Shown here: positions 1 to 39,010 of the stretch, in pieces
How positions within the stretch are numbered: the first letter of the stretch is position 1
Layout: each line of letters opens with the position of its first letter
NCBI GenBank assembly: GCA_027532555.1
Contig: JAPZTJ010000045.1
Location: 1-39,010 of the forward strand
DNA from: Aquidulcibacter sp.
GTDB lineage: Bacteria; Pseudomonadota; Alphaproteobacteria; Caulobacterales; Aquidulcibacteraceae
Length of the DNA: 39,010 nucleotides
Direction of reading: 5' to 3'
The notes under the pieces: generated by a model
The model's input: only the letters and a program-made list of their open reading frames with translations
What the model was told of the DNA's origin: nothing
Databases searched by the model: none
Made by a program: the position numbers and the translations under genes

Positions 1-80
1 GAAAAGCGACGCCGACGGCCCAGATCAACAACATCAAGTCGACCCCCATATCCCGCTGCTATCGTCTGTAACGTCTCCAT
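1..80 (-). CDS. Possible transposase N-terminus (partial, runs off left edge)
   Basis: A minus-strand reading frame opens with ATG at 80-78 and stays open to the edge, giving METLQTIAAG followed by GGRLDVVDLGRRRRFS. The basic-aromatic RRRRFS stretch about 20 residues in resembles the start of the helix-turn-helix OrfA proteins of IS66- or IS3-type insertion sequences, which often read RRRRWS or RRRFS before the first helix. Only 26 codons are visible, so this is a weak resemblance and not an identification. The neighbouring DUF6994-type gene has an atypical C-terminus, which would fit an insertion here. No terminal inverted repeat could be confirmed. Confidence 0.3.
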   Translation of the reverse strand, partial: METLQTIAAGYGGRLDVVDLGRRRRF

Positions 81-108
81 ACGCACAGTAACTAGCCCAG
101 TTCATACC

Positions 109-642
109 TCACCGGTATGTGGCCCTCGCCGAATGGATACGGAAATCCTGGAACAGATTGAAAAAATCGCGGTATCTTTCGAAGACATCCGATAACGGGC
201 TTGGTTGTCCCAAGTAGAATCGGCGAATGCATTCCAGAGTCAGGTCAAACCGGTCGGCAATTTTGCTATTGAAGCCCCGTGCGCCGTTTATCGTCTGCTT
301 CCCGTCGATGACGTTGCCGGGAAAGATCATCATTCCGCCAATTGTATAGCCGATATACCTGAAGCCCTCATTGTCTTCTTCGGGGAACTCCCGAATGATG
401 TGTTGCATCGACTTCCACCGGGTGAAGGTTGGAATTACGGAATCGCTGGCGAGTTGGAATTCACCCAGTCCGGATTCATGATGAAGATATTTTTTTGGGC
501 GCGTATCATCTAGTTGGAAATGGTGGCCGGTAGGCAACTCTTTGCTCCAGAGGAGCTTATGGTATCTCCGCAATGTAGGGCTGTATGTATCGGGATCCTT
601 GCCGCCCGCATCGGTTCTGAAATCAAAGGAAATATCGATCAT
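109..642 (-). CDS. DUF6994-like protein, function unknown
   Basis: The frame extends upstream to a GTG at 714, but the family-like sequence begins at the ATG at 642 (MIDISFDFRTDAGGKDPDTY), followed by SPTLRRYHKLLWSKELPTG; I therefore chose 642, giving about 177 residues. The opening motif and the later block ending in ERYRDFFNLFQDF match what I recall of the DUF6994 family, whose role is unknown. No membrane segment, signal peptide or catalytic motif is visible. The last residues (RIHSARATYR) do not look like the family ending, so the gene may be cut short by an insertion or rearrangement near position 140. It stands alone on the minus strand, back to back with the abiE operon. Family call from recall only. 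Confidence 0.55.
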   Translation of the reverse strand: MIDISFDFRTDAGGKDPDTYSPTLRRYHKLLWSKELPTGHHFQLDDTRPKKYLHHESGLGEFQLASDSVIPTFTRWKSMQHIIREFPEEDNEGFRYIGYTIGGMMIFPGNVIDGKQTINGARGFNSKIADRFDLTLECIRRFYLGQPSPLSDVFERYRDFFNLFQDFRIHSARATYR

Positions 643-914
643 CGGCTGAAAGCTCGCTTTTATAAGTTGGACAAATTTAGAAAACGCTTGAATTCTTCTA
701 TAAAGGCGGATCACGCCGAAACATCAACCTTGACCTGAATTGCCAACCGTATGCGTGCCCCTCTGCTTCGATTTCTTTCCATGGCAATTTGGAGTCGTCC
801 AGTTATTTGACCAAGTGCCGGCATGCGAGAGATGCGTTCTGATAACAGGAGAGGCGAACGGCTTGAAGGCATTATCGGGGCCTCAGTTGTGCTTGAGTGG
901 ACTTGGCTTATGTC
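643..914. other. Intergenic stretch with no recognised gene
   Basis: Together with the abiE promoter that follows, this forms a gap of about 340 bases between divergent genes. Short open frames exist on the plus strand, for example around 740-934, but their predicted products are Cys- and Leu-rich without family resemblance and lack a convincing ribosome binding site. I see no repeat or RNA gene here. Confidence 0.4.
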
Positions 915-944
915 TTGACCATCAAGCGTCGTGAGTGATATTAA
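915..944 (+). promoter_or_regulatory. Predicted sigma-70-type promoter of the abiE operon
   Basis: A -35 box TTGACC at 915-920 and a -10 box TATTAA at 939-944 are separated by 18 bases. The expected start of transcription, around 950, falls on the first base of the inverted repeat at 950-970 and about 37 bases before the abiEi ATG. This is a sequence match only. Confidence 0.5.
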
Positions 945-949
945 GTCTA

Positions 950-970
950 GGACAATATCTTAATTTGTCC
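950..970 (+). promoter_or_regulatory. Candidate AbiEi operator (inverted repeat)
   Basis: The arms GGACAA (950-955) and TTGTCC (965-970) are perfect inverted repeats separated by nine A/T-rich bases. The site sits across the predicted transcription start and 17 bases before the abiEi start codon. AbiEi antitoxins of the characterised Streptococcus system repress their own operon by binding inverted repeats in the promoter, so this is a natural candidate site. Binding itself is inferred. Confidence 0.45.
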
Positions 971-986
971 GAGATAAAGTATCAAA

Positions 987-1604
987 ATGAACAATGCGCA
1001 AACCCAAAGTGAAAAGATCGTCCAGCTTCTCTCCGAGAAGACAATGGCGCGTGCACATGAGATTCTCAAAGAAGGTGTCACGGCCGCAACATTGGCGCGC
1101 GCGGTCGCAAGTGGCAAGATCCAGAGACTCACACGCGGCCTCTATCAACTCCCCAATGCCGAACTAGATGCCGATAGCACGCTTGCCGAAGTCTCAAAGC
1201 GGATCCCCAAAGGGCGTATCTGTATGAGCACTGCGCTTGCCTATCACGGACTCACCGATCAAATGCCAAGACAGGTCTGGATCGCCATCGGTGCGAAAGA
1301 CTGGGAGCCCAAGCTGGACTTCCCATCCATCCGAATTGTTCGCTTTCGGAAACCCTATCTCGAGTATGGTGTCGAGCGGCACATGATTTCGGGTGTCGCC
1401 GTACCGATCTATTCGGTAGCTAAGGCACTTGCGGACGCGTTCAGGAATCCAAAGCTGGTTGATCGCTCTGTTGCAATAGAGAGTCTGCGCAGCGCCATAA
1501 CTCAGCGCAAGGCAAGCCCATCAGAAATCGCACAGGCCGCCGTCGACTGTGGAGCTTGGAAGGTGATGCGCCCCTATCTTGAGGCGATGACGCACAATGG
1601 TTGA
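987..1604 (+). CDS. abiEi: Type IV toxin-antitoxin system antitoxin AbiEi
   Basis: This 205-residue protein is the antitoxin and autorepressor of an AbiE type IV toxin-antitoxin pair. The N-terminal third (about residues 10-50) is a winged-helix domain of the AbiEi type, with the recognisable ARAVASGKIQRLTRGLYQLP block. The rest is the antitoxin domain, including RICMSTALAYHGLTDQMP and VPIYSVAKALADAFRNPKLV. In type IV systems the antitoxin does not bind the toxin but counteracts its effect and represses the promoter. The start ATG at 987 follows a GAGATAAAG purine stretch. It overlaps the toxin gene by 8 bases, so the two are translationally coupled. A promoter and an inverted repeat lie directly upstream. 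AbiE systems give abortive phage infection and can stabilise mobile elements. Confidence 0.9.
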   Translation: MNNAQTQSEKIVQLLSEKTMARAHEILKEGVTAATLARAVASGKIQRLTRGLYQLPNAELDADSTLAEVSKRIPKGRICMSTALAYHGLTDQMPRQVWIAIGAKDWEPKLDFPSIRIVRFRKPYLEYGVERHMISGVAVPIYSVAKALADAFRNPKLVDRSVAIESLRSAITQRKASPSEIAQAAVDCGAWKVMRPYLEAMTHNG

Positions 1605-2463
1605 TGGTCAAAAGAACATGGCTGCATCGGTTCGTCAGAGGCTTCAGAATCTGTCGCGCCTTAAGAAGCGAGATTTCGGCCTTATACTGGTCAATTATGG
1701 TCTTGAGCGATTCATCTATCGGCTATCGGTATCCCCCTTTCGTGACAGGTTTGTCCTTAAAGGTGGAATGTTGGTCACGCTCTGGACCGGTGATGAAGCA
1801 CGCACAACAAGAGATGCAGACTTTTTAGGTTTTGGTGAGCTTGATGAGGAAAAGCTCAGAATGATCTTTACCGAAATCATGGTGATTCAAACGGAAGATG
1901 GGCTCATCTTCGACACCGCCAATTTGACGATAGAATCAATCCGCGACGACCAGATCTATGGCGGTGCGCGGCTGAAGACTGTTGCTCTGCTTGAGAAGGC
2001 CAGAATACCGATAACCATCGACATCGGACTTGGCGACGCCCTCACCAATCCTGACTATGTCATTGACTATCCATCGATGCTGGATCAACCGATTGTAAAT
2101 CTGCGTGCCTATCCTCCGGAAACCGTAATCGCGGAGAAGTTCCAGGCCATTGTCGCGCTTGGCTTAGCCAACGGAAGAATGAAAGACTATTACGATTTGT
2201 GGGCGCTTCCAGCTGTCTTGACGATAGAGCCCGCCGCACTTGATTTAGCCATTTCCGCTACGTTTGAGCGCCGTGAAACAAATATCCCAACGCTCGTTCC
2301 GCCGGGACTCGCGCAGACCTTTTTCGACGATCCCGAAAAGAAACAACAATGGGTCACTTATGCCGCCTCAATTGGACTGGATGGCGTATCGTTGGAGCAA
2401 GTCGTCTCGTCAATATGGGCTTACCTAGGACCAAGCTGCGAGCGGCTCAATCGCGTTCGCTAA
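1597..2463 (+). CDS. abiEii: Type IV toxin AbiEii, nucleotidyltransferase
   Basis: This 288-residue protein is the toxin of the AbiE pair, a DNA polymerase beta-like nucleotidyltransferase; related AbiEii/MenT toxins transfer nucleotides to RNA targets such as tRNA acceptor ends. The fold signature is visible: the FVLKGGML motif at about residues 50-57, then TRDADFLGFG around residues 71-80 supplying the paired catalytic aspartates, and ITIDIGLGDALTNP further on as the third acidic strand. The block ETVIAEKFQAIVALGLANGRMKDYYDLW is typical of the family C-terminal half. The length is normal and the gene looks intact. The ATG at 1597 overlaps the end of abiEi by 8 bases. The gene converges with the minus-strand HTH gene after a 69-base gap. 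Confidence 0.9.
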   Translation: MVDGQKNMAASVRQRLQNLSRLKKRDFGLILVNYGLERFIYRLSVSPFRDRFVLKGGMLVTLWTGDEARTTRDADFLGFGELDEEKLRMIFTEIMVIQTEDGLIFDTANLTIESIRDDQIYGGARLKTVALLEKARIPITIDIGLGDALTNPDYVIDYPSMLDQPIVNLRAYPPETVIAEKFQAIVALGLANGRMKDYYDLWALPAVLTIEPAALDLAISATFERRETNIPTLVPPGLAQTFFDDPEKKQQWVTYAASIGLDGVSLEQVVSSIWAYLGPSCERLNRVR

Positions 2464-2532
2464 CGTGTCCACCACGTCAAAATCGAAGGCGTTTAACTCA
2501 ATTAGGGCGTTAATGTTGACGCAGGCTTCGCG

Positions 2533-3024
2533 TCAGTGGTCGTGTGTCCAAGTAGAAACCCTCCGACGTTCGGAAAGCCATTCCATCACTTCATCTTGTC
2601 GATAGCCGACCGTTTGATTGGTTAGCTTGTAAAATGGCGGCCCTTTGCCGGAGCAGCGAAGCTTTGCCAAGGTAGACATGGTCAGGCCCAGGAGCTCTGC
2701 CAGTTCCGGGGCGCGCAGCAAGGCTCGCGCATCTAAATCGCCTAAAGCGCGTCCGTGGTGCAGGATCTCGCGTCTATGAGCGGATGGCCGTCCCGGACGG
2801 CGAGGGGGGGTAGGTTCCGGTGGTAAGGTCACGTCATTTGCTGGCACGGCCGGGCTGACGGCTTCCAATTGTACCCCATGATCAGAGTTTGCTGGCTGCA
2901 AGCTGATGCTGGGTGGCGGTTCGCTTGTAATGGTCCTGGTCTGTGTTGATTGTTCCGGCAACTGCCAGTCAGCAAACATATCCAATTGCCCGGTAAGGGC
3001 TGCATCGGGCTTTCGTTTTGCCAT
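2533..3024 (-). CDS. AlpA/MerR-like helix-turn-helix DNA-binding protein
   Basis: This 163-residue protein has a polar, Pro-rich N-terminal half (about residues 1-85) with no recognisable fold, and a C-terminal small DNA-binding domain (about 95-155): LRAPELAELLGLTMSTLAKL, then GKGPPFYKLTNQTVGYRQDEVMEWL. That pattern is the AlpA/excisionase-type winged helix used by mobile-element regulators and recombination directionality factors. It is the last gene of the conjugation operon, starting 3 bases after the lytic transglycosylase stop, with a GGGAG ribosome binding site 7 bases upstream. A regulator of transfer or excision would fit, but no integrase is visible in the window to pair with it. 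Confidence 0.7.
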   Translation of the reverse strand: MAKRKPDAALTGQLDMFADWQLPEQSTQTRTITSEPPPSISLQPANSDHGVQLEAVSPAVPANDVTLPPEPTPPRRPGRPSAHRREILHHGRALGDLDARALLRAPELAELLGLTMSTLAKLRCSGKGPPFYKLTNQTVGYRQDEVMEWLSERRRVSTWTHDH

Positions 3025-3027
3025 GAT

Positions 3028-3753
3028 CTATCTCCCTGTGCCCGCTCGACATTGGCTCCGATTGCGGATCCCGCGTCCTGCTGTAAGGGCGAGATAGCAA
3101 TCTATGCCGTCGCGGACATAGTTTTGGGTCTCAATGATATCGGGCACACGGCCCAAACGGGCCACACGATTGGGGCCCGAATTATAGGCGGCCAGTGCCA
3201 ATCTAATGTCGCCGAACCGGCCGATCTGGATGGCAAGATAACGAGCGCCTGCACGTAAGTTCTCCTCGCTATCAAACGCATCACGCACGCCAAGCTCTGC
3301 AGCGGTTCCAGGCATCAATTGCGTGAGACCTTGTGCACCGACCGGACTAATGGCCCGGTGATCGTAGGCGCTTTCAATAATGACGAGCGCATGCAGGAGT
3401 TTCGGGTCCAGGCCTGTCTCGTTTGCGATCCTCGAGATGAGCTTTTCGAGGGGCTGAATTGACGGTAAAAGCCGCACGTCTCCTAATTCATCTGTAGACG
3501 GACTGTTTGGGGTGTTGGTGTCGTTTTGAGGGCGAACCTTGCTTTTGGTCTGATCGCTTTGCGGGCGCAAGAAAGCAGCATCACGGCTTGCCGGGTCGAT
3601 CAATGGCTGCCTGCTGCCCAGACCAGAACTCGCAAAAAGAGTTCCGCCAGATGTTGCCCAATCGACAGGCTCGGCCAGCGCAAAGCTTGGCGTTGAGGCC
3701 ATTAGGGCTAGGCTCCAGGCCAGGATAAGTGGAACGGAGGCGCGGACTACCAT
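3028..3753 (-). CDS. Lytic transglycosylase of the conjugation system (VirB1-like)
   Basis: A 241-residue secreted SLT-family lytic transglycosylase. Such enzymes cleave the glycan strands of peptidoglycan and open the wall for assembly of the conjugative T4SS. The N-terminus has a signal peptide (basic residue, hydrophobic LILAWSLALMAST, cleavage near FALA-EP). A low-complexity linker follows, then the catalytic domain from about residue 110: HALVIIESAYDHRAISPVGA with the catalytic glutamate in IESAYD, then GLTQLMPGTA, RAGARYLAIQI and the LAAYNSGPNRV signature. It overlaps the upstream signal peptidase gene by 7 bases and sits in the trb operon, which supports a transfer role rather than housekeeping wall turnover. 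Confidence 0.9.
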   Translation of the reverse strand: MVVRASVPLILAWSLALMASTPSFALAEPVDWATSGGTLFASSGLGSRQPLIDPASRDAAFLRPQSDQTKSKVRPQNDTNTPNSPSTDELGDVRLLPSIQPLEKLISRIANETGLDPKLLHALVIIESAYDHRAISPVGAQGLTQLMPGTAAELGVRDAFDSEENLRAGARYLAIQIGRFGDIRLALAAYNSGPNRVARLGRVPDIIETQNYVRDGIDCYLALTAGRGIRNRSQCRAGTGR

Positions 3754-4253
3754 GTGATAACCGCCCGATAGATGCCGACCAGTTCGTCCTTCGTGATGGG
3801 ACCGAAGTAGCGGCTGTCAAAGCTTGATGGATGGTCGCCGAGGAGGAAGACCTCATTTGGGGGCAAGGTCCGACAGCCATGCCACGCCGGGATGGGAATG
3901 CCTTGTCGATCCGAACGAGCAGCAGCCAAGGTTCTTTTGTTGATTGTAACCACGCTGTCCTGACGACACACAAGATCACCAGAGAGCCCTGCAACCCGCT
4001 TGATCAGTATCGTATCTTTTGGATAGCCAAGTTTCTTGACCAGATAGTTCCGGGCAGCGCTATTCATCGGCATCGCTATAATGTCGCCTCGTTTGAGACC
4101 ATCAACTTCCCCCATTCGTAAATAGGCACCTTTAGCCATCGAGGGGGTCTCGTTCAGGATCACGGGCGGTTTTGTCTTAAGCTGGGGCAAAGCCGTGTTC
4201 GCAACAAACAAGCTTTGGACGAGCGCGATCATAAGGAGGGGACTTGCGTTCAT
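3747..4253 (-). CDS. traF: S26-family signal peptidase, TraF-like
   Basis: A 168-residue membrane-anchored serine peptidase. In RP4-type systems TraF processes and cyclises the TrbC pilin. The N-terminal hydrophobic stretch (about 5-20) is the anchor. The S26 boxes are present: ETPSMAKGAYL with the nucleophile Ser38, LIKRVAGLSGD with the general base Lys85, and GDHPSSFDSRYFGPI around residues 139-152. The TrbC pilin is encoded in the same operon at 12390-12722, so its substrate is available. The gene overlaps trbI by 4 bases and the transglycosylase gene by 7. The length is typical for TraF. Confidence 0.88.
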   Translation of the reverse strand: MNASPLLMIALVQSLFVANTALPQLKTKPPVILNETPSMAKGAYLRMGEVDGLKRGDIIAMPMNSAARNYLVKKLGYPKDTILIKRVAGLSGDLVCRQDSVVTINKRTLAAARSDRQGIPIPAWHGCRTLPPNEVFLLGDHPSSFDSRYFGPITKDELVGIYRAVITW

Positions 4254-5494
4254 GGCGCAGGCTCCAAAATCAGATCACGGGTCAGGAGCACCTGAACTCT
4301 GGATCCTTGGGCAATGCGAATGGTCGGTTTGACTTCAAGTTCACGGTCAATCAGGCGACCGCCAACCCGCGCTGCTTCAATCGAGGCGGCATCGCCAGCA
4401 TCGCCCATAAAGGAGTTGGACTTGCCATCACCATCACGCCTTGCCGCTTCCCCCAACGTGGTAATCGCACCGGAAAAGAGCGAAGCAATCACCAATTGAC
4501 CCAAACGCCGATCAACTCGTCCCATTACACCGCCAGCCCCAGCGCTATCCACACCCGGTTCCTTGTTGAGGCTTATAGAGCGCCCATCGGCGAAGATAAT
4601 GCGTTCCCAGACTACAAAGGCGCGGCGCTCGCCATAGGTCTGATCACCATCAAACCGACCCAGCAGTCGCGCACCCTGCGGGATAAGCAAATATTGGCCT
4701 GAAACCGTATCAAATACGTTCTCGGTCACAAGGGCGACAACGCGGCCTTCACGCTGTGTATCTATGGCCGTCAGAAGGGCTGCTGGAATAACTGTACCGG
4801 CCTTTAACTCATGGGGCGATACGGGAGCGAGTATGGCGCGATCGCCATACACTTCTTGATAGTCCGACTTTCGTGAAATGCTTGGCTGATCGGCTCGGGC
4901 TGGAGGCATTGGGGTAGGAGCTGTGCTGATGGCGGCGCGAGAAAATGGCTCGCCGAAGAACAGGCCTGACTTTCGTGCCAAGTCTAATTCACTTGATCCG
5001 TTCATAGACTGTGGGCTTGCTCGTGACGGTCCACTTGATGGACGATACCGGGTCTCGGATGGGGCTCTATCAACAATCACACGCGATGGATGGGCAGGAC
5101 CTGCATCTGTGATCGGATTAATGTCTGGCGCCATCTCAGGATCCTCAATTGGCGCGTCGGTTTTTGCCTTGGTCAGATCGGCATAGGTAACGGGATTATT
5201 GCTTAGGACGTCCGCAGGTTTCACCGAGCCAGTGGGTGTCTGTTTGCTTTCTTCTCGAGCTTTGGCACGCGCATCCACCTGTAAGAAGGGATCAAGGACA
5301 AAGACAAAGATAACTGCCCCACACATAATGGTCGCAGCACCGCCCAAAATAGACATGACAGCAGCAAGTCTGATCTTGACGGGCTTTGGCTCGTCCACCC
5401 GGGTATTGAGCGGCGCTTGGCCACCTTGCAACGGCGGGGTTGCTGCAGCCCGATCCACGGGGTTCAACAAAGGAAGCTCTAGATTTTCGCTCAT
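4250..5494 (-). CDS. trbI: TrbI, VirB10-like T4SS channel protein
   Basis: VirB10/TrbI proteins span from the inner membrane to the outer membrane core complex and pass energy signals along the channel. The chosen ATG at 5494 forms an ATGA overlap with the trbG stop and has AGGAG upstream, giving 414 residues (MSENLELPLL...); the open frame runs further upstream, but inside trbG. A single membrane segment lies at about residues 45-70 (AAVMSILGGAATIMCGAVIF). A Pro-rich periplasmic linker follows, and then the C-terminal barrel domain with VIPAALLTAIDTQREGRVVA, YLLIPQGARLLGRFDG and WERIIFADGRSISL. The gene looks intact. Confidence 0.92.
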   Translation of the reverse strand: MSENLELPLLNPVDRAAATPPLQGGQAPLNTRVDEPKPVKIRLAAVMSILGGAATIMCGAVIFVFVLDPFLQVDARAKAREESKQTPTGSVKPADVLSNNPVTYADLTKAKTDAPIEDPEMAPDINPITDAGPAHPSRVIVDRAPSETRYRPSSGPSRASPQSMNGSSELDLARKSGLFFGEPFSRAAISTAPTPMPPARADQPSISRKSDYQEVYGDRAILAPVSPHELKAGTVIPAALLTAIDTQREGRVVALVTENVFDTVSGQYLLIPQGARLLGRFDGDQTYGERRAFVVWERIIFADGRSISLNKEPGVDSAGAGGVMGRVDRRLGQLVIASLFSGAITTLGEAARRDGDGKSNSFMGDAGDAASIEAARVGGRLIDRELEVKPTIRIAQGSRVQVLLTRDLILEPAP

Positions 5495-6498
5495 GGCAGA
5501 TCTCCTCTGCGCTCGATCTTCACAATCTGGGGACGCTCTCCTCCAATGCGCAGCTCGGCCTTTTGAAACAGGCGGTCGACAACATAGGAATTGCCGTGCT
5601 TGCGCCAATTGGTGAGTTGAGCCTCGCCTTGTTCATTCATGACAAAGAGAGGCGGGGCTTCGGTCGTGCCGAGGGTGTCGGGAAAGGTGATGAAGGTCTG
5701 CCGGCCATCATCATGAACTGATACTGGCGTCCATTCGGGCTTCCGCCATCCTGTCCGGATCCGGTACGCTTCAGGACCGTGGGCTTTGAGGATGGGTGCA
5801 CGTGTTGTGGGCTTTGGATCTGTCGCGGCAGGCCCCACTGCCACCTGGCTTGTGGGGGCCTGTGGCAGTGGGTGGGTCCAGGACACCGCAGCATTGAAGG
5901 CTTCGCTCTCACCAGATGCCTTAAGCGCGAGCAAGTAAACACGCCGATTGGTGGTCACGACCATATTGGTGGCAAGACCTGCGCGATAAGGCTTGATTAG
6001 AAGATGTGTCTGGACGGTCTCGGCTTCGCCTGAAGTCGTGTCGCCAATCATCCAGCGCTCCGTATCGCCCGCCGCCTTGCTGATGATCTTTTCGCCCGGT
6101 TCCAAACTAAGAGCCGTTATCCGCATCGGTGCGGTCCAGACTTCATAGACACGGCCTGGCTCATAGCCAAAGACTTGCGCCGCATTCATAAAGCCATCGG
6201 CTCGCGACGGGGCTAAGGCTTCAGCATTAGCAGCTCGAATGGCTGCTGGACCGACTTTGGGCGTGCGGGCTTCTTGAGTTTGAACTGTGACTTGAGCTGT
6301 CCGGGCTTGGGGACGTCGCTTTGTGCTCTTGGCCTTTTTGGCGCTATGAGACCGTGCATTGCCATGAGCCTCGCTTGAGCGTGCTTTGGCACCTGCTTCA
6401 CTTGGCATAGCCAGCGGCAAGGATAGGGTCAAAAGCAAGGCCAAGCCTGTGGCGTAAGCCGTGGCCGTGCCGCCAATTATTGAGCGTCGAGTGTCCAT
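5491..6498 (-). CDS. trbG: TrbG, VirB9-like outer-membrane core protein
   Basis: TrbG/VirB9 forms the outer ring of the T4SS core with VirB10. I chose the ATG at 6498 (MDTRRSIIGG...), which has GAGGAC just upstream and is followed by a signal peptide (ATGLALLLTLSLPLA); this gives 335 residues. The longer open frame overlaps trbF too far to be real. A Lys/Arg/Ala-rich segment follows the signal peptide. The VirB9/CagX domain begins near residue 110 with the strand GRVYEVWTAPMRITALSLEP and continues through HLLIKPYRAGLATNMVVTTN and the C-terminal YVVDRLFQKAELRIG block typical of the family. It overlaps trbF by 22 bases and trbI by 4. Confidence 0.92.
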   Translation of the reverse strand: MDTRRSIIGGTATAYATGLALLLTLSLPLAMPSEAGAKARSSEAHGNARSHSAKKAKSTKRRPQARTAQVTVQTQEARTPKVGPAAIRAANAEALAPSRADGFMNAAQVFGYEPGRVYEVWTAPMRITALSLEPGEKIISKAAGDTERWMIGDTTSGEAETVQTHLLIKPYRAGLATNMVVTTNRRVYLLALKASGESEAFNAAVSWTHPLPQAPTSQVAVGPAATDPKPTTRAPILKAHGPEAYRIRTGWRKPEWTPVSVHDDGRQTFITFPDTLGTTEAPPLFVMNEQGEAQLTNWRKHGNSYVVDRLFQKAELRIGGERPQIVKIERRGDLP

Positions 6499-7172
6499 GA
6501 GATGTCCTCGATTTTGATGCCAAGTGGATTTTTCATAAGCTCGGCTTCCGAGCGGGGCGGCTCGAAGCGAACGGTCACGAGCGCGCGCCAGCGTTCGGCT
6601 CCGCCACTCATGCCATTGGTGAATTTCTCTTCCCGCCACTGAATATCGAAGGTCTTCTCCGATCTAGCGACGACATTGAGAATACTGACCGCGATCGCCT
6701 CACGTCCCGCATTGGCGAACGGATCATGTTCTTGCGCCCAAGCGTTCAAATAGGCCGCAGACTTGGGCGTGGTAAAATCATAGGCCCGCATGAAGTTCTG
6801 TCGGATCAGGACCGGATCGACGCTCCGTCCGCGCACATCGGCAACCCAGCGCGACAGCGCAAAAGAGACTTGGGCTTCATTGGGTCGATAGGTCTGATCA
6901 AGGGCGGTGATTTTCTGTGTCTGTCCCCAACTTGAAACCTCGACAATGAAAGGTTTGACGACGGAGCGTTGGGCTTGAACCCACCAGCCAGCTCCCAAGA
7001 AGCCTGCAAAGATAAGCGTCCCAAACGCCATATTCCGCCAATTGCGGGCATGGGAGAGCGTTAGACCCATACGGTCATCCCAGACCTGGCCTGCCCGCTG
7101 ATAGGGCGTGGCGATGGGTGTCGCGGATAGGGCCTGATTGCCCACGGGCTTAGGCCTGAAGAAAGGATGCAT
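6477..7172 (-). CDS. trbF: TrbF, VirB8-like T4SS inner-membrane protein
   Basis: A 231-residue VirB8/TrbF homologue, the inner-membrane assembly factor of the T4SS. The short cytoplasmic N-terminus (MHPFFRPKPVGNQ) is followed by one membrane helix (about residues 48-68, NMAFGTLIFAGFLGAGWWVQ) and a periplasmic NTF2-like domain with the family blocks ALSRWVADVRGRSVDPVLIR, FDIQWREEKF and ERWRALVTVRF. An AGGAGG ribosome binding site lies 7 bases before the ATG, inside the end of trbL; the intergenic gap is 2 bases. Confidence 0.92.
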   Translation of the reverse strand: MHPFFRPKPVGNQALSATPIATPYQRAGQVWDDRMGLTLSHARNWRNMAFGTLIFAGFLGAGWWVQAQRSVVKPFIVEVSSWGQTQKITALDQTYRPNEAQVSFALSRWVADVRGRSVDPVLIRQNFMRAYDFTTPKSAAYLNAWAQEHDPFANAGREAIAVSILNVVARSEKTFDIQWREEKFTNGMSGGAERWRALVTVRFEPPRSEAELMKNPLGIKIEDISWTLDAQ

Positions 7173-7174
7173 GA

Positions 7175-8704
7175 TTAGTCCTCCTCACGGATGGAAGGGC
7201 TTAAGGAGCCCGAGTTTTCATTGGCAGGTAGAAGTTGGCGCGCGGTATTGGCGGCAAAATAGGCGTTCAAGGCCTTGGATCTTTCGGCATGACTTTGCGG
7301 ATTATGGGCTGGAAAGCGATGATAACGTGTTGGGCTACTGGCCGACTGAGGGCTTGAAGCTGCACCAGCGGCCCCTGATTGGGCTGTTTGAGACGCGGAG
7401 CTTGATGAGGATGGCTGCGAGTTGGAGCCTTGATCGGTACTTGCCGCGCCTTCGGGTGAAGGAGGTGCTTTCGCGGTAGCTTCAGATGCTTCGAACGAAC
7501 CGGACGGTAAGTTTTTACCCCTTTTGGGGTATGCCGCGTCGCCATTGCCGGAAATAGGCGCTTCTTGACCTGAGTTTTTACCCCAAAAGGATGAAGCCGA
7601 GCCGCCATTACCTGAATTGCTCGATGATAAGCTTGCCGAATTGCCTGCGCTGTTGGGTGCGCCGCCTTTGGGTCCAGATCCGGCAGGACTAGAACCATTT
7701 GAGCCACCGCCAGGATTTTGTGGTGGACGCCCTGCGCCCGCTCCAGCTGCAGCCCGCGCCGACGACGCGATTTGTGAGCCTGCCCCGCTTGCTGCACCCC
7801 CAGCGGCAGCTCCTGCTCCCGCAACGCCTGCCGCTGCCATACCTGCGGCACCGCCTACAGCGAGACCGCCCACAGCGAGTGCGCCGGCTCCAAGGGCAGG
7901 ACCGCCCGACACAAGCGCTGCGGCCAGATTGGGAGCAAAGAGCGACAACATGGCAAGAATGATTGCCGCCGTCAGGATCGTCATTGCCTCATAAATGTCA
8001 GGCTCGGGACTTGGGGTGAGTTGGGCAAAGACGGCCTGTGCCCCCGATATGACGATGGCGAGCGCTAAGACTTTCAAGCCCGAAGAAACCACATAGCCCA
8101 GCGGCCGCTCGGCCATAAAAGCTGTCTTCGACAAAATGCCAAAGGGCAAAAGAATGAAGCCACCAAGCGTGACGATCTTGAACTCAAGCAGAGTCACGAT
8201 GATCTGGAGAGCCAACACCGCAAAGGCGATCATGATTCCCAACATCGAGATGCCAATGATGATCGCATCGATCAGATTGCCGATCACATCGAGCGGGTCT
8301 TCAGTTGTCGTGGGCGAGTCACCCAAGGCTTTGACAATCTGCCAGCCGGTCTCGATCACAGCCCCAGGGTTTAAGAAGTCCGCTGAGGAGATCGAGCCGC
8401 CACCCGCAGTCAGTCCTAATTGGAGGAAGCCAGAAAAGATTGTCTCGGACAGGCCCTGCCAGTCATTGATGATATAGGCGAAAGTGCCGATCAGCAGGAT
8501 TTTGGAGAAGGCTCCGGCCAGCGCATCGCGATTGGATGATACCGCCCACTGAATACCGGTTAGGGCGACGACCAAAGCAATCATCAGCCCGAAGATCCCA
8601 TTGACCGGGCCAACCAGAGCCGCAAAACCCGATGTCACCGTGTTTGAGAACACAGCCATCAGATCATTGGTGGTTTCAGGCGATACGGCCACGGAAAGCT
8701 CCAA
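7175..8704 (-). CDS. trbL: TrbL, VirB6-like polytopic T4SS protein
   Basis: TrbL/VirB6 is the multi-pass inner-membrane protein through which DNA is thought to pass in conjugation. The 509-residue product has an amphipathic N-terminus and then several hydrophobic helices between about residues 35 and 260 (for example GIFGLMIALVVALTGIQWAV, ILTAAIILAMLSLFAP), matching the family. From about residue 265 to the end it becomes Gly/Ala-rich and then Ser/Gly/Pro-rich and hydrophilic, a low-complexity tail commonly variable in TrbL. The DNA for this tail gives long antisense open frames that are not genes. There is no room for a trbK entry-exclusion gene between this gene and trbJ (25-base gap). Confidence 0.9.
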   Translation of the reverse strand: MELSVAVSPETTNDLMAVFSNTVTSGFAALVGPVNGIFGLMIALVVALTGIQWAVSSNRDALAGAFSKILLIGTFAYIINDWQGLSETIFSGFLQLGLTAGGGSISSADFLNPGAVIETGWQIVKALGDSPTTTEDPLDVIGNLIDAIIIGISMLGIMIAFAVLALQIIVTLLEFKIVTLGGFILLPFGILSKTAFMAERPLGYVVSSGLKVLALAIVISGAQAVFAQLTPSPEPDIYEAMTILTAAIILAMLSLFAPNLAAALVSGGPALGAGALAVGGLAVGGAAGMAAAGVAGAGAAAGGAASGAGSQIASSARAAAGAGAGRPPQNPGGGSNGSSPAGSGPKGGAPNSAGNSASLSSSNSGNGGSASSFWGKNSGQEAPISGNGDAAYPKRGKNLPSGSFEASEATAKAPPSPEGAASTDQGSNSQPSSSSSASQTAQSGAAGAASSPQSASSPTRYHRFPAHNPQSHAERSKALNAYFAANTARQLLPANENSGSLSPSIREED

Positions 8705-8729
8705 TCACAAGTCTGCTTGTTCCCGCCCT

Positions 8730-9479
8730 CTAATTGCGGGCATTGGGCAAAGGGTTGAATTTGGGCGGGGCGGGTTTGGCGGCAGGCCGCGTCCAGTTCC
8801 GGCGATGGCCATCGATCGCTTGTTGGCGTTCGGCCGCTCGGGTGGCTGCCTCTTGGGCCGCTAAGCGCGATTGGGCTGCCATCAAGGCCTGAAGGCCTTC
8901 AAGTTGCTCGGACAACACGCCAAGCGCTTGGACAGATGATTGAATGGCCCCGGTTTCGCCTTCAGCGGAACGAGAGGCGGAAATCGCGCCAGCCATTCTC
9001 TGGGTTCTGGCGCTACGACCTACTTCAAGCGAGGCAGCCGTGCGCGCTAAATCCTGCGCGGTTTGGCGGGAGATCTCGATCCGGCGAGAGGCCGCTTCCA
9101 GTCGCTCCATGGCGGTGCGGGCTGACTGATTGGTCGGGTATAAATCCTCAAACTGGCGATCAAGCCCGCGCACGGTTGAAGCAAGTCCCCGCGCTTGGGT
9201 ATTGAGCTCGTTCAAGGCCCGCATGGCGTCATCGATTTCGGCTAAATGATCATAGGGGCTTTTGGCAAGCGAGCGGATTTGCGCGGTCAATTGCTCAGTC
9301 TGGATTCGGATTTGTTCGAGCGCGCGGGCGGCCGTCAGCACATTCTGGATATGATTGGTTGGGTCATAAACGATCGCCGCTGTTACGGGGGCTGGAGCCA
9401 TGAAAGAAGCGCCTGTTAGGAGGAAGGCAAGAGCGGTCGCGGCACCAAAAAGGCGTGACTTAAACTTACGATGCGGCAT
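8730..9479 (-). CDS. trbJ: TrbJ, VirB5-like T4SS protein
   Basis: A 249-residue secreted protein of the TrbJ family, the P-type counterpart of VirB5, which is a minor pilus or mating-aggregation component. A signal peptide is clear (basic MPHRKFKSR, hydrophobic ALAFLLTGASFMA, cleavage near VTA-AIV). The mature part starts with VYDPTNHIQNVLTAARALEQ, the family signature, and continues as long helical, Gln/Arg/Ala-rich coiled-coil-like sequence. The start codon lies inside the end of trbE (14-base overlap). The C-terminus (ERQQAIDGHRRNW...) is intact. Confidence 0.9.
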   Translation of the reverse strand: MPHRKFKSRLFGAATALAFLLTGASFMAPAPVTAAIVYDPTNHIQNVLTAARALEQIRIQTEQLTAQIRSLAKSPYDHLAEIDDAMRALNELNTQARGLASTVRGLDRQFEDLYPTNQSARTAMERLEAASRRIEISRQTAQDLARTAASLEVGRSARTQRMAGAISASRSAEGETGAIQSSVQALGVLSEQLEGLQALMAAQSRLAAQEAATRAAERQQAIDGHRRNWTRPAAKPAPPKFNPLPNARN

Positions 9480-11976
9480 GGATCATTCCTTCCGGCTGGT
9501 TTGCGGCAAGGTCCCTGGATAAGGTCAGGCTCTGGTCATTGGCCGGACAGGTCTCGTCCGAAAGCGCATCAAAAAGCGGATCGACCCCGTTCAGGCCTTT
9601 TGCTGCCAAGAAGGCACGAACAAAGGCGGTCTGGTCTGACGGCGCTGGCAGGCTCCCAAGGATTTGTTCGATAAGCTTTTGGTCTTCGGAGCTTGAAGCC
9701 CCGCAGACTGCCAAAGCGGCTCCTGAGAGTTTGAGATCAAACATGCGCCGGCCACGGGGTTGGCGCACATAATAGGAGCGCTTTGGTGCGGCATAGGCCA
9801 GGAGTTCGAGCTGGCGCTTGTTGAGGCCGAAAAGCCGGTACAGGTCAGCGCTGGCAGGCTCCAAAGCACGCGGATTGGGCAAGAAAATCTGGGTCGGACA
9901 ACTTTCAATCAAAGTCGTCGCAATCGGCGAGCGCACGATGTCATCGAGGCTTTGGGTGGCAAAGACAACCGCGACATTCTTCTTGCGCAACGTCTTAAGC
10001 CATTCCCGGATCTTGGCGGCAAAGCCTGTTTCGCCCAGAAATAGCCAGGCCTCATCTAGGACAAGCAGAGCTGGGCTGCCGTCAAAACCACGCTCGATTT
10101 CATGGAAGAGGGCGGTCAGAACCGGCCCGACAGCCGAAGGTGTCGCCATCAAATCTTCGGTTTCAAAAGTTTCGAAGAAGCTTAAACCTGCGGGTGCCTG
10201 ATCAGCATCAAGGAGTGCCCCATGTGGGCCTTTAAGCGTGAAGGGCTCAAGGGCAGCACTGACATCGCGCATTTGGCAAAGCGCTTGAAAGATCGACAAG
10301 GTGCGCTGTGACTTGGGGGATTGTGCTAGCGATCCAAGTGCGGCCCAAATTTCTTCCCGGTGCTTGGGTGTGATCTGAATCCCAGCGGCGGCAACGGTCT
10401 CCGCGATCCATTCAGCAGCCCAGGCCCGCTCGCCTGCCTCGTCAACACGAGCGAGAGGTTGAAGGGCGAACTGGCTATCTGGGCCAAGGCCATGCCAGCG
10501 ACCCCCAGCAGCATGGGTGACAGCGCGTGCTGACCTTCCCTTATCGAAGAAGATGACTTTGGCTTGCGGGTAGCGGAGCCATTGAAGCGCCATGAAGGAA
10601 AGGAGCGCCGATTTACCGGCTCCAGTTGGACCAACAATCATCGTATGACCGACATCGCCGACATGCAGGCTCAGTCGGAACGGCGTTGCGCCTGAGGTCT
10701 CGGCAATCAATAAAGGCGGCGCGGCGAGATGACTGTCTTCTGAAGGCCCCGCCCAAACTGCCGAGATCGGCAAAAGGTCACAGAGGTTGAGCGTCGAGAT
10801 CATCGGCCGGCGCACATCGGCATAAGGTTCGCCCGGCAGGCTCCCAAGCCAAGCTTCAACTGCATTCAAGTCTTCTGTTTTGGCGACAAAGCCTTGTGCA
10901 TTTAGGCTGGCTTCAATCGCGCGTGCCTTATCGATCGCCCGGCCTTCATCGGCATCCATCACGGTCACAGTCAGGGTCAGATAGCCAAAAGCACAGACCT
11001 CGGCGCCGAGTGCTTCGAGAGCCCCATCGCATTCGTCCGTCTTGGCAGCCGCATCACTATCAACCAGCGGCACATCTTCCTTGGTGATGGCCTCGCGCAT
11101 CAGCGTGCCCATGCCCTTGCGCTTGGCAAACCAGCGTTTGCGCAATCGGAGGAGCTCGGTCTCGGCACCCGCCTTATCGAGCGCGATCCAGCGGGCCACC
11201 CAGCGATAGGTGAAGGGCAATTGGCCCAGCGCGTCGAGCAGGCCCGGCAAGGTCTTGGCCGGAAAAGAACGTACACTGATGATGCGTAAATGCTGGTCGC
11301 CGAGTTTGGGCGCAATGCCGCCTTGAAGGGCAGTGTCCGCCAATTGCGTATCCAGAAAGACAGGGGTTTCAGGAACCGCAATAGGATGGTCTTTGGTCGA
11401 AATTGTTGAGTGCAGATAGGTGAGGGTCTCGTCATCTGACATGAGACGCGCTTCAGGAAGCGCATCGGCCATCAGATCCACGAGAATACCGATCTCGCGC
11501 TCGAACAAAGCCAGCGTCTCGCGCCAATCCCGGGTGGTATTGGCGGTGCGGTTCTCGAACAGAAAACTCTGGGCGCGGCGCGCTTCATCGGGTGGCGGCA
11601 GCCAAGTCAAGGTCGCGATATGATCGGTCTCGAACGAATTGCCCGCTTCATCAAATAGTGCCCTCCGCTCCTGATCAACCAGCCAGGCAACAGGAGTGGC
11701 AATGTCAGAATGCGGGTAGGGGTCTGCAACCCGTCGCCGGGCTTCCAGATGAAGGCACCAGCCGGTCCCTAAGCGCTTCAGCATATTATTGAGGCGCGCT
11801 CGAACCGCCATCAATTCTTCTGGCGTCGAACTTTCAAGATCGGGGCCGCGAAAACGTACGCAAGCACTAAAGCTGCCATCCTTGTTCAGGATGACGCCGG
11901 GCGCCACGAGTGCGGCCCATGGCAAATGGTCGGCAAGGCTGATCGGTTTTTTCCGATATTCATCCAGAAAGCGCAT
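9466..11976 (-). CDS. trbE: TrbE, VirB4-type T4SS ATPase
   Basis: TrbE/VirB4 is the large ATPase that powers pilus assembly and substrate transfer at the inner membrane. The 836-residue product starts MRFLDEYRKKPISLADHLPW and has an N-terminal CagE/TrbE domain to about residue 420. The ATPase domain follows: Walker A GPTGAGKS at residues 449-456, then Walker B LLVLDEAWLFLG, and the conserved ATQSLDDIVRSPIATTLIES block. Full length and apparently intact. The 93-base gap to trbD on its upstream side is the second largest inside the operon and holds no other gene. Confidence 0.95.
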   Translation of the reverse strand: MRFLDEYRKKPISLADHLPWAALVAPGVILNKDGSFSACVRFRGPDLESSTPEELMAVRARLNNMLKRLGTGWCLHLEARRRVADPYPHSDIATPVAWLVDQERRALFDEAGNSFETDHIATLTWLPPPDEARRAQSFLFENRTANTTRDWRETLALFEREIGILVDLMADALPEARLMSDDETLTYLHSTISTKDHPIAVPETPVFLDTQLADTALQGGIAPKLGDQHLRIISVRSFPAKTLPGLLDALGQLPFTYRWVARWIALDKAGAETELLRLRKRWFAKRKGMGTLMREAITKEDVPLVDSDAAAKTDECDGALEALGAEVCAFGYLTLTVTVMDADEGRAIDKARAIEASLNAQGFVAKTEDLNAVEAWLGSLPGEPYADVRRPMISTLNLCDLLPISAVWAGPSEDSHLAAPPLLIAETSGATPFRLSLHVGDVGHTMIVGPTGAGKSALLSFMALQWLRYPQAKVIFFDKGRSARAVTHAAGGRWHGLGPDSQFALQPLARVDEAGERAWAAEWIAETVAAAGIQITPKHREEIWAALGSLAQSPKSQRTLSIFQALCQMRDVSAALEPFTLKGPHGALLDADQAPAGLSFFETFETEDLMATPSAVGPVLTALFHEIERGFDGSPALLVLDEAWLFLGETGFAAKIREWLKTLRKKNVAVVFATQSLDDIVRSPIATTLIESCPTQIFLPNPRALEPASADLYRLFGLNKRQLELLAYAAPKRSYYVRQPRGRRMFDLKLSGAALAVCGASSSEDQKLIEQILGSLPAPSDQTAFVRAFLAAKGLNGVDPLFDALSDETCPANDQSLTLSRDLAANQPEGMIHAAS

Positions 11977-12069
11977 GACTTCTCACTCCCGGGCGGCTTG
12001 GCCCCCAGTTTTGGTTAGAATTGCAGGTAAGAAATTGGGTTTGAGGTGACGGGCCGTGAAGCTGGTCGA

Positions 12070-12345
12070 TCAGGCCCCAAAATACCCCGGCAGCGACAGG
12101 TGACGCCTCAACACATCGAGAAATCTCGGATCGGTCTTGGCGCACCAAAGTCCTATGGCGTGCGCGACACCCCACCAGATCAAGCCAAGCCACCAAAGCT
12201 TGAGGGCAAGACCCAAAACCAGAGCCAATGTTCCCATGAGGATCGCATATTCGCGCGGCAGGCCTGCAAGGAGGATCGGCTGGGTTAGAGACCCCGCTAG
12301 CGGCATTTCATAGCCTTCGGGTCGATCAGGATGAAATGCACGCAT
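12070..12345 (-). CDS. trbD: TrbD, VirB3-like T4SS membrane protein
   Basis: A 91-residue protein typical in size for VirB3/TrbD, which partners with the VirB4-type ATPase at the inner membrane. It has the family pattern of a short polar N-terminus (PLAGSLTQPILLAGLPREYA) followed by two adjacent hydrophobic segments (ILMGTLALVLGLALKLWW and LGLIWWGVAHAIGL) and a short basic cytoplasmic tail (KTDPRFLDVLRRHL). It lies between trbC (44-base gap) and trbE, as expected for the operon. Confidence 0.9.
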   Translation of the reverse strand: MRAFHPDRPEGYEMPLAGSLTQPILLAGLPREYAILMGTLALVLGLALKLWWLGLIWWGVAHAIGLWCAKTDPRFLDVLRRHLSLPGYFGA

Positions 12346-12389
12346 GGGAGCGTCCTTTCAAAATGGGCTCTGGGTTGCGTGATCGGCGA

Positions 12390-12722
12390 TCAGCCGATCA
12401 CTGCCCCGCCACCAAAGCCGAAGAAGCCCATGAAGAAGCTTGCAGCTGCAAAGGCAATAGCGACACCAAACAGGATCGAGACGCCGCGGCGGAGGCCAGA
12501 GCCAGATTCCGAGAAGGCGACACCCAGACCAAATATGGTCACAGCAATCACGCCGCCAGCCTGGGCCACGGGACCTGTGAAGCTGCCGACGACTTGTTGA
12601 AGGGGACCTTCCCAGGGCATGCCGGTACCACCGGCAAATGCCGGAGTTGCGAGCGTTGCAGCCAAAGCTACCAGAGATGCCAAACGGGCGAATTTTCCAA
12701 TGTCATTTTTTACGGAGTTCAT
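12390..12722 (-). CDS. trbC: TrbC, VirB2-like conjugative pilin precursor
   Basis: The 110-residue pro-pilin. A long signal peptide (MNSVKNDIGKFARLASLVAL... ending ATPAFA-GG) is followed by the mature pilin, which has two hydrophobic helices (about residues 55-73 and 82-103) separated by a short polar loop ESGSGLRRG. In P-type systems the pilin is trimmed and cyclised by TraF, encoded at 3747-4253. A GGAG ribosome binding site lies 8 bases upstream of the ATG. The 209-base gap between trbB and trbC is the largest in the operon and contains an A/T-rich patch with TATAAT, so a secondary promoter for pilin expression is possible but not demonstrated. Confidence 0.92.
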   Translation of the reverse strand: MNSVKNDIGKFARLASLVALAATLATPAFAGGTGMPWEGPLQQVVGSFTGPVAQAGGVIAVTIFGLGVAFSESGSGLRRGVSILFGVAIAFAAASFFMGFFGFGGGAVIG

Positions 12723-12931
12723 CTTTTTGCTCCAAATCGGGACGGATTGTGTCCTGGCTTTTTCTATGCATAAGCCGTGCCAGTTTCACCAATAAATTTC
12801 AAATTATATAATGGGTTAGTTGGTAAATTTGGGTGGCTCAACTGCCTGTATCGGGCCCATGCATGCACAGGTCCGGTAGGTAAAGTTCAGGGGATCGCGG
12901 ACGCGATTTTAGGCTTGCCATCCGGGTTCAC

Positions 12932-13897
12932 TCACCCGATCTGGCGCATCTGATAGATACCGTTCTCCTCTCCTGAAATTTCAAGCAGGCCCTCCACTCG
13001 TCGCCCCTCACGGGAGCGCGCAATATGGATGACAAGATCAATCGCCTGACCAATCGCGCGGCGCGGAACATTGGTCGCGACTTCGCTCGTAAGGTCTTCA
13101 AGGCGCGTGAGGGCTTCAACTGCACTATTGGCATGGATGGTTGAAAGCCCGCCTGGATGTCCGGTGTTCCAGGCTTTCAAGGTTTCAAGCGCTGCAGCCC
13201 CATCGCGCATTTCGCCAACGACAATCCGGTCAGGACGTAAGCGCAAGCTATCCCGCACCAGATCAACCACGCCAATCAGTTTGGGGGTGCGACGGGTAAG
13301 GAGCGCAACCTGATCCCAGGCCGAGCATTGAAGCTCGGGCGTATCCTCGATCAAAATGACGCGTGTATCCCTGAAGGCGGGTAGGGCAAGGATTGCATTC
13401 GCGAAAGTGGTTTTTCCCGACGAAGTGCCCCCGGCAATCAGGATGTTTTTACGCTCACTGGCGGCTCTCTCGATTAAGGCTTTCTGATTGGGGCTCAGGC
13501 TTCCATCAGCCACATAATCATCGAGCGTAAAGATAAGCGCCGGGCGCTTGCGGATGGAAAAGGCCGGAGCCTGGCTAACTGGCGGCAAAGTCCCCTGAAA
13601 GCGTTCGCCAGTTTCTGGCAGGACGCCGGATAGGCGCGGATCTTCGGGCAAAACCGGTTCGCCCACATAGTCGGCAATAAGACGAATGACCCGGTCCCGG
13701 GCTTCAGGGGTGAGGATGGTGCCGGTAGCTTCTCGGCCAGCGCCGATTTTATCAAGAATCAGTTGGCCATCTGGATTGGCGAGGATTTCGACGATATCGG
13801 GATCAATAAGGGCAGCCAAGGCAACCGGCCCCAAAGCGTGGCGAAGAGCCTCAAGGCGACGCTCGGCAATGATAGGATGATCACCGAGTTTCGCCAT
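12932..13897 (-). CDS. trbB: TrbB, VirB11-type T4SS ATPase
   Basis: A 321-residue hexameric traffic ATPase of the VirB11/TrbB family, working at the cytoplasmic face of the T4SS with the VirB4-type and VirD4-type ATPases. The N-terminal domain runs to about residue 120. The ATPase core has Walker A GGTSSGKTT (Lys162), the Asp box ILIEDTPELQC, Walker B VVGEMRDGAAALETLKAW, and the His box GHPGGLSTIHANSA. These are in the expected order. It starts 5 bases after the ribbon-helix-helix gene. Confidence 0.95.
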   Translation of the reverse strand: MAKLGDHPIIAERRLEALRHALGPVALAALIDPDIVEILANPDGQLILDKIGAGREATGTILTPEARDRVIRLIADYVGEPVLPEDPRLSGVLPETGERFQGTLPPVSQAPAFSIRKRPALIFTLDDYVADGSLSPNQKALIERAASERKNILIAGGTSSGKTTFANAILALPAFRDTRVILIEDTPELQCSAWDQVALLTRRTPKLIGVVDLVRDSLRLRPDRIVVGEMRDGAAALETLKAWNTGHPGGLSTIHANSAVEALTRLEDLTSEVATNVPRRAIGQAIDLVIHIARSREGRRVEGLLEISGEENGIYQMRQIG

Positions 13898-13902
13898 TTT
13901 GT

Positions 13903-14424
13903 TTAAGCCTCACTTGACCAAGCGGGTGGAAGACCATCATCGGCGGGATCATTAGCAGGCTCTGGTGCCGTCCTTGTTCCGTCTTTTTGGGCTGGTGCGG
14001 GTTTAGTGGGGCTCGCACGCCTCACCCGTTCGGCCACCTCACCCATCAAGGCCTGTAGGTTCATTTCGACACTGGCCCGGTAAGGGGCAGAGCGTTCCTC
14101 ATCGGTCTCAGGAAAACGAGATACGAGGATCTTGAGTGTCACAAACAGCATTTCTTCAATGATGATGAAGTCGCGCGAGCTTAATCGCATATGATCGGAA
14201 AGCCGACGCTCAAGGGCCAAAAGTCGGTCATGGGGATCGGCGCTGATCCGGCTCTTGAGACCCTTTGCAATCATGAGGGCTGCAGCATGACTCAAGCTAA
14301 TCCGATGGACCTTGGCCTCACGTTCAAGCGCGGCAGCCATATTTTCATCGCCCAAATAGACTTGCAAACGCGAGGGCGGCACTTTGGATTTGACTTTGTT
14401 TGAGGCGGTTGCGCGGGCAGCCAT
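13903..14424 (-). CDS. Ribbon-helix-helix (CopG-like) protein between traG and trbB
   Basis: A 173-residue protein. The N-terminal RLQVYLGDENMAAALEREAK followed by ISLSHAAALMIAKGLKSR fits a ribbon-helix-helix/CopG-type DNA-binding fold or a TraC/TraD-like accessory protein; proteins in this position between traG and trbB in alphaproteobacterial elements are usually annotated CopG-family regulators. The middle (about 65-110) is helical and the C-terminus from about residue 140 is a Pro/Ala-rich tail. Five-base gaps on both sides show it is part of the operon. It could regulate the operon or bind the origin of transfer; no binding site was identified. Confidence 0.7.
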   Translation of the reverse strand: MAARATASNKVKSKVPPSRLQVYLGDENMAAALEREAKVHRISLSHAAALMIAKGLKSRISADPHDRLLALERRLSDHMRLSSRDFIIIEEMLFVTLKILVSRFPETDEERSAPYRASVEMNLQALMGEVAERVRRASPTKPAPAQKDGTRTAPEPANDPADDGLPPAWSSEA

Positions 14425-14429
14425 GGGCC

Positions 14430-16472
14430 TTATCCTTCTCTTAGGCCTGCCAACTGCTCGCTCGCAGAAGGGAGGTTGTCATTGTGAATTGGCGCGGCTG
14501 GTTCTTGATATTCAGCGTTCGCGGCTGGTTTCGCCTCGGCGGTTTCGGCTCGCGGCGTAAACTCGCTCGGTGTGGGCTTGGCGTCTGCTTTGATCTCTGC
14601 GAGATCAGCCTGCTGGCGCTCGCGGGCCACGTCTTCGCTAAACTTGACCTTGGACGGATCGCCGTATCCAAATGGCTTATAGCTTGCCCAAGGATGGGCT
14701 GGCGCTTCTGGGGTATCCAGTTTCGCTGCCTGATTATGGGCTGGAATCATTGCGCGCTTCTTCATCCAGCCGATTTGGTCGTATCTGACTTTGGTGAGAC
14801 GATAAGGTCGATGGCCTGCAATGAACACAAGTTCATTCCTGTCTGGCAAAGAACCAATCTCGCTCGGATCCAAGAGAGGCCGCTCATACTCACCAATGCT
14901 GATTGAGCCGCCATTCTCGGTGTAGTTATGCGGGAGGTTGGCACTCGACCTCGTCGCGGTCGTCATACCAGTAAGCTTGGAGACTTTTTCACGCGTCAAA
15001 GGATCGAGTGCTGCAAAGGCGACATAGATATGGGCATTGTCGATGAAGCCATTATGCATGCCATAGACACGCGAGATGTCATTGAGGCTTTGGGCGATGA
15101 ATAGGCATTTGATGCCATAGCCGGATGCCAAGCGCACAACATCTTCAAAGAAATCAACTTTGCCAAGAAGCGGAAACTCATCAAGCGCCAACAACAAATT
15201 ATGCTTCTTAAGCAGTCCGTCGCTATCGGCCTCAATGTGGGTTGTGAAAGCCGTAGCCGCTAACTGAAAGAACATTCGGACAAGAGGCTGGAGGCTTTTG
15301 AGATCACCTGGCGCGATTTGTACATAAAGGCTCACGGGCGCGTTCGCGCACATCAAATCACCCAGTCGGAAGTCGCTGGTAGAGACAGCGTTTTCAACGT
15401 CTTCACCGACCAGCCAGGTCAGATAGGAACGCACTGTCATCTGGACGCTCTTGCGGCCCTTTTCATGGGTGAAGGCATAGGCGGTTGCGATATCATGTAC
15501 GAAAGGATGGACCTCGCCGCGACCGGAAGGGCCTTTAACATGCCAAGTTGACAGCATGGCGCGGACCGTCTCGTCGAGATTGGCGGTGAGGCGCTTGACT
15601 TCGATTAGCGTTTTGGGCCCGTCACAATGAAGCACGTGGACGATTAATGCTGAAAGCATTTCGCCCGCCTGCCGATCCCAAAAATCCTGGCTGGCAGAAT
15701 TGCCCTCATGGTTCACAAGGATCTTCACCAGTCGCTGAACTTGCGCCAGACAATCTCGCCCCGGACTGATCTCTGCCAGTGGGTTAAAGCGTGCTGTCGC
15801 TTCATAACGTGGATTGAAGAAAAGGACAGGCCCCTTCCGGTGGCGATAGCCGCTCGTTATGTCCCAAAGCTCGCCCTTGGGGTCAAACACTAGAGTTGAG
15901 GCGCTCCAATTGAGTAGGGTGGGCACAACAATCCCGCGTCCCTTGCCAGATCTTGTGCCGCCAGTGACCAAGGCAGGTCGCAAATCAGGGCTCACCAAAA
16001 GCCGTGGCCACATAAACCAGTCCGTGGCGAAACTTGGCGGCTCTATCCGCCCAAGGATGACACCTTCATCTCTACCAAGGCCAGCTTTGATCAGATCCTT
16101 TGGATTGCCCCAGCCTCTAGTCCGGCGTCGGGAGTTTTGTACGCCTGCGAGGCTTGTTCCCGAAGCGCTCGTCGGCGCATCGAACAGGCGGACGAGTAGG
16201 CCACCTAATGCAATACCGAGAATGATTGCAGGAACGCCAAGTTTTAGAACTGATTGATGGGCAAGTCTATCGCCCCACTTCTTCTGCCAGAGAAGGATGT
16301 TCCATGGCGGATAGAATTTGGCTGTGGCTTTGACTTGAGTACGCTCGCCAATCACAATGCCTTTGCCCAAGGCCGGCTGATACTGATAGCGCCAGGCAAC
16401 AATCTGGGTGGCGGCTGAAAGCCCGATAAGAGCTCCAACTCCAAGACAAGCGATCCGCGTACGAACTCCCAT
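14430..16472 (-). CDS. traG: TraG, VirD4-type coupling protein
   Basis: The type IV coupling protein brings the relaxase-DNA complex to the secretion channel and pumps DNA. I chose the ATG at 16472 (MGVRTRIACLGVGALIG...), because GGGGGAG lies about six bases upstream; an upstream in-frame ATG at 16487 would use that same sequence as coding. This gives 680 residues. N-terminal membrane helices lie at about 8-25 and 78-100. The ATPase domain has Walker A GGTRSGKGRG (Lys177), then PTLLNWSASTLVFDPKGE, and Walker B LLALDEFPLLGKVDF with FIAQSLNDISRVYG after it. The C-terminal tail is Ala/Glu/Pro-rich. It is the first gene of the conjugation operon. Confidence 0.93.
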   Translation of the reverse strand: MGVRTRIACLGVGALIGLSAATQIVAWRYQYQPALGKGIVIGERTQVKATAKFYPPWNILLWQKKWGDRLAHQSVLKLGVPAIILGIALGGLLVRLFDAPTSASGTSLAGVQNSRRRTRGWGNPKDLIKAGLGRDEGVILGRIEPPSFATDWFMWPRLLVSPDLRPALVTGGTRSGKGRGIVVPTLLNWSASTLVFDPKGELWDITSGYRHRKGPVLFFNPRYEATARFNPLAEISPGRDCLAQVQRLVKILVNHEGNSASQDFWDRQAGEMLSALIVHVLHCDGPKTLIEVKRLTANLDETVRAMLSTWHVKGPSGRGEVHPFVHDIATAYAFTHEKGRKSVQMTVRSYLTWLVGEDVENAVSTSDFRLGDLMCANAPVSLYVQIAPGDLKSLQPLVRMFFQLAATAFTTHIEADSDGLLKKHNLLLALDEFPLLGKVDFFEDVVRLASGYGIKCLFIAQSLNDISRVYGMHNGFIDNAHIYVAFAALDPLTREKVSKLTGMTTATRSSANLPHNYTENGGSISIGEYERPLLDPSEIGSLPDRNELVFIAGHRPYRLTKVRYDQIGWMKKRAMIPAHNQAAKLDTPEAPAHPWASYKPFGYGDPSKVKFSEDVARERQQADLAEIKADAKPTPSEFTPRAETAEAKPAANAEYQEPAAPIHNDNLPSASEQLAGLREG

Positions 16473-17021
16473 CCCTGTCTCCCCCATTAAGGACACAAAG
16501 AAAGGTCTTGCGTCCCATGGTTGACGCGGCTTGGCCGCACAGGCGGTCTCGCCGCAGGAACTTGCCCCAGCATAGATCATGCCACTTGTAATATTGGTCT
16601 GCACCCTGAGATAGGTGATACAAGATTAGTATATTTAATATTTAATTACAATGAGTTAGCAAGGTGAGCGATTATTGGAGCTTTCGCTTGCTGTCCTGAA
16701 ATGAATGCCAATATTTCCTGATTTGGCACAGCAGGTGTGCCCCGCAGATCCTATCAGAATGACTGATTAACCATGGTGTAGTTGATGCGCCATGCGGGCG
16801 AGCGTGAATTGTGCAACAGCGCGTGTGGTGAAGGAGGAATTGATCAAAAGCCAATTCGAGTTGCTAAGCCCGTTGCAAATATGATTGAGCTTGCCTTATC
16901 GTATTCATGCTCGAGAACACTCCCTACACATCCAAATAGCAAATGCCTAAGACCTGCTTTCTAGAGCGATAGCAGAAGAATGAAATTGAACTTAAAGCTG
17001 TAAGTATGGAGATGGGATCCA
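16473..17021. other. Intergenic region upstream of the conjugation operon
   Basis: About 550 bases without a credible gene separate traG (minus) from the small plus-strand gene at 17022. The part next to traG (16618-16655) is strongly A/T-rich and is the likely place for the operon promoter. A 60-codon open frame at 16782-16964 has no recognisable product. The coupling-protein side of such operons can hold an origin of transfer, but I see no strong inverted repeat with a nick-like motif here. Confidence 0.4.
16623..16651 (-). promoter_or_regulatory. Possible promoter of the conjugation operon
   Basis: Reading the minus strand, TTGTAA (16651-16646) and TAATCT (16628-16623) are separated by 17 bases of almost pure A/T sequence, about 150 bases upstream of the traG start. 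The spacing is ideal but the boxes are only moderate matches and A/T-rich DNA produces such matches by chance. Confidence 0.3.
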
Positions 17022-17417
17022 ATGCCGACATTTGCTTTGGTCTGGTTGATATTGTCTACCGCGGCGACGGAGCCGAATTATGCAAAGCGATATGAGCTAC
17101 CTAGCTTGCCACAACAGATTTGGGGCCAGTGGGACCATGATTTGAAAAGCTGTCGGGACAAGAACTCATTGACTCGCCTCACAGTGGGCATTGATTGGGT
17201 GGCTGGCTATGAATACCGGGGAAGGCTCTTGTTCTCGCTGCCGGGTCTCACAGACGGTAGAAGCGAAGCGACAGTAGCTAAATTCGTCATGGGAGGCGAA
17301 GGCTCTACTTGGGAAACAGAGCTCACATTTACTTATTCCAACGCGAGGCCGAATTCCCTGCGGATAGCAGCGGACAAGAGCGGAGAGGAGGAATCGTTCA
17401 TCCGCTGCATCGGATAA
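17022..17417 (+). CDS. Small predicted exported protein, unknown function
   Basis: A 131-residue protein that I do not recognise. The first 15-17 residues (MPTFALVWLILSTAATE) look like a short signal peptide, so the product is probably periplasmic. The mature part has the pattern PQQIWGQWDHDLKSC at its start and SFIRC at its end; the two cysteines could form a disulfide closing a single beta-rich domain. A GGAG purine stretch precedes the ATG. It is not in an operon with either neighbour: traG and the next gene are on the opposite strand. Its place between the conjugation and defence blocks marks it as cargo or a remnant of older sequence. Confidence 0.6.
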   Translation: MPTFALVWLILSTAATEPNYAKRYELPSLPQQIWGQWDHDLKSCRDKNSLTRLTVGIDWVAGYEYRGRLLFSLPGLTDGRSEATVAKFVMGGEGSTWETELTFTYSNARPNSLRIAADKSGEEESFIRCIG

Positions 17418-17493
17418 AACCAAATATGCAAAGGTTTTAACCGCTACTGCAGTTTAATTATCGGGCGCGCTAGCTACCAATATTCCTAAACAA

Positions 17494-18294
17494 CTATGAG
17501 CGTGGTCTCGGAAAGTGCTTCCAGCCATACGAAAATAGGCTCTTCTTATATAGCGTCTCAAGGAAGTCGTAATCTGATTTCCATTTTAGATATGGGGATT
17601 GCGCTTTGCCGCTGGGTAGCAGCTTTGCGCGTAACATTCCAAACGTACAAAGCGCATCGCCGATCCTCTGAAGCCGGGAAGGGCTCCTTGGTCTACCCCA
17701 ATCGGCCAAATAGCGGGCTTCGAAGATTGGTGGAATAGGTCCATCAAACAAGCGAAGAAGCAGCGCTTGACGCATCTCTGACCGCTGGTTGCTTTCAGCT
17801 GAGACCGAATATCCAATTGCTCTTAAAGGACCTTCAATCCTCCACATTTCGATGTTTTCGAAACCGGGAAAATTTTGGTATTCTTGGACTTTCCAGTCCC
17901 TAGTGGTTCGATAAAGCTCTGTTGTATGCACAGCCCATGCATCCTCAATAATCGCAAGGGCTTCTCTCGCCAGGATGCGATCAGCGGGAAGACGCGCAAC
18001 CATTTCGGCTTCAATCATTCTGCGCCAATAGGGAATAAGCTCAGCCGGCCGAGCGCTCTTTGTGAGATGTGTTACCCTTTCGAGATCAATCAGATTTGTC
18101 ATAAACTTATCTGGTCCTCGGCCCAGTCTGCTTCTTGCCAGCAACTCTACCGTTGTAATGAGGCTCCTGCCAGTGCGTGTGAGAGGTCCGTTACAAGAAA
18201 TGCTTGCAAAACTATTCAAAAGACATGCGGCGCACATTAGGGCACGCAAGACGACAGTTCGCGGCCCGCATCTATTCGCGACCGATTGTGACAC
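17494..18294 (-). CDS. Hypothetical protein, unknown function
   Basis: A 266-residue open frame with a GTG start; internal ATG starts are possible, for example at MCAACLLNS (residue 20). No family is recognised. The N-terminal hydrophobic stretch LRALMCAACLLNSFASISC could be a signal or lipoprotein-like segment or a by-product of choosing too early a start. The remainder is soluble and rich in Arg, Trp, Tyr and Leu, with the helical segment EAEMVARLPADRILAREALA and the later block ARYLADWGRPRSPSRLQRIG. It diverges from the restriction operon, about 270 bases away, and converges on the small exported protein gene. Its reality rests mainly on length and plausible composition. Confidence 0.5.
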   Translation of the reverse strand: MSQSVANRCGPRTVVLRALMCAACLLNSFASISCNGPLTRTGRSLITTVELLARSRLGRGPDKFMTNLIDLERVTHLTKSARPAELIPYWRRMIEAEMVARLPADRILAREALAIIEDAWAVHTTELYRTTRDWKVQEYQNFPGFENIEMWRIEGPLRAIGYSVSAESNQRSEMRQALLLRLFDGPIPPIFEARYLADWGRPRSPSRLQRIGDALCTFGMLRAKLLPSGKAQSPYLKWKSDYDFLETLYKKSLFSYGWKHFPRPRS

Positions 18295-18562
18295 TTTGTG
18301 TTGCTAGGATTCCACTTGAGATTGAGGTTGTACCATGCGCAATTTTCTCCTATTTTCCAAGATCGGCTTCGTCATTCCGATAGGGCCGACGGCTAGAGAA
18401 CAGAATGATGACTTTACGAGAGGTAGATAACCAAATTGAGTAACTTGTCGCTGGTCGGGTGGTCGTGATTCCCCAAACTACCTTAATGCAACGCCGTGTT
18501 ATGGCTTTGGGCGCGAGATTGACCATTGGAATGCGCCGCAAGAAAGCGATGAGGCCTGTTTG

Positions 18563-21500
18563 ATGAAAATAATTGACAATGTTAACTCGCTTTTGGGAGA
18601 CGATCTCAAGGGCTCACTCGCCAAAGGCTCTAAGCTCAAGATCGCAGCTTCATCCTTCTCAATCTACGCATATGAGGCGTTGAAGTCTGAGCTTTCCCGG
18701 ATCGAAAGCCTGGAGTTCATTTTTACAGCTCCAACGTTTGTGCCCAACGAAGTAACCGACAAGGTCAGCAAAGAGCGCCGAGAGTTCTTCATTCCGAAGG
18801 CAGGCCGAGAGAGCAATCTCTATGGCTCCGAATTTGAGATCCAGCTTCGTAACAAGCTGAACCAGCGAGCGGTCGCGCGCGAATGCGCTGAATGGATACG
18901 GAAGAAGGCCAAATTCCGATCAAACACCTCAAAAGCCCCGATGCAACAATTTGTCTGCGTAACGAGCTCGGCTGACGATGTAGCCTATATGCCTATTAAC
19001 GGATTCACCGCAGTGGATCTCGGGTATCAGCGAGGCAACGCCGTATCAAGTTTCGTAAATCGGTTTGATGAGGCCGTGCACACCGAAACTTACCTTCAGC
19101 TGTTTAATCAGATTTGGGTCGATCCAACAAAGATCGAAGATGTCACGGCGGCGATCTGCGATCATATCGAGAGCGTCTATCAAGAGAATTCTCCTGAGCG
19201 GATTTACTTCCTGATGCTCTACAACATCTTCAAAGACTTTCTCGAGGATGTCGATGAAGATGTCCTGCCCAATGACCGCACGGGATACCAGGACAGTTTG
19301 GTCTGGAACAAATTGTTTAACTTCCAGCGGGACGCGGCCACCGGTATAATCAATAAACTTGAAACCTATAACGGCTGCATTCTCGCCGACAGCGTTGGCT
19401 TGGGTAAGACGTTTACAGCTCTGGCTGTAATTAAGTATTACGAACTGCGCAATCGATCTGTGCTCGTCCTATGCCCAAAGAAACTATCCGACAACTGGCT
19501 AAACTATAGCACGAACCTAAAGACAAACATCTTCGCCAAGGACCGTTTCAACTATGACGTCCTTTGCCACACGGACCTTTCCAGGAACTCAGGCGTTTCT
19601 CATGGCATCCCGCTCAATAGGGTGAACTGGGGCAATTACGACCTCGTAGTAATCGACGAATCTCATAATTTCCGAAACAATGATGCGTTCAAGGAAAAGG
19701 AGACCCGGTACCAGAAGCTGATGAATCGAGTCATTCGTGACGGAGTAAAGACTAAAGTGCTGATGCTTTCGGCGACGCCAGTGAACAATCGATTCAACGA
19801 CCTGCGCAACCAGCTGGCACTAGCATATGAAGGACAGTCTGAGGAGCTCACGAAGAAGCTCAAGAGCAAGAACAGTGTTGAAGAAATTTTTCGCCGGGCA
19901 CAGGCCGCATTCAATGCTTGGTCCAAACTCCCCAACGAAGATCGCACGGCGCAGGCGATTCTGCAGGCTCTGGACTTCGACTTCTTCGAACTCCTGGACA
20001 GCGTCACGATCGCTAGATCACGCAAACACATCGAGACATTCTACGACACTACAGACATCGGAAAATTTCCGGAGCGTCGCAAGCCACTATCATTCCGGTG
20101 CCCCCTTACAAGCCGCCCGGGCGTAATGGACCTGAACGGCATCGTAGCTCAGCTAACCTTGCTCAAACTCGCGGTCTATGCCCCGATCAGCTATGTGCTG
20201 CCGAGCCGCCTTAGCAAATATGAGCAGCTCTACGACACCCAGGTTGAGGGCGGCCGCGGCAAGCTCCGACAGATCGACCGCGAGCGCAGCCTCCAGGCGC
20301 TCATGACGACGAACCTTCTTAAGCGGTTGGAGAGCTCGGTCGAGGCCTTCCGTTTGACCTTGAAGTCCCTTCAAGCAAACCTGAACAAGACCCTGGCGTC
20401 TATCACCGAGTTTGAACGCAATGGCGGCTCCCTTAAGGTGTCCGACTACACAGCAGACTTTGAGGACATGGAGCCCGAGGACGACGAGTTCGGGGACCTG
20501 GGCGATTTCAAGGTCGGGGGCAAGATCCAGATCAGCCTCTCGGACATGGACGTCCAGTCCTGGCAGCACGACCTTCGCTCCGACCTGTTCCTAATCGAGG
20601 AGTTAACCCGAGAGATGGAGCAGATCACGCCTGAGCACGACACCAAGCTCCAGCATCTCAAGACCCTGATCGCGAGCAAGATCGAGGCCCCGCTAAACCC
20701 GGGAAACAAGAAGGTCCTGATCTTCACGGCTTTTGCCGACACCGCCAACTACCTCTACGAAAACCTCGCGGCCGAGCTGCTGCGCACGAAGGGCCTGCAT
20801 ACCGGTCGCGTTACCGGCTCCGATGGTCCGAAATCCACCTTGGCCAAAGGCTATGACTTCCAATCGTTACTGACGCTGTTCTCGCCGCGATCGAAAGAGA
20901 AGGCCGCCACTCTGCCCGAGGAGCCGGCCGAGATTGATATCCTCATCGGTACCGACTGCATCTCCGAAGGCCAGAACCTTCAGGACTGCGACTACCTCGT
21001 GAACTACGACATTCACTGGAACCCAGTCCGGATCATCCAGCGTTTCGGCCGTATCGACCGCATCGGGTCACCGAACAGCCAGATCCAGCTGGCGAACTAT
21101 TGGCCGGACATCACTCTCGACGAATATATCAACCTGAAAGAGCGCGTCGAAAACCGGATGGTGATCGCCGATGTGACGGCGACGGGCGACGACAATGTCC
21201 TGACCGCAAAGAGCAGCGAGATCGCCTACCGCAAGGACCAACTGCGGCGCCTCCAGGACGAGGTCATCGAGCTGGAAGACGTCAAGACTGGCATCTCGAT
21301 CACCGACCTCGGCCTGAACGATTTCCGGATGGACTTGCTCAACTACGTGAAGGCCAACGGTGAACTAGAAAACGTGCCCCGAGGCATGCATGCCGTGGTC
21401 CCGGCTAAGCCTGAGCTGGGCCTGCAGCCAGGCGTGATCTTTGCGCTGCGCAACATTCACGATAGCGTGAACGCCAACCAGCAGAACCGCCTGCATCCCT

Positions 21501-21838
21501 ACTACCTGGTCTATATCGGCCGCGACGGCGAGATCATCGCTGACCACACAGAGGCCAAGCGGCTGCTCGATCTGGTCCGCACGAGCTGCAAAGGCGAGGA
21601 CGAGCCGATCCAGGCTGTCTGCCGCCTCTTTAACGAGCAGACCCAGGACGGCCGCAACATGGCGGGCTATTCCGACCTGCTCAGCTCGGCCATCCGGTCG
21701 ATGATCGAGGTGAAGGAAGAAAAGGACCTGGACAGCCTATTCAGCGGCGGCAGAACCACAGCGCTCACAAACACCATCGCAGGGCTCAGCGATTTCGAAC
21801 TGGTCGCCTTCATCGTAATCCTCGAGGACGCGCCATGA
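18563..21838 (+). CDS. SNF2-like helicase with N-terminal PLD-like domain, first gene of extended type III operon
   Basis: A protein of about 1091 residues. The ATG at 18563 follows GAGG by 8 bases. The N-terminal region (about 1-200) resembles the phospholipase D-like domain often fused to such helicases (LKIAASSFSIYAYEALKSEL, IEFIFTAP-like strand), but I see no HxKxxxxD catalytic motif, so it may serve for binding rather than cleavage. The superfamily 2 core follows: motif I DSVGLGKT (Lys282), DESH at residues 365-368, motif III MLSATPVNNR, and motif VI QRFGRIDRIG at 826-835, with a long helical insert between the two RecA domains (about 500-700). It overlaps the DUF4391 gene by 4 bases, so it belongs to the same operon as the type III enzymes. 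The first half is visibly less G/C-rich than the second. Confidence 0.85.
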   Translation: MKIIDNVNSLLGDDLKGSLAKGSKLKIAASSFSIYAYEALKSELSRIESLEFIFTAPTFVPNEVTDKVSKERREFFIPKAGRESNLYGSEFEIQLRNKLNQRAVARECAEWIRKKAKFRSNTSKAPMQQFVCVTSSADDVAYMPINGFTAVDLGYQRGNAVSSFVNRFDEAVHTETYLQLFNQIWVDPTKIEDVTAAICDHIESVYQENSPERIYFLMLYNIFKDFLEDVDEDVLPNDRTGYQDSLVWNKLFNFQRDAATGIINKLETYNGCILADSVGLGKTFTALAVIKYYELRNRSVLVLCPKKLSDNWLNYSTNLKTNIFAKDRFNYDVLCHTDLSRNSGVSHGIPLNRVNWGNYDLVVIDESHNFRNNDAFKEKETRYQKLMNRVIRDGVKTKVLMLSATPVNNRFNDLRNQLALAYEGQSEELTKKLKSKNSVEEIFRRAQAAFNAWSKLPNEDRTAQAILQALDFDFFELLDSVTIARSRKHIETFYDTTDIGKFPERRKPLSFRCPLTSRPGVMDLNGIVAQLTLLKLAVYAPISYVLPSRLSKYEQLYDTQVEGGRGKLRQIDRERSLQALMTTNLLKRLESSVEAFRLTLKSLQANLNKTLASITEFERNGGSLKVSDYTADFEDMEPEDDEFGDLGDFKVGGKIQISLSDMDVQSWQHDLRSDLFLIEELTREMEQITPEHDTKLQHLKTLIASKIEAPLNPGNKKVLIFTAFADTANYLYENLAAELLRTKGLHTGRVTGSDGPKSTLAKGYDFQSLLTLFSPRSKEKAATLPEEPAEIDILIGTDCISEGQNLQDCDYLVNYDIHWNPVRIIQRFGRIDRIGSPNSQIQLANYWPDITLDEYINLKERVENRMVIADVTATGDDNVLTAKSSEIAYRKDQLRRLQDEVIELEDVKTGISITDLGLNDFRMDLLNYVKANGELENVPRGMHAVVPAKPELGLQPGVIFALRNIHDSVNANQQNRLHPYYLVYIGRDGEIIADHTEAKRLLDLVRTSCKGEDEPIQAVCRLFNEQTQDGRNMAGYSDLLSSAIRSMIEVKEEKDLDSLFSGGRTTALTNTIAGLSDFELVAFIVILEDAP

Positions 21839-22530
21839 CGGCAGGCCTCTTCGACTATCCCAGGAGTGCTGCGTTCGGCCGGGTTCTGCCAAAGAACAAG
21901 ATCTATGAGCACGCCGGCGCAAGCTCGGCGCTGAAGCAGCTATTCGTCAATCAGGTCGACCAGATTGTCTGGCGGTTCAAGCTGGCACCCGAGACTATCA
22001 ACCTGGCCGCCACCTCGGCAGTCACGGAAATCCAGATCTTCGAAATCAGCCTGCGGACCGGCTCACCGGACGAAGACATCCTGCGGGCGATCGACCGGGC
22101 TATTCCTTTCCCGATCATCTTCGAACTGACCTGGTCCGGTAAGCGGCGCGCGACGGCCGCCTTCAAACGACCCAGTGAAGCTGATGCGTCGAAGTGGGTG
22201 ATCAGCGAGTATTTCTCGACCGACTGGATCAGCGAAGGTGGGCTGCGAGATGCGCTTCCCTTCGCGCTCGACCTCGGGGGGCTCTACGACAAGCTCCTAA
22301 CGGCGATGATGCCAGGCCTGGTCTGGACGGACGGCGCTATTCAGGAGCGTGTCGCTCGGCTCGAAGCGGTCCGGGCGCAAGCCCGTGAAATCGAGCGGAT
22401 CAAGTTGCGGCTTAACCGCGAGAAACAATTCAACAAACGCGTAGCGATCAACGCCGAGCTACGCGAAGCCAAAATGGAAATGGAACGGCTCACCCGGGCA
22501 GACGCACCGATGGCGGCCACGAGTGAGTAA
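21835..22530 (+). CDS. DUF4391 protein of the extended type III operon
   Basis: A 231-residue protein matching the DUF4391 family from recall: N-terminal FGRVLPKNKIYEHAGASSAL and LKQLFVNQVDQIVWRFKLAP, then PIIFELTWSGKRRATAAFKR, DALPFALDLGGLYDKLLTAM, and a C-terminal charged coiled coil (about 180-225, RAQAREIERIKLRLNREKQF). No catalytic motif is obvious. The family has no defined activity; in this setting it is likely an adaptor between the helicase and the other subunits. The ATG overlaps the helicase stop (ATGA) and the end overlaps or abuts the methyltransferase gene, so all are cotranscribed. Confidence 0.82.
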   Translation: MTAGLFDYPRSAAFGRVLPKNKIYEHAGASSALKQLFVNQVDQIVWRFKLAPETINLAATSAVTEIQIFEISLRTGSPDEDILRAIDRAIPFPIIFELTWSGKRRATAAFKRPSEADASKWVISEYFSTDWISEGGLRDALPFALDLGGLYDKLLTAMMPGLVWTDGAIQERVARLEAVRAQAREIERIKLRLNREKQFNKRVAINAELREAKMEMERLTRADAPMAATSE

Positions 22531-22543
22531 GGGGACGACGACG

Positions 22544-24433
22544 ATGGATAAGCTCAAGATGCACAGCCCGAACCTAACGGACGAGAACGTCGCGATGATC
22601 CGCGATATGTTTCCGAGCTGCGTCACCGAAGCCGCGGATGAGACGGGTAAGCTTCGGTGGGTGGTGGATTTTCATAGTCTAAGCCAGGAGCTGAGTGACT
22701 ATATCGTCGATGGTGGGCAAGAGCGTTATCACCTCAATTGGCCCGGTAAGCGCGAAGCCTTAATTATCTCAAACGCGCCCATTGCAAAAACATTACGCCC
22801 TGCGCCGAGTGAGAGCTTAGAATACGCAAATACAAAGAACCTTCTTATTGAAGGCGATAATCTTGATGCATTGAAATTGCTACAAGATACTTATCTTGGT
22901 CAAATAAAAATGATCTATATTGACCCGCCATATAACACCGGGAACGACTTCGTTTACGATGACCGATTTTCCCAAGGATCTAGTAAGTACTTGGAGATGT
23001 CTTCGCAATTAGATGCCGATGGAAATAGGCTGATAGCAAACACATCAGCAAACGGTCGTTTCCATTCCGACTGGCTGTCTATGATCTATCCGCGCCTGAG
23101 GCTTGCAAAAAAGCTTTTGAAAGAAGACGGCCTAATAATTATTAGCATCGATGATGTGGAGTCGAGTGGTCTCAGGCTCCTCTGTGATGAGGTTTTTGGA
23201 AGAGAGAATTTTGTTGCACAGTTTATATGGAAGTCGCGCGTAAGCGAAGACACCCGGGCGACATCAGGTGTTTCGACGGACCACGAATACCTCGTTTGCT
23301 ACTCCCGCAGTGACAGCGCTTATTTCCGCGGTTCCGAGAAAGACGTAAACAAATTTTCTAATCCAGATGACGATCCAAGGGGGCCGTGGCGTTCTGCAGA
23401 CCTGACGGGACTGGCCACAAAAGACGCTCGACCGAACCTTCACTACGATCTCATCGACCCGAAAACCGAGATTAACTACGGGTGTCCGCCGAAGGGTTGG
23501 CGTTTCGAGCCCCGAACAATGGAACAAAAAATCCGGGAGGGTCGGGTTTTGTTTCCCAGTAGTGTCGATGGTCGTCCACGGCACAAATTGTTCATGAATG
23601 AGATGAAAAGTCTCTTTAAGAATATATCTTCTGTCGTGAGCGGATTTAGCACCGCCGACGGGACGAGGGAACTAAACTCTCTAATGGGAGGTGTTGCATT
23701 TACATTCCCCAAACCAACGGCTCTAATTAAGTTGTTTGTTGAGCAGATAACTCAAGAAGATGATATTGTTTTGGATTTTTTTGCAGGATCGGGAACGACT
23801 GCAGATGGCGTAATGCAGCAGTGCGCAGCAGACGGACTGTCAAGGAAATTCATACTTGTACAGATTCCGGAAAAACTCGATCGGGAAAGCCCCGCTCAGG
23901 GTACCGCTGCGGAGTTCTGCGACAAACTCGGCGTGCCAAGAAACATCGCTGAGCTCACAAAGGAGCGCGTTCGCCGCGCTGGGGCTAGGATTATTGAACG
24001 GCCAAGGCACCCAAGCTGGAACGCCGACGTTGGCTTTCGCGTACTAAAGGTAGATACCTCAAACATGCAGGACGTCTTCTACCGTCCGGATGAAGTCGGC
24101 CAGGCCGATCTGCTCGCTGCAGTCGATAACATCAAGCCCGACCGGACCCCCGAGGACTTGTTGTTCCAGGTGCTGGTCGATTGGGGTGTCGATCTGACTT
24201 TGCCTATCCGCCGCGAGACGATCCACGGCAAGACAGTGTTCTTCGTAGACGACAATGCTCTGGCCGCATGTTTCGACAGCGGCGTGACTGAAGAACTGGT
24301 CAAGCAGCTGGCCGGCCATGTGCCGCTCCGCATGGTGTTCCGCGACAACGGTTTTGTGTCGGACGCCGTCAAGATCAACGTGGAGCAGATCTTCCGCCAG
24401 CTTTCCCCCAACACCGACATCAAGTCGATCTGA
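22544..24433 (+). CDS. mod: Type III restriction-modification DNA methyltransferase (Mod)
   Basis: A beta-class N6-adenine DNA methyltransferase, the modification and recognition subunit of a type III system, needed also for Res activity. I chose ATG 22544 ([10 protein letters not shown]) with AAGGGG about 9 bases upstream; a GTG at 22523 overlaps the DUF4391 gene. It has 629 residues. Motif [11 protein letters not shown] is at residues 127-135 and the AdoMet motif DFFAGSGTT at 411-419; motif IV before motif I marks the beta class, with the target recognition domain between them. The stretch from about 22760 to 24050 is clearly A/T-richer than both ends of the gene, as if the catalytic and recognition core had been replaced by recombination. 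Res starts 11 bases downstream. Confidence 0.93.
22760..24050. other. Compositionally distinct core of the mod gene
   Basis: By eye, codons in this segment favour A/T at the third position (for example runs such as AATCTTGATGCATTGAAATT), while the sequence just before it (21840-22740) and just after it (24060-24430) uses mostly G/C. The segment contains both catalytic motifs and the target recognition region. Exact breakpoints cannot be set by eye. Confidence 0.6.
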
Positions 24434-24444
24434 GGGGCCATGGC

Positions 24445-27400
24445 ATGAAGTTCAAATTCAAGGTCCAGCCCTATCAGACTGACGCTGTGGAGGCAGTCGT
24501 CGACTGTTTTGCCGGGCAGCCGATGACAGGGGGTATCATCTACCGGATCGACCCTGGCCGCAAGGCGCAGACCAGCGCCTTCGAGGAAGGCTTCAAGAAC
24601 GCCGACCTTCAGCTGACCGAGCCTCAGGTCCTGGCGAACATCAAGGACATCCAGCGTCGCCAGAACCTGCCCATCTCGGACGGCTTGGTCGCCAGCGCGG
24701 GGTGCAAGATCAACCTCGACGTCGAGATGGAGACAGGGACCGGTAAAACATATTGCTACATCAAGACCATGTTCGAGATGAACAAGCGATATGGCTGGTC
24801 CAAGTTCATTATCATGGTCCCGAGCATTGCGATCCGGGAGGGCGTCTATAAGTCCCTCCAGATCACCGCGGACCATTTCACCGAAAGCTACGGCAAGAAG
24901 GCGCGCTTCTTCATCTACAATTCAAAGCGCCTGCACGAGCTGGAGAGTTTTTCGTCTGACGCCGGCATCAACGTCATGGTCATAAACATCCAGGCGTTCG
25001 CCGCCAGGGGTGCTGACAACCGCCGGATCTACGACGAGCTCGATGACTTTCAGTCTCGGCGGCCCATCGATGTGATCGCCAGCAACCGGCCGATCGTGAT
25101 CCTGGACGAGCCGCAGAAGATGGAGGGCAAGGCGACGACGGAGTCCCTGCCGAAGTTCAAGCCGCTGATGATCCTGCGCTATTCAGCGACCCATAAGACT
25201 CAGCACAACCGGGTTCACCGTCTGGATGCGTTGGACGCCTATAACCAGAAGCTGGTGAAGAAGATCTCCGTGCGCGGCATCCAGACCCGCGGCCTGGCTG
25301 GGACCAATGCCTACCTCTATCTCGAAGGGATCGACATCTCGAAGAAGGCGCCGGTCGCCCGCGTAGAGCTGGAAATCAAGCTCAAGACCGGCGAGATCAA
25401 GCGTCAGGTCCGCCGGCTGGAATTCCGCGACGACCTGTTCACGCTATCAGGTGACCTTGATCAGTACCGGGGCTTCACCATCTCTCAGATCGACTATAAC
25501 AACGATACCGTCGAATTCACCAATGGCGTAATCCTGTCGGCCGGCGAGGCCACTGGTGACGTGTCCGAGCGGGATATCCGTCGCATCCAGATCCGGGAGA
25601 CGATCAAAGCGCATTTCGACAAGGAAAAGCAGCTCTTCTCTCAAGGCATCAAGGTGCTGTCCCTGTTCTTCATCGACGAGGTCGCCAAGTACCGCGACTA
25701 CGATCAGGCGGATGAAAAGGGAGAGTACGCCCGCGTTTTCGAGGAGGAATATGAGCTCCTGAAAGCAGAATACCTGTCGGAGCTGGCGATCGACAACGAG
25801 GCCTATCGCAAGCACCTGGCCGGCATCGACGCCGCCAAGACCCACAACGGTTACTTCTCGATCGACAAGAAGACCAACCGGCTGAAGAATCCGGATGTCG
25901 GGGCAAAGTCCGTCGATTCCGACGACACGGATGCCTATGACCTGATCCTGAAGGACAAAGAGCGGCTGCTGTCCTTCGCCGAAGCGACTCGGTTCATCTT
26001 TTCCCACTCCGCGCTTCGCGAAGGGTGGGACAATCCGAACGTCTTCGTGATGTGTATGCTAAAGCACAGCGACAACATGATTTCGCGGCGGCAGGAAGTC
26101 GGTCGAGGGCTACGCCTGTCGGTCAACCAGGATGGCGATCGCATGGACCATCCTGCGGTAGTCCATGACATCAACGTCCTGACCGTGGTGGCCAGCGAGA
26201 GCTACAAGGACTTTGTCGGGGGGCTCCAGAAAGAGATTGCCGATACCTTGTCCGCGCGACCGCGCGTTGCCAACGAAGCTTACTTCAAAGGAAAAGTGCT
26301 CGAAACTGAAGGCGGTAAGATCGAGGTTTCGGCCAACATGGCAGCCGGAATAGAGTTTTATCTCGTGCAAAATGGCTATGTGGATCGCCAGAAAGCGATC
26401 GCCGGAAAGTATCACGAAGCGCGAAACAAGGGCGAATTGGCCGAATTACCTGATGACCTTAAGCCGTATGCCGATCAGATGTTCCAGCTGATCGACAGCG
26501 TGTTCAGCGGCGCCCAATTGCCTAAGGTAGAAGATGGTCGAAAGCCGAAGACCAATCCACTGAACACCAATTTCGAAAAGAAAGAATTCCAGGAGCTCTG
26601 GAGCCGAATTAACCGCAAAGCCGTCTATCGCGTGGAGTTTGATTCCAGCGAGCTCATTCGAAAATGCGTCGGTGCGCTCGATAGCCAGCTCCGGGTCACG
26701 CCACTGCAGTACACCGTCCAAACTGGCATGCAGATTGCGGAAATTACAGACAATCAGCTAAGGGCTGGCGACGGCTTCAAGGTGACTAGTACAACCACAC
26801 AAAGCGGTGGGTCGGTCTATTCGCAGGTAAAGTACGACCTGCTGGGCAAGGTTGCTGAAAATGCGCGCCTCACCCGCCAGACTGTTGCACAAATCCTGAC
26901 TGGGATGGAGCCAAGCATCTTTGCTCAGTTCCGCCAGAACCCCGAGCATTTCATTGCCGAGGCTTCTAGGATCATTTCTGAGCAGAAGGCCACAATGGTC
27001 ATCGAGCGCCTGGCTTACGACGGCGTCAATGACCGCTTTGAGGTCGACATTTTCACGGCCAACCAGTCGGGTCAGGACTTCTCCAAGGTTGGCTCGAAAC
27101 TTAAGAACCATATCTATGATTACGTTGTTACCGACTCGGACATTGAGCGGCGGTTTGTGGAGGAGCTTGATGCTAGCGACGAGGTCGTCGTCTACGCAAA
27201 GCTTCCTCGTGGGTTCCTAATCCCGACCCCTGTCGGCGACTATAACCCAGACTGGGCGATCTCATTTAAGGTCGGCTTGGTCAAGCACGTTTACTTCGTT
27301 GCTGAGACTAAGGGGACTATGTCCTCGCTGAAGCTGCGAGAGATCGAGTCCACTAAGATCGCATGCGCAAAGAAGTTCTTCGAGACAATAGGTCAGAGCA

Positions 27401-27501
27401 CATCCACCGATCCGGTCCGGTACGATGTCGTTACAGACTACGGGAAATTGATGGAAGTTGTCGGTGTCAGCCGTTTTGCGTCGACCGGCCCGCCGGCTTA
27501 A
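24445..27501 (+). CDS. res: Type III restriction endonuclease subunit (Res)
   Basis: The 1018-residue helicase-nuclease subunit of a type III system: with Mod it uses ATP to communicate along DNA and cut away from the site. Start ATG 24445 follows GAGGGG by 8 bases. Superfamily 2 motifs: EMETGTGKT with Walker A at residues 96-102, DEPQ at about 221-224 (the type III form of DExx), [22 protein letters not shown] and motif [11 protein letters not shown] near residue 553. The C-terminal PD-(D/E)XK nuclease shows GDYNPDWAI (Asp935) and AETKG (Glu954, Lys956). Length matches EcoP1I-like Res subunits. All expected catalytic residues are present, so it should be active. The part after about 26250 is less G/C-rich than the first half. 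Confidence 0.94.
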
Positions 27502-27540
27502 TGGCTGTAATTGCCGATTGCCGATACTTAGGAGGCTTTG

Positions 27541-28629
27541 ATGCCGATTTATGAATTGCGCCAGAACTGTTTAACCCCTTTAAACGCGACCAGCTTTGAG
27601 ATTGAGCGTTTGAGTGAGCGCTGGGATATTCAGCGGCTACTAAGAGACCGGATTGAGTGCTTAGAGGACGGCCTAATGGTGCTTGCAGAGGAGTTTAGTG
27701 ACTGGCAAGATAGCAATCGTCGGATAGACCTACTCTGCCTCGACACTGAAGCGAATTTAGTGGTGGTGGAGCTCAAGCGAACGCTCGATGGCGGCCACAT
27801 GGAGCTACAAGCGATACGTTATGCCGCGATGGTCTCAGGTATGAGGTTCGAGCAAGCAGTGGATGCATATGCTCGGTTTCGAGCCCAAATTGAACGAGCG
27901 GCAGCAGACCATGATGCAGCGCGGTCGCAAATTTTAGCTTTTCTGAACTGGGCCGAGCCGATTGAGGATGACTTCGCTCAGGACACGCGAATAATTTTAG
28001 CGTCGGCCGATTTCAGCAAGGAACTAACTACGTCTGTGATGTGGTTAAGGGATAGGGAGATAGACATACGATGCGTACGCTTAAAGCCCTATCGACTTGA
28101 AGACAGCCGCATGTTGATCGATATTCAGCAATTAATCCCGCTGCCAGAGGCCGCAGAATTTCAAACCCAAATCGGTGCCAAAAGGCAGGCTGTGCGAAAG
28201 GAACGCGTGGAGAGACACGACCTACGTTATCGCTTCTGGGATGGTCTGCTTTCTAAGGCCAAGGAAAACAACCCAGTGCACGCAAATCGGTCCCCCTCCA
28301 AGGATACTTGGATCAGCGGCAGCATTGGCCGAACCGGGTTTTCAATCAGTTACACACTCCGTCAACGAGACAACAATGTGCACCTCTGGATCGCAAATAA
28401 TAAAGCGGCTTACGATAGTTTGTTAAACCAGAAAGCGGAAATTGAGGAGGAGTTCGGAGCGCCCCTAATTTGGAAAGAGGCTGAAGGTCAAATGGGTCGT
28501 ACAATATCCTTTCCGCAACAAGGGGGATATCGATCCGACCCCGAAGAGTGGCCTGCCATCCAAGAAAGGATGATTGACGCCATGCTGAGGCTGGACTCTG
28601 CTTTGCGTGCCCGGGTGCAGGCTCTATAA
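27541..28629 (+). CDS. NucS/DUF91-like nuclease domain with C-terminal DUF4268
   Basis: A 362-residue protein beginning at ATG 27541, which has a perfect AGGAGG five bases upstream. The N-terminal domain (about 1-125) carries a PD-(D/E)XK core: NRRIDLL with Asp63, then VVVELKR with Glu77 and Lys79, followed by ELQAIRYAAM, as in NucS/DUF91-like nucleases. The C-terminal part, from about residue 225 (LRYRFWDGLLSKAKE), with SISYTLRQRDNNVHLWI, fits DUF4268. It follows res by 39 bases on the same strand, so it may be a fifth member of the operon or an independent nuclease. Its function is not established; proteins of this type are common in defence islands. Confidence 0.75.
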   Translation: MPIYELRQNCLTPLNATSFEIERLSERWDIQRLLRDRIECLEDGLMVLAEEFSDWQDSNRRIDLLCLDTEANLVVVELKRTLDGGHMELQAIRYAAMVSGMRFEQAVDAYARFRAQIERAAADHDAARSQILAFLNWAEPIEDDFAQDTRIILASADFSKELTTSVMWLRDREIDIRCVRLKPYRLEDSRMLIDIQQLIPLPEAAEFQTQIGAKRQAVRKERVERHDLRYRFWDGLLSKAKENNPVHANRSPSKDTWISGSIGRTGFSISYTLRQRDNNVHLWIANNKAAYDSLLNQKAEIEEEFGAPLIWKEAEGQMGRTISFPQQGGYRSDPEEWPAIQERMIDAMLRLDSALRARVQAL

Positions 28630-28964
28630 GCCCATTCTTTTGGAGATTCCGCAGGGGTCAATAGAATCTTGAAACGTGACTCTAGCCGGTACGCGAATTT
28701 CATAGGCTTCGGAAAAAGCTAGGTCAGTGCTACCGGAAGAGTTGCTCACCACCCTTCGTCAGCTCGTAATGAATGGGCTCCATCCAGGATAGTTCTCAAT
28801 TTAAGATTGTTGCCATCACTCAGCCTTAGCGTTACGAAGCCTTAGACTTAGTGTTGCAAAAAATGCATCAGCCACAGTCTTCAATTATGAATTTATCAGC
28901 TGCGCTCGCTGGAATTAGAGTCAATGATTGGCAGCCTAACATTCAGATTAGGATCGGAAATCCA
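28630..28964. other. Intergenic region before the McrA-like gene, with a short direct repeat
   Basis: No gene is seen in these 335 bases. The octamer AGCCTTAG occurs twice, at 28822-28829 and 28838-28845, 16 bases apart, followed by ACTTAG at 28847-28852. This near-tandem arrangement upstream of the next gene could be a regulator binding site, but the repeats are short and it may be chance. No terminator with a clear T-run was found after the preceding gene. Confidence 0.35.
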
Positions 28965-30761
28965 ATGGCTCGAGCGCATATAACTTATGAAGCTGTTCTA
29001 AGCGCTATCACTGAGTTCGATTCACTCGGACGGGACGCCTTTCTTGCGAACTACGGCTTTGGGCCGGCGCGTGACTACATGCTTGTTTTTCAAGGCAAGC
29101 ATTACGACTCGAAAGCAATTACCGCAGTTGCTCATAAATGGGCCCCTGATGGCGGCGGTAAACCCCTAACCAATCAGGAACTCAGTGGTGGTCAAAGCGA
29201 TTCAGTCAAACTGCTACGCCAATTAGGTTTCGAAGTGACACAACCTGATCAAAATTCAGATTGGACTTGGGACGAGCACGTACTCGCGTTGAGCCTTTAT
29301 ATGGCCAACCCTGCTTCACCGCCTTCCAAAGGGAGTCCAGAAATCCGGGACCTATCATTGCTCCTGAATCGCCTTGGCAGACAGCGGGGTGTGGCGATGT
29401 CCGAGACATTTCGTAACCCAAATGGCGTGTACATGAAGTTGATGAACTTTCGCCGCCTTGATCCTGTGTTTGCGGCGCAAGGCAAAGTTGGACTTGGACG
29501 CGGCAACAAAGGAGAGGAATCTGTCTGGGACCGATTCAAAGATGACTTAGTCGGGCTTAAGGCCAAAGCCGCGGAGATTAAAGAGCAAATCGAACTTGGT
29601 TCCGCTTTACCTGCCCAGCTTGAAAGAGGTCCGCAACTATTCAATGAGAATGCGCTTGCGACTGAATTTGAAAGGTTCAAAAGCCTAATTTTAGCAAATG
29701 AGGGGCGGTCATTTCGAAATTTCCAGGAAGGCTTAGCAGCCACTTGGGAGGGCTATAAACCCAGCCTCCGTGAGCGAGCGCTTGATTTGCTTGACGCTGA
29801 GAGCTGGTCTGAGGGTGATGTTGGAACAGGAGCAATCCTAGAGAAAGCGATTGCAGCAATAGAAATTCAGGACCAAGCACCTAAGCTCACCAATAACTTG
29901 GTATTTTGGCAGAACCGATTTGGACACGCCAATCGAGAACATCGTGTCTTTATTGAAGCGCAAACTGAGGCATCCCAAAGAAAGAAATTAGAGTTCTTGT
30001 TATTCCAGCTTTACCGGGGCGACATGGATGAGGGTGCGCTGTTTGATGAGCTGATCGACCTTGTCGGAGCCAAGTATCCCCTTCTTGCTTATCTGTTTTT
30101 TCTAAAAGACATTGAGCGTTTCGCTCCAATTCAACCGACCACCTTTGACGGCGCATTCCAAAAACTTGGTGTTTCGCACATCTCGTCGAGAAACTGTTCC
30201 TGGGAGAATTATTTCCGTTTCAATGCTGTTCTTGAGCAAATTCGTGAAGCTTTGAGCCAGATTAAAGGCATTGGGTCGCCCCGACTAATCGATGCACACT
30301 CATTCTGCTGGCTACTCGTTAAACTTCCGAGCCAGCCTATAGCGCCTCGGGAAACTCGAAAGAATCCCGGCCGAGTTATCGGCGGGGCTGAAAAGTCAGT
30401 CGTTGTGATGCGTCACTCAATTCAAAGCACGACACAAAACGCTAATGGCCAGCTCGTCGAGCGTACGCTGAAGAATAAAGACCTGCTGATGAACGCCCAA
30501 CAGCTTGATAGGCTGTTGGCGAGTTTGCTGGAGGTCCAGGATAATCGTTGCGCGCTGACTGGCATTCCCTTTCATTTTCACGGCCCAGACGCCGATCGTA
30601 AACTGCTGCCATCCCCAGACCGCATCGATAGCAACGGTCACTATGAACATGGCAATCTCCAAATTGTGTGCCAGTTCATAAATTTTTGGAAACGAGACAC
30701 CCCTGACGATGAATTTAGGAGGTTGCTAATGCTGGTCCGCGGTTCTGAGGGCATGGACTGA
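28965..30761 (+). CDS. McrA-like HNH endonuclease, putative type IV restriction enzyme
   Basis: I chose ATG 28965 (MARAHITYEAVLSAITEFDS), the start of a ScoMcrA-like N-terminal head domain (LGRDAFLANYGFGPARDYML, then GKHYDSKAITAVAHKWA), with CGGAA six bases upstream; the open frame starts earlier but without family resemblance. The 598-residue product continues with a block typical of McrA-like nucleases (TWDEHVLALSLYMANP, LSLLLNRLGRQRG), a helical middle region, and an HNH/McrA-type C-terminal nuclease: CALTG (Cys529), SPDRIDSNGHYEHGNLQIVC with Asp552 and Cys569, and FINFWKRDT. ScoMcrA of Streptomyces cuts phosphorothioated and methylated DNA; whether this enzyme senses any modification is inferred. 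The mrr gene follows after 26 bases. Confidence 0.78.
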   Translation: MARAHITYEAVLSAITEFDSLGRDAFLANYGFGPARDYMLVFQGKHYDSKAITAVAHKWAPDGGGKPLTNQELSGGQSDSVKLLRQLGFEVTQPDQNSDWTWDEHVLALSLYMANPASPPSKGSPEIRDLSLLLNRLGRQRGVAMSETFRNPNGVYMKLMNFRRLDPVFAAQGKVGLGRGNKGEESVWDRFKDDLVGLKAKAAEIKEQIELGSALPAQLERGPQLFNENALATEFERFKSLILANEGRSFRNFQEGLAATWEGYKPSLRERALDLLDAESWSEGDVGTGAILEKAIAAIEIQDQAPKLTNNLVFWQNRFGHANREHRVFIEAQTEASQRKKLEFLLFQLYRGDMDEGALFDELIDLVGAKYPLLAYLFFLKDIERFAPIQPTTFDGAFQKLGVSHISSRNCSWENYFRFNAVLEQIREALSQIKGIGSPRLIDAHSFCWLLVKLPSQPIAPRETRKNPGRVIGGAEKSVVVMRHSIQSTTQNANGQLVERTLKNKDLLMNAQQLDRLLASLLEVQDNRCALTGIPFHFHGPDADRKLLPSPDRIDSNGHYEHGNLQIVCQFINFWKRDTPDDEFRRLLMLVRGSEGMD

Positions 30762-30787
30762 ATTCCTTCTGATGGTAATGAATATCT

Positions 30788-31714
30788 ATGGCCATTCCTG
30801 ATTATCAAACACTCATGCTTCCGGTTCTTTCCGTTGCCGCTCAAGGTGAAACCCGTGTCCCAGAAGCCGCCGAGGTGATTGCAAACCAACTGGGGCTTAC
30901 CAGCGACGAGCGTGAGCAAATGCTACCGAGCGGAACACAAAGGCTTCTGCACAACCGGATACATTGGGCCAAATTCTATCTGACAAAGGCCGGCCTGATT
31001 GTGAGTCCAAAGCGCGGGCTCTTTAGCGCGAGCGCAATCGGACGCAATTTACTTGCTACTCGACCAAGCCGAATCGACGTTGAAACGCTTAAGACCTATC
31101 CGGCATTCGCCGCATTCCACAAAGCAAGTTCGGCAGGATCAGGCCGCAATGATGCTCCGGCAGTCGAAGCTGCTTCAGTTTCGGCTGCCACCCCAGAAGA
31201 ACAAGTTGACGCGGCTTACTCGGTTCTCACTGCAGCGCTCAAAGCCGAACTCTTGAACAGAATTCTCGAGCAGACGCCGACGTTCTTTGAGCGTGTCATT
31301 GTCGATTTGCTGGTTGCCATGGGGTATGGCGGTTCCCATGAAAATGCTGCCATGCGACTTGGCAAGAGCGGCGATGGTGGCATCGATGGCATTGTCGACG
31401 AAGACAGACTTGGTCTTGATCGGATTTATCTTCAAGCGAAGCGCTATGCCATTGGTTCAAGCGTTGGACGGCCAGAGATCCAAGCCTTTGTAGGAAGCCT
31501 TGTTGGCCTAGGCGCGACCAAGGGTGTTTTTGTGACAACATCAAGCTTCAGCACCCCGGCCATGGAATTTGTGCGTGGCCTCCAACAGCGCATCGTTCTT
31601 ATCGACGGCGCAAGACTTACAGAATTGATGGTTGAGTTTGGAGTGGGCGTCAGGATCAACCGAACAATCGAATTCAAACGATTGGACGAAGATTTTTTTG
31701 CCGACAACGAATAG
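30788..31714 (+). CDS. mrr: Mrr-type restriction endonuclease
   Basis: A 308-residue Mrr-family nuclease. The N-terminal domain (about 1-95) is the Mrr winged-helix DNA-binding domain (MAIPDYQTLMLPVLSVAAQG, WAKFYLTKAGLI, RGLFSASAIGRNLL). A variable linker leads to the C-terminal catalytic domain: FFERVIVDLLVAMGYGG, then GKSGDGGIDGIV with Asp196 and Asp200, and LQAKRY with Gln216 and Lys218, which is the Mrr form of the PD-(D/E)XK site, followed by VGRPEIQAFVGSLVGLGATK and FVTTSSFS. Mrr enzymes cut methylated DNA. It is in tandem with the McrA-like gene, giving two putative modification-dependent nucleases side by side. Length and motifs indicate an intact gene. Confidence 0.9.
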   Translation: MAIPDYQTLMLPVLSVAAQGETRVPEAAEVIANQLGLTSDEREQMLPSGTQRLLHNRIHWAKFYLTKAGLIVSPKRGLFSASAIGRNLLATRPSRIDVETLKTYPAFAAFHKASSAGSGRNDAPAVEAASVSAATPEEQVDAAYSVLTAALKAELLNRILEQTPTFFERVIVDLLVAMGYGGSHENAAMRLGKSGDGGIDGIVDEDRLGLDRIYLQAKRYAIGSSVGRPEIQAFVGSLVGLGATKGVFVTTSSFSTPAMEFVRGLQQRIVLIDGARLTELMVEFGVGVRINRTIEFKRLDEDFFADNE

Positions 31715-31753
31715 GCGAAGCGTACCCAATTCGCGGTTTTTGACTACGCATCC

Positions 31754-31914
31754 GCTGCCCCCATCGGCCCAAAATCCCTGCACCCCTGCCCGTCTACCCG
31801 CAACCATTCGGTCGGGCGCTCACGCTTCCGCCCCGGTCTGGACAGGACGAGACTACCGGGGTGCGGGTAGGCAATCAGGGGTGCGGTTTGTTGATCTCGG
31901 CCGATGGGGGCGGC
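31754..31914. repeat. Large nested inverted repeat upstream of ardC
   Basis: Three pairs of arms face each other in register. Outer: GCTGCCCCCATCGGCC (31754-31769) against GGCCGATGGGGGCGGC (31899-31914), 15 of 16 matching. Middle: GCACCCCTG (31780-31788) against CAGGGGTGC (31876-31884), perfect. Inner: CTACCCGCA (31794-31802) against TGCGGGTAG (31862-31870), perfect. Five unpaired bases separate middle and inner arms on both sides. A further hairpin, CCCCGGT (31831-31837) with ACCGGGG (31855-31861), sits in the loop. Such nested structure is typical of origins of transfer, single-strand promoters or replication sites rather than coding DNA. Confidence 0.8.
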
Positions 31915-31918
31915 GCGA

Positions 31919-31945
31919 GCTCATCGTGAGCATTGCGTAACGCAA
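31919..31945 (+). promoter_or_regulatory. Small palindromes between the large repeat and ardC
   Basis: GCTCA-TCG-TGAGC (31919-31931) is a perfect five-base-pair hairpin, and TTGCGT-A-ACGCAA (31933-31945) is a perfect palindrome with six-base arms. The second has the look of an operator site for a dimeric repressor. Both lie within 55 bases of the ardC start codon. Confidence 0.45.
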
Positions 31946-31954
31946 AATCCCATC

Positions 31955-31970
31955 GGCGGAGGTCTCCGCC
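31955..31970 (+). promoter_or_regulatory. Hairpin covering the ardC ribosome binding site
   Basis: GGCGGA (31955-31960) and TCCGCC (31965-31970) pair perfectly around GGTC, and this stem contains the GGAGG ribosome binding site at 31958-31962 and ends on the base before the ATG. It would be expected to reduce translation unless opened. CCCATCGG at 31949-31956 can also pair with CCGATGGG at 31901-31908, a segment otherwise used by the outer arm of the large repeat, so two alternative folds are possible. Confidence 0.5.
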
Positions 31971-33026
31971 ATGTCACTTACGATCGCTGCATCTCATCAC
32001 GCCCGCTATTCATCAGCGTCCGATGAAGTCCGTCTAACACCCCATGAGCGTGTCACCGCTCAAATCAGCTCCCTTTTGGAGCGCGGTGTTCGCCCGTGGA
32101 TCAAGCCATGGGATGATATTGTCCATCCTGATGCACTGGTCTTGCCGCTACGTTCCTGCGGAACGCCCTATCGCGGGATGAATATCATCGCTCTTTGGGC
32201 TGCTTCTCTGGAAAGTGGCTTCAGGTCACGCCATTGGTTCACCTTCAAACAAGCCTTGGCCATGAAGGCGTGCGTCCGCAAAGGTGAGCGTGGATCCTTT
32301 GTCGTTTATTATACCGAAGCGGGCGATAAATCAGAAAGTGACGGCAAGCCTTATCGGGTTCCCAAGTCCACGAGTGCCAACGGCGATGAGATTGGTGAAA
32401 CCCGGCGAATCCTGCGCGGCTATACCGTCTTCAATGCCGAACAGATCGAAGGTCTGCCTGAATCCTTCTATGCGGCTCCTGAAGCGCCAGTTGTTCCGCC
32501 TACTCCAATCAACATCAGCGAAGATGAGGCCCGTTGGGCTTCTCTCTTCGCGCGCATCCCCGTCACCCTACGCCATGGTGGCAATCGGGCCTTCTATTCC
32601 AAAGCCGCTGACTACATCCAAATGCCCCTTCGCGAGGCTTTTCGCGATGGCAGCCAATATTGGGCAACGCTTGCTCATGAGGCCGCCCATGCCTCGCGTC
32701 ATGAGACACGCCTCAACCGTGACTTCGGCCAGACCCGCTTTGGCGATGCGGGCTATGCGGTGGAAGAGCTTGTTGCGGAGCTTGCCAGTGCTTTCATCGG
32801 CGCACACATCGGCCTACCCGCTGATCATCTCGAAGATCATGCCGCCTACATTGATGGGTGGCTGAAGGTCCTCGGCGATAATCCATCGTCGTTCCTAATC
32901 GCCGCCAGCAAGGCCCAGGCTGCAGCTGACTGGGTTGTAGCTGAGATGGGGGTGGAATCGAACACCAGAAAGCAGACGCTTCAGAATTCCGATTTTGGCA
33001 ATAACCGAGGTGCGACGGACTGTTAG
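31971..33026 (+). CDS. ardC: ArdC-like antirestriction protein with zincin metallopeptidase domain
   Basis: A 351-residue ArdC-family protein. The N-terminal domain (about 20-150) is the ArdC single-stranded-DNA-binding domain (RVTAQISSLLERGVRPWIKP, YRGMNIIALWAASLESGF, WFTFKQALAMKACVRKGERG). The C-terminal metallopeptidase domain has the zinc motif HEAAH at residues 236-240 followed by SRHETRLNRDFG and YAVEELVAELASAFIG, which supplies the third zinc ligand region. ArdC of plasmids such as pSa protects entering DNA from host restriction after conjugation. Its own promoter region is unusually structured. It is encoded between restriction systems of this element, so it may also spare the element from its own or the recipient's nucleases. 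The last ~20 residues (NTRKQTLQNSDF...) look non-conserved. Confidence 0.9.
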   Translation: MSLTIAASHHARYSSASDEVRLTPHERVTAQISSLLERGVRPWIKPWDDIVHPDALVLPLRSCGTPYRGMNIIALWAASLESGFRSRHWFTFKQALAMKACVRKGERGSFVVYYTEAGDKSESDGKPYRVPKSTSANGDEIGETRRILRGYTVFNAEQIEGLPESFYAAPEAPVVPPTPINISEDEARWASLFARIPVTLRHGGNRAFYSKAADYIQMPLREAFRDGSQYWATLAHEAAHASRHETRLNRDFGQTRFGDAGYAVEELVAELASAFIGAHIGLPADHLEDHAAYIDGWLKVLGDNPSSFLIAASKAQAAADWVVAEMGVESNTRKQTLQNSDFGNNRGATDC

Positions 33027-33219
33027 GTTTTGGGGGACGTAGCACGAAAGCTGCCATCGCTAGAATCGAGCGACTGACCGCTAATCTGTTGCCGTTCGGG
33101 TCAGATCTGACGTGAAGCGGCAAGATAGCTGTCCCTCCGCCGAGGTTAGAACTTCGCTGAGTGGAGCAAAAATCGACATCAGATTGCCGAATCATGGCAG
33201 ACTCACTTATGGTCACTTG

Positions 33220-34758
33220 ATGTCCGAAGATCAATTTAGCAATTTGCCGCAAGAAAAGAGCCCCGACGCTGCCCCAGCAGGTAGCCGCTTTCCCTATGCG
33301 GAAGCACGTTTTGTCGTTACGCGCAAAGATAATCATGTCAGTGCAATGATCCGGGCGTCGGACAGTCTGGTTCAGGCGGTAGCAGCGTATTACCATGAGG
33401 GGCAGGAGCCCCAGCCACGCACTGCGATTCAAATGGACTTCGATGCACAGACGATCCGCATTTTCCCGCAGGTTGTCTTCTTCTCGGACCGGCTTTACGG
33501 ACAAAAATATCGCAAAGTTCGTGAAATCCAGATACCCTTGCCAGAATACACAAACATACCTGACGATCATTTTGGCGTCGTCGACGTCATGCATGGCATC
33601 CTAATGGGTCTCATCAAAGACCCCTCATACGGGCTCGGCGTTGTTAAGGAGATGCGCCCGCTCATTAGCTCGGTGGAGAAAATCAAAGGTGTTACTCGAC
33701 TGGTGCTTGCGCGCAATGAAAGAACGCGAGTTGAGGGTGACACCTTCTATCTGGAGCTGGACGAATACAACGACCTGAGGAACGGCATGAACCGTATCGT
33801 ACGGCTGCACCAGGCCGAAAGCCTCCTTGAGCGCGAAATAATGGCGCATAACGCCTCTATCCATGTCGCGGAACCTGGCCAATTTGAGTTCAAGGAGCGT
33901 CCCTATAAACCGGGCACTGTCTTTAAACTACTAGGCGGCCACAAGAGTTCGGATGTTAGACTGCGCGGCAAAGATCGTTTGGGCCTGATCAAAGCGCTTA
34001 CAAGTAATGCGGAAGCTATCGCCCGCCGCGATCCAAAGGAGTTTGTGCAGCTCCAAAAAGACATTGAGGTAGTGAGCCTTGATCGGCTCATCGCGTCATT
34101 TGAAGCAAACATGCGGCGCAATAGCAATGAAAGCGATTGGCAACGATTGCTGGAACTCAACCCATTTCTTCTCTCAATGTTATTTGGACAGCCCATCGTG
34201 ATCCTCCGACCCAGTGCATCTGTGGGGGGGCAAACGCTCGGCGGTGGTGGGACGAAAATCGCCGACTTTCTTGCTGCCAACCCTCTGACATACAATGCGG
34301 CATTGGTCGAGATAAAGCGGCCAAAGACTCTTTTGCTTGGAAGCGAATATCGTGGAGGCGTTTATCCCCCTTCACGTGAGCTGATGGGTTCGGTAACCCA
34401 AGTGCTCGATCAGCGTCTCAAATTACTTACTAACATTGCTCAGATTCGCTATAACAGTAAGGTTAATGATCTTGATGTTTCAGCGGTGGAGTGTGTGGTT
34501 GTGGCGGGACGGACACCGCCCACAAATGCGGCGATCGCCTCATTCGAGTTGGTACGTAGCCAGTTCAAGGACGTACGTGTCATCACGTTTGACGAGCTGC
34601 TGGAACGGCTAAAATTACTCCGCGAACTTTTGACCGGCGAGAGGTATGTGTCGGAGTTGGACGAAGAGGAGGACCAGGATTGGATCGAAGGTTTCGAGTC
34701 CGACGAAGGCGATGCTTTGGAAGACTCTGCTGACCATGATCGTGATCCTTCAAACTAG
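33220..34758 (+). CDS. sduA: Shedu-type defence nuclease (SduA-like, DUF4263)
   Basis: I prefer ATG 33220 (MSEDQFSNLPQEKSPDAAPA); an open frame from GTG 33112 adds 36 residues that look non-conserved. The 512-residue product has a large N-terminal region (about 1-300) that I do not recognise and a C-terminal Shedu nuclease domain: WQRLLELNPFLLSMLFGQPI, then TKIADFLA with Asp349 and VEIKRPK with Glu364 and Lys366, a PD-(D/E)XK site. Shedu is a single-gene anti-phage system whose nuclease is controlled by its N-terminal domain. An acidic tail ends the protein (DEEEDQDWIEGFESDEGDAL). It stands alone, about 190 bases after ardC and 170 before the Gabija-like pair. Confidence 0.85.
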   Translation: MSEDQFSNLPQEKSPDAAPAGSRFPYAEARFVVTRKDNHVSAMIRASDSLVQAVAAYYHEGQEPQPRTAIQMDFDAQTIRIFPQVVFFSDRLYGQKYRKVREIQIPLPEYTNIPDDHFGVVDVMHGILMGLIKDPSYGLGVVKEMRPLISSVEKIKGVTRLVLARNERTRVEGDTFYLELDEYNDLRNGMNRIVRLHQAESLLEREIMAHNASIHVAEPGQFEFKERPYKPGTVFKLLGGHKSSDVRLRGKDRLGLIKALTSNAEAIARRDPKEFVQLQKDIEVVSLDRLIASFEANMRRNSNESDWQRLLELNPFLLSMLFGQPIVILRPSASVGGQTLGGGGTKIADFLAANPLTYNAALVEIKRPKTLLLGSEYRGGVYPPSRELMGSVTQVLDQRLKLLTNIAQIRYNSKVNDLDVSAVECVVVAGRTPPTNAAIASFELVRSQFKDVRVITFDELLERLKLLRELLTGERYVSELDEEEDQDWIEGFESDEGDALEDSADHDRDPSN

Positions 34759-34926
34759 TTAAGGCATTGGGTTATTTTGACAATTGTAATAGTCGGAACG
34801 AGTCCTTCACGGTTAGCTTACGGGGGGCGAATCAATTGTGCTCCGCCGACCTCAGTCCGATCTGGTGCGGACTGTGGTGTGTCAGGCCTCCCATCGGAAG
34901 AGATATAGCCCTGCTTGGGGGGGATT

Positions 34927-36744
34927 ATGAGAATAGCGCTTCTCGAAATTGAAAATTTTCGGGGGATCAAGTCTGGAAAGGTGGCCTTCGGGGACCACTC
35001 GGTTTTGATCGGACCAAACAACAGCGGCAAGACGACCGTAGTTGAAGCACTAGCCTTAGTCCTTGGACGAGACCGCCTTGTCCGGTCGTTGACGGAGCAC
35101 GATTTCTTTGGCTCTGATCCGGCCGCAAGCGACCGTTTCAAGATAGTGGCGACAGTGACCGGGTTTGGAACCGAAGTGCCCGCCGATCATCCGGACTGGT
35201 TCCGCGATGGGCGCGGGGTGCCCTTATGGTTCGACACGGCGTCCGAAGTTGTGGTTCCAGAGCGGGAATCGGACTCCCAGACTCTGGCGTGCCAAATCAT
35301 CTTTTCCGCGCGATTTGATCGAGACTCCTTGGAAGTAGAGACCGCGCGGCATTTTGCGGATGCGGACAACATAGACGTGTTTGGCGAAGAAAGCTTTGTA
35401 TCTGTATCACCCAAACTCATTCGAGAACTCGGACTGTTTATCATGCCCGCAAGCCGGACCTGGGACCGGATGCTGTCATTCAGCTCGGAACTGTTCCGAA
35501 GGGTTGTTCGATCAGCCGATGGCATGCCATCGGATACAGTCTTGGAGGAGCGCGATCGCTTGCGCAACCCTGAAAACAAACTCGAAGAGGATCCACGGTT
35601 CAAGCCAATTGTCGATGCGGTCAACGATGAGATGTCTCGTCTTATGGGCGATAGCGTCTCAGCACTGCGCCTCCGCCTCACATCAACCGACAGCGTCGGT
35701 GTTCTAGACGCGATTGCACCACATTTCTCGAACGCGGCTCAGTTGCCGGTTCCGTCTAAACGACAAGGGAATGGACCCATTTCGCTTCAAAGCCTCTTTC
35801 TCCTGCTCCATTTCGCTCAAAAGCGGATCGAAGAGGGCGGGAGCTTCATGATGGCGCTCGAGGAGCCTGAGCTGCATTTGCCACCAAGCGTACAGCGCAG
35901 GATCTTGGCTCGGCTCCAGGCGCTTTCGACCCAGACGATTGTAACGACCCATTCGCCTCTCATCTCTGCTTATTGCGACCCAACCTCTCTCCTCATCGTT
36001 CGCAATGATGCCGGCTCCCTCAATGCGAAACCGCTGCTCAAGGCACCGCTTGCCGGGGACGCCCCCAACGGCCTTCGCAAGCTTTTTCAGATTAATCGCG
36101 TCGAAACAGCCGCAGCGATGATGAGCGACCGAGTGTTGGTGCCTGAAGGCCGCTTCGATTTCGAATGGCTTGACCTGTTGCTGCGGGTGATTGAACTAGG
36201 CGACGGTGGGGAAGTAACTTGTTCATTCGGAAGCCAAGTCGGCGTCATTCCGACCCATGATTCGTGCGTCGAAGTAACGTGCGCCTCTTTGTCTCGCGCT
36301 CATCCCCAAGTCATCGCCTTAGTTGACGGGGACCCTGCTGGGCACGGTTACTCGACCGCACTTGTTCAAGCTCAGACCTGCAAGGCGATCCTGCGGTGGC
36401 CCGATGGCTGGACGATTGAGGATGTTATCGGTTGGACAATACAAGCAGACGAAGCGACGGTGCTGGCTATTCTCAATGCTGATCTCTCGACTGCGCCCGG
36501 CGACCTTGTGACGCTGATAACTCGCCTCAAGTCGAAGCGAAGTGGGGCTGAGCCAAACGGACTGAAAGACGATAGGATCGCTCACGAGACGATCGCTGGT
36601 GCACTGGCGCGCCGGGCTGCCTGTAGAAATCGAGCCGCGCAAATCCTTCAGGGCATTGCCGATGTCGCCTATGAAAAGCCTACGGCTCGCTTCGCCCATC
36701 AGAACCAAGGGCAGGCGGTGCCGATCATGGTGTTCGTGCCGTGA
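34927..36744 (+). CDS. gajA: Gabija GajA-like OLD-family ATPase/Toprim nuclease
   Basis: ATG 34927 (MRIALLEIENFRGIKSGKVA) follows a G-rich ribosome binding site and gives 605 residues. The N-terminal ABC-type ATPase has Walker A GPNNSGKTT (Lys35), Walker B MMALEEPELHLPPS and the His switch TIVTTHSPLIS. The Toprim nuclease domain follows: EGRFD with Glu407 and Asp411, and VDGDPAGHG with Asp467 and Asp469. This is the class 2 OLD architecture, which occurs next to a UvrD-like helicase; with GajB it forms Gabija, where GajA nicks DNA when nucleotide levels fall during phage infection. The gajB-like gene overlaps by 4 bases. Alternatives with an OLD-like protein but no helicase (such as PARIS) fit less well. 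Confidence 0.82.
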   Translation: MRIALLEIENFRGIKSGKVAFGDHSVLIGPNNSGKTTVVEALALVLGRDRLVRSLTEHDFFGSDPAASDRFKIVATVTGFGTEVPADHPDWFRDGRGVPLWFDTASEVVVPERESDSQTLACQIIFSARFDRDSLEVETARHFADADNIDVFGEESFVSVSPKLIRELGLFIMPASRTWDRMLSFSSELFRRVVRSADGMPSDTVLEERDRLRNPENKLEEDPRFKPIVDAVNDEMSRLMGDSVSALRLRLTSTDSVGVLDAIAPHFSNAAQLPVPSKRQGNGPISLQSLFLLLHFAQKRIEEGGSFMMALEEPELHLPPSVQRRILARLQALSTQTIVTTHSPLISAYCDPTSLLIVRNDAGSLNAKPLLKAPLAGDAPNGLRKLFQINRVETAAAMMSDRVLVPEGRFDFEWLDLLLRVIELGDGGEVTCSFGSQVGVIPTHDSCVEVTCASLSRAHPQVIALVDGDPAGHGYSTALVQAQTCKAILRWPDGWTIEDVIGWTIQADEATVLAILNADLSTAPGDLVTLITRLKSKRSGAEPNGLKDDRIAHETIAGALARRAACRNRAAQILQGIADVAYEKPTARFAHQNQGQAVPIMVFVP

Positions 36745-38027
36745 CGATGACCGCCTTCGAGGGACCGGCAGGCTGTGGCAAGACGCATCGACTCATGGAC
36801 GAACTTATTCGTGTCCTTGAACGCGAACCGCTGGGGTCTCATCAGCGAGTGCTTGCCGTTACGTTTATGCACGGCTCCCGGCGCCGGCTAGAAAACCGAC
36901 TCTCGATTATCGAGCAACTCCGGGGGCGTTACGAAGCGGCCGTGTTGGATGGATTTGCGTGGCGGCTGGTCCAACGCTGGCGCAGGCTTGTCGTCCATCT
37001 TGGGTTTGCAATGCCGAAGGAACATGATTTCGATTCATACTGCGCGATTGCGGCGAGGCTCGTTACCATCCCGATCGTCGCGCAATGGGTGAAATCCTCC
37101 TTCCCAGTCATGATTGTCGACGAGGCTCAGGATCTGTGCGCCAACCGCAGCACGATCATTTCAGCCCTCTCGGCCACGATCACTGTGATCCTAGCGTTCG
37201 ACGAATTTCAGTGCCTATCGCCGGAGCTTCGCCCAGTTCCCATTCAAGCATGGCTCGCAGAAAACGCGCGCCCGGTAACTCTGCAAGGCAATCGAAGAAC
37301 GAACGTTGCTCCGTTGCTTGCCGCAGCGGATGCTGTCCGACAAGGATTGGCCATTGCAGATGGAGGTCGCGAGTTTCGTCTCACAGCAGCGCCAGGTTTG
37401 CCTTTAATGGCCACATGGTTAGCCAATGCTGTGCGGTTTCGACACTATGGTGGGAGCCTAGCGGTTCTGACGCCGTCCCGTGACGGACTTGCCGCAGCTG
37501 CCGTTGCCCTCGTGGCGAAGGGGCCGATTGGACGGCATCGAAGCGGCCCCTTCAACATCAGTTGGGAAAACAGCGATGCGGAAGAACTCGACGGTATCTG
37601 GAACCGTGTTGCGCTTAATGAACATTGCGACATCTACGACGCAATCGCTGCTCTGCACGAAGGGCGCGAAGATCCGATTTTATTGCGGACAAGGGACTGG
37701 CTTCAAAACAAGGAGCGCACTTTGGGCATCAAGCATATAGCCGCAGAGGAAGTCCGCGCTCATGTCGAGCGCTTGGTAACACGGCGACGGCAGTTCGGTG
37801 GCCAGCGCGATCCAGCTTTATCCGCGATGACAATCCATCAGGCCAAAAACCGGGAGTTTGATCATGTGGTCGTGATTTGGCCGCACCGAGTTCCTAATGG
37901 TGATGATCAGCGACGGCGGCTGCTTTATAATGCAATTACGCGGGCGCGTCGCAGTTGCACTGTGTTGGTCCAGGCGCAGCGGTTGCTGGAGGTTCCCCCA
38001 TTTGCGCCGACACCGGCACCCACATAA
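36741..38027 (+). CDS. gajB: Gabija GajB-like UvrD-family helicase
   Basis: A 428-residue superfamily 1 helicase-like protein, starting at GTG 36741 (overlapping the gajA stop as GTGA) or ATG 36747. Motifs: Walker A GPAGCGKTH (Lys14), Ia LAVTFMHGSRRRLENRL, II MIVDEAQDLCAN (Asp127, Glu128), III-like ILAFDEFQCLSP, IV LQGNRRTN, V MTIHQAKNREFDHVVVIW and VI RRRLLYNAITRARRSCTVLV. It is shorter than UvrD and somewhat shorter than the reference GajB, as expected for a stripped-down defence helicase. Motif V has AKNREF in place of the usual SKGLEF, so helicase activity may be altered. Translational coupling with the ATPase/nuclease gene supports a two-component complex. Confidence 0.82.
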   Translation: MTMTAFEGPAGCGKTHRLMDELIRVLEREPLGSHQRVLAVTFMHGSRRRLENRLSIIEQLRGRYEAAVLDGFAWRLVQRWRRLVVHLGFAMPKEHDFDSYCAIAARLVTIPIVAQWVKSSFPVMIVDEAQDLCANRSTIISALSATITVILAFDEFQCLSPELRPVPIQAWLAENARPVTLQGNRRTNVAPLLAAADAVRQGLAIADGGREFRLTAAPGLPLMATWLANAVRFRHYGGSLAVLTPSRDGLAAAAVALVAKGPIGRHRSGPFNISWENSDAEELDGIWNRVALNEHCDIYDAIAALHEGREDPILLRTRDWLQNKERTLGIKHIAAEEVRAHVERLVTRRRQFGGQRDPALSAMTIHQAKNREFDHVVVIWPHRVPNGDDQRRRLLYNAITRARRSCTVLVQAQRLLEVPPFAPTPAPT

Positions 38028-38520
38028 CGAAAAGGCAAAAACCTTGGAGCTGAGTTCTCAAATCCCTGGTTCGATGCAAGCTTATAGAGCGCATCAATGA
38101 GCGGCAGCTTTCGGGATCGCCACCGATTTCGTTGAACCACCACTTTTGGCGCAAAGCAGTTGGCACCCCGCCTTGGAATCCAGCCAGAAGTTTAAAGAGT
38201 CCGAGTACGGGAGGTTTAGAACTTTGACCCAACTCAACGGGTTAGCAAGCTGGCCAGAAGGGATGTGATAGCAATGAAGCCAAAAGCTCCGCCGATCAGC
38301 AGGGAAAGACGGACACGGCCCAGTAACAACTACGGGATGGTTCCCATTACCGCAGCACCGGTAGATGCTTTACCGAGCCCGTATCGAGTTGCGGATAGTC
38401 CTGTGATGTCGACCGGACCGTTGCGCGAATGGAGTGTGTAAAATCCCTCATGTGCGATCTCGCTCAGGATGTAGATGCCCCGCCCAGTGTACATGCTCGC
38501 CAAGATAGCCATGATAATGG

Positions 38521-38542
38521 AAAAAGGCCCGATTTCGGGCTT
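38521..38542 (-). terminator. Predicted intrinsic terminator, minus strand
   Basis: On the minus strand GCCCGA and TCGGGC (38540-38527) form a G/C-rich stem, followed by CTTTTT (38526-38521). This is a standard factor-independent terminator. It should end a minus-strand transcript coming from the right, although no complete minus-strand gene is visible between here and the window edge. Confidence 0.6.
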
Positions 38543-38822
38543 AGACAGCATCTGCGGGGCGTACTCCGGGACTATCGCCTGTTTGTAGCGCCATTCTTTT
38601 CGACCTCATACTCCTGATACGATCACCACTCCAAATCTAATGACGAACAGCGGGATGATACCTCCAAAGTCTTTTCCGCAATGTTAAATGCACGGGCTCG
38701 TTCTAATTCGATTTGTGGCGTGACCCTCCCTGCTTGAGTACAATCTTGGTCTTCCAAATTGCGCTCCTGTGATAGGCAGATCAAGGCTCGCAAGGTTTGC
38801 TAGTGGTCTTGTAGTCGTGATC

Positions 38823-39009
38823 TCAACATACCCTCCTGAAGATTACGATAGTTGGCGCGTTGGCCTTATCCAAGCTGATCCTTGATCTCCGTTGAATGGT
38901 CTGACTTGCCCGTCTTGACCTTTGTTGCCCGTCTCGGGAGACGCGTTGCCGTGGCTTGAAAACTGCCTCCGGCGGCGTGTCCCACCATTCTTCGAATTCA
39001 AGGGCCCGA
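38823..39009 (-). CDS. Possible partial reading frame entering from the right edge
   Basis: The minus strand is open for 62 codons from the edge to a TGA at 38825-38823, beginning RALEFEEWWDTPPEAVFKPR and continuing with an Arg/Gln/Ser-rich segment. No family is recognised. It is the only candidate for a gene served by the terminator at 38521-38542, but an open frame of this length can arise by chance and the 280-base gap to the terminator is long. Confidence 0.2.
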   Translation of the reverse strand, partial: RALEFEEWWDTPPEAVFKPRQRVSRDGQQRSRRASQTIQRRSRISLDKANAPTIVIFRRVC

Positions 39010-39010
39010 G

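Follow-up and report, generated by a model that had tools for sequence, protein, structure and literature searches.

An SNF2-family helicase and a DUF4391 protein recur with type III mod and res genes as a four-gene unit

Type III precedents and gene layout

The closest described counterparts of the locus studied here are the type III restriction enzymes EcoP15I and EcoP1I, which combine a beta-class Mod methyltransferase (MTase) with a Res subunit carrying an SF2 motor and a PD-(D/E)XK nuclease, with mod preceding res. According to the available part of the EcoP15I account (PMC4490356), the Mod C-terminal domain (CTD) touches Res and the N-terminal domains (NTDs) and MTase domains dimerise; the Mod described below has the same domain order, as compared by residue number without alignment. 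Our locus resembles these enzymes in all of the former respects but differs in that an SNF2-family helicase and a DUF4391 protein lie upstream, as they do in nearly all DUF4391 loci with flanking sequence. SWI2/SNF2 or HKD helicases also occur in the predicted restriction operons of MORC/MutL-like ATPases; however, the four-gene unit has no MORC-like gene, and the available portion of that work does not describe this gene set (PMC2292703). The arrangement was likewise not found in a search of the literature that covered chiefly open-access journals.

The window, i.e. the whole 39 010-nt stretch of Aquidulcibacter sp. DNA that was analysed, contains five ORFs of interest, all on the + strand, and their family assignments were borne out by ORF analysis and Pfam and PADLOC profile searches. 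The first (18563..21838) encodes the SNF2-family helicase, 1091 aa from its ATG, with a TTG at 18560. It shares a 4-base overlap (ATGA) with the DUF4391 gene (21835..22530; PF14335, E value 2.7e-56), which overlaps mod (22523..24433) by 8 bases when GTG is taken as the Mod start; an alternative in-frame ATG at 22544 would give a 13-base gap. After a further gap of 11 bases, mod is followed by res (24445..27501), and the tight joining of these four genes proposed in the original prediction was thereby confirmed.

Mod and Res both have the features of a type III enzyme. Mod matches type III N6 adenine MTase profiles (PF01555, E value 3.1e-32; PADLOC MTase_III, E value 1.3e-220), and DPPY is present in 93 of 94 complete loci, with motif I, written as F[AS]GS[GA], in only 64 of the 94. 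Res joins an SF2 helicase (GxGKT, 94/94) to a C-terminal PD-(D/E)XK nuclease (PD..ExK, 93/94, the window included) and matches PF19778 (E value 2.1e-32) and PADLOC REase_III (1128 bits).

Recurrence and extent of the unit

From 131 sources scanned, four (L046, L151, L154 and L155) fell under the DUF4391 score cut and were removed before counting, leaving 127 DUF4391 loci. L151 carries all four genes; L154 and L155 show weak DUF4391 matches, to the last 53 residues only, with no partner genes found (L155 flanks, ~5 kb and 10 kb). Wherever the flank was sufficient, an SNF2 helicase lay upstream of DUF4391 (118/118 loci), and Mod and Res lay downstream in 102/103 and 95/97 loci, respectively. All four genes occur in order in 104 of the 127 loci, the remaining 23 being mostly truncated by contig ends, and this joint recurrence exceeds chance by far. 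The counts bear out the recurrent helicase-DUF4391-mod-res order that had been predicted, and the helicase and DUF4391 homologues were not found mostly away from mod-res, the outcome named beforehand as speaking against it. The exceptions are L124, with a partial Mod and without Res, and L033, the only phylum-sample locus that has 3′ flank yet neither Mod nor Res. Insertion sequences interrupt the helicase and Mod in L052.

Linkage and order were near-absolute whether the loci examined lay on chromosomes, plasmids or viral contigs; five of 48 plasmid records were opened, and two phage records were left aside. The 80 genome loci are the best 80 of 391 and are therefore skewed towards near relatives, but the loci of the phylum sample (L026-L047) agree with them. 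Identical DNA is common to L041/L115/L116, L054/L055, L137/L139 and L145/L146, so the locus counts are not all independent.

Dependence within the unit is one-way: SNF2-DUF4391 hardly ever occurs without Mod-Res, and Mod-Res was found without SNF2 or DUF4391 in reach in six loci (L196, L202, L203 and L210-L212). DrmD-like helicases lie upstream of Mod-Res without DUF4391 in L194, L206, L214 and L215. In the phylum sample, 20 genomes gave a strong SNF2 match (at least 347 bits), and 19 of them contain DUF4391 as well. On a Res tree of 20 rows, the undetermined rows omitted, the four-gene label changes five times, with at least four changes forced, and a single origin of the label is thus not supported. 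A larger tree comprised 29 rows, of which 10 were four-gene rows remaining after strict removal of redundancy and nine were undetermined and counted as lacking the label; it gave six changes, at least five of them forced, and long branches meet in it. Given these changes and the occurrence of Mod-Res alone, type III restriction as such does not require the SNF2-DUF4391 module. The locus could be read as an ordinary type III restriction-modification system with two passenger genes upstream, since Mod and Res look complete as a type III enzyme and are found by themselves at other loci; however, the near-absolute linkage and order across replicon types make this reading quite improbable. Other defence genes are often present in the operon junctions, both internal and 3′.

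The fifth ORF (27541..28629, ATG at 27541) encodes a DUF4268/NucS-like predicted nuclease (PF14088, E value 8.4e-26; PADLOC candidate PDC-S11, E value 3.5e-118) with a D..ExK pattern and a NucS_C match under its cut-off. It starts 39 bases after the Res stop, on the same strand and behind AGGAGG, the strong ribosome binding site of its own that had been predicted, and these features would suit a five-gene system in which this protein is a second working nuclease. However, a check of its conservation beside mod-res, which the original prediction had proposed, found it adjoining Res in the window only, among 95 loci whose sequence runs on for 1200 bases or more past Res. Homology to the relatives L053, L054 and L055 also ends at Res, and the identical operons of L054 and L055 have a DUF4357-family gene at this position. 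The predicted five-gene unit was therefore rejected, and a second working nuclease here is extremely unlikely: the recurrent unit is four genes, and the DUF4268 gene is a neighbour in a variable slot after Res. In L087, a match to the DUF4268 HMM, unaccompanied by a Pfam match, lies on the strand opposite to the helicase and ~3.7 kb away from it.

A helicase without its PLD motif, and DUF4391

The helicase had been predicted to be a PLD/SNF2 protein, of which the SNF2 core and a PLD-like predicted fold stood, while the catalytic motif proved to be gone. Pfam SNF2-rel_dom and Helicase_C cover an intact core (~residues 268-836), and no PLD domain was matched by Pfam. The AlphaFold2 (AF2) model of the N-terminus (~residues 1-205) resembles a PLD fold in Foldseek, with a pLDDT of only 71 and modest TM-scores. 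SauUSI, in which a PLD domain accompanies a helicase, was the best structural match (twice at E≤0.001; best E value 4.4e-5, query TM-score 0.42), followed by phosphatidylserine synthase and the NgoAVII R protein near 0.001; unlike SauUSI, the present helicase has lost the catalytic motif and has type III partners. None of the 113 DUF4391-linked helicases (Mod visible for 110) retains HxK...GSxN, whereas the Walker A and DEAH patterns are kept in all 113.

Among defence profiles, the helicase aligns over nearly its full length with PADLOC C3a139 'HKD+Snf2' (E value 7.9e-130), although its own HKD (PLD) motif has been lost. It is a distant match to DrmD, the SNF2-family defence helicase of DISARM, at 156.6 bits against a cut-off of 610. 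PADLOC returned no DrmA, DrmB or DrmC for DUF4391, for Res or for the two genes that follow it, and no Drm match for Mod among the 25 of 41 matches listed.

Homologous helicases also stand beside large Eco57I/Type ISP-like DNA MTases (L213, L220-L224, L226, L246 and L247; MTases classed by Pfam in five of the nine, L213, L220, L226, L246 and L247). These pairs differ from the unit in lacking Mod-Res and in their intact PLD motif, present in all nine helicases read, and their partners are single-chain MTases. The alignment used for the motif count also contains six MTase-linked rows, one of which has gaps in the H and K columns, although its sequence does contain the motif. L237 also has the motif, its partner gene not being visible, and in L245, a 1465-aa SNF2 relative without HxK adjoins a DpnII-MboI-like REase, with no DUF4391 found by hhalign. 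Given loss of the motif in 113/113 and its retention in 9/9, the helicase looks like a motor stripped of an ancestral PLD nuclease, with Res the likely cutter. An active PLD nuclease in the helicase was rejected on the same loss.

The DUF4391 protein was modelled by AF2 with a pLDDT of 89.6 and a pTM of 0.83, as an alpha/beta domain with a C-terminal helical hairpin. A known fold was rejected, as nothing matched at E≤0.001 in PDB or BFVD, and no PADLOC match was found at E 0.01; fusion to a partner was rejected too, since none of 590 ORFs with a family match contained two families. The protein may be an adaptor or coupler linking the helicase to Mod/Res, as the original prediction had proposed. 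A weak homology link to an MTase N-domain is suggested by the Eco57I-type MTase of L213, a stretch of which resembles DUF4391 weakly (PF14335, E value 0.0064, below the cut-off; hhalign probabilities of 51, 74 and 71 %). Such N-domains were found in 2/398 genomes, one being the query's own, and on plasmids of Planktothrix and, further down the chain, Parabacteroides, a repeat giving only these two. In viral contigs, one scan confirmed 0/27 candidates and a second gave no match, and none were found in phages.

Mod mosaicism and possible roles of SNF2-DUF4391

Across the 94 complete loci, SNF2, DUF4391 and Res show closely correlated pairwise distances (rho 0.90-0.92). The Mod CTD (residues 505-636, 24035..24430) co-varies with these proteins to the same degree (rho 0.90), and the NTD (residues 1-60, 22523..22702) does so at rho 0.67, against a maximum of 0.26 in 500 permutations. 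The intervening MTase/TRD core (residues 61-490, 22703..23992) gave rho values of 0.27 for MTase1, -0.05 for TRD and -0.01 for MTase2; the MTase1 correlation is weak, yet higher than all permutations. DNA identity between the window and L054 is 48-69 % in bins 22576 to 24081, and three E. coli copies are ~97-99 % alike outside the Mod core and 49-79 % within it. The operon was found in 10 of 5426 E. coli genomes, the query's own record included, and we take its carriers there to be SSU5-like phage-plasmids. Judged from these sequences, Mod is a mosaic with an MTase/TRD core exchanged between otherwise similar operons and with ends that vary together with SNF2, DUF4391 and Res; core exchange would probably change recognition specificity. 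Recognition domains are likewise exchanged between the type III modA alleles of Neisseria and Haemophilus, as far as the available part of that account goes (PMC3311624), but the block exchanged here includes the MTase motifs, and SNF2 and DUF4391 stay with the Mod ends.

We favour, with slightly less than even confidence, a four-gene type III variant in which SNF2-DUF4391 forms a specificity-blind, ATP-driven module on the Mod ends and Res. Mod would recognise and methylate the site, and Res, bound by the Mod CTD, would cleave through its PD-(D/E)XK nuclease. The helicase, with its dead PLD domain, and DUF4391 would be attached in one complex to the constant parts, namely the Mod NTD and CTD and Res, with DUF4391 connecting the helicase to Mod/Res. 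The module would add ATP-driven translocation or DNA remodelling that enables Res cleavage, for example by carrying the complex past bound proteins or across longer distances, and the whole would restrict phage. Because such a module would be independent of the Mod core, this core could be swapped for new specificity while the rest stays constant. Correlated distances would also arise from joint inheritance without contact.

A bolder reading, possible but doubtful, holds that SNF2-DUF4391 is the true motor of the system, converting a diffusing type III enzyme into an active translocator, with MTase/TRD cassettes swapped on a constant frame of motor and nuclease. DUF4391 would then be a universal plug joining a lineage of PLD-SNF2 helicases to various MTases: one branch would have it built into Eco57I-type MTases, and the other would have it standing free beside Mod-Res. 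Alternatively, the module might not help cleavage but act as a regulator or safety device, keeping Res in check on host DNA or holding back restriction until the genome has been methylated; its one-way dependence on Mod-Res, its place at the head of the operon and the existence of type III systems without it would agree with this, but motor patterns kept in 113/113 helicases are a lot for a brake and Pfam finds no regulatory domain, and we consider such a role unlikely. It is improbable that SNF2-DUF4391 forms a second, independent arm of defence, or guards Mod-Res, and becomes active when Res is blocked, even though other defence genes are located in the operon junctions and, in the available part of one account, PrrC guards a type I system (PMC12707154). 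The PLD motif is lost in every DUF4391-linked helicase, Pfam finds no toxin-like domain and, unlike the nested genes, SNF2-DUF4391 hardly changes position and varies in step with Res.

Of 398 genomes sampled evenly across the phylum, 40 gave a strong match for the type III Res domain (at least 85 bits). DUF4391 is present in 21 of the 40, on the same contig as Res in 17 and on a different one in four, so the textbook two-gene system may often be a four-gene one. The unit allows testing of why a self-sufficient restriction enzyme retains a second motor, the E. coli copies offer natural differences in the Mod core on one frame, and the operon junctions reveal insertion places of further defence genes. 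If SNF2-DUF4391 is the real motor, these operons would encode ATP-dependent restriction enzymes that form a mechanistic class of their own.

Organisation and recurrence of the operon

All five same-strand ORFs claimed in the original prediction are present on the forward strand, encoding an SNF2/Helicase_C protein (18563–21838), a DUF4391 protein (21835–22530; PF14335, E 2.7e-56), Mod (22523–24433), Res (24445–27501) and a DUF4268 protein with a NucS-like N-terminus (27541–28629). PADLOC C3a139 ('HKD+Snf2') covers almost the whole helicase (E 7.9e-130), and its DISARM DrmD score is far under the cut-off (156.6 versus 610 bits). A defence-like run 3′ of the operon (30788–38027) comprises Mrr (30788–31714), the antirestriction protein ArdC (31971–33026), Shedu SduA (33112–34758) and an OLD/AAA plus UvrD-like pair (34915–38027), which we take to resemble Gabija. 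The 636-aa protein at 28851–30761 returned hits to PADLOC type IV mREase (E 9.6e-15) and HNH (E 2e-11), and none in a Pfam search at E 0.01. An AbiEi/AbiEii-like toxin–antitoxin pair lies at 987–2463, and minus-strand type IV secretion genes (7175–16604; TrbL, TrbE-like, T2SSE and a TraG-like coupling protein) point to a conjugative element. The window is a defence island adjoining conjugation genes.

Neighbourhoods were anchored on DUF4391, leaving the neighbours free of selection. DUF4391 was found in 22 of 398 genomes spread evenly over the phylum; 131 sources were scanned (this sample, the best 80 of 391 genome relatives, 23 viral-contig and five plasmid loci), of which 127 were above the score cut and four were dropped. 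The order SNF2-DUF4391-Mod-Res on one strand recurs in 104/127 loci and, where enough flank is available, SNF2 is present in 118/118, Mod in 102/103 and Res in 95/97, bearing out the predicted recurrence beside mod-res. Partners are absent from L155, a below-cut source with flank. SNF2 was matched strongly (347 bits or more) in 20 phylum-sample genomes, 19 of them with DUF4391; in the twentieth (G071, locus L213), the helicase is paired with an Eco57I-type methyltransferase.

The DUF4268 gene does not hold up as a conserved operon member, adjoining Res solely in the window (1/95 loci with at least 1200 bases past Res). DNA similarity to loci L053, L054 and L055 (the latter two identical across the operon) starts at 18537 and ends at the Res end (27473–27497), and that to L056 ends within Res, which is truncated in that record. 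Elsewhere, the post-Res slot is taken by a DUF4357 family (clustered across 12 loci; GIY-YIG in one of two run through Pfam) or by OLD-like, SIR2, Mrr or GmrSD genes. Gaps exceeding 350 bases occur at the DUF4391/Mod junction in 20 loci and the Mod/Res junction in 30 (44/127 in total), and in 34 of these 44 loci the gap contains an ORF of 140 or more codons on the same strand. Among the nested representatives are SLFN/AlbA_2 (an 11-locus cluster, with two members run through Pfam), Fic, RhuM, GmrSD, OLD-like, a SIR2-HerA pair, DUF2130, UvrD-like, Zeta-like and PADLOC PDC-S46. Loci L119, L133 and L205 have more than one Mod-like gene ahead of Res.

Mod as a mosaic

Across 94 complete loci, SNF2, DUF4391 and Res had mutually correlated pairwise distances (rho 0.90–0.92), and whole Mod reached 0.71–0.73 against them. 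The outer Mod segments followed the other three proteins (NTD, residues 1–60, rho 0.67; CTD, 505–636, rho 0.90); the core (61–490) gave 0.27 for the first MTase block, -0.05 for the TRD and -0.01 for the second MTase block (500 label permutations: highest maximum 0.26; first MTase block's own maximum 0.20). Divergence between the window and L053–L055 is 3 % in SNF2 and 7–8 % in Res versus 50–52 % in the Mod core. In E. coli, the operon occurs in 10/5426 genomes at a near-identity setting, counting the query's own record; three other carriers compared with the plasmid copy L048 had mean identities of 98.6–99.3 % in 200-base windows outside the Mod region, 95.6–97.7 % in BLAST pieces extending into Mod and 49–79 % in Mod-core windows. 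Mod is a mosaic. The EcoP15I Mod CTD touches Res (PMC4490356), and the EcoP15I segment borders lie close to ours by residue number, unaligned. Recognition-domain exchange in mod genes is already known (PMC3311624); the block swapped here also spans the MTase motifs.

The SNF2-DUF4391 module

The predicted model of helicase residues 1–257 (pLDDT 71) gave two fold matches at E≤0.001, to PLD folds, with SauUSI first (E 4.4e-5, query TM-score 0.42). All 113 DUF4391-linked helicases have Walker A and DEAH patterns and 110 have motif VI, whereas the HxK...GSxN motif is found in 0/113 (Mod visible for 110/113) and is kept in 9/9 relatives beside single-chain methyltransferases (L213, L220–L224, L226, L246, L247). 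The simplest reading is that the PLD nuclease was dropped after Res brought one. The methyltransferase beside the intact-motif helicase in L213 (12660–16734) lies in two overlapping frames. Locus L245 (7938–13553) has a 1465-aa SNF2 relative without HxK adjoining a DpnII-MboI-like REase, and the Parabacteroides plasmid locus L248 (688–10817) carries, by annotation, an SNF2-related protein paired with an N-6 DNA methylase, the two lying between an RNA-binding-domain and a TIR-domain protein.

The DUF4391 model is confident (pLDDT 89.6, pTM 0.83), with an alpha/beta domain followed by a C-terminal helical hairpin; its fold search of PDB and BFVD returned nothing at E 0.001. Residues invariant across 58 sequences include K20, W46, E65, E196, Q198 and N206. 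A stretch of the L213 methyltransferase weakly resembles DUF4391 (PF14335, E 0.0064, under cut-off; hhalign probabilities 51, 74 and 71 %), which hints at an adaptor role, short of showing one.

Strong Res domains (at least 85 bits) occur in 40 sample genomes, 21 of them with DUF4391 (17 on the same contig). Mod-Res stands with no such SNF2 helicase within reach in six loci (L196, L202, L203, L210–L212), and in L194, L206, L214 and L215, a DrmD-like SNF2 lies 5′ of Mod-Res with DUF4391 absent (Res matches weak in L214 and L215). AIPR sits between helicase and Mod in L214 and L215, as does RhuM in L215. The four-gene label changes five times on the Res tree excluding undetermined rows (at least four forced) and six times including them. 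SNF2-DUF4391 therefore seems to need Mod-Res, and not the reverse.

We infer a complex in which DUF4391 would act as adaptor and the helicase would translocate. Less probably, SNF2-DUF4391 would instead serve as a brake on Res, or as a guard. In the mechanism that we propose, SNF2-DUF4391 would be an ATP-driven module, blind to specificity, seated on Res and the two ends of Mod, and Res would do the cutting.
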